From: Dehalococcoidia bacterium
Lineage (GTDB): Bacteria > Chloroflexota > Dehalococcoidia > SHXV01
Length of the DNA stretch: 57,068 bases
Direction: 5' to 3'
Assembly (NCBI GenBank): GCA_009693105.1
Contig: SHXV01000003.1
Location: forward strand, 1-57,068
Notes under the pieces: generated by a model
Databases searched by the model: none
Told to the model about the DNA's origin: nothing
Seen by the model: only the letters and a program-made list of their open reading frames with translations
In this document: one piece after another, positions 1 to 57,068 of the stretch
Layout of the letters: every line of letters begins with the position of its first letter
Position numbering within the stretch: position 1 is the first letter of the stretch
Translations under genes and position numbers: made by a program

Positions 1-201
1 GGCATCGCCGAGCGCCACATCATCGCGACGATGCCGCCGTGGGTGGAGTATGAACTGACACCACGCGGTCACGAACTGGCGAGGACGCTGGACAAGATCA
101 AGGAGTGGGGGCGCCGCAACCTGGCTTCGGACGAAGTTTTGACGGCGGTGCTCACAGGCTCCTATACTGCCCCTCAAAGCGCGGTCGTCGCTATCGACTA
201 G
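1..201 (+). CDS. HxlR-type transcriptional regulator, C-terminal part
   Basis: The frame is open from the first base of the window and ends at a TAG at 199-201, so only the last 66 residues are seen. They contain VEYELTPRGHELA followed by IKEWGRRNL, the typical wing and dimerisation helix of the HxlR winged-helix family, which often responds to redox or electrophile stress. The N-terminal helix-turn-helix and any sensing cysteine lie outside the window. The ferredoxin gene starts 13 bases downstream on the same strand, so the two are probably co-transcribed. The family call rests on this short segment only. Confidence 0.7.
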   Translation, partial: GIAERHIIATMPPWVEYELTPRGHELARTLDKIKEWGRRNLASDEVLTAVLTGSYTAPQSAVVAID

Positions 202-214
202 GGAGGGAAGGCCC

Positions 215-712
215 GTGGCGTACACCATCATCGACGTATGCATCGGCTGTACGGCTTGCATCAAGCGCTGTCCCACAAGCGCCATCAGCGGCGCCCGCAA
301 CGAAGTCCACGTCATCGACCCGGATCTCTGCATCGACTGCGGCGCCTGCGGCGCGGTGTGTCCGCCGGAGGCCATCCTTGATGATGAAGGCGACCTGTGC
401 AAGGCGTTTGTGCGCAAGGAGTGGCCGGTGGCGCTGGTGGTGGAAGAGAACTGCATCGGCAGCGGCTGCGAGATCTGCATCAACGTCTGTCCGTTTGAGG
501 CGCTGAGCCTTGTGCCCGCTGCCCGCAGTGACGACTTCTTCGGTGTCGCCAGCGTCGATCCGCGGAAGTGCACCGGCTGTCGCCTGTGCGAGGACAGCTG
601 CGGCTGGAGCGCCATCTACATCGATCCGCCCCGGGAGATGATGAAGAAGGACCGCCACCCGCAGGAGCTATCGCGCGCGGCGAAGGCGGCGGCGGCAAAG
701 GCCGCGCGCTAA
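215..712 (+). CDS. Ferredoxin-like protein with four [4Fe-4S] motifs
   Basis: This 165-residue protein has four cysteine quartets. Cys9/12/15/19, Cys39/42/45/49 and Cys119/122/125/129 are C-x2-C-x2-C-x3-C. Cys80/85/88/92 has a widened first gap, C-x4-C. Three of the four end in CP. It should carry up to four [4Fe-4S] clusters and shuttle electrons in the cytoplasm; the partner oxidoreductase is not in the window. The tail is a basic Ala/Lys-rich stretch. GTG is taken as the start because GGAGGGAAGG lies directly upstream. It follows the HxlR-type gene by 13 bases, and a strong hairpin terminator follows. A subunit of a larger oxidoreductase is possible but no such gene is adjacent. Confidence 0.85.
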   Translation: MAYTIIDVCIGCTACIKRCPTSAISGARNEVHVIDPDLCIDCGACGAVCPPEAILDDEGDLCKAFVRKEWPVALVVEENCIGSGCEICINVCPFEALSLVPAARSDDFFGVASVDPRKCTGCRLCEDSCGWSAIYIDPPREMMKKDRHPQELSRAAKAAAAKAAR

Positions 713-738
713 CTGCGGACAACGAATATGGATAGAGG

Positions 739-760
739 GGCCCCGCCGCTTGGCGGGGCC
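739..760. terminator. Bidirectional hairpin terminator
   Basis: A perfect 9-bp stem, GGCCCCGCC and GGCGGGGCC, with a GCTT loop lies between the converging ferredoxin gene (+) and the ABC transporter binding-protein gene (-). There is no long T-tract on either side, but the position between two converging stops fits a shared terminator. Confidence 0.75.
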
Positions 761-769
761 TTCGTGCGC

Positions 770-1819
770 TTAGTTCCGTCCCCGCGCCCTGCGCAGCGGC
801 CCGGCATCGAAGGCGCTGCCTATGTCATCGATGTTGCTGTTGAGGGCGCCGTACTTCAGGAGCGTGTCATAGAGCGCCCGCCACTGCTCCCGGGTCATCC
901 AGCCGATGCCGCCGTCCGGCGCCGCGCCTATACCGGCCGCCGCCAGCTCCGTGTCCAGCATGTAGCGCTGGTGGGCGCGCTCTTCCTGCGGCGCGTACTT
1001 CATGACGATGTCCACCGCCTCATCCGGGCGCGCCTTCGCGTATTCGATGCCGCGCAGGGCGGCGCGCAGGAAGCGGGCCAGCACGTCCGGGTGGTCGCGC
1101 AAGTACTCCTCTGATGTGGCATAGGTCAGGCCGAGCGTGGGCACACCGTAATCGGACGCCTTGAACACGTTTACTTCCTTGCCCAGCGTCCGCCGGACGA
1201 TGTCCGGTTCATTGGAGAGGAACACGGGGTAGACATCGACGAGCCCTTCGATGAGCAGCTGGGGGGGCTGGAAGCCGATGTTCGTCGTCTTCACGGCGTC
1301 CGCCTTCAGGCCGGCGATCTCCAAGATGGCGGCCAGTTCCGGCGGCGCCGTGTTGCGGTAGCCTATGCGCTTGCCCGCCCAGTCCTGGGGTCGGGCGATG
1401 CCGGACTCCCGCAGGCTGATCCAGCCCTGCTGCCCCTCCTGGCCGATGAGGGCGATGGCGACGACGGGTAGCTTCGCCTCCGCCCGCCGTTGCAGCAGGG
1501 TGGGGGCATCTGCTGTGGTGACCTGGGCCCGCCCCTGCACCGTCAGGGTGAGGGCGGAACCGCTGGTCAGGTGCTGGATATTGACGATGAGCCGCTCCTC
1601 GGCGAAGTAGCCCTTCTCCTGAGCGACGTAGACGCCGACGAAGGGGAGGTTCGCCTGGGGCCGGAAGGCGGCGAGGAAGGTGAGGCTGGTCGGCTCCGGC
1701 GCGGGGGGCATTGCCGTCGCCGGACCCGGGGCGGCGTCATCGCCCCCTCCGCAGGAAGCGGCCAGGAGGGCGTACATCGCCAGGGCGAGGGCGGCGCCGC
1801 GTCTAGGGAAGATACGCAT
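770..1819 (-). CDS. ABC transporter substrate-binding lipoprotein, NMT1/THI5-like
   Basis: This predicted lipoprotein of 349 residues binds the substrate of the adjacent ABC importer outside the membrane. The N-terminus is a lipoprotein signal (basic MRIFPRR, hydrophobic core, lipobox LAAS-Cys23, then GGGDD). The mature part has the NMT1-type pattern: FVGVYVAQEKGYFAEE near residue 60, WAGKRIGYRN in the middle, and a C-terminal helical lobe. NMT1 relatives carry pyrimidine precursors, sulfonates, nitrate or aromatics; no thiamine gene or TPP riboswitch is nearby, so the ligand is open. I start at 1819 rather than at an upstream Met because this Met begins the signal peptide. The gene overlaps the permease by 17 bases and is last in the operon. 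Confidence 0.85.
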   Translation of the reverse strand: MRIFPRRGAALALAMYALLAASCGGGDDAAPGPATAMPPAPEPTSLTFLAAFRPQANLPFVGVYVAQEKGYFAEERLIVNIQHLTSGSALTLTVQGRAQVTTADAPTLLQRRAEAKLPVVAIALIGQEGQQGWISLRESGIARPQDWAGKRIGYRNTAPPELAAILEIAGLKADAVKTTNIGFQPPQLLIEGLVDVYPVFLSNEPDIVRRTLGKEVNVFKASDYGVPTLGLTYATSEEYLRDHPDVLARFLRAALRGIEYAKARPDEAVDIVMKYAPQEERAHQRYMLDTELAAAGIGAAPDGGIGWMTREQWRALYDTLLKYGALNSNIDDIGSAFDAGPLRRARGRN

Positions 1820-2657
1820 CGTGCCACGACAGGATACGGCGCTCCAAGAGAAGGATGGCCGCATTGAGGATCGCTCCGATGAACGTCAGCGTGATGATGC
1901 CGGCAAACACCGTGGCGGTGTCCAGGTTGCTGTTCGCCACAGCGATGACGTGGCCGATGCCGCGGTCGGCGCCCGACCACTCCGCGACCACCGCCCCGAT
2001 GACGCAGAGGAGGGCGGAGACACGCAGCGCGGCGAAGAGGTAGGGAAGGGCGAAGGGGAGCCGCAGCCGCCACAGCACCTCCGCCGTGCTGGCGTGAATC
2101 GAGCGGAACACGGCGTGGGCGTCCGGCGGGACGGCGCGGAGTCCGGTGACGGTGTTCACCAGCATGGGGAAGAAGGCGATAAGGGCGGCAATAAAGACCT
2201 TCGGCATGGTTCCGAATCCAAACCACAGCACAAAGAGCGGCGCCCAGACAACAACCGGGGTCACCTTCAGCATGATGGCGAGCGGATACAGCCCGCGCTC
2301 CAGGAAGCGGGAGTGGGCCATGGCTACGGCGAGTAGGAGCGCCCCCAGCGTGCCGATGAGCAGCCCGACCAGCGCTTCGCCCAGGGTGACGTAGCCCTGC
2401 TCCAGGAAGAACTGCCAGCGCTCCAGCAGGCGCTCCAGCACGAGGCCCGGCGGCGGGACGAGCCAGATGGGGACATCGCGCAGGCGGACCCAGGCGTCCC
2501 AGAGGAGCAACACCAGCCCCCCCAGAGTGACCGGAGGGAGCAGGGAAGCGGCGACACGCCGGACCACGCGGTACGCCGCCACGAGGGAGCGCGCGAGTTC
2601 CCGCGCCTGCCGCCGGGCGACCGGGGCCCGCACCTGCTCCCCACGCGCCGTGCTCAC
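1803..2657 (-). CDS. ABC transporter permease, SsuC/TauC/ThiX type
   Basis: This 284-residue inner-membrane protein has about six hydrophobic helices after a basic cytoplasmic N-terminus. Helix-rich segments include VTLGGLVLLLW, LVGLLIGTLGALLLAVA, VVVWAPLFVLWFGFG and VIGAVVAEWSG. The EAA-type loop that docks on the ATPase is seen as RSIHASTAEVLWRLRLPFALP near residues 188-208. It overlaps the ATPase gene by four bases (ATGA) and the binding-protein gene by 17, so the three are translationally coupled. It forms the membrane channel of the importer. Confidence 0.88.
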   Translation of the reverse strand: MSTARGEQVRAPVARRQARELARSLVAAYRVVRRVAASLLPPVTLGGLVLLLWDAWVRLRDVPIWLVPPPGLVLERLLERWQFFLEQGYVTLGEALVGLLIGTLGALLLAVAMAHSRFLERGLYPLAIMLKVTPVVVWAPLFVLWFGFGTMPKVFIAALIAFFPMLVNTVTGLRAVPPDAHAVFRSIHASTAEVLWRLRLPFALPYLFAALRVSALLCVIGAVVAEWSGADRGIGHVIAVANSNLDTATVFAGIITLTFIGAILNAAILLLERRILSWHDAYLP

Positions 2658-3457
2658 AGCAGCGCCCGCAATCGATCGACGAGGTCGAGGAAGGGCAGGG
2701 AGCGCTCATCTTCATGACGGCGGGGCCGGGGCAGATCGATCGGCACGTCTGCGCGGAGCTGGCCCGGCGTTCCCGCGAGGACGATGACGCGATCGGACAG
2801 GGCGACGGCCTCCCGCACGCTGTGAGTGACGAAGAGGACGGTGGCCTGTCGCCGCTCCCAGATGCGCAGCAGCTCATAGCGCATCGCCTCCCGCGTGATC
2901 TCGTCCAGCGCGGCGAAAGGCTCGTCCATAAGGAGCAGCGCCGGCTCCAGGGCGAAGGCGCGGGCAAGGGCGGCGCGCTGGCGCATGCCGCCGGAGAGCT
3001 GGTGCGGGCGCATCTCCGCCGCATCGGACAGCCCCACACTGGTGAGCAGGGCGTCGGTGTCGATGGTCCGCGGGCCGTGCCGCCGGTTCACCCGGGCCAT
3101 CAGCTCGATGTTGCCGCGAACGTTCAGCCACGGCAGGAGCGCCGGGTCCTGGAACACGGAGCCGATCCGCTTGTGCAGCCGCGCCTCATCGGGAGCGGCG
3201 CCGTCAATGCTGACCGCGCCCAACGTGGGGGGCAGCAGCCCCCCGGCGATGCGCAGCAGGGTCGACTTGCCGCAGCCCGTCGGCCCGATGATGGAGACGA
3301 ACTCGCCGGACCGCAGCGCCAGGTCGATGCCGGCGAGCGCGGACACGGAGCGCGGCGCGGGGCCGTAGGCGTGGGAGACGCCACGAATCGCCAGCAGCGC
3401 GCCCGTACGGGCGAGGGCGGGATCAGGTGGGGGAAGGAGTGCGGTCATCGTGGGCAA
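2654..3457 (-). CDS. ABC transporter ATP-binding protein, SsuB/TauB type
   Basis: This 267-residue ATPase powers the import system encoded with it. Walker A is GPTGCGKST (residues 58-66), the Q-loop is VFQDPALLPWLNV, the signature is LSGGMRQR, Walker B and D-loop read LLLMDEPFAALDE, and the switch is FVTHSVREA. The LPW after the Q-loop and the short length are typical of nitrate/sulfonate/pyrimidine importers. It is the first of the three transporter genes and begins 31 bases after the pseudouridine synthase gene, so read-through from that gene is likely. Met4 is an alternative start. Confidence 0.92.
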   Translation of the reverse strand: MPTMTALLPPPDPALARTGALLAIRGVSHAYGPAPRSVSALAGIDLALRSGEFVSIIGPTGCGKSTLLRIAGGLLPPTLGAVSIDGAAPDEARLHKRIGSVFQDPALLPWLNVRGNIELMARVNRRHGPRTIDTDALLTSVGLSDAAEMRPHQLSGGMRQRAALARAFALEPALLLMDEPFAALDEITREAMRYELLRIWERRQATVLFVTHSVREAVALSDRVIVLAGTPGQLRADVPIDLPRPRRHEDERSLPFLDLVDRLRALL

Positions 3458-3488
3458 TTGTACGCGCCGCGCTCAGACGGCGGCAAAC

Positions 3489-4295
3489 TCAGGTGCGTCT
3501 GCCGGTGGTTGCCCGGGGGCGCGGCTGTGAGCGTGGCTCCGGGGCAGGCTCCGGCTCGATGCTGATCTCGCTGAGCGACCGCAACTCGCCCGGGGTAAGC
3601 GGTCGCCATTCACCTGGGGGGAGGTCGCCCAGCCGGACGGGGCCGATGCGAACGCGCCGCAGCCGCAGCACCGGGTGGCCGATGGCCATGCACATGCGCC
3701 GGATCTGGCGGTTCCGTCCCTCCCGCAGGCCGATGCGAAGCCAGCTGCCGCCGCCCTCCCGCACCACCTGGCGCTTGTCCACCGGGCGGACGAAGGCGTC
3801 CGCGGTCCTGCGGTCGTTGAGGACGACGCCGCCGTAGCGGAGCCGATCGAGCGCGGCCTCATCTGGCACGCCCTCCACCATCACCAGGTATTCGCGCTGG
3901 GCGCCGTGGCCCGGATGGGTGAGCCGCTGGGCCAGGTCGCCGTCGTTGGTCATCAGCAGCAGCCCCTCGCTGTCCAGATCGAGCCGCCCCACGGGGAAGA
4001 GACGGGGCAGCGAATCGGGCAGCAGATCAAGCACAGTGGGGCGGCCACGCTCATCGCTCATGGTGGTCACGTAGCCCACGGGCTTGTTCAGGGCGATGGT
4101 GGTGCGCTTCTTCGGCAGCGCTACGGGCTTGCCGTCCACGCGGATGTCGTCGCGCTCCGGATCGGCGCGGGAGCCCAACTCACGCACGGGCTCGCCGTTC
4201 ACGGATATGCGCCCGGCCACGATCATCACCTCCGCGTCGCGACGGGAGGCGATGCCGGCGGAGGAAAGGATCTTCTGCAACCGTTCTACGGGCAT
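3489..4295 (-). CDS. 16S/23S rRNA pseudouridine synthase, RsuA/RluB family
   Basis: This enzyme isomerises a uridine in rRNA. The N-terminus is an S4 RNA-binding domain (VERLQKILSSAGIASRRDAE), and the catalytic segment GRLDLDSEGLLLMTNDG contains the essential Asp of the family. The later segment GRNRQIRRMCMAIGHPVLRL is also conserved. I start at 4295, giving 268 residues, because GAGGTG lies four bases before this ATG; an upstream in-frame ATG at 4319 lacks a good ribosome site. The target base cannot be told from sequence alone, since RluB, RluE, RluF and RsuA share this architecture. It leads the ABC transporter cluster. Confidence 0.9.
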   Translation of the reverse strand: MPVERLQKILSSAGIASRRDAEVMIVAGRISVNGEPVRELGSRADPERDDIRVDGKPVALPKKRTTIALNKPVGYVTTMSDERGRPTVLDLLPDSLPRLFPVGRLDLDSEGLLLMTNDGDLAQRLTHPGHGAQREYLVMVEGVPDEAALDRLRYGGVVLNDRRTADAFVRPVDKRQVVREGGGSWLRIGLREGRNRQIRRMCMAIGHPVLRLRRVRIGPVRLGDLPPGEWRPLTPGELRSLSEISIEPEPAPEPRSQPRPRATTGRRT

Positions 4296-4343
4296 GGGGC
4301 ACCTCGTTACCGCTTTCATCGTAACAGTCGCGTCCCCGGAACG

Positions 4344-5628
4344 CTAAAGGCGGGGGCGACGGAGTGCGAAGAGCGCCAGCAGCGGCGTCGCGAGCACCGC
4401 GACCAGGGAGAGCAGCAGCGCTACCGTGCGGGTGCATTCCGAGGAGGCGGCCACAAGCGCGAATCCTTCGCCGAGGGTGGGACGGCTGTTCTCCACGAAG
4501 TCGTCCGGGCGGTCGCGGTTGAGACCGGCGGTGCGACGCTCTAGGCTATGGCCGGCGGGAACGGCCCCGCGCTGGAAGATGCCATCGGCCACGCCCCAGG
4601 CGACGACATCGACGGCGTTGCCACCGGCGTCCATGATCTGCGCTACGCCGTTCTGCCGCGCGGGGGTCAACGACGCCGTGGGGGGGCCAGCGGTTGCCGC
4701 AACATGGGGTAGGTGTGGACAAAGGCTTCGCTGGGGGCGAGCACGACGAATCCGTGGGCGGGGATGACCACCGGCGGCAGGGGATAGCGCGTGATCCCGG
4801 CCCTGAGCACCCAGCCATCGAGCAGGACCGAGGTGGCGCCCGCGTTGTACAGCTCCACCCAGTCCGCTCCCCTCGCGCCATTGCCGGCGAACGCTGCCGA
4901 CAAGGAAACGGGCGCGCGCAAGTCCGGGAGTCGGCTCCGGCGTCGCGACCGCTCCTAGGCGCGGGGTAACGACCACCGGGGCTGGAGCGGCGCGCTGAAC
5001 GGGAGCGAGGCAACGACCGCAGGAAACGTGCGCTGAACTGGTGGAGCGTTCTTTTCGGGGCCGTCGACGCCTCCCGGGTCGGCGGAAGGAGGCGGATCGG
5101 CCACGGCGCGGATGGTCAAGCCCGCGAACACCGCCTCAGCATTGGAAGGACCCTGCGCGAGCAAGTAGACGCGCAGGCTACGCGCATTTCCCGGCACCGC
5201 AAGGGGCCGGTGGCGAGCGTTAGGGGGTAGCGCCGAAGGGCGCCCGCGCCCTTTCCGCCCCGTCAATGGAGTCGAACGGGGCGCCGCTGCCGTCGTCGGT
5301 AGCGGCCAGGTGACGAGGAGCGCCGCCGTCGCAGCGCCGCCGCTCTGTACGCCCACGTCGTACCCGGCGGCCTGCACCGGGATCGATTGAACCAGCCAGT
5401 TCATCCCCAGGGCGCCGACATGAAGGGCGCCGCCGGGGCGGGCATCCATGCGCACACCACCGGTAAAGGCGACCCAGCCGGCGGCATGCCGTCGACCGTC
5501 TCCGTAAACGCGGCGTTATGGAGCAGCGGAGCCTGGGAGGCAGGCGTCTCCGCGCGGCTCACTAACGCCCGCGCGATCAACGCGGCGGAGAGTGCGGCGA
5601 GGAAAAGGGCGGAGCGCAAACGGACCAT
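4344..5628 (-). pseudogene. Broken secreted lamin-tail-domain protein
   Basis: The gene can be read only by changing frame several times. From 5628 there is a signal peptide (MVRLRSALFLAALSAALIA) and the mature start. The text then moves frame near 5460 (ALGMNWLVQSIPVQAAGYDV), again near 4976 (VVTPRLGAVATPEPTP), back near 4930 (DWVELYNAGATSVLLDGW, the core of a lamin-tail domain), and again near 4680 (QIMDAGGNAVDVVAW, then DRPDDFVENSRPTLG). It ends in a transmembrane helix and RRPRL, a possible surface anchor. A run of seven G at the 4680 junction suggests indel slippage. Whether it is genomic decay or assembly error cannot be decided here. The family usually acts at the cell surface. Confidence 0.65.
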
Positions 5629-5695
5629 TGCCGGGGCAGCATACGCCCGTGACGGCGGCCCTCAAGCCGCTTCAGGTGTTGTCCGGGTAGCGCCG

Positions 5696-6967
5696 TCACA
5701 CTCGCGAAGTCAGTCGCAGGAAGGCGTACCCCAGCGCCCCGGCAATGACCGATGCGGCAAGCACCCCGATCCTAGCAGCGGAGGTGAGCGAGTCATCCTC
5801 ATACGCCAGGCCGGTGATGAAGAGGGACACGGAAAAGCCCATGCCAGCGATGATCGATACTCCCCAGATGTGCGTCCATTCGGTGTTGCGGGGGAGGGAT
5901 CCCAGCCGGAGCCGGACCATGAGCCACGTGGCCGCGCTCACGCCGACCACCTTGCCGGCGAGCAGCCCGATCACGATGCCGAGCGTGACGGGGCTCCTCA
6001 GCGCGTCATCGATCGCCTGTCGAGAGAGCACGATGCCCGCGTTAGCGAGAGCGAAGAGGGGGAGCACGACATAACTTGACCATGGATGGACCAGCCGCTC
6101 CAGGTGCTCCATGGGGGACTCCGTGGCTTCGCCGAGCGTGGCCAGGTCCGCCAGCACTGCATGGGAATCGTCATGGTCATCCTTCTCCATCACCGACTGG
6201 AAGCGGCGAAGCAGACCGGGCGCGGCGTTCAACAGGCCGCGGCTGCTGGAGTAACGCTGAGACGGCGTGAGCGCGCCGAGGACCACCCCGGCGACGGTGG
6301 CATGAACCCCCATCTTGAACACAGCGACCCAGAGGAGCACGCCCACGACCACGTAGGCGTTGTAGCTCCGCACGCCGGCCCGGTTCATCGCGACGATGGC
6401 GACGATGATGGCAAGGACGAACCCGGCCGAGCTCAGCGCCAGGTCCTCCGTGTAGAAGAACGCGATGATGGCGATTGCCCCAAGGTCGTCCACCACGGCG
6501 ATCGTGAGCAGGAACACGCGCAGCTCGACGGGCACGCGCCGCCCGAGCAACGCGAGCACGCCGAGGGCGAAGGCGATGTCCGTCGCCATCGGGATGCCCC
6601 ATCCCCCTTCGCCCTCACCGCCGCCGTTGAAGAGCAGGAAGAACAGGGCTGGCGCCACCATGCCGCCGGCGGCGGCGGCGATGGGCAGGGCGCACCGGCG
6701 GCGATCGGCGAGCTCGCCGTAGAGGAACTCCCTTTTGATTTCGAGCGCAACGACGAAGAAAAAGATGGCCATCAGCCCGTCGTTGACCCAGTGCCCCAGG
6801 TCCTCCGAGATCGTTAGCGGGCCTGCCTCCAAAGAGACATGGGCTTGCCACAGGTCGAAGTAGGACGAAGACCACGGCGAGTTGGCCCAGAGTATCGCAA
6901 TGATTGCGGCGGTGAGCAGCAGGAGGCCGCCAAAGGACTCCGTGCGGATAAAGGTCTGAACGGGCAC
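5696..6967 (-). CDS. nhaA: Na+/H+ antiporter NhaA
   Basis: This 423-residue polytopic protein exchanges internal Na+ for external H+. Diagnostic segments are FFFVVALEIKREF, the TDIAFALGVLALLG helix, and VVDDLGAIAIIAFFY, whose adjacent Asp pair is the ion-binding site in NhaA. About twelve hydrophobic helices are seen, ending in LGYAFLRLTSRV. The length matches the family. The gene stands alone between the broken lamin-tail gene and acnA, divergent from acnA with 239 bases between their starts. A second cation antiporter 4 kb away is degraded, so NhaA may be the main working antiporter of this stretch. Confidence 0.95.
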   Translation of the reverse strand: MPVQTFIRTESFGGLLLLTAAIIAILWANSPWSSSYFDLWQAHVSLEAGPLTISEDLGHWVNDGLMAIFFFVVALEIKREFLYGELADRRRCALPIAAAAGGMVAPALFFLLFNGGGEGEGGWGIPMATDIAFALGVLALLGRRVPVELRVFLLTIAVVDDLGAIAIIAFFYTEDLALSSAGFVLAIIVAIVAMNRAGVRSYNAYVVVGVLLWVAVFKMGVHATVAGVVLGALTPSQRYSSSRGLLNAAPGLLRRFQSVMEKDDHDDSHAVLADLATLGEATESPMEHLERLVHPWSSYVVLPLFALANAGIVLSRQAIDDALRSPVTLGIVIGLLAGKVVGVSAATWLMVRLRLGSLPRNTEWTHIWGVSIIAGMGFSVSLFITGLAYEDDSLTSAARIGVLAASVIAGALGYAFLRLTSRV

Positions 6968-7206
6968 GATCAGTCGTGTCCGGACAGAGGAACGCCCCGC
7001 GCGCAGGATGACGAGCCGGACGAACTTCAGAATCGCCTCGCTTCTGTCACGGAGCAGGGGTGCGCCGCGCGCCCGGAATGCTCCAGTCTCCGGCCATCCT
7101 AACAGACGGCGCCTCCCGTGGTGGTCTCCATCGGGCGGGTTGGATTCGTGCTATCCTTGCTGGAGGACAGACCGTACACGTATTTCCACGAAAGAAGGCA
7201 AGGATA

Positions 7207-9858
7207 ATGGCTCGTCGCGATCCCTTCGGCGCGCTTGCGGAACTGCGCGTAGCCGGTACGACGCTCTCCTACTATCGGCTGAGCCGGCTTTCTGAGCTTG
7301 GCATCGCCGATATCGACCGTCTTCCCTTCACGATCAAGATTCTACTGGAGAACCTGCTTCGCCGCTGCGATGACGAACTCCTTCCGATGGCCGAGGTGGA
7401 GGCGCTGGCGCGCTGGGCGGCGAAGTCGGCGAGCCGCGATGAGCTGGGGTTCCTCCCCGCCCGCGTCCTGCTGCAGGACTTTACCGGCATCCCCGTGGTG
7501 GCCGACCTCGCCGCGCTGCAGGCCGAGGTGGCCCGCCAGGGGGGCGACCCCCGGCAGGTGAACCCGGCGGTGGCGGTCGACCTCGTTATCGACCACTCCG
7601 TGCAGGTGGACGCTTACGGCACCACCGATGCGTACGCCTATAACGTGGGCAAGGAGTACGAGCGCAATGGGGAGCGTTACGCCTTCCTCCGCTGGGCGCA
7701 GCAGGCATTCAGCAACTTTCGCGTGGTGCCGCCCGGCGCCGGCATCGTCCACCAGGTCAACCTGGAGTTCCTGGCCTCCGTGGTGCGGACCGAGGACGGC
7801 GTCGCGCTCCCGGACACACTGGTGGGGACCGATTCCCACACGACGATGATCAACGGGCTGGGCGTGCTGGGCTGGGGCGTCGGCGGCATCGAGGCAGAGG
7901 CGGCGATGCTGAGCCAGCCGCTGCCCATGCTGGCGCCGGATGTGGTGGGCGTGCGGGTCAGCGGCAAGCTGCGGGAAGGGATGACCGCGACCGACCTGGT
8001 CCTCACCGCCACCCAGATGCTGCGCGCGCACGGGGTGGTGGGCAAGTTCGTGGAGTTTTTTGGGCCGGGGCTGAGCCAGCTTTCCCTGCCGGACCGCGCG
8101 ACCCTCGCCAACATGGCGCCGGAATACGGCGCGACGGTGGGGTTCTTCCCCGTCGACGCGGAAACGCTGCGCTACCTCAGCGGGACGGGGCGCGACACGG
8201 AGCTGGTGGAGCAGTACACGCGGGCGCAGGGGATGTTCCGGGAGGACAGCGCACCGGAGCCTGTGTTCACCGACGTGCTGGACCTGAACCTGAACAGCAT
8301 CGAGCCGTCGCTGGCCGGACCGAAGCGGCCGCAGGACCGGGTGACGCTGAGCAACGTGCCGCAGAGCCTGCGCGATGGCTATCCGGAGCAGTTGAAAGGC
8401 GCAGGCCCCTCACAGCGCGATCGCGTCGGGCACGGCTCCGTCGTCATCGCCGCGATCACGAGCTGTACCAACACCTCGAACCCGGCCGTGATGCTGGGCG
8501 CCGGCCTGCTGGCGAAGAAGGCGGTGGAACGGGGGCTCTCAGTGCCGGCATACGTCAAGACGAGCCTGGCGCCGGGCTCTCGCGTGGTGGTGGAGTATCT
8601 CCAGCGGGCAGGGGTGATGACGTCCCTGGAAGCGCTGCGATTCAACCTGGCGGGGTTCGGCTGCACCACCTGCATCGGCAACAGCGGTCCGTTGCCCGAC
8701 GATGTGGCGAAGGCAATCGACGACGAGGGGCTGGTGGTTTCCGCCGTCCTAAGCGGGAACCGCAACTTCGAGGGCCGTATTCATGCCCAGGTGCGGGCGG
8801 CGTACCTGGCATCGCCGCCGCTCGTCGTCGCCTATGCGCTAGCGGGACGGGTGGACATCGACCTGACGAAGGAGCCTCTGGGGATGGACCGGGCGGGCCA
8901 GCCGGTGATGCTGGCGGAGATCTGGCCCACCAGCGCCGAGGTGGCGCGCGCCGTCGAATCATCGGTGGGGGCGGACATCTTCCGCACCACCTACGCCCAT
9001 GTCTTTGAGGGCGATGAGCGCTGGCGCTCCCTGCCGGCGCCCACGGGCGGGCTGTACGAGTGGGACGCGAACTCGACCTACCTGCGCCAGCCACCCTTCG
9101 TGCAGAACCTGCCCGACGCGGCGCCTGGCATCGTCCCGATCCGGGGGGCGCGGCTGCTGGCCATGCTGGGCGATTCGATCACGACGGACCACATCTCGCC
9201 CGCCGGCAACATCGCGAAGAACAGCCCGGCGGCGACGTACCTGACGGAGCATGGCGTGGCGCCGGCCGATTTCAACAGCTACGGCTCCCGTCGCGGCAAC
9301 CACGAGGTGATGATGCGCGGAACCTTCGCCAACGTGCGGCTACGCAATGAGCTGGTGCCCGGCACGGAGGGCGGTGTCACCCGGCACCTACCCGACGGAG
9401 AGACCCTGCCGATCCATACCGCTGCCATGCGCTATGAGCGGGAAGGTGTTCCCCTCATCGTTATCGCCGGGAAGGAGTACGGCTCCGGCAGTTCCCGCGA
9501 TTGGGCGGCGAAGGGCGTCGCTCTGCTCGGTGTGCGGGCGGTTATCGCCGAGAGCTATGAGCGCATCCACCGCAGCAACCTGATCGGCATGGGGGTGCTG
9601 CCGCTGGAGTTCCTGCCGGGACAGGGGCGCGCATCGGTGGGCATCGTGGGCGACGAGGCGTACGAGATCGAGGGTCTGGGCGACGAAATCACGCCCCGGC
9701 AGCAGATCACGGTGCGGGCGCGGAACGGGAACGGCGGGGAGAGGGCGTTCCCGGCCGTGGTGCGGATCGACAACCTCGTCGAGGTCCAGCAGTACCGGAG
9801 CGGGGGCATCCTCCCGATGATCGTCCGCCGGATGCTGGGGCGTGGGACCTCGCCCTAG
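7207..9858 (+). CDS. acnA: Aconitate hydratase (AcnA/IRP type)
   Basis: This 883-residue enzyme interconverts citrate and isocitrate in the TCA cycle. The [4Fe-4S] ligands appear as SCTNTSNP and GFGCTTCIGNSG. Active-site segments GTDSHTTMINGLGVLGWGVGG and, in the swivel domain, KEYGSGSSRDWAAKG are intact. The frame is open back to 7060, but the protein proper starts at 7207: the upstream residues have no homology character, AAGGA lies just before this ATG, and MARRDPFGA is a normal AcnA start. It is monocistronic, divergent from nhaA and followed by a fragmentary EAL gene. Confidence 0.96.
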   Translation: MARRDPFGALAELRVAGTTLSYYRLSRLSELGIADIDRLPFTIKILLENLLRRCDDELLPMAEVEALARWAAKSASRDELGFLPARVLLQDFTGIPVVADLAALQAEVARQGGDPRQVNPAVAVDLVIDHSVQVDAYGTTDAYAYNVGKEYERNGERYAFLRWAQQAFSNFRVVPPGAGIVHQVNLEFLASVVRTEDGVALPDTLVGTDSHTTMINGLGVLGWGVGGIEAEAAMLSQPLPMLAPDVVGVRVSGKLREGMTATDLVLTATQMLRAHGVVGKFVEFFGPGLSQLSLPDRATLANMAPEYGATVGFFPVDAETLRYLSGTGRDTELVEQYTRAQGMFREDSAPEPVFTDVLDLNLNSIEPSLAGPKRPQDRVTLSNVPQSLRDGYPEQLKGAGPSQRDRVGHGSVVIAAITSCTNTSNPAVMLGAGLLAKKAVERGLSVPAYVKTSLAPGSRVVVEYLQRAGVMTSLEALRFNLAGFGCTTCIGNSGPLPDDVAKAIDDEGLVVSAVLSGNRNFEGRIHAQVRAAYLASPPLVVAYALAGRVDIDLTKEPLGMDRAGQPVMLAEIWPTSAEVARAVESSVGADIFRTTYAHVFEGDERWRSLPAPTGGLYEWDANSTYLRQPPFVQNLPDAAPGIVPIRGARLLAMLGDSITTDHISPAGNIAKNSPAATYLTEHGVAPADFNSYGSRRGNHEVMMRGTFANVRLRNELVPGTEGGVTRHLPDGETLPIHTAAMRYEREGVPLIVIAGKEYGSGSSRDWAAKGVALLGVRAVIAESYERIHRSNLIGMGVLPLEFLPGQGRASVGIVGDEAYEIEGLGDEITPRQQITVRARNGNGGERAFPAVVRIDNLVEVQQYRSGGILPMIVRRMLGRGTSP

Positions 9859-9894
9859 TACACGAAATCTTACCGCACGGCACGTGCATCTCCT

Positions 9895-10257
9895 ATGTCT
9901 GCGGCAGCGTTTCATGCCGACAATTCAGGCATGGAAAGCGGCGGCGCCCAGGCACTCACGCAGCGCTTCCCCGTTGACGTGATCAAGATCGACAAGTCAT
10001 TCGTGGACGCGCTCCGCTCCGATGAGTCGGGGTCCGCGGTCTCCCCGGCTATCACCAGCGCCATTATCAGCATGAGTGAGTCGGCAAAACTCCTGACGAT
10101 CGTGGAGGGCGTGGAGCAGGTGGAGCAGGTGGAGCGGTTGAAGGACCTGGGCTGCGAACAGGCGCAAGGATACTACTTTGGACGGCCGATGGATGCGGCT
10201 GCGATGGAAGCCTACCTTGCGGCGGGGCCGGGCGAGGTGTCAGAGATGGCGGCCTGA
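9895..10257 (+). pseudogene. C-terminal fragment of an EAL c-di-GMP phosphodiesterase
   Basis: This 120-residue frame has only the last third of an EAL domain: FPVDVIKIDKSFVDAL, then TIVEGVEQVEQVERLKDLGC and AQGYYFGRP. The EAL signature itself, the first metal ligands and any GGDEF or sensor part are missing, and the region before FPVDV is scrambled. It cannot hydrolyse c-di-GMP as it stands. It starts 37 bases after acnA, with no upstream sequence to hold the missing part, so a deletion between acnA and this remnant is likely. Confidence 0.7.
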
Positions 10258-10263
10258 GTCAGG

Positions 10264-11190
10264 CTACCAGCTCTTTCCGCCGTCACCGCTGCGGTAAAGG
10301 CGCCCATCGCTGTCGATTGCGAAGATCGTGCCGGGTTCCCTGGGCCAGGTAGCGAGCGAGGCGATGGGCCGGCGCAGCGCCAGCGTCTCCCAGCTCTTCC
10401 CCCGGTCGGCGGTTGCGTAGGCGCCGGCGTCCGTCCCCACGATAAGGCGGCCGTCGCCATCGATGGCGACGGCGTTGACGGCCAACGGGGAGTCCAGTAT
10501 GCGCTGCCAGAGCCGGCCATCGCTGGAGCCGACCCAGGCGCCGGAGCCGGGCACGGCGGCATACAACGTCTCCTGGCAGCAGACCCGCTGCGCGGCGGCT
10601 ACGGTCTTCGCCTCTCCCGGCAGGCTATCGCGCGGCATCCACGTAGCGCCGCTGTCATCGCTCTGGTAGAACGCGCCGGAGACGAGGTGGATGAAGAGCA
10701 CGCCGGTATCGGTGGGTGAGGCCAGGATGAAGCGGATATCGGACCCGGGGAGGGCGGCGCCGGGCAGGGGGCGCCATGTTCTACCACCGTCTTCGCTGCG
10801 CTCCACCATGCCGCTGCCGGCGGCGTACAGCGTGTCCGGCGCCGTGGCGTCGGCGGTGATGGATGTCGCGTTCCAGCCGGGGCGGTCCAACAGCACCTGC
10901 CAGGACAGGCCACCATCGCGGCTCACTCGTAGCCGGTCACCCTCCAACGCGTACAGCGTGCGCGGATCGGCCGGGCTGGTGAGCAGGGTGCGGACGGTAC
11001 CGGCGTCAAAGCGGTGGATAACGGCTCCAGGGCTGGACGTTGGGCGGAACACGGAGACGAGGACGGCGGCCAGGAGTAGAGCCGCGATGGCGAGGAAGAA
11101 GACGGCGTCTCGGGAGCCGATGGTTAGGCGGGACCACCGTCGCCGGGGGGCGAACTCCGTGCTGCTCACTTTGCTTGCTTCACCGGCCAT
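10264..11190 (-). CDS. Membrane-anchored BNR/YCF48-like beta-propeller protein
   Basis: This 308-residue protein has a basic cytoplasmic N-terminus, one transmembrane helix (VFFLAIAALLLAAVLVSVF, about residues 29-47) and a series of BNR-type repeats outside. The Asp-box motifs are SRDGGLSW, SEDGGRTW, SDDSGATW, TADRGKSW and SGDGGKSW. The last one ends the protein. Such propellers resemble sialidase/YCF48 photosystem assembly factors but lack catalytic residues, so a binding or scaffold role at the outer face of the membrane is the most that can be said. It converges with the EAL fragment and is divergent from the broken antiporter. Confidence 0.7.
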   Translation of the reverse strand: MAGEASKVSSTEFAPRRRWSRLTIGSRDAVFFLAIAALLLAAVLVSVFRPTSSPGAVIHRFDAGTVRTLLTSPADPRTLYALEGDRLRVSRDGGLSWQVLLDRPGWNATSITADATAPDTLYAAGSGMVERSEDGGRTWRPLPGAALPGSDIRFILASPTDTGVLFIHLVSGAFYQSDDSGATWMPRDSLPGEAKTVAAAQRVCCQETLYAAVPGSGAWVGSSDGRLWQRILDSPLAVNAVAIDGDGRLIVGTDAGAYATADRGKSWETLALRRPIASLATWPREPGTIFAIDSDGRLYRSGDGGKSW

Positions 11191-11258
11191 GGGCGTTGCG
11201 AGACCTCCTGGCTGGTAGTATACGCGTCACGGCTAGAGGCCGAACCGTGTGACGGCCG

Positions 11259-12972
11259 ATGGAAACCCAGAGCGAGATACTCCGCGCCCTTGTGATTATC
11301 ATCACGGCGGCGGCGGCAGGCGGCATGCTGGCTAGCTTGGTGCGCCTGCCCGCCATCCTCGGCTACCTTCTGGCGGGGGTTGTCGTGGCCCAGGTCCTGC
11401 CGGGAGGGGAGATCGATCCCTCACAGGTGCGGGACATAGCGGAGCTGGGGGTGGCGCTGCTCCTGTTCACACTCGGGTTGCAGTTCTCCTTCTTCAAGTT
11501 CAGCGGCGTCCGCAGGGCGGCGATCATCGGGTGGATCGCCCAGATTACGCTCACGATCGCGCTGGGCGTGCTGCTGGGCGGCGCGCTGGGGTTCGGACGC
11601 ACGGGGTCGCTGGTGCTGGGCTCCGCGATGGCGCTGAGTTCAACGATGGTAGCGCTCACCCTCATGGACCCGCGCAACGAGGTCTCCACGCTGCACGGCC
11701 GGATGCCCCTCGGCGTCCTGTTGGTGCAGGATCTGGCGGTGGTGCCGCTGGTCATCCTCCTCACGACGCTGGCCGGTGGCTCCCAGGACAACCTGCCGGT
11801 GGAGTTCGGGCTGGCCGCCGTGGAGGCCGCTGGGCTGCTGCTGGCAGCCTACCTCCTGGGCTGCAGGGGGCTGCCGTGGTTGCTGCCCCGGGTGGCGCGT
11901 CGCGGGTTCCCACGAACTCTTTCTCCTCACCATCCTCACGCTGGCGCTGGGACTGGCCGCGGGCAGCTAGGCGCTGGGGCTTTCGATCGCACTGGGGGCG
12001 TTCCTGGCGGGGCTGGTGATAGCAGAATCGGAGTTCAGCTATCGCACGCTATCCGAAGTGCTGCCCCTGCGGGACGTCTTCGCCACGGTGTTCTTCGTTC
12101 TCGATGGGGATGCTGGCGGACCCGGGCGTGCTGATGGACCACCCGGTCCAGGTTGCCGTCGTTGCCGCGGCGATCGTCGGCGGCAAGTTCTTCCTCTCCG
12201 CGGGGCCGCTCGCGCTGCTGGGGCTGCCCCTGCGCACGGCCATCCCGGCAGGGCTGCTGCTGGCGCAGTCGGGCGAGCTCTGCTTCCTCCTAGCGCAGAT
12301 GGGGCGGAATGAGGGCCTGATCAGCGATGACCTCAGCTCGGTCATCCTCATGGTTTCGCTCGCCAGCATCGTGATCAGCCCCTTCCTGGTGCAAGCGGTG
12401 CCGCGGATCAACGGGGCGCTTACGGCGGCGCCGGGACTGTGGCAGCTGTTCCAGGAGTCGGACGTGATCGAGGCGCGCGTCGATGAGCGGTCCCTGCAGG
12501 GGCCAACGTGGTCGTCTGCGGCTACGGGCGCGTGGGGCGAGAGCCGGTGATGGAGCTGTAGCGCGAACACATCCCCTGCGTGGTGATCGAACAGAACCCC
12601 TACCTGATCCATCGGCTCCGGGAGAACGGCGTGTCCTACATCTACGGGGACGCGGCGAACGAATCGGTGCTGTCCGCCTGTCGGCTGAGTGAGGAGCGTC
12701 TCCTCGCGATTACGCTGCCAGACCCGGCGGCGACGGCGTACATCATCTCCTTCGCGCGCCCGGCCAATCCGGCGCTCGACATCCTTGTGCGTGGACACGC
12801 GGTGGAGGACCTGGATACGCTGCGAGCGGCAGGGGCGACGGAGGTGGTGCACCCGGAGTTCGAGGATTCGCTGGAGTTCATCCGGCACACGCTGGCCCGC
12901 TACAGCCGCGATCCGGAGGAGTTACGGGGACGGCGGGACGCCATGCGCCGGGACTTCTACCGCCGGCCCTGA
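11259..12972 (+). pseudogene. Degraded CPA2 (KefB-like) cation:proton antiporter with TrkA-N domain
   Basis: The first 210 residues are an intact antiporter start (LPAILGYLLAGVVVAQVLPG, then LLLFTLGLQFSF). The frame then shifts near 11895, has an in-frame TAG at 11968-11970, shifts near 12100, shifts again near 12500, and meets a second in-frame TAG at 12559-12561. All parts remain recognisable: ALGLSIALGAFLAGLVIAES, FSAGPL-type helices, the nucleotide-binding VVVCGYGRVG, and a TrkA-N-like tail to 12972. Three indels plus two stops argue for real decay of a recently working gene. It would have exported K+ or Na+ under control of its Rossmann domain. Confidence 0.8.
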
Positions 12973-12977
12973 GCCGC

Positions 12978-13799
12978 TTATGTCCGCTCGCCCCGCTCCG
13001 GAAGCGCGCGGGTGATGCGCTGGTTCTCCCGCGCCCGCTGGATGGCGTAAGACGGGCCGGATGCGTCTCCGGCGGAGGACAGGGGAGGGTTGTTCATCGC
13101 GTGGACGGCCTGGATGTGGGCGGCAAAGCCCTGCATGTCCTGCACCTGGTTGGCGGCGAACTTCAGCGTGCGCAGCCGGGCGGGATCGTTCGCGGCGACA
13201 CGGACGGCGTAGGCCATCGTCTCCTCATCGAGGCTCGCGTCCGGCAGGACACGGTTCACCAGCCCCAGGCGCTCTGCCTCCCGCGCATCGATGAAGCGGC
13301 CCTCAAACAGCAGTTCCTTGGTCTTGCGCACGCCGATGTCCCAAGGGATGGAGAAGTACTGGAACTGGACGCCGAGGAACTGGGCGGTCTCCGCAGCGAA
13401 GATGACGTCCATGGCGGAGGCGATCATCCAGCCGCCGTAGATGCAGTAGCCCTGCACGGCGGCGATGGTGGGCTTGGGGAGGTTGCGCCAGCGCAGCGTC
13501 CGGTCCACGAACAGATCGACGCCGAGGCGGAAGCGCAGCGCCATATCGTCGCCGCTGAAGGGGCTGGGAGCGGTATCGGCCAGTTCTTCCGGCGTGCCCA
13601 GGTCGTGGCCGGAAGAGAAGGCATCGCCCTCGCCCCGCAGGACGATGACCCGCACGCCCGGATCGTCGACGGCGCGGGTGAAGGCGTCGTCCATCTCCCC
13701 CAGCATGCGGCGGCTCTGGGCATTGCGATACCGGGGCCGGTTCATGCTGATCCGGGCGACCCGATCGCTAACGTCATAGAGGATATCGTGGTAATCCAT
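12978..13799 (-). CDS. Enoyl-CoA hydratase/isomerase family protein
   Basis: This crotonase-fold enzyme of 274 residues acts on an acyl-CoA thioester, typically adding water or moving a double bond. Oxyanion-hole segments are FSSGHDLG and AAVQGYCIYGGW. The later parts show FEGRFIDAREAERLGLVNRV, a family hallmark. I start at 13799 because CCGGGGCGG precedes it and MDYHDILYDVSDRV is a typical start; 13823 is possible. It is the last gene of the long catabolic operon and follows the cupin gene by 81 bases. The substrate is unknown; the adjacent CoA-transferase is likely to make its CoA ester. Confidence 0.88.
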   Translation of the reverse strand: MDYHDILYDVSDRVARISMNRPRYRNAQSRRMLGEMDDAFTRAVDDPGVRVIVLRGEGDAFSSGHDLGTPEELADTAPSPFSGDDMALRFRLGVDLFVDRTLRWRNLPKPTIAAVQGYCIYGGWMIASAMDVIFAAETAQFLGVQFQYFSIPWDIGVRKTKELLFEGRFIDAREAERLGLVNRVLPDASLDEETMAYAVRVAANDPARLRTLKFAANQVQDMQGFAAHIQAVHAMNNPPLSSAGDASGPSYAIQRARENQRITRALPERGERT

Positions 13800-13880
13800 A
13801 TCCGCCCCGGAGATACCCCCCATAGCTAACGGCCAGGTTCCTGCGAGTGGCCCTCGCTTCTCCTTCACGCGCCCATCCCG

Positions 13881-14240
13881 TTAGTCTTCCAAGTTACGCA
13901 CCGCGGAGCCGGGCACGGTGATTGTGATGTGCGAGAAGTCATGATCCTCGCCCGCACCATGCCAGTGCTTCTCCCCGGCCGGACTGAACACGATATCCCC
14001 GACCTCCACGATCTGCCGATACCCGTCGGTTGCCACGATTCCGCTCCCGCCCGTGACGATCAACACCTGGTCGCAATCGTGGTCATGCCATTTGCTACGG
14101 TTGCCGGAAGGGAAGTTCACGATGCTCAGGGAAAAATCCTTACTCTCGCTGACCAACGCCTGTCGGGTAATCCCGTCGCCGACATAGAGCGGGCTTGCCG
14201 ATGATTCCCTCGCTGTGTCCTGCATGCGCTTGATGTCCAC
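13881..14240 (-). CDS. Small cupin-domain protein
   Basis: This 119-residue protein is a single cupin barrel. The metal-binding pattern is WHDHDCDQVL (His52, His54, with Gln58 where Glu is usual) and later GDIVFSPAGEKHWHG (His92, His94). Loss of the Glu ligand is common in non-oxygenase cupins, so it may be an isomerase, a binding protein or a regulator rather than a dioxygenase. It lies 45 bases after the fused CoA-transferase gene in the catabolic operon and is the smallest member of that set. Confidence 0.8.
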   Translation of the reverse strand: MDIKRMQDTARESSASPLYVGDGITRQALVSESKDFSLSIVNFPSGNRSKWHDHDCDQVLIVTGGSGIVATDGYRQIVEVGDIVFSPAGEKHWHGAGEDHDFSHITITVPGSAVRNLED

Positions 14241-14285
14241 TGGCGCCTCCTGATGCCCTTCGTCCGCTGCGATGGTGGTGGAGAT

Positions 14286-16733
14286 TTAGTCGGCTGTGGG
14301 CACCGGCTGCACGCGTAACAGCGCTTCGATCTCCGGGGCTGAGAGTCCGATCTCCCGCAACACTGATTCCGTCTGCTCGCCGAACGGAACTGCCGGCTCA
14401 GCGCGCGCCGGTGTCATCGAGAAAGTGACTGGCGGGCCCTGGCGCATCATGCGCCCCATACCCGGGCGATCCGTCATCACGATAAAGCCGTTACTCCTGA
14501 CGGTCTCATCCATAAGCATGAAGTCGTCCGGACGGATCTTGTCCGCGCGGGCAGCCGGGACGCCGTAATCCTCGAAGTGTCGTACCCAGTCGTCTGCTGT
14601 CCGCTCGGCGAGGACGAGGGTAATCCACGCGATGAGTTGGTCGTCATGAACAAGCCGGGCCTCGCCGGTAGCGAAGCTGTCCTCTCGTAGCCACTCACTC
14701 CTGCCCAGGGCTGTGCAGAGCGCTTCCCACTCTTCCTCCAAAGGGCATGTGATGAACAGCCACCCCTCCCTTGTTGCGTACATGCGATTGAGCGCGTGCG
14801 TCCCCCGCTGATTCCGATCGAGCGCCCGGCGCTCCGGCTTCCCCTTGTAACGGAGGAAATCGTCCGAGCATATATAGCAGTTGCTCATGAGCATGGTCGT
14901 CTCGACGTACTGGCCCTCGCCCGTGCGATCCTTGTGGTAGAGGGCGAGCGCGAGGGCTGTGGCGACTCCGATCGCGGCGGTGACATCCGGCGAGCCCTCA
15001 TTCGCCGCTGCCATCGCCGCGCTCGTCTTCGTGATCTCTTCAATCGACATTGGCGCATCGTTTGGGGGCGGCTCGTTTCCTGCGCCCAGCTGCCAGAGGG
15101 CGCCGCCGCTCAGAGCGCCGCCAATCGGGTGGAAAGCGGCGCGGCCAGCACCCGGGCCGGACGACCCGTAGGAGCCGGCGTAGAGGTAGATGATGTTGCG
15201 GTTGATTTTCCTCACCGTCTCGTAGTCGAGGCCAAGCCGGTTCGGGGCCGCGCCACGCATGTTGTGCATGATGGCGTCCGCCTTGGCTATCAGCCTTGTG
15301 AGCACTTGCCGCGCCGCATCCGTCTTCAGATCGAGGACGACACTTTCCTTTCCCTGCAGCGTGCGCCCACGACCGGCCGTCATCTTCCGGTGCTCGTCGC
15401 CCGAGGGCGGCTCGATCTTGATCACCCGCGCGCCAAGGTCCGCGATCAGCGAGGTGCCGACCGGAGCGGCCAGCCATGACGAGAAGTCGAGGACGACCAT
15501 GCCTTCGAACGGGTGCTTCGGCAGGTTCCCGTTTGGCACCGCCGCCCGCGCGGTGCCATTCTTCGCCGTGGCCATGGCTAGCGCTTCCTCGGTGTGCTGG
15601 CCGAGGAGGGGCGCACCCGAGCGAACCCGCGATGGCGTTCCGGCGAACCTGACGAGCGGCGCGATCTGTTTGGTCGGCCCGACCGACCGGTCATCGACAT
15701 CGATGACGCCGCCGTTGTGGACGGTCTGCGCATGGTCCATCGCCTGCTGCGTCGTGAGGAAGCGATCACCACCGACGTCGTTGGCGGCGAAGATGGCGAG
15801 CCATTCGTCCAGTGTGCGCGTGAGCATCGCCTCATAGATCATGCGACGCAGTTCCGCCTTGTCCTCGCGGGTCGCGAAGACGAAGGGCGCGCCCTTGAAG
15901 CGCTCGTCCTCGTAGATGTGACGGAGGCCGATCGCCTTCATCCAGTTGGGGAAGAGCCGGGCGGCAAGACAGGTGATCTGAATCCATTGCCCGTCCCTGC
16001 AGCGAGCCACGAGGTAAGGGAGATTGATGTCCGCGCCCGGTGGTGGAGTGCCTCCCGTCGCGCCCGTGAGCCCGGCAAGGTCTATCGGCTCTATAAGGCC
16101 CAACTCGACCTGGCGAGCGAGCGCGCTGCGGGAGTCATAGAGGCTCAGCCCCTGATAGAGGCTGGTCTCCACCCGCTGGCCCTGCCCTGTTCTGTTCCGG
16201 ACACGCAACGCGGCAACGATGCCTTGGACCGCAAAATTGGCCGCGCCCCAGCTGCCGTTTGGCCGCGCCCGGTAGATTGGACCGTTGCCCTGCCGGCCCA
16301 GGAGGACGCTGAGATACTCCCCTGCCCTGGCGGCGATCAGTCCTTCGTAAGGTTTGAGTTGGGCGTACGCTCCCTTTGAGCCAAGGCCGGTGATCGAACA
16401 GTAAACGACGCTTGGATTCTGGGCGGCAACGGCGTCGTAGCCAATCCCAAGACGGTCGGCGGTCCCCGGAAGGAAGTTCTCTACGACAACGTCAGCATTG
16501 GAAGCCAGCTGGAGCGCTGCGCTCCGCCCCTCCGCTGTATCGAGGTCAAGGACGACACTGCGCTTGCCGCGGTTCCACATAATCCACGCAGCCTCGCTGC
16601 GCCATGGATCGCCGCCAGGAGGCTCCACCTTGGTTACATCCGAGCCGTTGTCCGCCAAGAGCATTGTCGCGACGCTGCCGGCCATACCCTGGCTAAAGTC
16701 GACGACGCTGACGCCTTCCAATATCTGTGCCAT
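14286..16733 (-). CDS. Fused double class III CoA-transferase (CaiB/BaiF x2)
   Basis: This 815-residue protein holds two complete class III CoA-transferase units in tandem, joined by an Ala/Gly/Pro-rich linker near 390-410. The first starts GVSVVDFSQGMAGS and shows VTKVEPPGGDPW; the second starts GMVVLDFSSWLAAP and shows VIKIEPPSGDE. Aligned to the nucleophile Asp169 of formyl-CoA transferase, the first unit has Ser161 and the second Asp583 (residue 174 of its unit). So one half is probably catalytic and the other structural. It should move CoA between a donor thioester and an acid. It lies 17 bases after the DUF35 gene in the operon, starting at the ATG directly before MAQILEG. Confidence 0.88.
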   Translation of the reverse strand: MAQILEGVSVVDFSQGMAGSVATMLLADNGSDVTKVEPPGGDPWRSEAAWIMWNRGKRSVVLDLDTAEGRSAALQLASNADVVVENFLPGTADRLGIGYDAVAAQNPSVVYCSITGLGSKGAYAQLKPYEGLIAARAGEYLSVLLGRQGNGPIYRARPNGSWGAANFAVQGIVAALRVRNRTGQGQRVETSLYQGLSLYDSRSALARQVELGLIEPIDLAGLTGATGGTPPPGADINLPYLVARCRDGQWIQITCLAARLFPNWMKAIGLRHIYEDERFKGAPFVFATREDKAELRRMIYEAMLTRTLDEWLAIFAANDVGGDRFLTTQQAMDHAQTVHNGGVIDVDDRSVGPTKQIAPLVRFAGTPSRVRSGAPLLGQHTEEALAMATAKNGTARAAVPNGNLPKHPFEGMVVLDFSSWLAAPVGTSLIADLGARVIKIEPPSGDEHRKMTAGRGRTLQGKESVVLDLKTDAARQVLTRLIAKADAIMHNMRGAAPNRLGLDYETVRKINRNIIYLYAGSYGSSGPGAGRAAFHPIGGALSGGALWQLGAGNEPPPNDAPMSIEEITKTSAAMAAANEGSPDVTAAIGVATALALALYHKDRTGEGQYVETTMLMSNCYICSDDFLRYKGKPERRALDRNQRGTHALNRMYATREGWLFITCPLEEEWEALCTALGRSEWLREDSFATGEARLVHDDQLIAWITLVLAERTADDWVRHFEDYGVPAARADKIRPDDFMLMDETVRSNGFIVMTDRPGMGRMMRQGPPVTFSMTPARAEPAVPFGEQTESVLREIGLSAPEIEALLRVQPVPTAD

Positions 16734-16750
16734 GCTCTTGGCGCTCCGAC

Positions 16751-17167
16751 TCAGGCCTGGCGCGGCTGGAATTTGGGGAGGGTGATCGTGTCTGTCACGT
16801 CGTCCCAGACGACCTCGACCGCCATGCCGACTTTCACCTGGTCAGGGGGAACGTTAATGACGTTGCTTAGCATCTGGTAGCCGCCATCGATGTCGATGAT
16901 CGCGACGACGTACGGCACCTCGAAAGAGGGCGTCTGGGGCCGCCAGACAGTCGTATAGCTATAGACCTTTCCCGTGCCGCTGGATGGCACCCACTCCAGT
17001 GTCTCCGTGAAGCAGTAGCGGCAGAAATCCTGCGGAATGAAGATGAGCTTTCCGCAGGAGGTGCACTTCTGCACCGTCAGCTCATGGCGGAGGCAGGCGT
17101 CCCAGAAGGGCTGGGAGATCGGCGTTGGATGAGGGACTGGTAACTGCGGCTTTGCTTCTATCGTCAT
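16751..17167 (-). CDS. DUF35 Zn-ribbon/OB-fold acyl-CoA-binding protein
   Basis: This 138-residue protein has the DUF35 pattern: an N-terminal helix, a four-Cys zinc ribbon (Cys35, Cys38, Cys49, Cys52 in CTSCGKLIFIPQDFCRYC) and an OB-fold (GTGKVYSYTTVWRP, then PYVVAIIDIDGG). DUF35 proteins partner thiolase-fold enzymes, for example in steroid side-chain retro-aldolases and in HMG-CoA synthesis, where they bind the CoA ester. The thiolase gene is directly upstream, 19 bases away, which fits a complex. I use the ATG at 17167 (GGAGG 11 bases upstream) instead of a longer frame that would overlap the thiolase. Confidence 0.88.
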   Translation of the reverse strand: MTIEAKPQLPVPHPTPISQPFWDACLRHELTVQKCTSCGKLIFIPQDFCRYCFTETLEWVPSSGTGKVYSYTTVWRPQTPSFEVPYVVAIIDIDGGYQMLSNVINVPPDQVKVGMAVEVVWDDVTDTITLPKFQPRQA

Positions 17168-17186
17168 GAGAACGCGCCTCCAAGAA

Positions 17187-18335
17187 CTAGGGGCGCTGGT
17201 CACCGACCAGCAGTACGTCCGTATACAGGGCGCCCGCCCCGCCGTTGTTCGTGATCGCGACATGGGCGTTCGGCACTTGATTCACGACTGAATCGCCGCG
17301 CACCTGGCGCACAGCCTGGATGATGCGCTGGAGTCTCTGGACATTTCCGCTGTGGCTGAAGGACATCAGCCCACCATCGGTGACGATGGGGAACTTACCG
17401 CCGGGCTGGATTGCTCCCGACTCCACGAATGGTCCGCCTTCGCCCTGTCCGCAGAACCCGAAGACCTCCAGCATGCGGATCACTTCCCAGGAGAAGTTGT
17501 CGTAGAACTCACAAACGTCAACGTCATTTGGAGTGATGCCCGCCATCCGGAAGGCTCGCTTCGCTGCACCGACGCCGGTTTCGTCGAGCATGTCGTAGGA
17601 CGGCGGATGCTGGTAGGCAGGCCCTTCCCCTTCCATTCCCCCACCGAGGACGTAAACCGGAGGCTTCGGTCGATCCTGGGCGCGGTCCGCCCGCGTGAGG
17701 ATCATCGCGCCTCCGCCCTCCGAGGTCATCGCACAGTCCAGGAGGTGATAGGGATCGGCGATCATTCGGGAGTTCAGGACATCCTCAGGCGTGAAGGGAC
17801 CGCGCCCGTAGTAGACCGCGCCCGGGTTGATGTTCCCGTTGTTGCGAATGGTCGCCGCGACGGTGGCCAACTGATGGGGAGTCGTGCCGTACCGTTCCAT
17901 GTGTCGACGCGCAACGAGCGCGAATTCCGCAGCCGTGAACAGACCCCAGCACTCGACGAATTCGTTGGAAGGCCGGGTCCAGGGAGCAGTCGATTCCCGC
18001 TGAGTATAGACGCCCGCCGAGCCGCTCGCGATTAGGACCGTGTTTACGATGCCGTTGGAAATCGCGGCCGCCGCCTCCAGCACTCCCGACACCCCGACAA
18101 GGCCGCCGTTGGCCGCCCAGGTGTGTCGCAATCCCGCTTCGTATCCGAACGCCCTGGAGCCGATGCCGCCAATACACAGGCCATCGATATCGCTCAGCGT
18201 CATTCCAGCGTCGTCCAGGGCACCTCGGATCGCCTCGACCGTTATCGTTCTCGAGGTGTGCCCTTCGAGGGAGCGAGCTTGTTTGGTGTTGTACACGCCT
18301 ACTACGGCGACATCGTGCAACGGTATATTTCCCAA
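17187..18335 (-). CDS. Thiolase-fold protein lacking the catalytic Cys (SCP2/Ltp2-like)
   Basis: This 382-residue protein has the SCP2-type thiolase fold: TVEAIRGALDDAGMTLSDID, then DVCEFYDNFSWEVIRMLE, and the C-terminal HVAITNNGGAGA. The usual Cys-Ala-Ser-Gly nucleophile motif is replaced by GVSG at residues 81-84, and the second catalytic Cys, normally beside the last GG, is Thr/Asn. A His remains in SFSHSGNV. Claisen thiolysis by the normal mechanism is therefore unlikely. With the adjacent DUF35 gene this resembles Ltp2/DUF35 retro-aldolases that cleave 3-hydroxyacyl-CoA side chains. That role is inferred by family resemblance, not shown. Confidence 0.85.
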   Translation of the reverse strand: MGNIPLHDVAVVGVYNTKQARSLEGHTSRTITVEAIRGALDDAGMTLSDIDGLCIGGIGSRAFGYEAGLRHTWAANGGLVGVSGVLEAAAAISNGIVNTVLIASGSAGVYTQRESTAPWTRPSNEFVECWGLFTAAEFALVARRHMERYGTTPHQLATVAATIRNNGNINPGAVYYGRGPFTPEDVLNSRMIADPYHLLDCAMTSEGGGAMILTRADRAQDRPKPPVYVLGGGMEGEGPAYQHPPSYDMLDETGVGAAKRAFRMAGITPNDVDVCEFYDNFSWEVIRMLEVFGFCGQGEGGPFVESGAIQPGGKFPIVTDGGLMSFSHSGNVQRLQRIIQAVRQVRGDSVVNQVPNAHVAITNNGGAGALYTDVLLVGDQRP

Positions 18336-18353
18336 AGTCCTACTCCTGCTCGG

Positions 18354-19562
18354 CTAACCGGAGACTCTCGAACTGGCAGCGCCCGCGGCCGGGGTTTCGG
18401 TGATCGCGCGGTCCAGGTCGAGCCCAAAGTATTCCGCCGGGTTCTCAAGGAGGATCTTCCGCTTCAGGCTTTCCGGGACGTCGTCAAAGATCATCTGAAG
18501 CCATCTCCGCGAATGGGGGAAGGAGCCGACGGAATGGGGGAAGTCGCTTCCCCACATCAAGTTCTCCGCCGGCAGATGATCGCGCAGCTTCATCGCCAGA
18601 GGATCTCGAATAAAGCTAAACAGGAAGTGCTTCTTCACATACTCGCTCGGCAGCATGGGGAGGTCCGCCTTGAGGGCCTTTTTATAGAGCTTGTAGCTGT
18701 CGTCCATCATAAAGAACGCCTCTGGCATCCAGCTTGCGTTCGTCTCCGCGATGTATATCCGCAGGCTCGGGAGTCTCTCGAACACGCCCGAGCCGATCAT
18801 CTGGGCAATGGCGTACACCCGCCCCGACGAGCGGATGGAGATCGTGGTGGCGAACGGTCGGCCAGCCGATCCAGCGACGCTGAGCGGGCCAGACAGTGCG
18901 CCAAAGTTGCCGTGAGGGGATAGCGCCACTCCCAGATCGAGCGCCGTCTCCCAGAACCGGTCATCCTCAGGCTTCGGACTCCCTCCCCCGTTCGGGAACT
19001 GGTGGAAGCTGACCGACCGAAGACCGAGCTCCTTGCAACGCTTCAGCTCCGCGACTGCATCGTCGATGCCGGACACGGGGATAACACCGTTTCCGATAAG
19101 CCGATCCGGGGCGACAGCACAATAGTCCTGGGAAAGGAACGTGTTGTACGCCTGGACCATGGCGAGATAGGCATTGTGGTCCGATATCCCTTCGACAAAG
19201 CGCGTGGCATACACCGGCGGGAAGAGCACTTCGCAATCGATCCCGTCGGCGTCCTGTTCTCGAAGACGTTGAAGGGCTGGGCCTGCGCCCGGTGCCGGCG
19301 TGCCGTCCGGATTGAAATACGAATCGTTCATCATCTTGGCGTCGGCCTCAGTGGCGCCCGGCGCAAGCGTCTTGGCCCCGGTGATATTGTTGCCGTTATG
19401 GAGCAACGGCTGTCCTTCTACGATCCAGCCTTCGCCGCCCTCCGCGAACTTGATGAGACGGGGAGCGCGATCCCTGTACCGCGTTGGCACATATTTGACC
19501 CACGAATCGGGCGGTGTCTCCACGTGGCCATCGGCGGAGATAACCTGGTATTTGCGCGACAT
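18354..19562 (-). CDS. Amidohydrolase (PF04909 TIM-barrel), copy 2
   Basis: This 402-residue protein belongs to the amidohydrolase/decarboxylase group that includes ACMSD-type enzymes. It starts ISADGHVETPP, where the DxH takes the place of the usual HxH metal site, and ends with WGSDFPHSVGSFPHS, which supplies the catalytic Asp. Hydrolysis or decarboxylation of a small ring acid is plausible; the exact reaction is unknown. It is very similar along its length to the protein at 22385-23590, including EQDVDGIDCEVLFPPVYAT-type segments, so the two are a recent duplication. Residues in the middle (SPHGNFGALSG versus APHIGFGGRSG) differ and may change substrate choice. Confidence 0.86.
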   Translation of the reverse strand: MSRKYQVISADGHVETPPDSWVKYVPTRYRDRAPRLIKFAEGGEGWIVEGQPLLHNGNNITGAKTLAPGATEADAKMMNDSYFNPDGTPAPGAGPALQRLREQDADGIDCEVLFPPVYATRFVEGISDHNAYLAMVQAYNTFLSQDYCAVAPDRLIGNGVIPVSGIDDAVAELKRCKELGLRSVSFHQFPNGGGSPKPEDDRFWETALDLGVALSPHGNFGALSGPLSVAGSAGRPFATTISIRSSGRVYAIAQMIGSGVFERLPSLRIYIAETNASWMPEAFFMMDDSYKLYKKALKADLPMLPSEYVKKHFLFSFIRDPLAMKLRDHLPAENLMWGSDFPHSVGSFPHSRRWLQMIFDDVPESLKRKILLENPAEYFGLDLDRAITETPAAGAASSRVSG

Positions 19563-19671
19563 GAGCTTGTCCTTTCCCCTACTTGAGCGACTCCAACCCT
19601 GTCCTCAACGTCGGTATCGCTCGCCTACCAGCACCGGGCGGGGAGGCCGAGGGCCGATCATGCCCCATCGA

Positions 19672-20577
19672 TCAGTGGCCGATGTAGCTCTTCATGAAAC
19701 GACGCTGGTCATCGTGGTTAGGCTGCCAGCCATCGAAGAGGCTTGCGCCATCGAGCGTGTACACCGGTCGGTTGAGCTCGTAGAGCAGAGGCAAGCTCTG
19801 GATAACGCGGCTCGTCAGCACTTTCGGGTCGCCGCTGCTGAGCGCCAGCGCCGCTTCCACGAACGTCTCCATTGGCTCCGACCCTTGCGGCGGAGATCCC
19901 ACTGAGAGCGCGTTCGGTGTAACGATGCCGCCATTGGGCGCGAGGGCATTCACGGCGATGTTGTCCGCGTACAGATCCTGCGCCGCGCCGGTGCAGATAC
20001 GGTCGATGAAGGCTTTCGTGCCACCGTAGAGGCTTCCTCCGCCTACCCGTCGGTAGTTGCCGAGCTCCCGCCCCGGGTGAGGCCGCGGGAAGGCCTGACT
20101 GGAGGAAATCATCGTGATCCAGCCGGCGCCCTGTTCGCGCATGCCGGGGATGACTGCTCTTGCGAGGTCCCAGCCACCCCAGACGTTCACCGTAACACTG
20201 CGGAAGAACCAGTCCGCCGTCATCTCCGCGAAGGGAATGCGGCTGTCCGCCCCCCACTCCCGAGGGGCTGCGGCGCAGTGGAAGAGGATGTCCGGCGAGC
20301 TGCCGAAGGCATCGATAATTTGACGGACGATGTCGCGCTTGTCGTAATTGAGGTCGCCGATGTCAGCGCGGACCGGGATCGCGGCACCGCCAAGTGCGGC
20401 GATCCGCTGGAGGCCCTCCTCGAGCGTCCCGGCCAGGTCTTTGCGGCGACCCGCTTCGTCCCGTCCGATGAGTGCGACCTTCGCTCCCTCGGCGGCGAAG
20501 CGCACCGCGATCGCCTGGCCGATGCCGCGACTCGCGCCGGTGATGACTGCAACTCGCCCTTTCAAAGCTCGTCCCAC
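19672..20577 (-). CDS. Short-chain dehydrogenase/reductase
   Basis: This 301-residue NAD(P)-dependent oxidoreductase has the Rossmann TGASRGIG at residues 13-20 and the catalytic Tyr184-x3-Lys188 in YGGTK. Ser at about 159 in ISSSQ completes the triad. The usual NNAG is altered to HCAAAP. A C-terminal extension after TLDGASLFDGW is typical of dehydrogenases for hydroxyacyl or hydroxy-ring substrates. It sits third in the catabolic operon, 24 bases after the binding-protein gene and 109 before the second amidohydrolase. It probably oxidises an alcohol intermediate; the substrate is not known. Confidence 0.88.
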   Translation of the reverse strand: MGRALKGRVAVITGASRGIGQAIAVRFAAEGAKVALIGRDEAGRRKDLAGTLEEGLQRIAALGGAAIPVRADIGDLNYDKRDIVRQIIDAFGSSPDILFHCAAAPREWGADSRIPFAEMTADWFFRSVTVNVWGGWDLARAVIPGMREQGAGWITMISSSQAFPRPHPGRELGNYRRVGGGSLYGGTKAFIDRICTGAAQDLYADNIAVNALAPNGGIVTPNALSVGSPPQGSEPMETFVEAALALSSGDPKVLTSRVIQSLPLLYELNRPVYTLDGASLFDGWQPNHDDQRRFMKSYIGH

Positions 20578-20601
20578 AAGGTTTCCTTCCTACCTATTGC
20601 G

Positions 20602-22308
20602 TCATTCGTCCAGCCACACCTGGGAGAACTGCCAGGCGTAGTTACTGAGGAAGTAGCCCGGGGCCGTCCAACTCCTGATGCTCTTCTTCGCGCCGAACCA
20701 GACGTTGTTGCGAACGGTGGGCGAGCCGGGAAGTTGCTGGTCGTCAAGGAGGTAGCGTTGCAACTCCGCGAAAATCTTACGCCGCTCCTGAAAATCAAGA
20801 GCCGACGCCTGCTTCTCGATGAGATCGTCAGTCTTTTTGTCGAACCAGACGGACGAGTTGTTTGTCGCATCCTTATGATAGTGAGCCCACAATGGGTCGT
20901 CCAAGATTAACCCGCCGAGACCGCCATTCGATATCGCCGAAAGCTGGAGCCCCTTTTCCTTTGCCTGGGCGGCGGTAGGATAGCCAGCCACGGTCAGGTC
21001 AAGCTCGATCTTGAACCCAAGCTCGCGCTCCAGCATGCCCTTGAGCGCAATGGCCTGATCCCGAAGCACTTTCTGCGGACTAGTCGGGGACTGCCACATC
21101 TTTAGCGGCGTCTTTGCCGCATCAACGCCCGTTGCCGCGAGCATTTTCTTGGCCTCCGCGACATCTTCGTTGTGGTTCTTGCGATAGCCGGGCTTCCCGT
21201 CCCATTCCTTCTGCCCCAGGTAAACTGAGGATCGACAGCCGAGGATGAAGACGGCGCAACCGAAGCCGTCACCGACGACTTGGACCAGGGCTTCCCGGTC
21301 AATGGCGCGGTGCATGGCTTGACGGACCCGCGCATCATTCGTCGGGGCCAGCTCAACGTTCATGGCCAGGTGGCTGGCTGCCGTTATCAGGTCCTCCGTG
21401 CTGCCTAACTGGTGACTGGATTGAAATGCCTTCTGCTCGAGCGTGTCGACGAGGCCGATATCGATCTGGCCGGTGCGCAGCGCCGCTAACTGGGCGGACG
21501 GATCGGAAATCCAAATAATGGTGGCCTTGTCGAGATAGGGGAGGCCCCCCGGATCGACGTCGTAGGACGGATTGCGCCGGAAGCTCAGCGAGACACCCGG
21601 GCGCAGGGTGCTGATGTCGGGAATAAACGGACCGCTGCCGTAGAAGGCTTCCGCCACCGACATGTCAGGGAACTTCTGGATCGCCTCGCGCGGAAGCACA
21701 ATTCCCGCATGGGGATGCCAGAGCCAGGACAGGAAGTTGGCATCAGGAGATTTGAATTTCACACGAACCGTATACTTGTCGACCGCTTCGTACGTGTTCA
21801 CGAGGCGAAATGCGCGCGCGATAGTGAACGTGGGGTCGTTGGGCGTGCGAACTCGCTCCATCGACGCAACGACGTCCCCGGAATCGATCTCTCTACCAGC
21901 GGCTGCCGATTCCTTCTGGAAATGCGTGCCTTTCTTGAGATGGATCAGCATCGTGGTCGGATCCGGGAACTCCCACTTCTCTGCGAGGCCGGGAAGTGCT
22001 GTTCCAGTCTTCCAGTCCGCGCGGAGAACCGTGTTACCCACCAACGACCAGGCGTCACAGCTGCTCAAAGAAATGATCTTCTGAGGATCCTTGAGACTGG
22101 GCGCACTGGCGGTTGCGCTCCCTGATTGCATTATGATCGATCCGCCACGCTTCGGCTGCGTCGAAGCCTGCGGTTCGGCGGAGCTGGGCGCGTCGTCATC
22201 CCCGCAGCCGACGAGCGCGAGTGTGGTGCCCCCAACCGCCATGGCGCTCATCAATTGCCGTCGTGTTAACGGCGTCTCCCAGATAGTGTCCGCCCTGTCC
22301 TGCCCCAT
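20602..22308 (-). CDS. Peptide/nickel-type ABC substrate-binding protein, orphan
   Basis: This 568-residue protein belongs to the DppA/OppA family (SBP_bac_5). The start has a twin-arginine-like TRRQLM, a hydrophobic stretch and a lipobox LVGC followed by acidic GDDDAP, so a lipid-anchored export product is likely. Later signature segments include VRQAMHRAIDREALV. No permease or ATPase is near, so it must use a distant transporter or act as a stand-alone binding or sensing protein. Its place second in the operon points to capture of the operon's substrate, but that is inference. Local GC falls here: positions 20821-20880 have 27 G/C in 60. Confidence 0.85.
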   Translation of the reverse strand: MGQDRADTIWETPLTRRQLMSAMAVGGTTLALVGCGDDDAPSSAEPQASTQPKRGGSIIMQSGSATASAPSLKDPQKIISLSSCDAWSLVGNTVLRADWKTGTALPGLAEKWEFPDPTTMLIHLKKGTHFQKESAAAGREIDSGDVVASMERVRTPNDPTFTIARAFRLVNTYEAVDKYTVRVKFKSPDANFLSWLWHPHAGIVLPREAIQKFPDMSVAEAFYGSGPFIPDISTLRPGVSLSFRRNPSYDVDPGGLPYLDKATIIWISDPSAQLAALRTGQIDIGLVDTLEQKAFQSSHQLGSTEDLITAASHLAMNVELAPTNDARVRQAMHRAIDREALVQVVGDGFGCAVFILGCRSSVYLGQKEWDGKPGYRKNHNEDVAEAKKMLAATGVDAAKTPLKMWQSPTSPQKVLRDQAIALKGMLERELGFKIELDLTVAGYPTAAQAKEKGLQLSAISNGGLGGLILDDPLWAHYHKDATNNSSVWFDKKTDDLIEKQASALDFQERRKIFAELQRYLLDDQQLPGSPTVRNNVWFGAKKSIRSWTAPGYFLSNYAWQFSQVWLDE

Positions 22309-22384
22309 TCGGTGTTCCTCCTTCCAAATAAACCCCGCAACAACGATCGGCGCTGCCCAGCTGAGCCGAGTAGAAGGTCCGAAC

Positions 22385-23590
22385 TTAGCTATCCCGAGGA
22401 TGGTCAGGTGACCTAGCGGCGGCGCTGCCCGGCGTCTCCGTCAACGCTTTAGTTGGGTCGAGGTGGAAGAACTCGACTGGGTTATCGACGAGAATCCTCC
22501 GCTGAAGCTCTGCGGGGACGCCCTCGAAGATGCGGTCGAGCCACCCACGCGAGTTTGGAAAGGAACCGACGGAGTGGGGGAAGTCACTTCCCCACATGAG
22601 GATCTCGGCCGGAAGATGTTCGCGTAATGTCATGGCCAGCGGGTCGCGGATGAAGCTGAACCGGAAGTGCTTCTTGACGTACTCGCTGGGCAGCATCGTG
22701 AGGTTGATGCCGTAGAAGTTCTTGTAGAGCCGGTACCCGTCATCCATGAAGAAAAGGGCTTCCGGCAGCCAACTCGCGTTCGTCTCCGCCATGTAGATGC
22801 GAAGTTCCGGAAATCGATCGAAAACGCGCGCCTCGAGCAATTGGACGATGTTGTAGGCCCGAACACCGGCTCGCCCGGCGACTGACTCCGTGAAGGACCG
22901 GAAGCTCGGATTAAACGTTCCCGACCGTCCTCCAAATCCGATATGGGGTGCGAGAGCGATCCCGAGCTCTAGCGATTTCTCCCAGAAACGGTCGTCCTCG
23001 GGCTTCGGCGCCTCACTGCCGTTCGGATACTGGCGGAAACAGACGGCCTTCAGGCCCAGCTCCTGGCAGCGCTTCATCTCAGCGATCGCGTCATCGATAC
23101 CGGTGACCGGAATAACGGCGCTACCGATGAGACGATCGGGCGCCACGGAGCAGTAATCCTGAGCGAGAAAGGTGTTGTACGCTTGGACCATCGCGAGGTA
23201 GGCTTCACGGTCCATCTTTTCTACAAACGCGGTAGCGTACACCGGTGGAAACAGGACCTCACAATCGATCCCGTCCACATCCTGTTCGCGCAGCCGCTGG
23301 ATCGAGGGTCCGGCGCCCGGTGCGGGGGTGCCGTCGGGGTTGTAGTAAGACTCACCGCGGTATCGGGCGTTGCCTTCCGCCGCTTTTGGCCCAAGCGTAC
23401 CCGTGGGCGGAGTGATGTTCGCACCATTGTGCAGCATCGGTTGGCCCTCGACGAGCCAGCCTTCACCCCCGTCCTCCACCTTGATCAGGCGTGGCGCTCG
23501 ATCGCGGTACTGCTTGGGAACGTACTTCACCCAGGCTTCGGGGGGTGTTTCGACGTGCCCATCGGCCGAGATCACTGTGTAGGTTCGCAT
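22385..23590 (-). CDS. Amidohydrolase (PF04909 TIM-barrel), copy 1
   Basis: This 401-residue protein opens the catabolic operon. It has ISADGHVETPP, EQDVDGIDCEVLFPPVYAT and WGSDFPHSVGSF, the same hallmarks as the copy at 18354-19562. It should be a metal-dependent hydrolase or decarboxylase of the ACMSD-like group. I start at the ATG before RTYTVISADG because it matches the start of the second copy. A longer frame with a GTG start reaches 23695, but that would place the promoter inside the gene. Promoter and dyad elements are described separately. Confidence 0.86.
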   Translation of the reverse strand: MRTYTVISADGHVETPPEAWVKYVPKQYRDRAPRLIKVEDGGEGWLVEGQPMLHNGANITPPTGTLGPKAAEGNARYRGESYYNPDGTPAPGAGPSIQRLREQDVDGIDCEVLFPPVYATAFVEKMDREAYLAMVQAYNTFLAQDYCSVAPDRLIGSAVIPVTGIDDAIAEMKRCQELGLKAVCFRQYPNGSEAPKPEDDRFWEKSLELGIALAPHIGFGGRSGTFNPSFRSFTESVAGRAGVRAYNIVQLLEARVFDRFPELRIYMAETNASWLPEALFFMDDGYRLYKNFYGINLTMLPSEYVKKHFRFSFIRDPLAMTLREHLPAEILMWGSDFPHSVGSFPNSRGWLDRIFEGVPAELQRRILVDNPVEFFHLDPTKALTETPGSAAARSPDHPRDS

Positions 23591-23641
23591 TGTCGCTACT
23601 CCCTCACACGCTTTAGAAGCAAAAGTACGGCAGTCACGGCC

Positions 23642-23669
23642 AGTATAGCGAGAAGTGTCCCGTTCACAA
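23642..23669 (-). promoter_or_regulatory. Sigma70-type promoter of the catabolic operon
   Basis: Read on the minus strand, TTGTGA (-35, 23664-23669) is separated by 16 bases from TATACT (-10, 23642-23647), about 50 bases before the first amidohydrolase start. Both hexamers are close to the consensus. No other good promoter is seen within the operon's short gaps, so this may drive all nine genes. Confidence 0.6.
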
Positions 23670-23689
23670 GTACCTAAACGGTTATGAAC
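23662..23689. promoter_or_regulatory. Candidate operator dyad overlapping the operon promoter
   Basis: An inverted repeat, GTTCACAA at 23662-23669 and TTATGAAC at 23682-23689, matches at 7 of 8 positions with a 12-base centre. It covers the -35 hexamer. Such a dyad is what a dimeric repressor (TetR or GntR type) would need. No regulator gene lies next to the operon, so the factor is unknown. Confidence 0.45.
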
Positions 23690-23810
23690 ATACACCCGAC
23701 ATAGGAATATGCCATAGCCGAGCCCACGCTTTATTAATCAGGGTGCCGCCTTGATCCCGGGCCCCGATCCGGCGGGGTAAACGAGCGCGTCACGATTTGG
23801 GAGACCGAAT

Positions 23811-23885
23811 TGGCTCCCCGACGAGGACTCGAACCTCGAACCTAGCGGTTAACAGCCGCTCGCTCTACCATTGAGCTATCGGGGA
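23811..23885 (-). tRNA. tRNA-Asn (anticodon GUU)
   Basis: The minus strand reads a complete cloverleaf: acceptor TCCCCGA paired with TCGGGGA, discriminator G and an encoded CCA at 23811-23813. The anticodon stem-loop GCGGC-TGTTAAC-type loop gives anticodon GTT. The T-arm is GGTTCGA-type. It is the last of four minus-strand tRNA genes spaced over 900 bases. Confidence 0.93.
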
Positions 23886-23899
23886 GTATGCAACCGTGC

Positions 23900-23973
23900 T
23901 GGCTGGCGAGCCAGGGCTCGAACCTGAACTAAGGGCTTCAAAGGCCCCTGTGCTACCATTACACCACTCGCCA
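23900..23973 (-). tRNA. tRNA-Gln (anticodon UUG)
   Basis: The acceptor is TGGCGAG against CTCGCCA, with the U1-A72 pair typical of tRNA-Gln, and CCA is encoded at 23900-23902. The anticodon stem GGGGC/GCCCT encloses CTTTGAA, so the anticodon is TTG. The T-arm contains GGTTCGAGCC. Confidence 0.92.
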
Positions 23974-24020
23974 TCGGGCGCCCATTCAGGTCCGCTTCCC
24001 GGTGCTGTGTCTGCCGGTTG

Positions 24021-24109
24021 TGGTGCCGAAGGCCGGGTTCGAACCGGCACGAGGGTTGCCCCTCAACAGTTTTTGAGACTGTCGCGTCTGCCTGTTCCGC
24101 CACTTCGGC
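24021..24109 (-). tRNA. tRNA-Leu (anticodon CAA)
   Basis: This 89-base gene has the long variable arm of class II tRNAs. The acceptor GCCGAAG pairs with CTTCGGC, the discriminator is A and CCA is encoded at 24021-24023. The anticodon stem ACAGT/ACTGT encloses CTCAAAA, so the anticodon is CAA. Confidence 0.92.
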
Positions 24110-24656
24110 CGGAGGCAAAGAGCCTTCACCCTCCGCGCTAGTATAGCGCCGGTGGTGCGGAAGCGTCCACAGCGCAGACGCGTGTCGGTGGTGTATCGGC
24201 CACGCTTAGACGGGTGTGGTCTCGCCCTCGTCCGGCTCGACGATGCCGTAGCTGTCCTTCCAGGCGCGGCCCAAGCGGGCACCCACCCGGTGAGATTCGC
24301 GGGACCGTGGCGCTGGCCCAGACGGCTCCCGCAGCCCCTCCGGCCGCTGCTCGCCCTGGTTCCGGGGGCTTCCTGCGGGTGGGGGGCTCCAACCGCTCCG
24401 CTCTCGCCACGCTGGCGGGGGTAGGGATCCTGGCCGCCGTAGGGGGCCCATCTTCGTCTTTCGATCCAGGCGGACGATGACCCCCTAGGCGGGGCCCGTC
24501 CATCAACTCACGATGTGGGCGGCGGAAGAAGCGCCTCGAGATACCACCTGCCCGCCCGAATATCCAAGGAGCTGCCGGGGAGCGAGAACCTCACCGGCAG
24601 CTCTTTATGAATCGGGGTGACCCCTGTGTCGGTGCTTGGTCGATGGGACGGTGAGA
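24110..24656. other. 547-base stretch without a supported gene
   Basis: No convincing gene is seen between tRNA-Leu and tRNA-Gly. Open frames exist on both strands but are Pro/Arg-rich without domain character. One minus-strand frame (24206-24451) ends in HRVGARLGRAWKDSYGIV followed by an acidic tail, which looks more protein-like than the rest and may be the end of a lost gene. A hairpin at 24570-24602 is annotated separately. Confidence 0.4.
24570..24602 (+). terminator. Hairpin, possible terminator
   Basis: AGCTGCCGG and CCGGCAGCT form a perfect 9-bp stem with a 15-base loop, followed by CTTTATG. The same end, AGCTCTTTATG, follows the helicase terminator at 55491. No plus-strand gene is seen directly upstream, so the source transcript is unclear. 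Confidence 0.45.
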
Positions 24657-24731
<75 letters not shown>

Positions 24732-24786
24732 TCATGCACAGGCGCCCGGCGATCGTAGCAGCGGGCCGGAATTCGTGTCAAGGAAC

Positions 24787-27700
24787 CTAGTTCAGGTCCG
24801 GCGGCAGGTCGCTGAGCCGCAGCGAGAGCAGCCGGGAGACGCCATCCTCCGCCATGGTGACGCCGTAGATGGTGTCCGCGCGCTCTATCGTGCGGCGGTT
24901 GTGCGTGACCACGACGAACTGGGTGCCGGAGGCGAGCTCCCGCAGCGCGTCGGCGAACCGGCCGACGTTCGCCTCATCCAGCGCGGCATCGACCTCATCG
25001 AGAACGACAAAGGGCACCGGCCGCACCTTCAGCAGCGCGAACAGGAGCGCCACCGCTGTGAGCGCCCGCTCGCCGCCGGAGAGCAGGGCAAGGCTCTGAA
25101 GCCTCTTTCCTGGCGGGCGGGCCATGATTTCGATCCCGGACGTCGCGGCGTCCTCCGGCGGCGTCAGCTCCAACCGTGCATCGCCGCCGCCGAAGAAGAG
25201 CGTGAAGTAGTGCGCGAACTGCGTCGCCACAAGGTCATACGTGGTTGTGAAGCCGGCGCTAATGATCGCCTCCATGTCCGCGATTGCCTCCCGGAGGGAG
25301 GCCTCCGAGTCATCCAGGTCCTTGACCTGGGTGACGAGGAAATCGTGCCGCTCCCGGCTGTCCTCGTAGTCGGTGAGGGCTTCCGCGTTGACAGGGCCAA
25401 GGGAGCGGATTTCTTCGCGAAGGCGGGCGATCTGGTCCTTGAGCGCGGGGGCATCGACATCGGCGCCACCGGCGACGGGCGGGAGCTGGGGCACCTGCTC
25501 TCGCCGGAGGTAGTCCGGCACGGTCTGGCTCCTGCCCGACAGCGCAGGGGCGCGCACACCCAGGCCTTCGACCGTAAGGCCCTCTGCCTGCAGCCCCTCC
25601 CGCAACGTATTGATGTCCGTCTCCCGCCGCGCGACCTCCGCGCGGACGTCCTGCTCATCCCGTTCCGCTTCGATCAGCGCCTCACGGCCACGGGTAAATC
25701 CCTCCCGTATGGCGGTGTAGTCGTTTTGCTGTTCGTCCCAGCGGGTGCGCAGCGGCTGGACGGCGCCGCTCTCCTCTCTATGGCCGGCGCGTACCTGTTC
25801 TAGCCGGGCCAGTACGACAGCGTACCGTTCCGAGACGGCAACGATCTCCGCATCGATATCGCGGGCCTGCATGCGCTTGGCCACGATCTGGGTCTGCAGC
25901 CGCGCCATGGTGGTCTCCTGTTTCTCGCGCAGCGCGCCGACGGTCCGGTACTCTCCCTCGAGGGAGGCGGCGTGCGCCCCCGCCTCCGAGATGCGCTGCT
26001 GCAGGTCCTCCCGCTGCTCCGTGAGGGAGACACCGGTCTTCTGCTGGTCCGCCGCTGCCGCCGCCGTTTCCTCCGCCCTCTCCAGGAACTCATCGCGATC
26101 ACGGAGCAGGGCGGCGCGGTCCTCATCCGCACGGGCGATGCGGTCACGATGCTCGTGCAGCGCCTCCACCACCCAGCGCAGCTCCCCCCGTTCCTGCGCC
26201 TGGCGACCGCGCAGCCGGGTGAGCTCATCGAGCTTGGCGGCACGGACAGTACGCATGGTATCGACCTTCTGGCCGATGGTGCCGATCGCCGATTCGTTGG
26301 CGGAAACGGCCTCCCTCTTGGCGTCCATTTCGGCGGAGAGCCGTTCCACCTGCGCCTGCAGTTCCGCGATCTTGCCGGGAAGATCTCGGAGCTGGGCGTC
26401 ACGGTCGAAGAGGCTCTGGATTGCGGTGCCGGGGCCGAGGCTGTAGGAGCCCACGGGCCGGAGGAAGATGCCGTCCATAGTGACCACGGCGCCGAGGCCG
26501 CGCTTGAGGACTGTCTGGGCGGTCTGAAGATCGTCGACAACGATGGTGCGGCCGAGCAGGGTATCGATGAGCCGGCGATAGGGAGCGTCGCAGCGTACCA
26601 GCCGCGCCGCTACCCCGACGATGCCCTTCTCACGAAACAGGTTGAGTGGGGTCGATTCCCGCAGGCCGACGATCGGCAGGACGGTGACGTTTCCCTTGCC
26701 CTCTCTCAGCAGCGCTTCAACCGCGTCTATGGCGTCGTCCGGCCGCTCGACGACGATGGCCTGGAGGTGCTCCGCCAGCGCCGCCTCAATGGCGCGCTCC
26801 ATCCCCCTGGGCACCTGGATCAGGGAGGTGAGCATGCCCACGATCCCGCCGATGCCGCTCTCCGCGTTGGTCAGCGCCCGCATGCCGGAATCGATCGATT
26901 CCCGTTCCGATTGGGCGGCGCGCACGGCCTCAAGCCGGCCTTCCGTCAGGGACAGCGTGCGGGACGCCTCACGATATGATTCGTCGATCTTTGTGAAGGC
27001 GTTGCGCGCTTCAAGCACCAGCCGCTTCAACGCGTCGTGCTGGCGTATGGTCTCTTCCATGTTTCGAGTGTGGCTTTCCTCATCCGCCGCCAGCCGCCCG
27101 TCTTCGTCGGCGAGCCCGGCGAGGTTCCCATCCAGTTCCGACTTGCGGCCATCCAGCCGGGCCATGTCGGCTTCCAGGCGTTCCCGCTCCTGCGCCAGCC
27201 GTTCCAGGCGGGCATCGATGTCATTGGCGGCGGCAGCGGCCCGGGCGGCGCGCTCCTGCGACTCCGCCTGGGCGGAGCGGGCATCGCGCCAGCGGGTTTC
27301 GAACGTCTCCAACGCGGCATGGCGCTCCCGCAGGGCCTCCCGGCCGGTGCGCAGTTCCTCCTCCAGCAGACGCCGGCGCTCGTTGTCTTCATCGACGTGG
27401 AAGGACTGGCTGGAGGCATCCCGCTCCAGCACCTCGATATCGCGCAGGACTTCGTCCCGGCGGACGGTGAGCAGGCTGCGCCGCTCCGTCTCGATAGCCA
27501 CCGATTGCTCAAGATCGCGCAGTTCCGAGGCAAGCCGGCGCTCTTCCGCTTCACGCCGGGCGATTTCTTCGTGCAGGGCATCGAGCTGGCCTCGAAGGTC
27601 GATGCTCTGTTGTTCCGTCGCAGCGGCGCTCGCGCGCTCCGCCCGTGCGGCCTCGCCCGCTTGATCGAGACGGGCCAGGGCTGCGGTCAGTGCCTCCTGG

Positions 27701-28410
27701 GCCGCCTGCCACTGGACGGTGTACCAGGCCTGGAGCGCCGCTGAAAGCTCATGGGAGAGCTGCCGGTTGCGCTGCGCCCGCTCGGCCTGCCGCTCCAGTG
27801 CAGTCAGGCGGGGACTGATCTCGGCGATGAGCATGTTGACACGATCGAGATTCTCCCGCGTGGCAGCGAGCCTATCGCGCGACTCGTCCAGGCGGATCCG
27901 GTAGTGGCGGACGCCGGCGGCCTCCTCAATCAGCACCCGGCGCTCTTCCGGTTTGAGGGCCAAGACCGCCTCGATCATGTTCTGTCCCATGATGGCGTAG
28001 CTGTCCTGCGCCACGTTCGCCTTGAGCAGAAGGTCCAGGACGTCCCTCAAGCGCACCCGTGTGTTGTTGATCAGGTACTCCGACTCGCCGGAGCGGTAGC
28101 CCCTGCGGCTGATCGATACCTCACTGAAATCGATGGGGAGCCAGCCACCGCTGTTATCGAGCACAAGGGTGACTTCGGCCATGCCCAAGGATGACCGCTT
28201 GGTGCTGCCGGCGAAGATCACGTCCTCGCTCCTCTTGGTGCGGAGGTTACGGTTGTTCTGCTCGCCCAGCACCCAGCGGATGGCGTCGGCGGTGTTGCTC
28301 TTACCGCTTCCGTTAGGCCCGACGATGGCCGTCATGCCAGGGGTGAACTCAAGGACCGTTCGGGTGGCGAACGTCTTGAATCCCTGCATTTCCAGCCGGC
28401 GCAGGTGCAT
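24787..28410 (-). CDS. smc: Chromosome segregation protein SMC
   Basis: This 1207-residue ATPase organises and segregates the chromosome with ScpA and ScpB. Walker A is IVGPNGSGKSN near residue 33. Two long coiled-coil arms with heptad-rich Glu/Arg sequence flank a hinge near residues 520-640 (ESGIGGIVGMLTSLIQV). The C-terminal head has LSGGERALTAVALLFALL and Walker B VPFVVLDEVDAALDEAN. The length is that of a bacterial SMC. It begins eight bases after the rnc stop, the usual rnc-smc operon arrangement. Neither ScpA nor FtsY is found in the window. Confidence 0.97.
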   Translation of the reverse strand: MHLRRLEMQGFKTFATRTVLEFTPGMTAIVGPNGSGKSNTADAIRWVLGEQNNRNLRTKRSEDVIFAGSTKRSSLGMAEVTLVLDNSGGWLPIDFSEVSISRRGYRSGESEYLINNTRVRLRDVLDLLLKANVAQDSYAIMGQNMIEAVLALKPEERRVLIEEAAGVRHYRIRLDESRDRLAATRENLDRVNMLIAEISPRLTALERQAERAQRNRQLSHELSAALQAWYTVQWQAAQEALTAALARLDQAGEAARAERASAAATEQQSIDLRGQLDALHEEIARREAEERRLASELRDLEQSVAIETERRSLLTVRRDEVLRDIEVLERDASSQSFHVDEDNERRRLLEEELRTGREALRERHAALETFETRWRDARSAQAESQERAARAAAAANDIDARLERLAQERERLEADMARLDGRKSELDGNLAGLADEDGRLAADEESHTRNMEETIRQHDALKRLVLEARNAFTKIDESYREASRTLSLTEGRLEAVRAAQSERESIDSGMRALTNAESGIGGIVGMLTSLIQVPRGMERAIEAALAEHLQAIVVERPDDAIDAVEALLREGKGNVTVLPIVGLRESTPLNLFREKGIVGVAARLVRCDAPYRRLIDTLLGRTIVVDDLQTAQTVLKRGLGAVVTMDGIFLRPVGSYSLGPGTAIQSLFDRDAQLRDLPGKIAELQAQVERLSAEMDAKREAVSANESAIGTIGQKVDTMRTVRAAKLDELTRLRGRQAQERGELRWVVEALHEHRDRIARADEDRAALLRDRDEFLERAEETAAAAADQQKTGVSLTEQREDLQQRISEAGAHAASLEGEYRTVGALREKQETTMARLQTQIVAKRMQARDIDAEIVAVSERYAVVLARLEQVRAGHREESGAVQPLRTRWDEQQNDYTAIREGFTRGREALIEAERDEQDVRAEVARRETDINTLREGLQAEGLTVEGLGVRAPALSGRSQTVPDYLRREQVPQLPPVAGGADVDAPALKDQIARLREEIRSLGPVNAEALTDYEDSRERHDFLVTQVKDLDDSEASLREAIADMEAIISAGFTTTYDLVATQFAHYFTLFFGGGDARLELTPPEDAATSGIEIMARPPGKRLQSLALLSGGERALTAVALLFALLKVRPVPFVVLDEVDAALDEANVGRFADALRELASGTQFVVVTHNRRTIERADTIYGVTMAEDGVSRLLSLRLSDLPPDLN

Positions 28411-28418
28411 CGTCTCTC

Positions 28419-29165
28419 CTAGCCCCCGGCGCCTACACGCAGCGCTTCGTCATCGATACCCCGTTCCGCCAGCGCTTCCAGCGTGCGTGCGGCGGCGTTT
28501 TGCTCCGCCTCCTGCTTCGATGAGCCCGCGCCCGTCGCCACGCGTTCATCGGCGATGCTCACCTCCACGGTGAACTGGGGGGCGTGCTCCGGCCCCGCCG
28601 AGGCGATCACCTCGTAGCGGGGTGGCTCATGCCAGTAGGCCTGTGCCAGATGCTGGAGTTGGGATTTCGGATCGATCATCGGCAGTCTCTCCAGCGCCGC
28701 CAGTTCCGCCGCCATGCTCTTGAGAACGAACCGTTCTGCGGCGGCCAGGCCGCCATCCTCCGCCACAGCACCGACAACCGCCTCATAGACACAGGCCAGG
28801 TTGAGATCACGCTGACGGCCGCCGGCCCGTTCCTCGCCTCGCCCCAAGCAAATGCTGTCGCCCAGGCCAAGCCTCCGTGCGATATCGGCCAGCGTCTCAT
28901 TACGTACCAGGGATGAACGCATCTGCGTGAGTTGTCCCTCCGCCCGTTCAGGGTAATGTCGATACAGCCAGCGGGCAACCACAAAGCCCAGTACGGCGTC
29001 GCCGAGAAACTCCAATCGCTCGTTGGAGGGCAGACCGGTGCCGGCGTTCTCGTTGAGGAAAGAGCGGTGGATCAGCGCTGTTTCCAGCAACGTGACATCC
29101 TTCATTGTGATGCCAAGGCGCTGTTCCAGCGCCGGGATGTCAGGCAGCAGTTTACGTTCGTTCAT
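28419..29165 (-). CDS. rnc: Ribonuclease III
   Basis: This 248-residue enzyme cleaves double-stranded RNA in rRNA and mRNA maturation. The RNase III signature reads NERLEFLGDAVLGFVVA, and a second acidic site is YEAVVGAVAEDGG, where VGAV stands for the usual IGAI. The C-terminal dsRNA-binding domain is seen as DPKSQLQHLAQA and AGSSKQEAEQNAAARTLE. I start at 29165; longer frames run through a leader hairpin. No good ribosome site precedes this ATG, and the ATG sits just after a U-tract, so initiation may be weak or controlled. It is co-transcribed with smc. Confidence 0.95.
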   Translation of the reverse strand: MNERKLLPDIPALEQRLGITMKDVTLLETALIHRSFLNENAGTGLPSNERLEFLGDAVLGFVVARWLYRHYPERAEGQLTQMRSSLVRNETLADIARRLGLGDSICLGRGEERAGGRQRDLNLACVYEAVVGAVAEDGGLAAAERFVLKSMAAELAALERLPMIDPKSQLQHLAQAYWHEPPRYEVIASAGPEHAPQFTVEVSIADERVATGAGSSKQEAEQNAAARTLEALAERGIDDEALRVGAGG

Positions 29166-29180
29166 ATTCCGAAAAACAAG

Positions 29181-29206
29181 AGGGACCACCCTTTGCGGCG
29201 GTCCCT
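29181..29206 (-). terminator. Terminator-like leader hairpin just before rnc
   Basis: As minus-strand RNA, AGGGACCGCC and GGUGGUCCCU form a ten-pair stem (one G-U) with a six-base GCAAAG loop, followed by CUUGUUUUU. It lies 15 bases before the rnc ATG and downstream of a strong promoter. It could end early transcripts (attenuator) or be a cleavage site for RNase III itself, as known for the E. coli rnc leader. Confidence 0.65.
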
Positions 29207-29254
29207 GCGCGCTACGTCTGCTTCCCGACCAGCCGGGTAGTGCTTCACAGGCCA

Positions 29255-29283
29255 ACTATAGGGTGCCCGGCCCCCGCTGTCAA
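29255..29283 (-). promoter_or_regulatory. Strong sigma70-type promoter of rnc-smc
   Basis: On the minus strand TTGACA (29278-29283) is followed by exactly 17 bases and TATAGT (29255-29260). The -35 is perfect and the -10 differs at one base. The start would fall near 29248, giving a leader of about 80 bases that contains the hairpin at 29181-29206. Confidence 0.75.
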
Positions 29284-29307
29284 CGAGAGCGCCCGCTTGC
29301 CGATACG

Positions 29308-30439
29308 TTACTCGGCGGTCTGGCGGCGTAGCCGTGCGCCATCCGCCGATGTGCGCCCTGCGGCGGATGCGGGCCGCCGAGGCTGCTGGGCGAACGGGGA
29401 GGCGGGCAGATCCTTTGCTTTCACGGCCGGGATACCGTTCGCTCCCAGCCCGCGGAGGGGAAGGGCGGGACGGGTCCCGGTGCCGTTGCGGGAACCGGCC
29501 TTCGGATCGTGCGCCACCGTCTCTTCCACGATTGCGGCAGCCTGCACGGGGCGCAGCGCGATGGCGCGGAACTGCAGGTAATACCCGCCCACGCTGACGA
29601 ACCAGTTCCAGCACAGCGCCCGATGGATGCGGGGAGCATGATCAGGGCCATGATCATCTTCTCCGCCGGTTCAGCAATGAGGGCCACCAGCTGAAGCGCG
29701 GCGCGCACCAGTTTGAAGGCCCAGCCGAGCACGGTGGTCACCAGCGCGTACACCGTGCTGAGGAAGGAGAACAGGGACCAGCCGGACAGCAGGGCGGCGG
29801 CGCCGACGATGACGGTCAGCACGGCAAGGGAGAGGACGGGTGCGCCCGCATCGATCTCTCCCCGAAGGAAGGTGAATCCCTCCGGGGTCCGGACACCGCG
29901 TCAGAGTCCCACCATGAGGAGGGTGATGAGAGCGCTGATGATGGCCCCGAAGGTAAGCCGTTTCAGCCAGGTCAGCCATGGCTCACCCAGCTCCGCCCAG
30001 GGGCAAGCTTGGTTGTGCCGCTGACGTCCAGCAGAACAAGGCCCCAGAAGGCTACGGAGGAAAGCAGCGTCAGGTTCACGAAGATGTTGGCGTTAGCCGC
30101 AACGATATGGAGCGCCGTGCCGAATGCCCACACTTCCAGCACCAGCGCCATCACCCCGGCCTTCGCGCCGCTGAAGGCGATGAACATACCGAAGAACACG
30201 GCGCTGCCGGCAACCCGCCACCCGCGCCACGTATCTTCGCCTCCGCCAAGCTCATCGAAGGCGCGCTAACGCTGCTCTCCCATCGCTGCGATGAGCGGAT
30301 CGAAGCGGGCGACGAGGAACTGGGCGATACTCCGGAGCGGGTCCCGAACCCAGTCAAGCAAGATCTCGATCGGGTTCATGAGGGCGGCCAGAATGATAAG
30401 GCAGAGGAGAGCGGCGGCGACGAATTTCAGGGCGTTAAC
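29308..30439 (-). pseudogene. Broken polytopic membrane protein, function unknown
   Basis: A hydrophobic protein can be followed on the minus strand from about 30439 (KFVAAALLCLIILAAL, then MNPIEILLDWVRDPLRS). It meets an in-frame TAG at 30266-30268, continues (MFIAFSGAKAGVMALVLEVW, ANANIFVNLTLLSSVAFWG), changes frame near 29985, meets an in-frame TGA at 29901-29903, continues (LTVIVGAAALLSGWSLFSF), and changes frame again near 29590 (GGYYLQFRAIALRPV). It ends in an Ala/Pro/Arg-rich tail. At least six helices and a disordered tail recall VirB6/TrbL channel proteins, but no signature proves it. Two stops plus two shifts suggest real decay. Confidence 0.6.
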
Positions 30440-30493
30440 TACATCAAAACTCGCACAGCAAACTCGGATGACGCAAGAGTGAAGCGGAATGGC

Positions 30494-31699
30494 CTATGGG
30501 AGCGTAACCGTAATGTGGCGCGCGCTGAAAATCCAGTACACCCCCCACGCTTCCAGCTTAGTCAGGGTGGATGCGGCGGGAAGGGCGACAAGGTAGTACC
30601 GCCAGCCGGTGTCGCCATCCCAGCCGTACACAGCGGTCAGCGCGTCATCCAGCAGCTCCTGCAGCGCGGCCGCACTGAGCGCGCCACCGGCGTAGGCGAT
30701 CAGGTTGCTGCCGGAGGACAACGTCAGCGTCCGGAGCGGAGCCTGTGGGGGGGTTCCGGGCAACAGTGTCCCTGCGCCATCGCTGATCAGCCAATAGGCA
30801 CGGAAGGGCTGGAGCAGGCGCAGATCGCCCGCCTCCACGCCGGCGATGTCGTATCGCCATCGCCCGGCTACAGCGTCCCACTCGTAGACGGCACGGTACC
30901 CGGCGAGCCCGGCGAAGGCGTCCCGCGGGGAAGCGGGTGGACCAAAATAGACGATAGTATTTGCGCCGGCTCGAATCGGCTGGGCCGGGTAGACGGCGGC
31001 AGCGGGCGCCGGAGCCGGGCTCGGCGCGCCGGGAGCCGTGACCACCGGCAGCAGGGAGAGCAGATCAACGCCGGTGTAGTCCTTCCCGGCCGGGAACGCT
31101 AGGCCGGACAGCGCGTTCGTATCGGTGAACGGCACGGCGGTGCGCCGCGTTCGGTCGGCCCCAGAGCTGGGGTCGGTGTAGAGCGCCAGATGGATGTGAT
31201 CCATTCCGCCGTTAAGGCGGCGGCCGGGCGCCGCGACGGTGCCGATAGTGGCGCCGGCGCTGATCGGGTCGCCGCTATCGAGCGAAGGCTGCAGCTCGAG
31301 GTGGCAGATGCTGAGGAAAAGCGCATCGCGGGCTAGGGCGATACTGACACACCCGTAGGCGTCATCGAACCAGGCGATCCGCCCGGAGACGGGGGCGACG
31401 ATCGTGTGACCGGCGGCGCCGTCGTGACGGGCGAGGTCAAGCGCGTAGCGCTCGTAGCCGCCGTGGGTTCCCTGATCGTACCCCTGCTGCACGTACCAGC
31501 CGTTGAGCGGGTTGAAGGGGAACCGGAGTGCGTCCCCCGCGCCGGCGCCCTGCGCCCCGCCCGAGGACAGGACCGCCAGCGCCAGGACAGAAATGAAGAA
31601 GAGCGGCAGCATTCGCCGCGCCAATGTTCGCAATGGCCAGACCTCGGAACACGGGCGGCTCCCATCGCCGCCTTCGCTCACCACTGTAGTGGGCCGCAC
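30494..31699 (-). CDS. Secreted M23-like peptidase domain protein
   Basis: This protein has a signal peptide beginning at an internal Met (MLPLFFISVLALAVLSSGG, start 31612) and a LytM/M23-like domain: YALDLARHDG, IVAPVSGRIAWF, ICHLE and DHIHLALYTD. The Asp, His and HxH are the zinc ligands of this family, which cuts peptidoglycan cross-links. The second half, after a Pro/Ala linker, has repeated Trp/Tyr-rich units (YRAVYEWDAVAGRWRYDI and AVYGWDGDTGWRYYL), possibly a binding module. The longest frame starts at 31699 but the signal peptide favours 31612. It follows the broken membrane gene on the same strand side. Confidence 0.75.
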   Translation of the reverse strand: MRPTTVVSEGGDGSRPCSEVWPLRTLARRMLPLFFISVLALAVLSSGGAQGAGAGDALRFPFNPLNGWYVQQGYDQGTHGGYERYALDLARHDGAAGHTIVAPVSGRIAWFDDAYGCVSIALARDALFLSICHLELQPSLDSGDPISAGATIGTVAAPGRRLNGGMDHIHLALYTDPSSGADRTRRTAVPFTDTNALSGLAFPAGKDYTGVDLLSLLPVVTAPGAPSPAPAPAAAVYPAQPIRAGANTIVYFGPPASPRDAFAGLAGYRAVYEWDAVAGRWRYDIAGVEAGDLRLLQPFRAYWLISDGAGTLLPGTPPQAPLRTLTLSSGSNLIAYAGGALSAAALQELLDDALTAVYGWDGDTGWRYYLVALPAASTLTKLEAWGVYWIFSARHITVTLP

Positions 31700-31780
31700 A
31701 GGGGAGCGGCAACCCGGGACGACCGGGAGGGGACAGCTATGCTAAACTGAACCCGAAGAATCCAGCGTTGGGAGGCACCT

Positions 31781-32116
31781 GTGGCCACGAAGAATGACCT
31801 TGAACCGTTCACCCGGATCTCGGTGGACGAAGCGGAAGAAATGCTGAAGGAGGACGATGTCGCGCTGATCGACGTGCGTGACCCGCACGAGTTCGAGGGC
31901 GGGCACGTCAACGGGGCGGCGCTGATCCCGGTCAATTCGGTGTACGCGCGGCGGGAGGAGCTTCCTAGCGGCAAGCGACTGCTCTTCGTTTGCGCGCGGG
32001 GGCAGCGCAGCGCCCTTGCGGCGGAGATGGCGGCGGCGGCGGGCCGGACTGAGCTGTACAACGTCGAGGGAGGCATGGAAGCATGGGCCTCCGCCGGCAA
32101 GCCGGTCGAGCGCTAG
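31781..32116 (+). CDS. Rhodanese-like sulfurtransferase
   Basis: This 111-residue single-domain rhodanese has the fold hallmarks ALIDVRDPHEFEGGHVNGA and the active loop Cys71-ARGQRS, which forms the persulfide. GTG is used as start; GGGAGG lies five bases upstream. It works in the cytoplasm on sulfur transfer or sulfide/cyanide handling. A clear terminator follows, so it is a separate transcription unit from the HAD gene. Confidence 0.9.
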   Translation: MATKNDLEPFTRISVDEAEEMLKEDDVALIDVRDPHEFEGGHVNGAALIPVNSVYARREELPSGKRLLFVCARGQRSALAAEMAAAAGRTELYNVEGGMEAWASAGKPVER

Positions 32117-32141
32117 GTCAATCGTGGCAGGTGGAAACGGA

Positions 32142-32167
32142 GGCCCGGCCGTGTGGACGGGCCTTTT
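32142..32167 (+). terminator. Rho-independent terminator after the rhodanese gene
   Basis: GGCCCG and CGGGCC form a stem with a ten-base loop and are followed by TTTT. An in-frame GTG at 32153 falls inside this hairpin, which argues against it as start of the next gene. Confidence 0.75.
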
Positions 32168-32182
32168 CACGCCGGAGGCGCA

Positions 32183-32872
32183 GTGAAGGGGAGCCTTGTC
32201 CTCTTCGATATCGATAACACCCTGCTCAACACAGGCGGAGCGGGGCGCATAGCCATGGAACGCGCCTTCGCCGATGTCTTTGCCGTGGATGGCGCCCTGG
32301 CCGGGGTGGAGTTCCAGGGGCATACCGATCGCTCCGTCTACCTCCATACGCTGGGACTGCACGGCCTCCCCGACGGAGGCGCCGATGTTTACCAGACGTT
32401 TGTCGATCGCTACCACGCCCTGCTCTCCCGGTACCTGCCGTTGCACCAGGGCCACCTCAAGCCCGGCGTTCCCGCGCTCCTCCACCTGCTTCGGGACGCG
32501 GGGGCGCTGCTCTCCCTCCAGACGGGGAACTTCCGGGAGGGGGCAGGGCAGAAGTTGGAGCATTACGGGATCGCCCGGCACTTTGAGGGCGGCGGTTTTG
32601 GGGATAACCTCGCCGATCGGCCGGCGCTGGTGCGGGAGGCGATGCGCCAGTTCCGCGGTCGCTTCAGCGGGCCGGTTTACGTCATCGGGGACACGCCGGC
32701 GGACATGATCAGCGCACGTGCCAACGGCGCCTTCGCCATCGGCGTCGCCACGGGGGAGCATCGCCGGGACGAGCTGACGGCCGCGGACGCCGACCTAGTG
32801 TTCTCCGATATGGCGGATGTGGCGGCGACCATGGCGGCGCTGACCGCGCTTGCGGCTCCGGCGGCCCGCTAG
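32183..32872 (+). CDS. HAD-superfamily phosphatase (PGP-like)
   Basis: This 229-residue hydrolase has the Asp nucleophile in FDIDNTLLN, the cap domain, and motif IV in YVIGDTPADM. The family dephosphorylates small phosphates such as phosphoglycolate. I start at GTG 32183 because GGAGG sits five bases before it; the longer frame from 32153 begins inside the preceding terminator. It overlaps the ATPase gene on the other strand by four bases at its 3' end. Confidence 0.88.
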   Translation: MKGSLVLFDIDNTLLNTGGAGRIAMERAFADVFAVDGALAGVEFQGHTDRSVYLHTLGLHGLPDGGADVYQTFVDRYHALLSRYLPLHQGHLKPGVPALLHLLRDAGALLSLQTGNFREGAGQKLEHYGIARHFEGGGFGDNLADRPALVREAMRQFRGRFSGPVYVIGDTPADMISARANGAFAIGVATGEHRRDELTAADADLVFSDMADVAATMAALTALAAPAAR

Positions 32873-33684
32873 TTTGGCCTGGAGTCCCGGAACAGCCGAA
32901 CCGCCTGGTGGACGGCGAGGTAATCGAACTGCTCCTCCCGTACCAGCTGCTCCAGGCAGTGGCAGCGAGCATCCAGGCGCGCCCGCACCACGTCCGCATC
33001 ACCGCCGATGAGCGCGGCCACGGCGTCCACTGCGCCTGAGGTTAGGACGAAGGCGGGATCGAGGGGGGCGCGTTCACCGATGCGCTTGATGCGATAGCCG
33101 GCGGAGGGGTCGGGCGTGATGAGCGCAAGCTCGCAGGCCTGGCGTTCAGGCTCCCGCCCGTGCAGCCGCAGCCGCAGGGACAGCACGACGCCCAGGCTCC
33201 CGAGGTGAGCGCGATCGACGCCGGCATCGCCGGCCAGCAGCGCCAGCGTCTCCTGTGCATCGCGGGCGTGCATGGTGGAGGCCAGCGCATAGCCCTGCGC
33301 CACCAGCGCGAAGGCGCGCTGCGCCGGCTTTCCCCACGTGTAGATCGGGAGGTGGTCGCTCAGCTCACTGATCATGAGGTAGGTCGGCACCCCCGGGGTC
33401 AGGGGCGGCACATCGAATTCCTCGTCCGCTCCCCGGCTGAAGTAGCCAACGGCGTCATCGCGGACAAAGCTGAGAAGGGCGGTGAGCGTCGTCGTCTTTC
33501 CCGCCTGTTGCGGCGGCGAGGAGACGATGATGGAGCGGCCGTGTTCCAGCAAGAGCCAGAGGACGGCGGCAAGCTCAGTGGACAGGCTGCCGACGGCGAT
33601 GAGGCGGGTGACGGAGAGCGGCCCCGGCTGATTCTGCCAGCCGTGCCAGCCCCACCATGCGCCGGGGTCGTTGTAGGTAAGCAT
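32869..33684 (-). CDS. Stand-alone secretion-type ATPase (PilT/VirB11/GspE family)
   Basis: This 271-residue protein has a Walker A-like SSPPQQAGKTTTLTALL and the segment LASTMHARDAQETLALLAG, which matches the His-box region of PilT/GspE/VirB11 ATPases. The N-terminal domain usual in these enzymes is short and Trp-rich (WWGWHGW). No pilin, inner-membrane platform or secretin gene is near, so the partner is unknown. I start at 33684 (GGAGAG ten bases upstream). It may be left over from a secretion system together with the broken membrane gene at 29308-30439, or act alone. Confidence 0.7.
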   Translation of the reverse strand: MLTYNDPGAWWGWHGWQNQPGPLSVTRLIAVGSLSTELAAVLWLLLEHGRSIIVSSPPQQAGKTTTLTALLSFVRDDAVGYFSRGADEEFDVPPLTPGVPTYLMISELSDHLPIYTWGKPAQRAFALVAQGYALASTMHARDAQETLALLAGDAGVDRAHLGSLGVVLSLRLRLHGREPERQACELALITPDPSAGYRIKRIGERAPLDPAFVLTSGAVDAVAALIGGDADVVRARLDARCHCLEQLVREEQFDYLAVHQAVRLFRDSRPN

Positions 33685-33720
33685 CCGGCTTCTCTCCAGA
33701 GACCGCCATGATAGCACCCT

Positions 33721-34950
33721 TCACCAGATCACCCGCGCCGCTTCCAGGCGGGCGATCTCCTCGCCGGACAGGCCGAGCAGGCCGCCGAACACGCGCTCGT
33801 TATCGGCGCCCAGCCGGGGGGCGGCCCGCCGGAACGTGGGCGACGTGACGCTGAACAACGCCGGGGAACCGTCGCTGCGGACGCTGCCGCCTTCTTCCGC
33901 CGGTACGTCGACGAAGAAGCGGCGATGGCGAAGCTGGGGGTCGCGCTCCACCAGGTCATCGGCCAGTTGCACCGCGCCTGCGGGGATGCCGGCGGCCTGG
34001 AGCGCCGCCATCGCCGCTTCCGGCGTGCGCGAGCGTGTCCAGGTGGCGATGCGCCCATCGATCATCGCGGCGCCGGCCAGCCGTCCGGCGAGGGAGGCCA
34101 GCGCGGGTTCGCCGCCCAGCGCTTCGTCGCCCAGCACGGCGCACAGGCGGGCCCACGTCTCGTCGTCGGGGACGGCGATGGCCAGCCAGCGGTCAGCGCC
34201 GCAGCAGGGGTAGACGCCGCGCGGCGCCGCCTCGCCGTACGGCGCCCGGTTGCCCGCCGGCTCAGCGATGTGGCCGTTCACCGTGGCGTCCAGAAGGGCG
34301 GGTCCGAGCGTGGCAGCCAGCGCCTCCAGCTGAGAAACGTCCACGTGCTGGCCCTGGCCGGCGGGGCCGGTGGCGTCGCGCTGGTGCAGCGCCGCCACGA
34401 CCGCCAGGGCCGCGGTGGACCCAGCCACATGATCGGCGTAGGGATAGCCGGGACCGGCGGGCGGGCCGCCGGGCTCCGCGGTCAGCGCCGTCAGCCCGGC
34501 GAGCGCCTGAAGCGTGGGGCCAAAACTAACGTAGTCCTTCCAGGGGCCGCTGTGCCCCATGCCAGACAGCGACAACAGGACGATGTCCGGCCGCACGACG
34601 CGGAGCGCCTCGTAGCCGATGCCCCAGTTTTCGAGGACACGGGCACTGAAGTTCTCGATCACCACATCGCAGCGGGCGATAAGCCGGCGAAGGAGCGCTC
34701 GCCCCTCTTCCGTACTCAGGTTCAGGGTAAGGCCCAGCTTGTTCCGGTTCCAGGTCCGATAATAGGGGTCATCCGCATCCTCCTCCCGCACTCCCGTGGC
34801 GCGGGACTGGACCTTGATCACTTCCGCGCCCAGGTCCGCCAGCATCCGCGTGCAGTAGGGGCCGGCCAGCACCCAGGTGAGGTCCAACACGCGCACGCCG
34901 GTCAGCGGGCCGTCAGCGAGCGTGGCGGCCGGCTTCGCCGGCCCTACCAC
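33721..34950 (-). CDS. Class III CoA-transferase subunit with catalytic-type Asp
   Basis: This 409-residue protein has the CaiB/BaiF fold: GVRVLDLTWVLAGPYCT, LGAEVIKVQSRATG, DVVIENFS and GQGQHVDVSQLEA. Asp173 lies in YADHVAG at the place of the nucleophile Asp169 of formyl-CoA transferase. It should form an aspartyl-CoA intermediate and pass CoA between acids. It overlaps the next CoA-transferase gene by seven bases; that partner lacks the Asp, so the two may form one heteromeric enzyme. The substrate is unknown. Confidence 0.9.
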   Translation of the reverse strand: MVGPAKPAATLADGPLTGVRVLDLTWVLAGPYCTRMLADLGAEVIKVQSRATGVREEDADDPYYRTWNRNKLGLTLNLSTEEGRALLRRLIARCDVVIENFSARVLENWGIGYEALRVVRPDIVLLSLSGMGHSGPWKDYVSFGPTLQALAGLTALTAEPGGPPAGPGYPYADHVAGSTAALAVVAALHQRDATGPAGQGQHVDVSQLEALAATLGPALLDATVNGHIAEPAGNRAPYGEAAPRGVYPCCGADRWLAIAVPDDETWARLCAVLGDEALGGEPALASLAGRLAGAAMIDGRIATWTRSRTPEAAMAALQAAGIPAGAVQLADDLVERDPQLRHRRFFVDVPAEEGGSVRSDGSPALFSVTSPTFRRAAPRLGADNERVFGGLLGLSGEEIARLEAARVIW

Positions 34951-36056
34951 GAGGCGTTCTCCATGCCGCGCAGGTGGAAAGGCGGGCCGGGAACCTCCAT
35001 CGTGCCGCCGCGGCGGTCCACCGCCGGGCGGAAGAAGCCCCGGGACCGGAGCTGCGGATTCGTCAAGAGCGCCTCGAGCCCTCGCACGGGGGCGAAGGGG
35101 AAGCGGCGGACTTGCCCCTCCGCGAAGAGCTGGTCGGTCCGTTTCGTCGCGGCCCAGCGGCCCAGCACGGCGAGCAGGCGGGGCAGGTCCGCCTCCCGCG
35201 CCGCTTGCTCGCGGTAGCGGGGCGCGGACAGCCCTTCCGCCATTCCATCCGCTTCTAGCCAGGCGACCAGCTCATTCCACTGGTAGTGGAGGGAGAGCGC
35301 GACGTACCCATCGGCGGCGCGGAAGACATCGAAGGCGCCGTTCCAGTAGCGCGTACCCTGCCGCTTCGTCACGACGCCGTCCGCGAGGTAGCGCCCGAGG
35401 GCGCGGTCGAGCGAAGCAGCGACGCACGCCTCCGCGCTGATGTCGATGTACTGCCCGTGCCCGGACAGGCGGGCAGCGCGCAGCGCCGCGATGGCGTTGA
35501 AGGCGGCGTGCGTCCCCGTGAGCTGATATGCCGGCTGCCCGAAGATGACCAGCGGGGGCCGATGAGGCGTCCCCGTCAGGCCCAGCATGCCCCCCAGGGC
35601 GGCGAGCACGAGGTCATCCGCCGCGTAGCCGGACCAGGGACCAGAGCGGCCAAACGGGCTAATCGAAACGTAGACCAACGCCGGGTTACGATCGCTGAGA
35701 TCGACATACCCCAGGCCACAGCGGTCGAGCGCATGCGTGGGCTGACTCTCCACCAGCAGGTGCGCCCGCGCCACCGTCCCGAGGACGAGTGCGCGCCCGC
35801 CACTCGTGTCCAGATCGGCGACGAGGGTGCGCTTGCCGCCGTTTACGGAGCGGTAGACCAGGCTGGATTCGCGGCCGGCATCGCCCCGAGTGAAGGGCGG
35901 GCGGTGACGCAGGGGGTCGCCGCCTGGCGGCTCGATGCGCAGGACATCGGCACCCAGGCCGGCGAGGAGCCGGGTGGCGTACGCGCCCAGCTCCCGGGTC
36001 AGGTCCAGCACCAGGACGCCGTCAAGCGGTGTGGGGCCGGGCGGCACAACCATCAT
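34944..36056 (-). CDS. Class III CoA-transferase subunit lacking the Asp
   Basis: This 370-residue CaiB/BaiF protein (GVLVLDLTRELGAYATRLL, VLRIEPPGGDPLR, GHGQYIDISAEA) has Tyr177 where active members have the nucleophile Asp. It is therefore unlikely to transfer CoA alone. It is transcribed just before the Asp-bearing partner and overlaps it by seven bases, an arrangement like the two-gene benzylsuccinate and malate CoA-transferases. I start at 36056 (AAAGGGTG just upstream); a longer frame to 36269 has no family sequence. Confidence 0.86.
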   Translation of the reverse strand: MMVVPPGPTPLDGVLVLDLTRELGAYATRLLAGLGADVLRIEPPGGDPLRHRPPFTRGDAGRESSLVYRSVNGGKRTLVADLDTSGGRALVLGTVARAHLLVESQPTHALDRCGLGYVDLSDRNPALVYVSISPFGRSGPWSGYAADDLVLAALGGMLGLTGTPHRPPLVIFGQPAYQLTGTHAAFNAIAALRAARLSGHGQYIDISAEACVAASLDRALGRYLADGVVTKRQGTRYWNGAFDVFRAADGYVALSLHYQWNELVAWLEADGMAEGLSAPRYREQAAREADLPRLLAVLGRWAATKRTDQLFAEGQVRRFPFAPVRGLEALLTNPQLRSRGFFRPAVDRRGGTMEVPGPPFHLRGMENASW

Positions 36057-36330
36057 CACCCTTTCGTAAGCTGCGAATCCTTTGACACGGCATCCCGTTC
36101 CCACGTAGAGTACGCCTGCCCGCGCTCCCGGAGAACAGGGCATCCGTGGTTTCGGAGAGGCACACCAGCTTGCCCCTAATCGACCCAGCGGCACCCACCC
36201 TGAGCCCATGGTACCGTACTGAAGCCGGGAGTTCGTTTCGCCTCCCCAATCGTTTCCTTCGCCCCGCATTCGCCCCCTGACAGTTCGCAGCGCATCTGAT
36301 TGCGTCTAACCGGTCCGGAGAGAACCGAGC

Positions 36331-38211
36331 ATGTGTGGCATCGCGGGCATCGTTCACTTCGACGGGCGCTCCCCCTCTTCCGAGACGGTGGAGGGCATGA
36401 TCCGGCTGCTCGCCCATCGCGGGCCGGACGGAGAGCGCACATGGTCCTGCCCGGAGGCGGCGCTGGGGCACGCGCGGCTCCGCATCATCGATCTCAGCCC
36501 GGCGTCCGATCAGCCCTTCCTCAGCGAGGACGGCAAGACCGCGCTGGTGTACAACGGCGAAGTGTACAACTACCGGGAGTTGCGGACGGAGCTCGCCTCC
36601 CGCGGCCACGTCTTTCGCACCGCCGGCGACACGGAGGTCGTGCTCCGCGCCTACGAGGAGTGGGGGATCAACTGTCCCGCTCACCTGAACGGCATGTTCG
36701 CCATCGCGATCTGGGACGGGCGCAAGCGACAGATCTTCCTCAGCCGGGACCGCTTTGGGGAGAAGCCGCTGTTCTACTGGACGGACGGGCGCCGCCTTAT
36801 CTTCGCCTCTGAGATCAAGTCGATCCTCGCCGATAAAGACGTGGGCCGCCAGCCGGACCCCGCGAATCTCCGCCGCTACTTGAGCACCGGTGACATGGAC
36901 ATCGGCGAGTCCACGTTTATCGCCGGCATCGCCGCCGTCCCGGCCTCCCACTCCCTCATCTGGAGCCCCGACGGCACCCGCCGCCGCGCACGCTACTGGT
37001 CGCCGCGCCGCCCCGGCCACAACGACGGCGCCGCCAGCGGCTCCAGCCACCGCACAGAGCAGTTCCGCGAGCTGCTAGAGGACGCCGTGCGCCTACGCCT
37101 CCGCAGCGATGTGAACGTGGGCACCAGCCTGAGCGGCGGGCTGGATTCCTCCAGCATCATCGGCATGGTGCGCAACCTTTCGGAAAGCGAGGCCGTGCCG
37201 CGTCGCACGTTCTCCGCGCGGTTCCGCGATCATAAATTCGATGAAGGGGAATACATCGCCGCAGCGACGGCATCGGTGCCGGCCTACGCCCATGAGACGT
37301 GGATCGATGCCGACGGCTTCCTCCAGGCGCTACCAGCGCTGCAGTGGGCGCAGGAAGCCCCTTTCGGCGGGACGAGCGTGTACGCCCAGTGGGAGGTGAT
37401 GAGGCTGGCGAAGGAGCACGACACGATCGTGCTGCTGGATGGACAGGGGGCCGATGAGCTGCTGGGCGGCTATACGACCGCTTACGGCATGTACTGGTCC
37501 CATCTCCTCTACCGGGGCCAACTGGTGCGGCTGGGGCGAGAGGTGGCGGCGTATTCCCGTCGCTACGGCTTCTCTTCTGTCACCGCGCTGTACGGCCTGT
37601 ACTACAGCATACCGGAGCGGCTTCGCGCCGCCCTGGCGGAACGCTACTATCGCGCAACCGCCATCATGTCCCCTGACCTGCGCCATGCGCATCGGCCTTC
37701 GGGGCGCAGCCCCGGCCTGCCGGGGCTGCAGCGCTTGCACGGGCTCCTGAGCCAGCAGCTGATGACGACCAGCCTGCCGGAGCTCCTCCGCTATGCCGAT
37801 CGCAACAGCATGGCGTTTTCCCGTGAGGTGCGCCTCCCCTTCCTCGATCATCGGCTGGTGGAGTTCGTGCTGGGGCTGCCCGCAGAGGACCTCATCGGCG
37901 GTGCGGTGACCAAGAAGATCCTGCGGCGGGCGATGCGCGGGCTGGTGCCGGACAAGATTCTGGACCGTAGGGACAAGGTGGGGTTCGCCCCCCCACAGGA
38001 GCGGTGGCTGCGGGGCCCGCTGGCCGGATGGCTGAACGAGACGCTGGGCGCCGCCGAGCAGCGCACGGACATCTTCGATGCGGAAGGCGTCCGCGCGGTG
38101 AGGACGGAGTTCCATGCAGGCGGGCCGGACACGCTCGCCTGGCGGATCGCGTCAACCGAGACGTGGTTCCAGCACTTCTTGGACCGGCGCGTCAGCCCAC
38201 CCCGGGCCTAA
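36331..38211 (+). CDS. asnB: Asparagine synthase (glutamine-hydrolysing)
   Basis: This 626-residue enzyme amidates aspartate using glutamine. The N-terminal glutaminase starts with Cys2 (MCGIAGIVHFDGR) and has RLLAHRGPDGE and VYNGEVYNYRELR; the synthetase half has the ATP-binding SGGLDSSSIIG and FLDHRLVEFVLGLP. The full length and all catalytic parts are present. It is divergent from the CoA-transferase pair. Similar enzymes also amidate polysaccharides or peptides, so the acceptor is not certain from sequence. Confidence 0.93.
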   Translation: MCGIAGIVHFDGRSPSSETVEGMIRLLAHRGPDGERTWSCPEAALGHARLRIIDLSPASDQPFLSEDGKTALVYNGEVYNYRELRTELASRGHVFRTAGDTEVVLRAYEEWGINCPAHLNGMFAIAIWDGRKRQIFLSRDRFGEKPLFYWTDGRRLIFASEIKSILADKDVGRQPDPANLRRYLSTGDMDIGESTFIAGIAAVPASHSLIWSPDGTRRRARYWSPRRPGHNDGAASGSSHRTEQFRELLEDAVRLRLRSDVNVGTSLSGGLDSSSIIGMVRNLSESEAVPRRTFSARFRDHKFDEGEYIAAATASVPAYAHETWIDADGFLQALPALQWAQEAPFGGTSVYAQWEVMRLAKEHDTIVLLDGQGADELLGGYTTAYGMYWSHLLYRGQLVRLGREVAAYSRRYGFSSVTALYGLYYSIPERLRAALAERYYRATAIMSPDLRHAHRPSGRSPGLPGLQRLHGLLSQQLMTTSLPELLRYADRNSMAFSREVRLPFLDHRLVEFVLGLPAEDLIGGAVTKKILRRAMRGLVPDKILDRRDKVGFAPPQERWLRGPLAGWLNETLGAAEQRTDIFDAEGVRAVRTEFHAGGPDTLAWRIASTETWFQHFLDRRVSPPRA

Positions 38212-38212
38212 C

Positions 38213-39195
38213 TCACGGCTGGTACAGCCCCAGCTCCGGCCCCGCTACAGCGTGCCCGGAGCGAACGGCCGCCGGTGTGCAGGCGCCGAACAGGCCCGGC
38301 GTCGTCACCACAAAAGCGGGCGCCGGGAGCACGCATAGCAGGTCCTCCCCCAGCGGCAGGGGGAGGACGTATTCGCCGTTCCCGTCCGCACGCGGCTCCA
38401 CCGCACGTCCGCTCCCCCCCCCAGCGCCCACACCAGGGCGCCGGCCATCCCCGCCTCCTGCCTCCCCAAGCGGCCGTTGCTATCGCTATCGCGAAACACG
38501 ATGCCGCTGAGGGAGCCTGGCCGGAAGAAGCCGAAGTCCTGGGAAGCCAGGCCGATGTTCTCCACCACCGCCAAATCGCCGCAGCCGCCACCTCCATCGC
38601 GCAGCAGCCCCTTCACGGGCTCCCAGGGCAGGCGAACGCGGGCGGAGATTATTGCGCAGACACGGAACGTCCCCACGGGCAGTTCCAGCGCAAAGGCGCC
38701 GTCCGGTGCGGTGATGACATCATGCGTTCCATCGCCATTGCCGGACGTGGCGACAACCCGCCATCCGGAAAGGCCGGGCTCCTGCCAGCGACGCCCATCG
38801 CCATCGGTATCGACGAAGACCGTGCCGGTGAGCGTCCCGCAGTGGGCAAGCAGGCAGATGGGGCCGTAGGAGCACGCATCCGATTCGTTTCCGGCCCCCT
38901 CGATGGCGAGGAGCCGGAAATACCAGCGACCGGGCGCCAGGTTCGCCCGAACCTCCGTCAGACCGCCAGAGGAGAAGAATGCATAGGGGCCGCTCGGACT
39001 CACGGACCAGCCGTGGCGATAGCCCGCGACGCCGCTGCCGCTACCGCTCGCCGCGTCCCATCCGATCGTGGCCTCCGCGGCGCTGTCTCCGCAAGTAGTT
39101 GCGATGACGCGTGCGGAGCGCCGTCGGGAGGCTGTAGCGAGTACGCTCAGAATCGTGTTACGCTCTCCGTTACGTGAAGGTGAGCGCGTCCGCAT
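38213..39195 (-). pseudogene. Frameshifted SdrD B-type repeat surface protein
   Basis: The minus strand carries two SdrD/B-type Ca-binding repeats: GTVFVDTDGDGRRWQEPGL with LSGWRVVA, and GIVFRDSDSNGRLGRQEAG. An Fn3-like stretch comes first (RANLAPGRWYFRLLAIEGAG). The frame breaks at a run of eight C near 38415-38422, and the rest (DGNGEYVLPLPLGEDLLCVL) continues in another frame to 38213. No signal peptide is seen; the start runs up to the 5' end of the next gene, so the N-terminus seems lost as well. It was probably a secreted protein. Confidence 0.65.
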
Positions 39196-39219
39196 ACACA
39201 GGGAAGAGATGGAAGCCCC

Positions 39220-40620
39220 ATGCCTGCCGACAATCGGTCACTCGTGGCCTGCCGCGTCTGCGGCCACGCGAATCCGGGCGAGCGCCGGTATTGCCAGCAC
39301 TGCTGGTCATCCCTGGCGGGAGCGGGCGCGATCACGGCGGCGGAGGCGGCCGCTCAGGCAACGGCGCGGCGGCGGCGTAGCACCCGCCACCGGCTTATCT
39401 ACGCTAGCATCTTCGCCATCCTCGCTACCGGCGCGGCGCTCGCGTTCTACACCAGTAACCGCCCCGCCCAGCCGCTGGAAGCGGCCACGACGAGCGTGAG
39501 CTCTGAATCCCCCGCCGGAAGTTGGACGATGGTGTCCCACGACCTGCGCAACACGCGTTACGCGCCGGCAATCCCCCGCTTCAGCGGGCAGCTCAAGTGG
39601 ACGTTTGGAACCGGGGAGGGCTTCATCGCCTCTCCCGCCGCGACGGCCGATACGGTGTACATCGCCACGGGCGACCGGCGTGTCGTGGCGCTGGACGCGG
39701 AAACGGGACAGGTGCGCTGGCAGTCCGCCACACAGGGGCCGATAAGCTCCAGCCCGGCCATCTCTGAGGGCGTCCTGTACGTAGGCCTGCGCGATGGGCA
39801 GATGGTAGCGCTGGATGCGAAGAGCGGACAGCAGTTGTGGTCGTTCGATGCGGGCACACCCATCACCGCCTCACCGGTCGTGGCCAGCGGATACGTTTAC
39901 ATCGGGGACGGAAACGGCGTGCTACGGGCGCTGGACGCGAAGACGGGCGCGGTGCGCTGGCATACCACGGTGGGGGGGTGGATCGACCGTGTGCCCGCTC
40001 TCTCCGATCGCTACCTGGTGCTGGCGGTGGGCGGAGAGGTCCACGTCTACGACCGGGAGACCGGAGCGCCCCGGGTACTGCTGTATGTGAGCGGCGGCGC
40101 GGCGACCGATCCGATCGTCATCGATAACCGGCTCTACATCGGCTCATCGCGAGGAGTGCTGCTGGTGATGGACCTGGACTGGCGCCCGCCATTCATCTAC
40201 CGCAACTACACGGTGCGAAAGCTCTGGTCATGGCTCTGGCTCTGGAACATGGCGCCGCTGCCGCCTTCGGCCCTGCTAGCCCTGGAGAATTACCGGCTGG
40301 GGCCGCCCACGGAGATCGCGCTGGCGGACGATGTCCTCTACATCTCTCTGGCCTCAGGGAAGGTGATGGCGACGGACCTTGAGACGCAGGAGCCGATGTG
40401 GACCTACTCCGGTGCGGCTGGGGCCAACTCGTCGCTCATCGTGGCGGGCGATGTCGCCTACATCGGTACCTCCAACGGGATGTTCAACGCGGTGGACCGG
40501 CAGACGGGGACCGCCCTGTGGGCGTATCCCGCCCAGATCGCGGTGCGGACAACGCCGGTCGTGAACACAACCGGTATCTACATCGCCGGGGCAAACGGCA
40601 CGCTCTACGCTCTGCGCTAG
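39220..40620 (+). CDS. Membrane protein with Zn ribbon and PQQ-like propeller
   Basis: This 466-residue protein has an N-terminal zinc ribbon CRVCGHANPGERRYCQHC (cytoplasmic), one transmembrane helix (LIYASIFAILATGAALAFY) and an extracellular PQQ-type beta-propeller. Repeat motifs include VVALDAETGQVRWQ, MVALDAKSGQQLWSF, LRALDAKTGAVRW and NAVDRQTGTALWAYP. PQQ-coordinating residues cannot be confirmed, so a structural or BamB-like role is as likely as an enzyme. It is divergent from the broken SdrD-like gene. Confidence 0.8.
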   Translation: MPADNRSLVACRVCGHANPGERRYCQHCWSSLAGAGAITAAEAAAQATARRRRSTRHRLIYASIFAILATGAALAFYTSNRPAQPLEAATTSVSSESPAGSWTMVSHDLRNTRYAPAIPRFSGQLKWTFGTGEGFIASPAATADTVYIATGDRRVVALDAETGQVRWQSATQGPISSSPAISEGVLYVGLRDGQMVALDAKSGQQLWSFDAGTPITASPVVASGYVYIGDGNGVLRALDAKTGAVRWHTTVGGWIDRVPALSDRYLVLAVGGEVHVYDRETGAPRVLLYVSGGAATDPIVIDNRLYIGSSRGVLLVMDLDWRPPFIYRNYTVRKLWSWLWLWNMAPLPPSALLALENYRLGPPTEIALADDVLYISLASGKVMATDLETQEPMWTYSGAAGANSSLIVAGDVAYIGTSNGMFNAVDRQTGTALWAYPAQIAVRTTPVVNTTGIYIAGANGTLYALR

Positions 40621-40629
40621 GGCCGGGAA

Positions 40630-42141
40630 CTAGCCCACCTCTACCGTCACCAGCCCCGTGACGCCGTCCACCGTCACCACCGCACCATCGGGAATAACGG
40701 CGGTGGCGTTCGTGGTGCCGACAACGGCGGGAATGCCAAATTCGCGCGCAACCACAGCCCCGTGGGAGAGCACGCCGCCGGAGTTGGTCACCAGTGCGGA
40801 GATCACCCCGAAGAAGGGGGACCACGGCGGGGTGGTGCTGCGACAGACGAGGATATCGCCGTCCTCCAGCGTCTCCGCCTCCTCCAGCGTATCGATGACG
40901 CGGGCGCGCCCCCGATAGCTCCCCGGTGACGCCGCCGCCCCGCGCACGAGCGTCCGTCCGGCGTCGTCGACCGTAGGGCCGCTGGCGTCCGCTGTCTCCG
41001 GACGACGCCCCAGGGTAAGCGGCGGGGGAGCGCTGCGGTAGAGCGCCTGCGCCGCCCTGCGCGCTTCCAGCACCGTCATGGAGAGGGGCTCGCCGCCGGC
41101 GAGCAAACCTTGAAGCTCCGTCTTGCGGTAGTAGAAGATATCCCCAGCGGCGGGAACCTTCCCTTCGCCGAGAAGCCAGCCGCCGATTCGGAGCCAGCGG
41201 GCGCGAGACGCGGCCAGCATACGCTGGTCCGCCAGGAAGTTGTGGTCCTCCAGGTTGGGAAGCAGCAGCTGGGCCATCTCCATGTCGGACACGAGGGCGG
41301 CGGCGTCCGCAACGCCCGCGGCGGCGAGAGCTCCTAGCTCATCTTCCAATCGCAAGCGCGTCGCCCGCTGACGGGCCTCTGCCTCACGCGGCCCCCGGCC
41401 ATCGCGCTGGCGGGCGTAGGCGCGGACGAGGGCGAGGGGGATGGCCGGGTCCTCCCCCCATGTGGGGAGATCCAGCATGCCGTTATTCGTCGTGTGGCCA
41501 AACTCGCCGACCACGGCGGCGAGGCATTGCGCGAAGGGCGAGCCGGGCGGCGGCGACGTGCGCTGGTCCAGCATGCGGCCGAGGGCCGGGTCCTCCCGCA
41601 CCAGCCGGCTGAGGTCCCACAGCGCCGCCGCCCGATCGAGCGAGCGGTTGGGGAAGCCTTGCAGAAGCATGAGGGCATCGGCGCGGCGGGCCTCACCGAA
41701 CCGGGCGACGTACGCTTCCACGAAGCGGGCGAAGGCCAAGCGCGCCGGCCCGACCGCGGTGCGGTGGACGCCACCGAAGACGCGCCAGTACTCCTTGTCC
41801 TGCGCTTCCAACAGCGCCGGCCAGCTGTCCCGCCCGATGGCCGCCGGTTCAAACGTGGTGAACAGGGATTCTACCTTCGCTACTTCCGGCAGCCATTCCT
41901 CTCGCCAGCGGGTCAGATCGGCCACCGATTGCGGAGGCGGTGCCTGGCCGAAGGGCGTCGCCTCCGTCGCCGCTCCCGCCCGACCGTAAGTGTACCCGTT
42001 GATGCGAAGCTGGCGCGGAGGCTCCGGCCCGGCCGGGGGGTCTTCCCCCGCAATGAGCGGCGGCTGCGAGGCAGGCGCATGCTCATCCTGTATCTGCCAC
42101 GTATACGCCTCATAGGAGGGGTGGGGAAGCGTGTAGCTCAC
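40630..42141 (-). CDS. PEP-utilising mobile (phosphohistidine) domain protein without ATP-grasp
   Basis: The last third is the swivelling phosphohistidine domain: LVTNSGGVLSHGAVVARE, with the His that carries phosphate in PEP synthases, and TVDGVTGLVTVEVG. The remaining residues are helical (DHNFLADQRMLAASRARW) and match the middle part of rifampin phosphotransferase or PEP-synthase-like proteins. The N-terminal ATP-grasp domain is missing. It may get phosphate from another protein or work with a separate ATP-binding subunit, as in phenylphosphate synthase. I start at GTG 42141 so that the divergent promoter region is free; starts to 42258 are open. Confidence 0.78.
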   Translation of the reverse strand: MSYTLPHPSYEAYTWQIQDEHAPASQPPLIAGEDPPAGPEPPRQLRINGYTYGRAGAATEATPFGQAPPPQSVADLTRWREEWLPEVAKVESLFTTFEPAAIGRDSWPALLEAQDKEYWRVFGGVHRTAVGPARLAFARFVEAYVARFGEARRADALMLLQGFPNRSLDRAAALWDLSRLVREDPALGRMLDQRTSPPPGSPFAQCLAAVVGEFGHTTNNGMLDLPTWGEDPAIPLALVRAYARQRDGRGPREAEARQRATRLRLEDELGALAAAGVADAAALVSDMEMAQLLLPNLEDHNFLADQRMLAASRARWLRIGGWLLGEGKVPAAGDIFYYRKTELQGLLAGGEPLSMTVLEARRAAQALYRSAPPPLTLGRRPETADASGPTVDDAGRTLVRGAAASPGSYRGRARVIDTLEEAETLEDGDILVCRSTTPPWSPFFGVISALVTNSGGVLSHGAVVAREFGIPAVVGTTNATAVIPDGAVVTVDGVTGLVTVEVG

Positions 42142-42257
42142 CACTGCGCCATCGGATTCGCCAAGCCTTTCTTCAGACCTCCAAGGATGGTAGAGACGCG
42201 ACCCGGGCGCGGTCAAGCATGGCGTACAATGCCCGCACTCACCCCGACGGGACGCCA

Positions 42258-43511
42258 ATGCTTCTTCGCCCCATCGCGCGCGCCACCGCCCCCCTGCGCG
42301 AGCACGAGCGGCTGCTCATGATCAGCATCTCCACGGTGCTGGTCATGGCAGGCCAGGGAGTGATCGTGCCGGTGCTGCCGCTGTTCGCGCGGGAGTTGGG
42401 GGTCAGCACCAGCGCCGTCGGGCTCACCCTGTCCGCGTTCGGCTTCGCCCGGCTGCTGCTCAACGTCCCCCTGGGCCTGCTCTCCGACCGCTGGGGCAGG
42501 CGGCTCCTGCTGGTGGGCGGGCCACTGGTCACCTCGATCGGCATGATCGGCTCGGGCATGGCGACGGACCTGGCCCAGCTCCTCGCCTGGCGCTTCATCG
42601 CGGGCGCGGGCTCAGCCATGTACATGACGGGAGCGATCATCTACCTGACCGATATCTCAACCCGGGAGAACCGGGCGCGATTCATCGGCACGAACCAGGG
42701 GGCCCTGCTGGTCGGCGTATCCATCGGCCCCGGCATCGGCGGGCTCATCGCGGAGCTGTTCGGGCTGCGCGCGCCGTTCCACATCGTGGGTGGGCTGGCG
42801 CTCATCGCCAGCGTCTACGCCTACTTTCGCATCCCGGAGACGCGCGGGACGCGGGAGAAGTGCGCCGCCACGGAAACGGCCGCCCCCGCCGGAGAGAGGG
42901 AGCGGCGTCCCTGGCTGCGGATGATGCGCTCCCGCAACTTCCTCGCCGTTTCCCTGGTCACGCTGGCGATCTTCTTCACCCGGACGGCCTCCTGGCAAAC
43001 GCTGGTCCCGCTGGTGGGGGTGTCCCGGCTGGGCATGACGCCGGGGGGGCTAGGGGCAATGTTCACCGGCATTGCCCTGTTCAACCTGGTGCTGGTGACG
43101 CCGGCGGCGCTGGCGGCGGATCGGTTTGGGCGCAAGGCGGTGATCGTCCCCAGCCTGTGCATCGGCGGGAGCGGGCTCCTCCTCTTCGCCGTCGCCCAAT
43201 CGTACCCGACGTTCATCGCCGCCGCCCTCCTGATGGGGGGCGGGCTAGCGTTGTCCGGCCCGGCGCCCGCGGCCTTTGCCGCCGATATCGCCCCGGCGGA
43301 CGTGCGCGGGCTGGCGATGGGGCTGAACCGGACGGCGGGCGATCTCGGTTTCGTCGTCGGCCCTCCACTGCTGGGGCTGCTCGCCGACGCCACCTCATTC
43401 GGCTGGGGGCTGGCGGCGAACGCGACGCTACTGGTGGTGGCCTCCGCCACGTTCGCCCTGACGGCGCGAGAGAGCCACAGCCGCCCAAACGCGAAGGCCA
43501 CAGCGCGCTAG
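42258..43511 (+). CDS. MFS transporter, drug:H+ antiporter-like
   Basis: This 417-residue protein has about twelve helices. The loop after helix 2 reads GLLSDRWGRRLLLVGG, the MFS motif A (G-x3-D-RxGRR), and the second half repeats it as AADRFGRKAVIVPS. VPVLPLFARELGVS in helix 1 is common in efflux carriers. I start at ATG 42258. The substrate is unknown. The gene ends with a four-base overlap with the converging lipoate ligase-like gene. Confidence 0.88.
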   Translation: MLLRPIARATAPLREHERLLMISISTVLVMAGQGVIVPVLPLFARELGVSTSAVGLTLSAFGFARLLLNVPLGLLSDRWGRRLLLVGGPLVTSIGMIGSGMATDLAQLLAWRFIAGAGSAMYMTGAIIYLTDISTRENRARFIGTNQGALLVGVSIGPGIGGLIAELFGLRAPFHIVGGLALIASVYAYFRIPETRGTREKCAATETAAPAGERERRPWLRMMRSRNFLAVSLVTLAIFFTRTASWQTLVPLVGVSRLGMTPGGLGAMFTGIALFNLVLVTPAALAADRFGRKAVIVPSLCIGGSGLLLFAVAQSYPTFIAAALLMGGGLALSGPAPAAFAADIAPADVRGLAMGLNRTAGDLGFVVGPPLLGLLADATSFGWGLAANATLLVVASATFALTARESHSRPNAKATAR

Positions 43512-44323
43512 CCGTCCCTTCCGCTCAGGCGACGGCAGAGGCTACACTGACTCGCCCCCAGGCCCGCCCCGGCAGGCAGGTGCCGCGCCTCCAGCTCCTC
43601 CGCCATCGCCAGCGCTTCCGGGGACACGCTGCCGGGGACGATCGTGAACCGGGCGGCGAACTCTTCCCTGACGGCCCGTTCCACATCGGCGTAGTCAGCG
43701 TGGCCCAGCTCATCTTCCACGCTGCCGACGGTGGCGGGGTCCCAGGGGACGTCGAGCGCCCGATTCACGGGCACGAGGACATCGCGCAGGCGGGCGCTCT
43801 CCGCGACGACGACGAAGCCGCCGATATGCAGCGCACCAGAAACGAGCCGCTGGCCCACGCCGGCGAGCTTCGTGCGGCCGCCGGCGTTCACGCTGTACTC
43901 GCCGGGGCAGTATTCACCGGGGACCTCGCCCACGCGGGCATCGACGCGGAGCCGGCGAAGGGCCGCGGCCATGATCTGCGCCGTCTCAACGTACCGCTCC
44001 TGGATATGCTCCCGCGGCGCGTCATCGGGCATTTCCCAGGCTAACACGAGCGTTTGCTCATGGAACGCCGCCGCTCTTCCCCCGGCAAGACGCTCCACCG
44101 CCTCGAAACCGGCGGCCCGCCCGGCGGCGGCGGCGGCGGCGAACCCGGCGACGCGGACATCGCGCGGGCCAAAGCTGATGATGGCGGCGGAGCGATAGAG
44201 CCGCAGCACCTCCGGCTCTGCACCGGCGGCGACGCGGTGCAGGAGCGCGGCGGACAGCGCGGTATCGAAGGCAGGGCGGTGGGGAAAGGCGTCCCGCAAC
44301 AGGGTAATGGTGCGCTGGTTCAT
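43508..44323 (-). CDS. Lipoate-protein ligase/octanoyltransferase family (LplA/LipM-like)
   Basis: This 271-residue protein has the biotin/lipoate ligase fold: RLAGGRAAAFHEQTLVLAWE, CPGEYSVNAGGRTKLAGVGQR with the substrate-carbonyl Lys, and SGALHIGG. It should attach lipoyl or octanoyl groups to the E2 or H proteins of 2-oxoacid or glycine systems. The RRxGG-like start is degenerate (RLAGGR). None of the target proteins is in the window. It follows the glnA terminator on the same strand. Confidence 0.82.
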   Translation of the reverse strand: MNQRTITLLRDAFPHRPAFDTALSAALLHRVAAGAEPEVLRLYRSAAIISFGPRDVRVAGFAAAAAAGRAAGFEAVERLAGGRAAAFHEQTLVLAWEMPDDAPREHIQERYVETAQIMAAALRRLRVDARVGEVPGEYCPGEYSVNAGGRTKLAGVGQRLVSGALHIGGFVVVAESARLRDVLVPVNRALDVPWDPATVGSVEDELGHADYADVERAVREEFAARFTIVPGSVSPEALAMAEELEARHLPAGAGLGASQCSLCRRLSGRDG

Positions 44324-44418
44324 CCTACACTTAACATAACAATATGCATGCCGACGGGCTCGCTCCCTTGCTCATCTCAATAATTGTACGGGGCAGGACA
44401 GGCGCCGGCCATGGAGAC

Positions 44419-44457
44419 GGAAGGGCGGCGGTACCATAGAGTGACCGCCGCCTTTCC
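44419..44457 (-). terminator. Terminator after glnA
   Basis: As minus-strand RNA, AAGGCGGCGGT and ACCGCCGCC form a 9-pair core stem with an 11-base loop just after the glnA stop, followed by CTTCCGTCT. The U-tract is poor, so it may be partly leaky. Confidence 0.7.
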
Positions 44458-44476
44458 CTGTGCCAGATTCTTCGAC

Positions 44477-45895
44477 CTAGGCGTCGAAGTAGAGCATGAA
44501 CTCATACGGGTGAGGGCGGAGCCGGACCGGGTCGACCTCGTTCTCACGCTTGTAGTCGAGCCAGGTCTCGATGACGTCTTTCGTGAAGACGTTGCCCTTG
44601 AGCAGGAACTCGTGATCGCGCTCCAGCGCGGCGAGCGAGGCGTCCAGGGAGCCCGGCACCGTCGGTATACGCTTGGCGGCGCGGCCTTCCAGCTCAAACA
44701 GGTTCCCTTCCGTCGGCTTACCGGGGTCGATCTTGTTCTGGATGCCGTCCAGGCCGGCCATCATGATGGCGGGGAAGGCCAGGTAGGGATTGGCCATCGC
44801 ATCCGGCGGGCGGAACTCCACGCGCTTGGCCTTCGGGCTCTTGGATACCATCGGGATACGGCAGGCAGCGCTGCGGTTACGGGCGGAGTACACCAGGTTC
44901 ACCGGAGCCTCATATCCGGGGACGAGCCGCTTGTAGCTGTTCGTCGTGGGGGCGCAGATGCCCATCAGCGCCGGCCCGTGCTTGAGGATGCCGCCGATGT
45001 AGTACTTGCACATGTCGCTGATCTGGGCGTAGCCCTTGGCGTCATAGAACAGGTTCTCCCCACCCTTCCACAGGGAGGAGTGGACGTGCATGCCGGAGCC
45101 GTTGTCCCCGAAGAGCGGCTTGGGCATGAACGTGGCCACCTTGCCGTAGGCGCGGGCGACGTTCTTTACAATGTACTTGTACATCATCAGTTTGTCCGCC
45201 ATGGAGCGGAGGGTATCGAACCGCATGTCGATCTCGTTCTGGCCGGCGGTCGCCACCTCGTGGTGGTGAACCTCGATCTGGATGCCGGCCTCGATCATCT
45301 TCAGGACCATCTCGGACCGCATGTCCTGCATGGTGTCGTGCGGCGGAACGGGGAAATAGCCTTCCTTGGTCCGGATCTTGTAGCCGAGATTGGCGCCGTC
45401 CTCATCGCGGCCGGTATTCCAGGCGCCCTGATCGGAATCGATGAAGTGGTAGCCCTCGTTCTGGCCGTAGCCGTAACGAACGTCGTCAAAGACGAAGAAC
45501 TCCGCCTCCGGGCCGAAGTAGGCAGTATCGGCGATGCCGGTCGACTTGAGGTACTGCTCCGCCTTCAGGGCGATGTAGCGCGGGTCACGGCTGTAGCGCT
45601 CTTCCCGGATCGGGTCGACGATGTCGCAGACCAGGGAAAGGGTGGGGATGCGGTGGACGGGGTCCATTACGGCGGTGTCCGCGTCCGGGACGAGGAGCAT
45701 ATCGCTCTCTTCGATTTTCTGGAACCCGTGGATGCTGGACCCATCGAACCCCAGGCCGTCCGTGAACATCTCGACGCTGATCTCTGAGGCCGTGATCGAC
45801 AAGTGCTGCCACATACCGGGCAGGTCCGTGAACTTCAGGTCGATGATCTGAATTCCTTCGTCCCGGATTTTCTTAATGACTTCCTCTGGAGTCAT
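44477..45895 (-). CDS. glnA: Glutamine synthetase, type I
   Basis: This 472-residue enzyme makes glutamine from glutamate and ammonia. Hallmarks are GLGFDGSSIHGF, the metal-binding FGPEAEFFVFDD, the catalytic PKPLFGDNGSGMHVH and the ATP-site KSPKAKRVEFRPPD. At the usual adenylylation loop NLYDLPPEE the sequence is NLFELEGRAAKRIP, with Phe in place of the modified Tyr, so control by adenylylation is not expected. AAGGGGGT lies nine bases before the start. Confidence 0.97.
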   Translation of the reverse strand: MTPEEVIKKIRDEGIQIIDLKFTDLPGMWQHLSITASEISVEMFTDGLGFDGSSIHGFQKIEESDMLLVPDADTAVMDPVHRIPTLSLVCDIVDPIREERYSRDPRYIALKAEQYLKSTGIADTAYFGPEAEFFVFDDVRYGYGQNEGYHFIDSDQGAWNTGRDEDGANLGYKIRTKEGYFPVPPHDTMQDMRSEMVLKMIEAGIQIEVHHHEVATAGQNEIDMRFDTLRSMADKLMMYKYIVKNVARAYGKVATFMPKPLFGDNGSGMHVHSSLWKGGENLFYDAKGYAQISDMCKYYIGGILKHGPALMGICAPTTNSYKRLVPGYEAPVNLVYSARNRSAACRIPMVSKSPKAKRVEFRPPDAMANPYLAFPAIMMAGLDGIQNKIDPGKPTEGNLFELEGRAAKRIPTVPGSLDASLAALERDHEFLLKGNVFTKDVIETWLDYKRENEVDPVRLRPHPYEFMLYFDA

Positions 45896-46046
45896 CTATG
45901 TTTACCCCCTTCGCTGTAGGCAATGCGCCTGGTTTGGCCCGATGTTCGGTCGTTGCCGCGCCATTGTACGGGTGGATCGACGCTAGGAGGAGGGCTCTGC
46001 GTTACTTTTGTGTTACAAACGCCGATTGCGCAAGGGGAAGGCGAAA

Positions 46047-46080
46047 ACGGGGCAGATCCGGCACCGGATCTGCCCCGTTG
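46047..46080. terminator. Perfect 16-bp inverted repeat, terminator of the YHS gene
   Basis: AACGGGGCAGATCCGG and CCGGATCTGCCCCGTT are exact reverse complements with a two-base loop. On the minus strand the 3' arm is followed by TTCGCC, so it can end the YHS transcript before the glnA leader. The two-base loop is sterically tight, so the top pairs probably open. Confidence 0.7.
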
Positions 46081-46106
46081 GGGTGGAAATGCGTACTTTT
46101 GACGCG

Positions 46107-46310
46107 CTACATCTCAACTTTCTTCTCGCCGCTGAGGTACCCCTCCGGATCATCCGCGAACTCCAGGCGGCAGCCTTTCCCGCAGAAGTAGTACGTCGTG
46201 CCCTTGTGCTCAAACGTGCCGCCGCGCGGGTTCTTCACGTCCACCACCATCCCACAAACGGGATCGGTCGCCTGCTGGGGGCGATTCATAAACGAAAGCA
46301 GCTGTTTCAT
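46107..46310 (-). CDS. YHS-domain metal-binding protein
   Basis: This 67-residue protein is a YHS domain: DPVCGMVVDVKNPRGGTF, then HKGTTYYFCGKGCRLEF. Cys19, Cys43 and Cys47 are possible heavy-metal ligands. YHS domains occur in copper and mercury ATPases and in small binding proteins; no such ATPase is here. GGAGGAATACG is a strong ribosome site. Confidence 0.9.
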   Translation of the reverse strand: MKQLLSFMNRPQQATDPVCGMVVDVKNPRGGTFEHKGTTYYFCGKGCRLEFADDPEGYLSGEKKVEM

Positions 46311-46397
46311 CGTATTCCTCCTGCCGTGCTTCCCATCATCCTACCAGCCCCGGCAATACCGGCGTCGGGGCGCGCCGCTGTATGGTAGGGTGAACCG

Positions 46398-48239
46398 ATG
46401 GGCATCGAAGCTCTTATCCGCGACGACGACGGCCGGCCCGTCGATCCCCGCTCCGACGACGACTGGCGGGACTGGGTGAGTGCCACCGCCACCCGCAATC
46501 ACGCGCTGCGCGATCCGCTGCTGGACTGGCTCGGCCTCTTCGGCAGCGCGCGGGGCTACATCGCCGATGACCGGCTCCCCGGGTACGACCCGCGGACCGA
46601 CTTCCGGGCCTTTGTCTTTGCCAAGGGCCATCGGTTTGAGCAGGCGGTGCTGGAGTACCTGGGCCGCCGGACCGAAATCGTGACGATCGCCACGGAACGC
46701 GAGGATATCCGCGATCTCGCGGCGGCGGAGCGCACCGTGCGCGCGATGGTGGAGGGCGTGCCGATCATCGCCCGGGGAGTGCTGCGCGACCCCCAGGAGC
46801 GGACGTACGGCGCGCCGGACCTCCTCGCCCGCAGCGATGTCCTCCGCCGCCTCTTCCCCGACGCGCTCGACGAGGACGGCGCGACAGGCGCGGCTCCGGG
46901 CATCGGCGCCGAAGGCTGGCACTACCGTGTAATAGACATAAAGTTCACGACGCTGCACCTATCCGCCGGAGGGACATTGCGAAACGAGGGCTCCTCGCCC
47001 GCCTACAAGCTCCAACTCCACACCTACAACCGTGCCCTTGGCCGCCTGCAGGGGTACGAGCCGGATCGCGCCTATCTCATCGGCCGGAGCTGGCAGCAGA
47101 CACGGGGAAGAGAGACGGTGCGGGGCCTCAACTGCGTGGAACGCCTAGCGATGGTGCTGCTGGGGGAGGGCACGCCGGAGAGCCAGGAGGTCGCCCTCGC
47201 CGCAGAGGAGGCGTCCGCGTGGGTGCGCCGCCTGCGCCGGGAGGGGGCGGACTGGCTGATCACACCGTCGCCAACACGGCCAGAGCTGTACCCCAACATG
47301 GGCTACAGGCAGGACGGGCCGTGGCACCAGGCCAAGCGGCAGATCGCGGAGGCGTTGGAAGACCTGACCCTGTTGCCGCAGGTGGGGCTGGCGACGCGGG
47401 AGAGAGCGCACGAGGCGGGCATCTTCCGCTGGCGGGATGACCGCTGCACGCCGGAAGCGCTGGGGTTCGGCGGCGGCGCGAAGCAGGCTATCCTGCGCTC
47501 CGTCCTTGAGATCAACCGCACAGGCGATGGGCCGCCGGTGCGTCCGGAGCGGATCGCCACCGAGGCCGGCGACTGGCGATCGGTGCCCGTCCTGGAGTTC
47601 TACGTCGACTTTGAAAACGTCAGCGACCTCAACGATGACTTTTCCCGCATGCCGGAGCGGGGCGGCCAGCCGCTCATCTTCATGATCGGCTGCGGCCACA
47701 TGGAGGAAGGGGAGTGGCGGTTCGCCTCCTTCTCCGTCGATGCCTTCACCCCGGAGGCGGAGGCCGCCGTCATCGACGCCTGGCTCGCCCACATGGCGGA
47801 GGTGCGGGCGCGGCTGGCTGCCGAGGGCGAAGAGCCACGCGTGATCCACTGGTCGCCGGCGGAGACCACCACGTTTGACACCGCCTACAACTCGGCGCGG
47901 GAGCGCCACCCGGAGCGGTCGTGGCCTTCCCCGCGCTGGTTCGATTTCCTAGGCCAGGTGGTACGGGCGGAACCGGTGGTGGTTCGCGGCGCCATGGGGT
48001 TTGGGTTGAAGGCGGTGGCCAGCGCGCTCCATTCCCACGGCTGCATCGAGACGCTCTGGCCGGAGGGGCCGGCGGACGGGCTGGGGGCGATGGTGGGCGC
48101 TTGGTGGTGCGATGCCGAGGCGCGGCGCACGGGTCAACCGCTGCGGGAGATCGACCTCATGCGGCAGATCATCGCCTATAACGAGGTCGATTGCCGGGCG
48201 ATGATGGAGACAGTACGCTACCTGCGGGAGCAGCACTGA
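46398..48239 (+). CDS. TM0106-type RecB-like nuclease with RNase H-like domain
   Basis: This 613-residue protein joins a PD-(D/E)XK nuclease (FAKGHRFEQAVLEYL, GVLRDPQERTYGAPDLL, VIDIKFTTLH and LQLHTYNRALG) to an RNase H-like domain (EFYVDFENVSDLN, VIHWSPAETTTF, IIAYNEVDCRAMM), the arrangement of the TM0106 family. The conserved acidic residues of both domains seem intact. It may act on DNA ends or RNA/DNA hybrids; its role is unknown, and no CRISPR or helicase gene adjoins it. It is divergent from the YHS gene and ends at a perfect hairpin. Confidence 0.82.
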   Translation: MGIEALIRDDDGRPVDPRSDDDWRDWVSATATRNHALRDPLLDWLGLFGSARGYIADDRLPGYDPRTDFRAFVFAKGHRFEQAVLEYLGRRTEIVTIATEREDIRDLAAAERTVRAMVEGVPIIARGVLRDPQERTYGAPDLLARSDVLRRLFPDALDEDGATGAAPGIGAEGWHYRVIDIKFTTLHLSAGGTLRNEGSSPAYKLQLHTYNRALGRLQGYEPDRAYLIGRSWQQTRGRETVRGLNCVERLAMVLLGEGTPESQEVALAAEEASAWVRRLRREGADWLITPSPTRPELYPNMGYRQDGPWHQAKRQIAEALEDLTLLPQVGLATRERAHEAGIFRWRDDRCTPEALGFGGGAKQAILRSVLEINRTGDGPPVRPERIATEAGDWRSVPVLEFYVDFENVSDLNDDFSRMPERGGQPLIFMIGCGHMEEGEWRFASFSVDAFTPEAEAAVIDAWLAHMAEVRARLAAEGEEPRVIHWSPAETTTFDTAYNSARERHPERSWPSPRWFDFLGQVVRAEPVVVRGAMGFGLKAVASALHSHGCIETLWPEGPADGLGAMVGAWWCDAEARRTGQPLREIDLMRQIIAYNEVDCRAMMETVRYLREQH

Positions 48240-48240
48240 C

Positions 48241-48281
48241 GTACCGAAGGGGCCGCGGCGTTGCCGCGGCCCCTTCGGTAC
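48241..48281. terminator. Perfect 19-bp hairpin, bidirectional terminator
   Basis: Two 19-base arms, starting GTACCGAAGGGG and ending CCCCTTCGGTAC, are exact reverse complements with a GTT loop. It begins two bases after the nuclease stop and lies before the converging CoA-transferase stop, so it serves both. Confidence 0.85.
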
Positions 48282-48298
48282 GTTTCCTGACAGGTGTG

Positions 48299-49516
48299 TC
48301 AGGCGACCCCCGCCGTGAGCAGATTTTCGATCTCGGCCTGGCTTAGCCCCGCCTGCCCCAGCACCTCGATGGTGTGCTGGCCCAGCGTGGGCGGGGCGAG
48401 GACGACCTTCGCCGTCGAGGTGTGGTACCAGGAGGGCAGGCCGATCATCTTGAGTTCGCCCAGCGTGGGGTGGTTCACCGTGATGATCATCTCGTTGGCC
48501 TGCGCCTGCGGGTGGTTCGCCATCGCCTCCAGGGTGTGGAAGGGCGACGCCATGCCCCCATACTTCAGGCAAAGGTCCATCACCTCGTAGACGGTGAACT
48601 TGGCCATTGCCTTCTCCATCTCGGCGTCCATCTCTTTCTTGTTTGCCGTCCGGTTGGGCTGTGTCTGGAATCGCTCGTCCTCCGCCAGGTGGGGTGCGCC
48701 GATGTCGCGGAAGAAACCGAGCCACGCTTCGTCGTTGGGGATGTAGCCGCTAACGTAGAACATGAAGTCGATCGACATGTCCTTCGTCGCCAGGCCGCGG
48801 TTCGGTCCGCCGGCGCCGCTGAGCCCGGCGCGCATAGCGGCGGTGCGCTCCCGCTCCTCCGGGGTAAACTGGAAGTCATCGGAGACGTAGGCCATGGGCT
48901 GGCCGACGAGCGCCGACAGCAGCGACATATCGACGCGCTGACCCTTACCGCCGCGGGCGCGGCCGTCCAGCGCGGCGAGGATGCCGATCGTCAGGTACTT
49001 ACCGGTGAACAGGTTCGCCTGCTCCCCGCCCATGATCACGGGGGGGCCGCCCTGCTCACCGAAGTAAGCGGTCCAGCCCGCCACCATCTGGGTAGTCAGC
49101 TCGGAACCGACGCGGTCCCGATAGGGGCCTTCCTGGCCGTAAGGAGTAACGGTGGCGTAGATGAGGCGGGGATTGAGCTTCTTCATCGCCTCGTAGCCGA
49201 TGCCCATGCGGTCGGCCTCGCCAGGCGGATAGCTCTCGATGAGGACATCGGCGTCCTGGATCAGACGGCGCAGAACGTCCTTGCCCTGCTCCGTCTCTAG
49301 GTCCAGCGTGATGCCGCGCTTGCTCCGGTTGATCGCCAAGAAGGGGATGCTCTCCCCTTGCGGGAAGGGTGGGCCCAGCTGCCGGGTGAAGTCGCCGCTC
49401 GGCGGCTCCACCTTGACGACGTCGGCGCCCATATCGCCGAGTTCCATGGCGCAGAAGGGCCCGGCCCATCCCTCCGCCAGTTCGATTACGTGGAGTCCTT
49501 CAAGCGGTCCAGCCAT
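48299..49516 (-). CDS. Class III CoA-transferase subunit lacking the Asp (second pair)
   Basis: This 405-residue protein has the CaiB/BaiF hallmarks GLHVIELAEGWAGPFCAM, VVKVEPPSGDF and GKGQRVDMSLLSAL. At the nucleophile position it has Asn168, not Asp. It follows the Asp-bearing partner by five bases, with GGAGG upstream of this ATG, so the two should form one enzyme. It is the second such pair in the window, after 33721-36056, and has the opposite gene order. A longer frame up to 49570 overlaps the partner and is not used. Confidence 0.87.
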   Translation of the reverse strand: MAGPLEGLHVIELAEGWAGPFCAMELGDMGADVVKVEPPSGDFTRQLGPPFPQGESIPFLAINRSKRGITLDLETEQGKDVLRRLIQDADVLIESYPPGEADRMGIGYEAMKKLNPRLIYATVTPYGQEGPYRDRVGSELTTQMVAGWTAYFGEQGGPPVIMGGEQANLFTGKYLTIGILAALDGRARGGKGQRVDMSLLSALVGQPMAYVSDDFQFTPEERERTAAMRAGLSGAGGPNRGLATKDMSIDFMFYVSGYIPNDEAWLGFFRDIGAPHLAEDERFQTQPNRTANKKEMDAEMEKAMAKFTVYEVMDLCLKYGGMASPFHTLEAMANHPQAQANEMIITVNHPTLGELKMIGLPSWYHTSTAKVVLAPPTLGQHTIEVLGQAGLSQAEIENLLTAGVA

Positions 49517-49521
49517 CGTCG

Positions 49522-50739
49522 TTACCTCCCTGCCTGTGCGGTCGCGACGCGCTGGTTCGGCCCCACCCACTCACTGGCGCGCTCCGGCGGGAAGCCGAGC
49601 TCGGCCAGGATCTCCTTGGTGTGCTCGCCGGGGCGGGGGCCGGCGCGGGTCTCCCGCGGTGTCTCGCTGAACCTGATGGGCAGCGTGGGCAGGATCATGT
49701 CCCGCCAGTAGGTGCTCATCGGCCGCAGCATGTCCTGGCCCATGATGTGGGGGTCGGTGATGTGTTGCATGTGGGTGACCTTCGTGCCGGAGGGCACCTT
49801 GCGCGCCTGCAGCCCCTCGAACCATTCCTCCGCCGTACGGGTCGCGAAAACCCCGTCCAGGGCGGCGTCCAAGGCGTCGCGATGCTCGACGCGGGCGGCG
49901 TTGTTGTGGAAGCGGACGTCGAAGATGAGATCGCTGCGCCCGAGGGCGAGGCAGAGGTTGCGCCAGTCCCGCTCGTTATGGGCGGTGACCGCGATCCAGG
50001 CATCGTCCTTGGTGCGGTAGGCGCGGCTCGGCACCATGAAGGGGTGGCCGCTGCCCATCGGCTTGGGGGTGAGGCCGAAGTTGAGCTCAGCGAATCGGAC
50101 GGTCGCCAACTGGACCGCAGACTCCATCTGGGAGCCCTGGATGAATTGGCCCTTCCCCGTGATCTGGCGATAGTAGAGGCCGCTCATGATCATCTCGACG
50201 AGGCAGAGCGAGGTCTGGGTATCGATGCGAACGCCGCCGCGGGCCTTCTCGCCGCGGGTGCCGATATCGCCCGTGAAGCTGGTGATGCCGGAGAACATCT
50301 CCCCGTAACCGTCGTACGAGCCCATCTTGGACCAGGGGCCGCGGGCGCCAAAGCCCGACGAGTTGACGTAGACGATGCGCGGGTTGATCTTGCTTAGCGA
50401 TGCGTAGTCGATGCCGGTGTGGGACGCGGCATCGGCGCGCCAGTTGTCCATGTAGACATCGGCGGTCTCGATCAGCTTGTAGTAGATCTCGCGGTCCTTC
50501 TCTTCCTTCAGGTTGAAGATGACGCCGCGCTTGCTCAGGTTGCAGCCGATGTAGAACGTGCTCATGTCACGTTTCTCGTCCTCGATGCCCCGCCCGCCGC
50601 TCTGCTGAATGATGTCGCCCCAGGGCGGCTCGATCTTGATCACGTCCGCGCCCAGCTGGCCCATGATGGAGCCCGCATACGGCCCCACGCCGGCGTGCCC
50701 CATATCGACGACCCGGATGCCTTCAAGCGGTCCTGCCAT
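49522..50739 (-). CDS. Class III CoA-transferase subunit with catalytic-type Asp (second pair)
   Basis: This 405-residue protein has GIRVVDMGHAGVGPYAG, VIKIEPPWGDI and GKGQFIQGSQMES. Asp173 in GVRIDTQTS aligns with the nucleophile of class III transferases. It is the first gene of the pair. The partner gene follows by five bases. Together they would move CoA between a donor and an acid; the acid is not known. Confidence 0.87.
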   Translation of the reverse strand: MAGPLEGIRVVDMGHAGVGPYAGSIMGQLGADVIKIEPPWGDIIQQSGGRGIEDEKRDMSTFYIGCNLSKRGVIFNLKEEKDREIYYKLIETADVYMDNWRADAASHTGIDYASLSKINPRIVYVNSSGFGARGPWSKMGSYDGYGEMFSGITSFTGDIGTRGEKARGGVRIDTQTSLCLVEMIMSGLYYRQITGKGQFIQGSQMESAVQLATVRFAELNFGLTPKPMGSGHPFMVPSRAYRTKDDAWIAVTAHNERDWRNLCLALGRSDLIFDVRFHNNAARVEHRDALDAALDGVFATRTAEEWFEGLQARKVPSGTKVTHMQHITDPHIMGQDMLRPMSTYWRDMILPTLPIRFSETPRETRAGPRPGEHTKEILAELGFPPERASEWVGPNQRVATAQAGR

Positions 50740-50839
50740 AGCCGGTCTCCTTGCTTCGCTTCGTTACCCTGTTTCGATGCCTCTGAACGATTCGTAGTGT
50801 ACCGGAACGCGTCAAGCGCGTAAAACTTCCACTCGGCCA

Positions 50840-50867
50840 TTGCGAAGATGCCGCGGTGATGTACAAT
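50840..50867 (+). promoter_or_regulatory. Promoter of the alpha/beta hydrolase gene
   Basis: TTGCGA (50840-50845) is followed by 16 bases and TACAAT (50862-50867). It lies in the gap before the hydrolase gene and overlaps an in-frame upstream start, which argues for the later ATG at 50916. Confidence 0.5.
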
Positions 50868-50915
50868 CCCCCGCGTCGGGGAACCGATCCCCGCATAGCG
50901 CAGAGGATGGGCATC

Positions 50916-51845
50916 ATGTATTTCAACACGTTCGCACCCGGGCTCGAGCCGCTCGATATGACGCAGAGCAAGGAGTTCGAGAGCCTGCTGCAGAGCGCCG
51001 CGGACCTGGGCATCGCGGTCAAGCGCCCGGTCCGGTATGTGTCACGCAACGTCGTTGTGAACGGGCTGCGCTTCCACTGCCTGGAGTGGGGCGACCCGAA
51101 ATCGACACCGCTCCTCATGCTCCACGGCGGGAACCAGAGCGCGCACAGCTGGGACCTGGTCAGCCTGAACCTGTCCGACCGCTACCACATCATCGCCGTG
51201 GACCAGCGCGGCCATGGGGACAGCGAATGGCCCCGCGACGGCGATTCTTCCCAGCAGGGGATGGCGGATGACGCGAAGCGATTTGCTGAGCTGTTTGAGG
51301 AGGATCACCCTATCGTGATGGGGCATTCCATGGGTGGCATGGTAACGATGCGGCTGCTCACCCAGAACCCCCGGCTGGCCCGCAAAGCGGTGTTTGTCGA
51401 TATCGGCCCGGAGCGCGCGCCTTCCGGCTCCGAGCAGATCGGCGGATTCATCAGCCGCATGCATGAGATCGATACGGAGGAGGAGTACGTCCGGCGGGTA
51501 TCAGAATACGACCGCTTCCGCACGCCGGAGCACATCCGCCGCACCATGGGCTATAACATGCTGAAGCTGGTAGACGGAAAGCTGGCGACGAAGCGCGATC
51601 AACGACGGATCGTGCCCAACGATGGGATCACGACCCCGGGATACGATGAGGTGGGGAAGATCGAGTGCCCAGCGCTCATCGTTCGGGGGGAGTCCAGCAA
51701 CATCCTGCTGCCGGAGATGGCGCAGCGGTTCCAGGCGGCCCTACGCCAGGGCACGCTGGTGGAAGTGGCCCGCTGCGGCCATAACGTCCATTCCCAGAAC
51801 ACGGTCGGGTTCCTGGAAGCGGTGACCCCGTTCCTCCAGGGCTGA
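50916..51845 (+). CDS. Alpha/beta hydrolase
   Basis: This 309-residue esterase-like enzyme has the core LLMLHGGNQSAHSW, the nucleophile elbow GHSMGG, and a C-terminal CGHNVHSQN with the catalytic His. The acid residue is probably in the VRGESSNILLP region, though Asp is replaced by Ser/Asn-rich residues there. It could cut esters, C-C bonds (MhpC-like) or epoxides. It is divergent from the CoA-transferase pair and may act in the same pathway. Starts at 50856 and 50907 are open, but only 50916 has a well-spaced AGAGG. Confidence 0.85.
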   Translation: MYFNTFAPGLEPLDMTQSKEFESLLQSAADLGIAVKRPVRYVSRNVVVNGLRFHCLEWGDPKSTPLLMLHGGNQSAHSWDLVSLNLSDRYHIIAVDQRGHGDSEWPRDGDSSQQGMADDAKRFAELFEEDHPIVMGHSMGGMVTMRLLTQNPRLARKAVFVDIGPERAPSGSEQIGGFISRMHEIDTEEEYVRRVSEYDRFRTPEHIRRTMGYNMLKLVDGKLATKRDQRRIVPNDGITTPGYDEVGKIECPALIVRGESSNILLPEMAQRFQAALRQGTLVEVARCGHNVHSQNTVGFLEAVTPFLQG

Positions 51846-51870
51846 CGAAGCCTCGCCCCTTGCCGAACTC

Positions 51871-51897
51871 AGGGCCGTCGAGTAATTCGACGGCCCT
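51871..51897 (+). terminator. Terminator after the alpha/beta hydrolase
   Basis: AGGGCCGTCGA and TCGACGGCCCT form a perfect 11-bp stem with a GTAAT loop, followed by GTTCGTTGT, 25 bases after the stop. Confidence 0.8.
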
Positions 51898-51996
51898 GTT
51901 CGTTGTGCTGTAAGGAATGGCGCCCGCCGCCGTCTCTCTTTACAGGACGGGTGGGGGAACTCCATTTGCTCCCCCTGCACGATGAGGGAGGCACGG

Positions 51997-52524
51997 ATGC
52001 TTGGTTCCATCTTTACGGCCATCGCAACAAAGGCAGCGGCGTCGGCGATAGCCGTCACCATCGTCGCCGGCGGGGGCGTCGGGGCCTCGGCGGCGCTGGG
52101 AGGGCCGAACCTTCCGGGGATGGCGCTGGAGGTTATCGGCCTGCATCAGGAGATCGGGGATTCCGCGAACGATTCAGACGAGGCGAAGGTGAAGGCGCCC
52201 ACCACAGCTGCGCCCACCCTGGAAGGGCGCGACGTCAGCTCCGCCGTTCACGATGCGATCGCCTCTACGATGCCGGGGCGCGGCCGCGGCGAAGCCGTGA
52301 GCAAAGCAGCCTGCACCGCCGCGCACGATGGGGAGCGCTTGCTCCACCCGTCGAGAGGCCGCCCGATCGTAACGGCCAGTCCCACTCCCACAGCAACCGT
52401 CGCCGCTTCCGCGCTGGAGGAAGACGACACGGACGATGCAGCGGAGAGTGAGGACAACAAGGACTGCGAGCACCCAAACCGGGGTGACGAGGCCGACGAC
52501 GAGGAGGCGGAGAAATCGCGGTAG
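51997..52524 (+). CDS. Small secreted or membrane-tethered acidic protein, unknown
   Basis: This 175-residue protein has one hydrophobic segment (AAASAIAVTIVAGGGVGASAA) that can act as signal or anchor, a Pro/Thr/Ser-rich middle and a strongly acidic tail (EEDDTDDAAESEDNKDCE). I start at 51997 since GAGGGAGG lies five bases upstream; an ATG at 51982 is weaker. I do not recognise the family. Low complexity makes homology searches hard. Confidence 0.55.
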   Translation: MLGSIFTAIATKAAASAIAVTIVAGGGVGASAALGGPNLPGMALEVIGLHQEIGDSANDSDEAKVKAPTTAAPTLEGRDVSSAVHDAIASTMPGRGRGEAVSKAACTAAHDGERLLHPSRGRPIVTASPTPTATVAASALEEDDTDDAAESEDNKDCEHPNRGDEADDEEAEKSR

Positions 52525-52792
52525 TCGCCAATCTGCGCCGAGGCTTCCAAAACAAAAGGCGAGAACAAGAACAAGGGCAGGAGCACGACTAAGCCCGCCC
52601 GGTTGGCCTGATCAAGGATTCCCCTCCCTCGGACCCGCGCTTCGCGGGAGCCGGGCGCCACTGCGTGTTGACTCCGCATCGGCGCCCTCATATCTTAGAT
52701 CACGCGTTGTCGTCCAAATGGAGTAGAATACGGCTAGGCGCCCGGCCGGCTTGGAAGCCGCCTGCGGCCTTAACACGAGGAGGTGTACCACA

Positions 52793-53113
52793 ATGGCAAA
52801 GAAGCTCTACGTCGGGGGACTCGCCTACGCCACAAGCTCAGAGGGGCTGCGCACGTACTTCGAGCAGATCGGCGAAGTCACCTCGGCCTCGGTGATCATG
52901 GACCGTGACACCGGGCAGTCACGGGGGTTCGGATTCGTCGAGATGGCTTCCGACGCCGATGCCCAGCGCGCCATAGATGACCTGAACGATAAGGAATTCG
53001 AAGGGCGCCGGCTCACCGTGAACGAGGCGCGAGAACCCGGAACGGGCGGCGCCGGCGGCCGGCCTCGGCGGGATGGCGGTGGCGGCGATGGCGGCGGCGG
53101 CCGCCGTTGGTAA
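52793..53113 (+). CDS. RRM-type RNA-binding protein
   Basis: This 106-residue protein is a single RNA recognition motif followed by a Gly/Arg-rich tail. RNP2 is LYVGGL (residues 5-10) and RNP1 is RGFGFVEM (44-51). Such proteins in bacteria are usually cold-induced. GAGGAGGTG lies eight bases before the ATG. A DEAD-box helicase gene is 1.1 kb downstream, a frequent partner in cold-shock response. Confidence 0.95.
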   Translation: MAKKLYVGGLAYATSSEGLRTYFEQIGEVTSASVIMDRDTGQSRGFGFVEMASDADAQRAIDDLNDKEFEGRRLTVNEAREPGTGGAGGRPRRDGGGGDGGGGRRW

Positions 53114-53289
53114 GCACGTTGGAGCCATCCTCGCCGGACTCCGCCGCGTGTATTCATCACTGGCTCATCGCGTCGCCCAGGGGGGAACACTGCGTCGGGA
53201 AGTGCAAGCGGTGCGGTGTCAGCCGTGACTTTTCGACGACGGATCCGCAGCGCGTCTTCGTGCCCCGCAGGGGGCCGCGCAAGGCCTGA
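53107..53289 (+). CDS. Small CxH/CxxC zinc-finger-like protein
   Basis: This 60-residue protein has CIHHWLIASPRGEHCVG followed by KCKRCGVSRDF. The CxH and CxxC can bind one zinc. A protein with the same layout lies at 53649-53831 on the other strand. The start is uncertain: TTG at 53107 overlaps the RRM stop by seven bases. Function unknown. Confidence 0.6.
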   Translation: MVSTLEPSSPDSAACIHHWLIASPRGEHCVGKCKRCGVSRDFSTTDPQRVFVPRRGPRKA

Positions 53290-53496
53290 CGGATCGCCTG
53301 ACCTCAGCGGCGAGGACTCCCCGGCATGCAGCGAATGGCGATGCTCCATCGACCGCTCCTCATGGTGCGGGCCGGACTACCTCCGCCAGTTCACCCAGAC
53401 GCGGGTACTCACGGAGAACACGCTGCGACGAGGCTTCGCTCCCGACCATGGTCTCGATTAAGCCCGGGCTGATACGGCGGTAACCGGGGCGGCGTT

Positions 53497-53622
53497 TTAG
53501 CGGTCGCGCTTGCGGTTCATTCGTTTGGCGTCATCTTTGCGCTGCTTTGCCTGCAGGCGCTCGGCCATCTGGCTCTGGCGTTTCTTTCCCTTTGTGCTGT
53601 TTCCCTTGTTACCGCCGGCCAT
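53497..53622 (-). CDS. Tiny lysine/arginine-rich protein (41 aa)
   Basis: This 41-residue reading frame starts MAGGNKGNSTKGKKRQ and ends KRMNRKRDR, with 16 Lys/Arg. GGTGG lies a few bases upstream. The charge suggests an RNA- or ribosome-binding role, consistent with the neighbours, but no family is recognised. Confidence 0.6.
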   Translation of the reverse strand: MAGGNKGNSTKGKKRQSQMAERLQAKQRKDDAKRMNRKRDR

Positions 53623-53648
53623 TGTCACCACCCTGCATCTATTACCTC

Positions 53649-53831
53649 CTACCGTGCGCCGGCACTGTGGGTGCCGCGCCAGCGATTGGCTTCATTCGTG
53701 AATTCCCGCGTCTCTCCGCAAAGCTTGCAGGAGCCGACGGTCACGCCTCTGCTATCCTGCAGGCTCCGGAGAATCCAGCGATGAACGCACTCGAGCGCGG
53801 GCTGGCCGCTCGCTTCCGCGATCTCTGGCAT
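53649..53831 (-). CDS. Small CxH/CxxC zinc-finger-like protein, second copy
   Basis: This 60-residue protein has ECVHRWILRSL and GSCKLCGETREFTN, matching the C-x-H-x-W ... CK-x-CG-x-x-R pattern of 53107-53289. It lies 26 bases upstream of the tiny basic gene 53497-53622 on the same strand, so they may be co-transcribed. Function unknown. Confidence 0.6.
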   Translation of the reverse strand: MPEIAEASGQPALECVHRWILRSLQDSRGVTVGSCKLCGETREFTNEANRWRGTHSAGAR

Positions 53832-53934
53832 ACCATGTCCTCTCCGCCGTCTCCGCTATGGGCAGAAGCGGGATCGAAAAAGGGTGAACTGGAGTGCTCT
53901 GAGCGACTATCCACAGTCTAGCAGAAGCGCGACC

Positions 53935-53943
53935 TGTTATACT
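53935..53943 (+). promoter_or_regulatory. Extended -10 promoter before the 26-residue gene
   Basis: TGTTATACT is an extended -10 (TGn plus TATACT at 53938-53943). No good -35 is seen, which the TG may compensate. The tiny ORF starts 36 bases downstream. Confidence 0.5.
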
Positions 53944-53978
53944 GGGAAAAACTGCCGGAGTGAGAAAAGAGGGGCCTA

Positions 53979-54059
53979 ATGTCCAAGAAGGGTGGCAACA
54001 CGAAGAAGAAGGGGGCAGCGAAGCCTCCCATGGAGAACAAGGGGCCGAAGAAGAAGTAG
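53979..54059 (+). CDS. Tiny lysine-rich protein (26 aa)
   Basis: The reading frame codes for a 26-residue protein starting MSKKGGNTKKKGAAK and ending GPKKK, with 10 Lys. AGAGGGG lies five bases before the ATG and a promoter just upstream. Its composition resembles the 41-residue protein at 53497-53622. A role in RNA or nucleoid binding is inference only. Confidence 0.6.
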   Translation: MSKKGGNTKKKGAAKPPMENKGPKKK

Positions 54060-54081
54060 CCTACCGGCCACGCCGATCTTA

Positions 54082-54090
54082 TGGTATAAT
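54082..54090 (+). promoter_or_regulatory. Extended -10 promoter of the DEAD-box helicase
   Basis: TGGTATAAT is an extended -10 with a perfect TATAAT (54085-54090). The -35 region is not recognisable. The transcript would have a leader of about 130 bases before the helicase start, long enough for cold-responsive control. Confidence 0.6.
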
Positions 54091-54225
54091 TGTGCCACAA
54101 CGAGATGGCGTACCAACGTGCGCCACAATGGTTAACCTGTTTCACTCCTTTCGTCCGGTTCCAGCGGAGTGACCTTGATGGCCACACGCTCGTAATCAGT
54201 AGACGAATGGAGTTTCTTTTTGACC

Positions 54226-55458
54226 ATGCCCAGCGCGCGTTCCGCCAATACGGCGGGACCGCAAACAATGTCACCCACCCCAACCTTCGCGATGCTCGGC
54301 GTCGCACCAGACCTGGTGCAGGTGCTCACCCGCGCCGGGATTACGGACCCGTTTCCCGTCCAGGCAGCGACGCTGCCGGACGCCCTGGCCGGCCGCGACG
54401 TGTGCGGCAAGGCGGAGACCGGCTCCGGTAAAACGCTCGCTTTCGGCATCCCGGTGGTGCAGCTCGCACGCCAGGCGCGGCCGGGGCGGCCTTCCTCCCT
54501 GATCCTCGCCCCCACGCGAGAGCTGGCCCTGCAGATCACGACCGTGCTCACACCCTATGCCGCCGCCCGCGGGCTTCGCCTGCTGGCCGTCTACGGGGGC
54601 GTATCGATGCATCGCCAGATCCAGGCCTTCCGCGGCGTCATCGACATCGTCGTGGCGACGCCGGGGCGGCTGAACGACCTGCTCGATCAGAATGCTGTCG
54701 CCGTCTCCGATGTCGAGATGGTGGTACTGGACGAGGCGGATCAGATGGCTGACATGGGGTTCTTGCCCCAGGTCGATCGCATCCTCCGCCGCCTTCACGG
54801 CCCGGCGCAGACGCTGCTGTTCTCTGCCACGCTCGACGACGCGGTCAGCGTGCTCGTCAGCCGCTATCAGCGCGACCCCGTTCACCACGAGATCGAGCAA
54901 TCGACGCTGACCCTGGACAACGTGGAGCAACGATTTGTGCGCGTGACCCCGGAGAACAAGATCCAGACGGCGGCGAAGCTCTGCCGCGACGTAGTGCGCT
55001 CGCTCATCTTCGTGCGCACGCAGCGCGCCGCCGATCGGGTGGCGCAGCAGCTGGAGCACGAAGGGGTCGGCGCCGGCCGTATCCACGGCGGGATGAGCCA
55101 GCCGCAGCGGGAGCGCGTGCTGCGCGGCTTCTCGGCGGGCACCATCCCTACCCTGGTGGCGACAAACGTGGCAGCGCGCGGCATTCACGTCAGCGGCGTC
55201 GATACCGTTATCCACTTCGATATGCCGGACGACTACAAGACCTACGTCCACCGTTCCGGGCGAACCGGCCGGGCGGGGGCATCGGGCCTTGTCGTGACGC
55301 TGGTGCTGCCGCACGAGGAGCGTGACGCCGCTCGCCTGCAGGTCGGCGATGCCGCGGCCTACCGTGGCCCCGAGATGCCGCAGCGCGGGATGCGGGGCTC
55401 CCCCACCCGGCGGCCGCCGTACCGAGCCAGCGCCGGGGCCTATGCCACGCGCAGGTAG
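54226..55458 (+). CDS. DEAD-box RNA helicase
   Basis: This 410-residue helicase unwinds RNA duplexes using ATP. Motifs: Q FPVQ, I AETGSGKT, Ia PTRELA, Ib TPGRL, II LDEADQMADMGF, III SAT, V VAARGIHV-type and VI HRSGRTGRAG. The C-terminal tail is short and Arg-rich. ATG 54226 is used; TTG 54220 (better spaced from GGAG) and ATG 54268 are alternatives. It is probably a cold-shock helicase like CsdA or DeaD. Confidence 0.95.
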   Translation: MPSARSANTAGPQTMSPTPTFAMLGVAPDLVQVLTRAGITDPFPVQAATLPDALAGRDVCGKAETGSGKTLAFGIPVVQLARQARPGRPSSLILAPTRELALQITTVLTPYAAARGLRLLAVYGGVSMHRQIQAFRGVIDIVVATPGRLNDLLDQNAVAVSDVEMVVLDEADQMADMGFLPQVDRILRRLHGPAQTLLFSATLDDAVSVLVSRYQRDPVHHEIEQSTLTLDNVEQRFVRVTPENKIQTAAKLCRDVVRSLIFVRTQRAADRVAQQLEHEGVGAGRIHGGMSQPQRERVLRGFSAGTIPTLVATNVAARGIHVSGVDTVIHFDMPDDYKTYVHRSGRTGRAGASGLVVTLVLPHEERDAARLQVGDAAAYRGPEMPQRGMRGSPTRRPPYRASAGAYATRR

Positions 55459-55490
55459 AAGCGCCGACAAACGTGAGCTAACGCGAGATG

Positions 55491-55529
55491 AGAGCTGGTA
55501 CGGGGGAATCCCCCGGTACCAGCTCTTTA
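55491..55529 (+). terminator. Terminator after the helicase
   Basis: AGAGCTGGTAC-GGGGG and CCCCC-GGTACCAGCTCT pair with one bulged base and an AAT loop, followed by TTATG. The ending AGCTCTTTATG also occurs at the hairpin 24570-24602. Confidence 0.7.
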
Positions 55530-55625
55530 TGGCGCACCCTTCCTCCGAACTTGCCCCAAGGAAAACATTTGTCGGGGTCCGGGTCTTAAGTTTGGGTAAT
55601 TATCCCCTCATAGCACGTAAGGAAA

Positions 55626-55829
55626 CTAGCGCCCTTTGTATCTCGCTTCTTCATACAAAGACATGCAATTATCGTAGTCGCGAGCATCTGGGCACGGCTC
55701 TTCATAATCCGCATAAACGATCTGCCAGACGATTCCCGCCACGAGTGCTGCAAGAAACAGCCAACCCCAAATAGGAGAACCGAAGACTTCGATACTAAGA
55801 GGATTGGGCCAGCCCCGATTTTCATTCAT
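55626..55829 (-). CDS. Small single-helix membrane protein, unknown
   Basis: This 67-residue protein has one hydrophobic helix (WGWLFLAALVAGIVWQIVY) and a C-terminal CPDARDYDNCMSLYEEARY with two Cys. It does not match a known family. The DNA is visibly lower in GC (about half) than the neighbours, which may mean recent gain. No strong ribosome site is seen. Confidence 0.5.
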   Translation of the reverse strand: MNENRGWPNPLSIEVFGSPIWGWLFLAALVAGIVWQIVYADYEEPCPDARDYDNCMSLYEEARYKGR

Positions 55830-55880
55830 CGCAGCAATGGTGAACTATGCCTATGGGCGGATCACGTAAAAGCGACAACA

Positions 55881-55911
55881 AACCCGGCCCCTCATTCGAG
55901 GAAGGCCGGTT
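55881..55911 (-). terminator. Terminator after the MFS transporter
   Basis: On the minus strand AACCGGCC and GGCCGGGTT form the stem base, with CCTC/GAGG above and a GAAT loop, followed by TGTTGTCGCTTTT. It lies about 100 bases after the MFS stop. Confidence 0.7.
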
Positions 55912-56011
55912 CGCGGTGATCCAGGATCCACAGGGGCGACCTTCGGCATGATTAAATCCGCGCCTATGCCGATCTGACCGCGGCGTAGCTCTGGTAGGCG
56001 CAAGCGCCCGG

Positions 56012-57068
56012 CTAACCCGCCGTGGGGGGCGTCGGCCGCGTGAACCGGGGCACTTTGATCAGCGCCAGGAGCAGGGCAGCGATCAAGACGATGATCCCGG
56101 AGGTCGCGAACGCGCCCTGCGGACCCCACTGGTTCACCACCAATCCCGCCAGGATAGGCGAAGGAAGGGTGACAACCTGCCCCAGCAATGATGTCACTCC
56201 CATGGTGGAGGCCTGCACCCGCTCGCTTGCCACGTCCATGATCGCCGCCTGGTTGACGGTGGCCAGCGCATAGAAGAACAGCCCCATGGCGCCCACCACC
56301 AGTCCGAACTCGATGCCAGGGGCGGCTACGGCGAGCGCCAAATACAGGAGGCCGAACACGATCAGGCTGGGCAGCAATACCGCCTTTCGACCGAACCGGT
56401 CGGACAGCCGGCCGAGGATAGGCTGGGATACCGCGCCCATGACATAGAGCAGCGAGATGTGCACCCCGAGCAGAAAGATGGAGTAGCCCAGGTCCTCTTT
56501 GAGGTAGACAGGAAAGAAGGTCAGAGTGATCAGGCTGGCCATACTGGTGCACACGGTAACCCCGATAATCGCCAGGACGATCCGATGACGCAGCATGCTC
56601 TTCACGTCGGTCACGTATGCCCGGAGCGTGGGCCGGGTGCCGGACTGGTCCCGAAAGGCGCCGTCCAGGCCGCGCCAGAATGCGAAGCCCAGCACCACGG
56701 CGGGGATCAGCATCAGGGTCAGCATGTTCCGCCAGCCCATCAGGAGAAGCAGGCCGCCGATGGCAATAGGGGAGATCGCATCGGCGATGCTGGCCCCGCT
56801 GCCGTGGATCGCCAGCGCGCTGGCCCTCCGGTCCGGGTAGCGCATGGAAATGGCGGCCATGGCGCTGGGGTGCCACAGCGCCGTCCCTATCCCCAGGAAG
56901 CACACCGCGGGCAGCAGCCAATGATAGGTCGGGGCCTGAGCTACCAGCGCATAGCCGATGCCGAAGGCCAAAAGGGCGCCGCCGAGGATCAGCGCAGTCC
57001 TGCGCCGGGCAAAGTCCGCCAGGATGCCGGAGGGGAACATCAACGGCCCCGTGGTGAGCTGCCTCACG
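56012..57068 (-). CDS. MFS transporter, N-terminus outside the window
   Basis: At least 351 residues of a major-facilitator protein are seen; the start lies to the right of the window. Helix-loop segments include SGILADFARRRTALILGG (motif A-like), HPSAMAAISMRYPDRRASALA and GRLSDRFGRKAVLLPSL. It resembles fosmidomycin-resistance or sugar-type carriers; the substrate is unknown. A terminator follows at its 3' end. Confidence 0.85.
   Translation of the reverse strand, partial: VRQLTTGPLMFPSGILADFARRRTALILGGALLAFGIGYALVAQAPTYHWLLPAVCFLGIGTALWHPSAMAAISMRYPDRRASALAIHGSGASIADAISPIAIGGLLLLMGWRNMLTLMLIPAVVLGFAFWRGLDGAFRDQSGTRPTLRAYVTDVKSMLRHRIVLAIIGVTVCTSMASLITLTFFPVYLKEDLGYSIFLLGVHISLLYVMGAVSQPILGRLSDRFGRKAVLLPSLIVFGLLYLALAVAAPGIEFGLVVGAMGLFFYALATVNQAAIMDVASERVQASTMGVTSLLGQVVTLPSPILAGLVVNQWGPQGAFATSGIIVLIAALLLALIKVPRFTRPTPPTAG

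Follow-up and report, generated by a model that had tools for sequence, protein, structure and literature searches.

A nine-gene operon of a Dehalococcoidia bacterium with two predicted dinuclear oxygenases and a putative retro-aldolase pair

Introduction

The Pfam family PF04909 comprises hydrolases, decarboxylases and a recently defined group of oxygenases, the amidohydrolase-related dinuclear oxygenases (AROs; PMC10811679, PMC10401708, PMC7782822). In the ARO AibH2, the metal ligands are D25, H27, H211, E265, D337 and H340 (PMC10811679, PMC10401708, PMC7782822). AibH1H2 and SfbO are Mn/Fe or Fe2 AROs. The two PF04909 subunits of AibH1H2 are encoded in one operon, and AibH1 is mononuclear and structural. 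A Rieske partner gene is found near AibH2 and SfbO. An additional carboxylate (E313 in PtmU3, D342 in AibH2) is a feature of known AROs and not an established mark of the family; the exchange D342A lowered the activity of AibH2 (PMC10401708).

PtmU3 (PDB 6omp) is a diiron hydroxylase of platensimycin/platencin biosynthesis. It acts on a diterpenoid-CoA, with hydroxylation at C-5 (PMC10127204), and was termed a beta-hydroxylase (PMC7782822). The conversion of the diterpene into platensimycin involves the loss of C4, C18 and C19 (PMC10391625). From the hydroxylation site and the lost carbons, we infer that the pathway fits a beta-hydroxylation followed by a retro-aldol cleavage. A second solved relative is DitZ from Rhodococcus rhodochrous (PDB 8uyr).

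Retro-aldol cleavage of steroid side chains is known from Ltp2 and Sal, which have a thiolase fold without the thiolase Cys. The Tyr of their YDxF motif is required and starts the cleavage, and both proteins pair with a DUF35 partner (PMC12329534), ChsH2 in the case of Ltp2 and Shy in the case of Sal. Here, we describe an operon in which genes for relatives of both kinds stand next to each other.

Results

The window analysed here (57,068 bases) is one entire contig of a Dehalococcoidia genome of 1.23 Mb in 55 contigs with an estimated completeness of 84%. A run of nine consecutive ORFs was found on the minus strand, from 23590 down to 12978. By Pfam and NCBIfam, the proteins belong, in the order of transcription, to Amidohydro_2, SBP_bac_5, SDR, Amidohydro_2, thiolase-like, DUF35, tandem CoA_transf_3, Cupin_2 and ECH_1. 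The nine minus-strand genes of a preliminary description and their families were thus confirmed. The intergenic gaps are 76, 24, 109, 18, 19, 17, 45 and 12 bases. Upstream of most start codons, an AGGAG-like ribosome site is present. The tight spacing described before holds, with a range of 12–109 instead of 17–109 bases; the last gap hinges on the start chosen for the ECH_1 gene. A convergent plus-strand ORF terminates at 12972, and therefore the operon ends there.

A promoter-like site (TTGTGA-16-TATACT, minus strand, 23669–23642) lies directly upstream of the first gene. Three such sites were found in the region, with 2.2 expected, and only this one is directly upstream of the operon. As the candidate matches at a chance rate, the single promoter assumed before is plausible but unproven for all nine genes. 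Further upstream and outside the operon, ARAGORN identified a cluster of four minus-strand tRNA genes instead of the three described (23811–24731; Asn(GTT), Gln(TTG), Leu(CAA) and Gly(GCC)). The first three are contiguous, and tRNA-Gly follows 550 bases further. Elsewhere in the window, a plus-strand ORF of 613 aa (46398–48239) has no Pfam match.

The first and fourth genes encode the Amidohydro_2 proteins AMH1 (22385–23590, 401 aa) and AMH2 (18354–19562). AMH1 has all six ARO metal ligands (D10, H12, H216, E269, D336 and H339), and AMH2 has the same six. Each ligand position is kept in 48–51 of 51 aligned proteins, and the positions are invariant across 30 diverse sequences. In sequence searches with both proteins, PtmU3 came first (E 7.5e-70 by profile) and DitZ second, at about 26% and 22% identity. 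The AlphaFold model of AMH1 had a pLDDT of 90 and a pTM of 0.90; its top Foldseek matches in the PDB were again PtmU3 and DitZ, followed by TruffO, AibH2 and SfbO, with decarboxylases including ACMSD ranking lower. PtmU3 is hence the closest solved structure to both proteins by sequence and to AMH1 by fold.

The decarboxylase ACMSD carries a His where AROs carry the Glu, and in the tree it falls outside the ARO group, which includes both window proteins. The ligand set, the tree and the fold ranking speak against an ACMSD-like decarboxylase identity. The earlier suggestion that the amidohydrolases open or decarboxylate a ring was not borne out, given the dinuclear ARO ligand set and PtmU3 and DitZ as the nearest solved relatives. 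AMH1 is a predicted dinuclear (Fe2 or Mn/Fe) monooxygenase, and, judging by ligands and fold, AMH1 and AMH2 would most probably hydroxylate CoA esters with O2 rather than open a ring by hydrolysis.

AMH1 and AMH2 are 68% identical and mutual nearest neighbours in the tree; judged by their sequences, the pair is a duplication within the lineage. Both keep the six ligands, unlike AibH1 in the two-subunit AibH1H2. At the extra carboxylate site of the secondary sphere, two residues after the last His, both have Val, which differs from E313 of PtmU3. This position is variable among the 51 relatives (E in 15, V in 13 and D in 13). Unlike the loci of AibH2 and SfbO, the operon has no gene for a Rieske or other reductase or a ferredoxin. 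Only two Rieske proteins were found in the recovered genome, both of housekeeping type (in the SUF operon and in a bc-type complex). A nearby Rieske or reductase gene is a search aid for AROs and not a strict requirement.

The thiolase-fold protein (17187–18335, TTG start) contains five Cys (54, 129, 201, 275 and 295). None is at a catalytic position, and an identity as an SCP2-type thiolase was rejected for this reason. The former label 'Cys-less thiolase' applies to the catalytic positions only. The protein has YDNF in place of HDCF, and thereby the Tyr of the YDxF motif, as well as the motif SFSH. The second acid residue differs: a His stands at Tyr344 of Ltp2 and an Asn at Cys304 of Sal. 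With this different second residue, His, the protein is to be seen as a relative of Ltp2 and Sal and not as a proven member. The DUF35 gene (16751–17167, ATG at 17167) follows 19 bases downstream. Its product is of the ChsH2 type, with a zinc ribbon and an OB fold (zf-ChsH2 and OB_ChsH2_C). We infer that the two proteins form a predicted retro-aldolase.

The next gene encodes a fused tandem family III CoA-transferase (14286–16733, 815 aa). In DddD, the catalytic-type Asp is present only in the second of the two CoA_transf_3 domains. The window protein has the same layout: two CoA_transf_3 domains are joined in one chain, and the catalytic-type Asp583 in a conserved NPD/SPD motif is present in the C-terminal half only and absent from the N half. 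In contrast to DddD, the operon contains no DMSP genes. We also considered KPYE as the site of the catalytic residue and dropped this reading, as the YfdW alignment puts the Asp further on. Fused family III CoA-transferases were found in 71 of the 393 genomes of the class. Two more pairs of family III CoA-transferase genes, both unfused, are present in the window at 33721–36269 and 48299–50739.

Both Glu of the hydratase site are missing in the crotonase-superfamily protein (12978–13868, alternative start near 13799). A Met stands opposite the first Glu of 4k29, and a visual comparison with the established hydratase motif showed no Glu at the second site. With neither catalytic Glu in place, the identity as an enoyl-CoA hydratase fails, and a simple spiral of hydration, oxidation and thiolysis is unlikely. 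In the small cupin (13881–14240), a weak similarity to the cupin (R)-mandelonitrile lyase was found (79 bits, cut-off 140). The SDR (19672–20577) has intact TGASRGIG and Y184xxxK motifs.

The second gene encodes an orphan family 5 solute-binding lipoprotein (20602–22308) with a Tat-like TRRQLM motif and the lipobox LVGC. Neither a permease nor an acyl-CoA dehydrogenase is encoded among the nine operon genes. There are ten SBP_bac_5 matches in the genome. Five are on contig C23, four of them as a tandem array of close paralogues. The other five (on C6, C16 and C45, and two on C39) are directly next to an ARO or to another such SBP. Counted as clusters, four of five adjoin an ARO, with a chance probability of ~1e-6 in a rough model of five independent clusters. 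The recovered genome shows no recognisable Opp/Dpp permease pair cognate to the operon SBP. The BPD-type permeases detected number just three, of which one belongs to an NMT1-type set of the window, and hence the operon SBP and its kin seem to have no dedicated channel. As the genome is incomplete, this is provisional. In the C23 array (7805–15154, locus L199), the four orphan lipoproteins keep the N-terminus DRADxIWERxLxRRQL, and no adjacent permease was recognised there.

The full nine-gene order was not found elsewhere, neither in 393 genomes of the class (queried with AMH1, the thiolase and the CoA-transferase) nor at nine named loci. In the literature searched, no description of the combination of amidohydrolase, thiolase, DUF35 and CoA-transferase was found. 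The earlier statement that no known pathway uses this exact set stands for the genomes and the literature searched, and the search for the same gene order in other genomes returned the nine-gene set here only. A core of four genes (ARO, thiolase-like, DUF35 and fused CoA-transferase) occurs in the same order at two other loci, L092 (contig G057:C8, 8904–14250) and L235 (G089:C91, 3940–9265). The two genomes represent two genera of another family, and the proteins are 26–37% identical to those of the window. The thiolase-like proteins of both loci have the full Ltp2 pair, i.e. YDHF and the equivalent of Tyr344.

Adjacent genes for an ARO, a thiolase and DUF35 were also found in Halioglobus, in another gammaproteobacterium and in three Pseudonocardia. 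The ARO ligands are present in these clusters of other phyla wherever the protein is complete, and the Pseudonocardia AROs beside thiolase and DUF35 group with DitZ in the tree. Within the class, DUF35 was found near 53 of 61 thiolase loci and an ARO within 1.5 kb of three, all three in the window genome. Relatives of the L092 ARO were without a thiolase alongside at 28 of 30 loci. The nearest homologues of the thiolase within the class (G089:C93, 63%; G260:C147, 60%) lack an adjacent ARO, meaning that the link between ARO and thiolase is not universal. A further locus of the window genome (L050, G000:C15, 5974–12458) encodes a thiolase-like protein with YDHG and the Tyr344 equivalent, DUF35 and two AROs, with two CoA-transferases nearby.

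The GC content of the operon is 62.5%, compared with 67–68% in the flanks. The value of 45% reported for 20821–20880 is exact and the dip at gene level is real, but equally low 60-mers exist outside the operon. The local GC is also low around 45831, in a gene of the glutamine synthetase family (44477–45895). At other places of the genome, the paralogues of the AROs and the SBP have a GC content nearly as low, mostly 0.60–0.64. For most operon genes, the genome encodes close paralogues (up to 68% for AMH, 60% for the SBP and 65% for the CoA-transferase). The 3′ end of tRNA-Asn is not repeated anywhere in the window, no att repeat was found, and none of the nine genes encodes an integrase. Gain by transfer at the tRNA genes, proposed earlier, was thus not supported, given the missing att repeat, the paralogues in the same genome and the low GC common to the ARO and SBP paralogues. 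The data agree better with an assembly within the lineage than with a recent transfer. At the end of contig G000:C1 (L047, 2225–2449), an SDR fragment is 81% identical to the operon SDR. It comes after genes for a thiolase (56%) and for an aldo/keto reductase and is cut at the contig end; L047 is a probable paralogous cluster.

Discussion

We give about even chances to the reading that the operon serves CoA loading, O2-dependent hydroxylation by the AROs and retro-aldol cleavage of an organic acid. The lipoprotein SBP would catch the substrate at the cell surface, and the tandem CoA-transferase, with its family III fold and the Asp, would put CoA on the acid. One or both AROs, which have the ligands and the fold, could then hydroxylate the acyl-CoA with O2, most likely at the position beta to the thioester, in analogy to PtmU3. 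The thiolase-fold/DUF35 pair, in which the Cys is missing and the YDxF Tyr is present, would split the beta-hydroxyacyl-CoA by a retro-aldol reaction into a ketone or aldehyde and a short acyl-CoA. The SDR, with its motifs intact, would oxidise a hydroxyl group, and the cupin and the Glu-less crotonase may contribute auxiliary steps. That the substrate is an organic acid poorly handled by ordinary beta-oxidation, e.g. a branched or alicyclic one, appears to us an evenly balanced proposition. Unlike in the Ltp2 and Sal systems, O2 and not a hydratase would supply the hydroxyl group, and no steroid gene set is present in the operon. Compared with PtmU3, the setting is a predicted catabolic operon with two ARO paralogues and an aldolase pair. 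From the scheme of import, activation and cleavage in the preliminary description, acid capture, the family III CoA-transferase and cleavage by the thiolase-fold/DUF35 pair are retained. Ordinary hydration, thiolysis and ring opening found no support, the former two as the crotonase has no hydratase Glu and the thiolase no catalytic Cys. Points against our reading are the Val at the extra carboxylate site of both AROs, the missing reductase or ferredoxin gene, the deviating second residue of the thiolase, the small number of thiolase loci of the class with a neighbouring ARO, and the absence of acyl-CoA dehydrogenase and permease genes from the operon.

Other readings were weighed against the same data. 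We consider it quite unlikely that the amidohydrolases hydrolyse or decarboxylate a ring and that hydration, oxidation and thiolysis follow, with an end step like that of benzoylsuccinyl-CoA thiolase. PF04909 does include ACMSD-type decarboxylases and hydrolases, and the true thiolase BbsAB is among the DUF35-thiolase pairs, but the ligands are those of AROs and not of ACMSD, the fold ranking agrees, and the active-site Cys and both Glu are missing in the thiolase and the crotonase. A non-serial arrangement, in which the AROs are oxidative and act apart from the aldolase, is rather doubtful. They could carry out an oxidative decarboxylation like LynB7, or take the free acid as substrate ahead of CoA loading, with the aldolase used for a different step; AibH2 uses free amino acids and LynB7 catalyses an oxidative decarboxylation (PMC7782822, PMC10127204). 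Several other AROs of the genome stand alone or with an SBP, without thiolase and CoA-transferase. The order of ARO, aldolase, DUF35 and CoA-transferase is, however, kept in two other genera, and clusters of ARO, thiolase and DUF35 exist in other phyla, which argues for action in series.

The genes could also be unrelated co-directional paralogues that serve no single pathway, as no second instance of the full gene order was found, several of the families are expanded in the class and partners shuffle among loci. We regard this as very improbable: the nine genes, most of them with ribosome sites, are spaced by 12–109 bases, the order of the four-gene core is conserved, and the SBP–ARO pairing is far above chance.

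If the oxygenase–aldolase route holds true, many environmental 'amidohydrolase' genes of the class are oxygenases, and metabolic models calling them hydrolases are wrong. It would also provide a testable O2-dependent route to break C–C bonds in branched or cyclic acids. Moreover, a large oxidative family would be added to those proposed for the use of resistant organic matter by Dehalococcoidia-type bacteria. In SAR202 and Dehalococcoidia, CaiB/BaiF CoA-transferases and oxidative enzymes are expanded and were proposed to act on recalcitrant organic matter (PMC5395668, PMC10444878). The families for which an expansion was published comprise FMN monooxygenases, enolases, dehydrogenases and CoA-transferases (PMC5395668, PMC10444878). 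A limited search of the SAR202 literature found no mention of a PF04909 or ARO expansion. More tentatively, and with somewhat less than even confidence, we propose an oxygenase–aldolase module that bypasses beta-oxidation, together with a radiation of AROs to 60–86 or more copies per genome in several lineages of the class, which would use them as a chief means to oxidise recalcitrant organic matter. The sampled PF04909 members had the ARO ligands, in a sample picked by similarity to the window proteins and not representative of all copies. The number of PF04909 matches was 15 in the window genome, at least 62 to 86 per genome in the families f6, f31 and f49 (genomes G089, G336, G220, G178, G281, G030, G005 and G057) and 1 in two complete genomes of the class of Dehalococcoides size (1.4–1.5 Mb).
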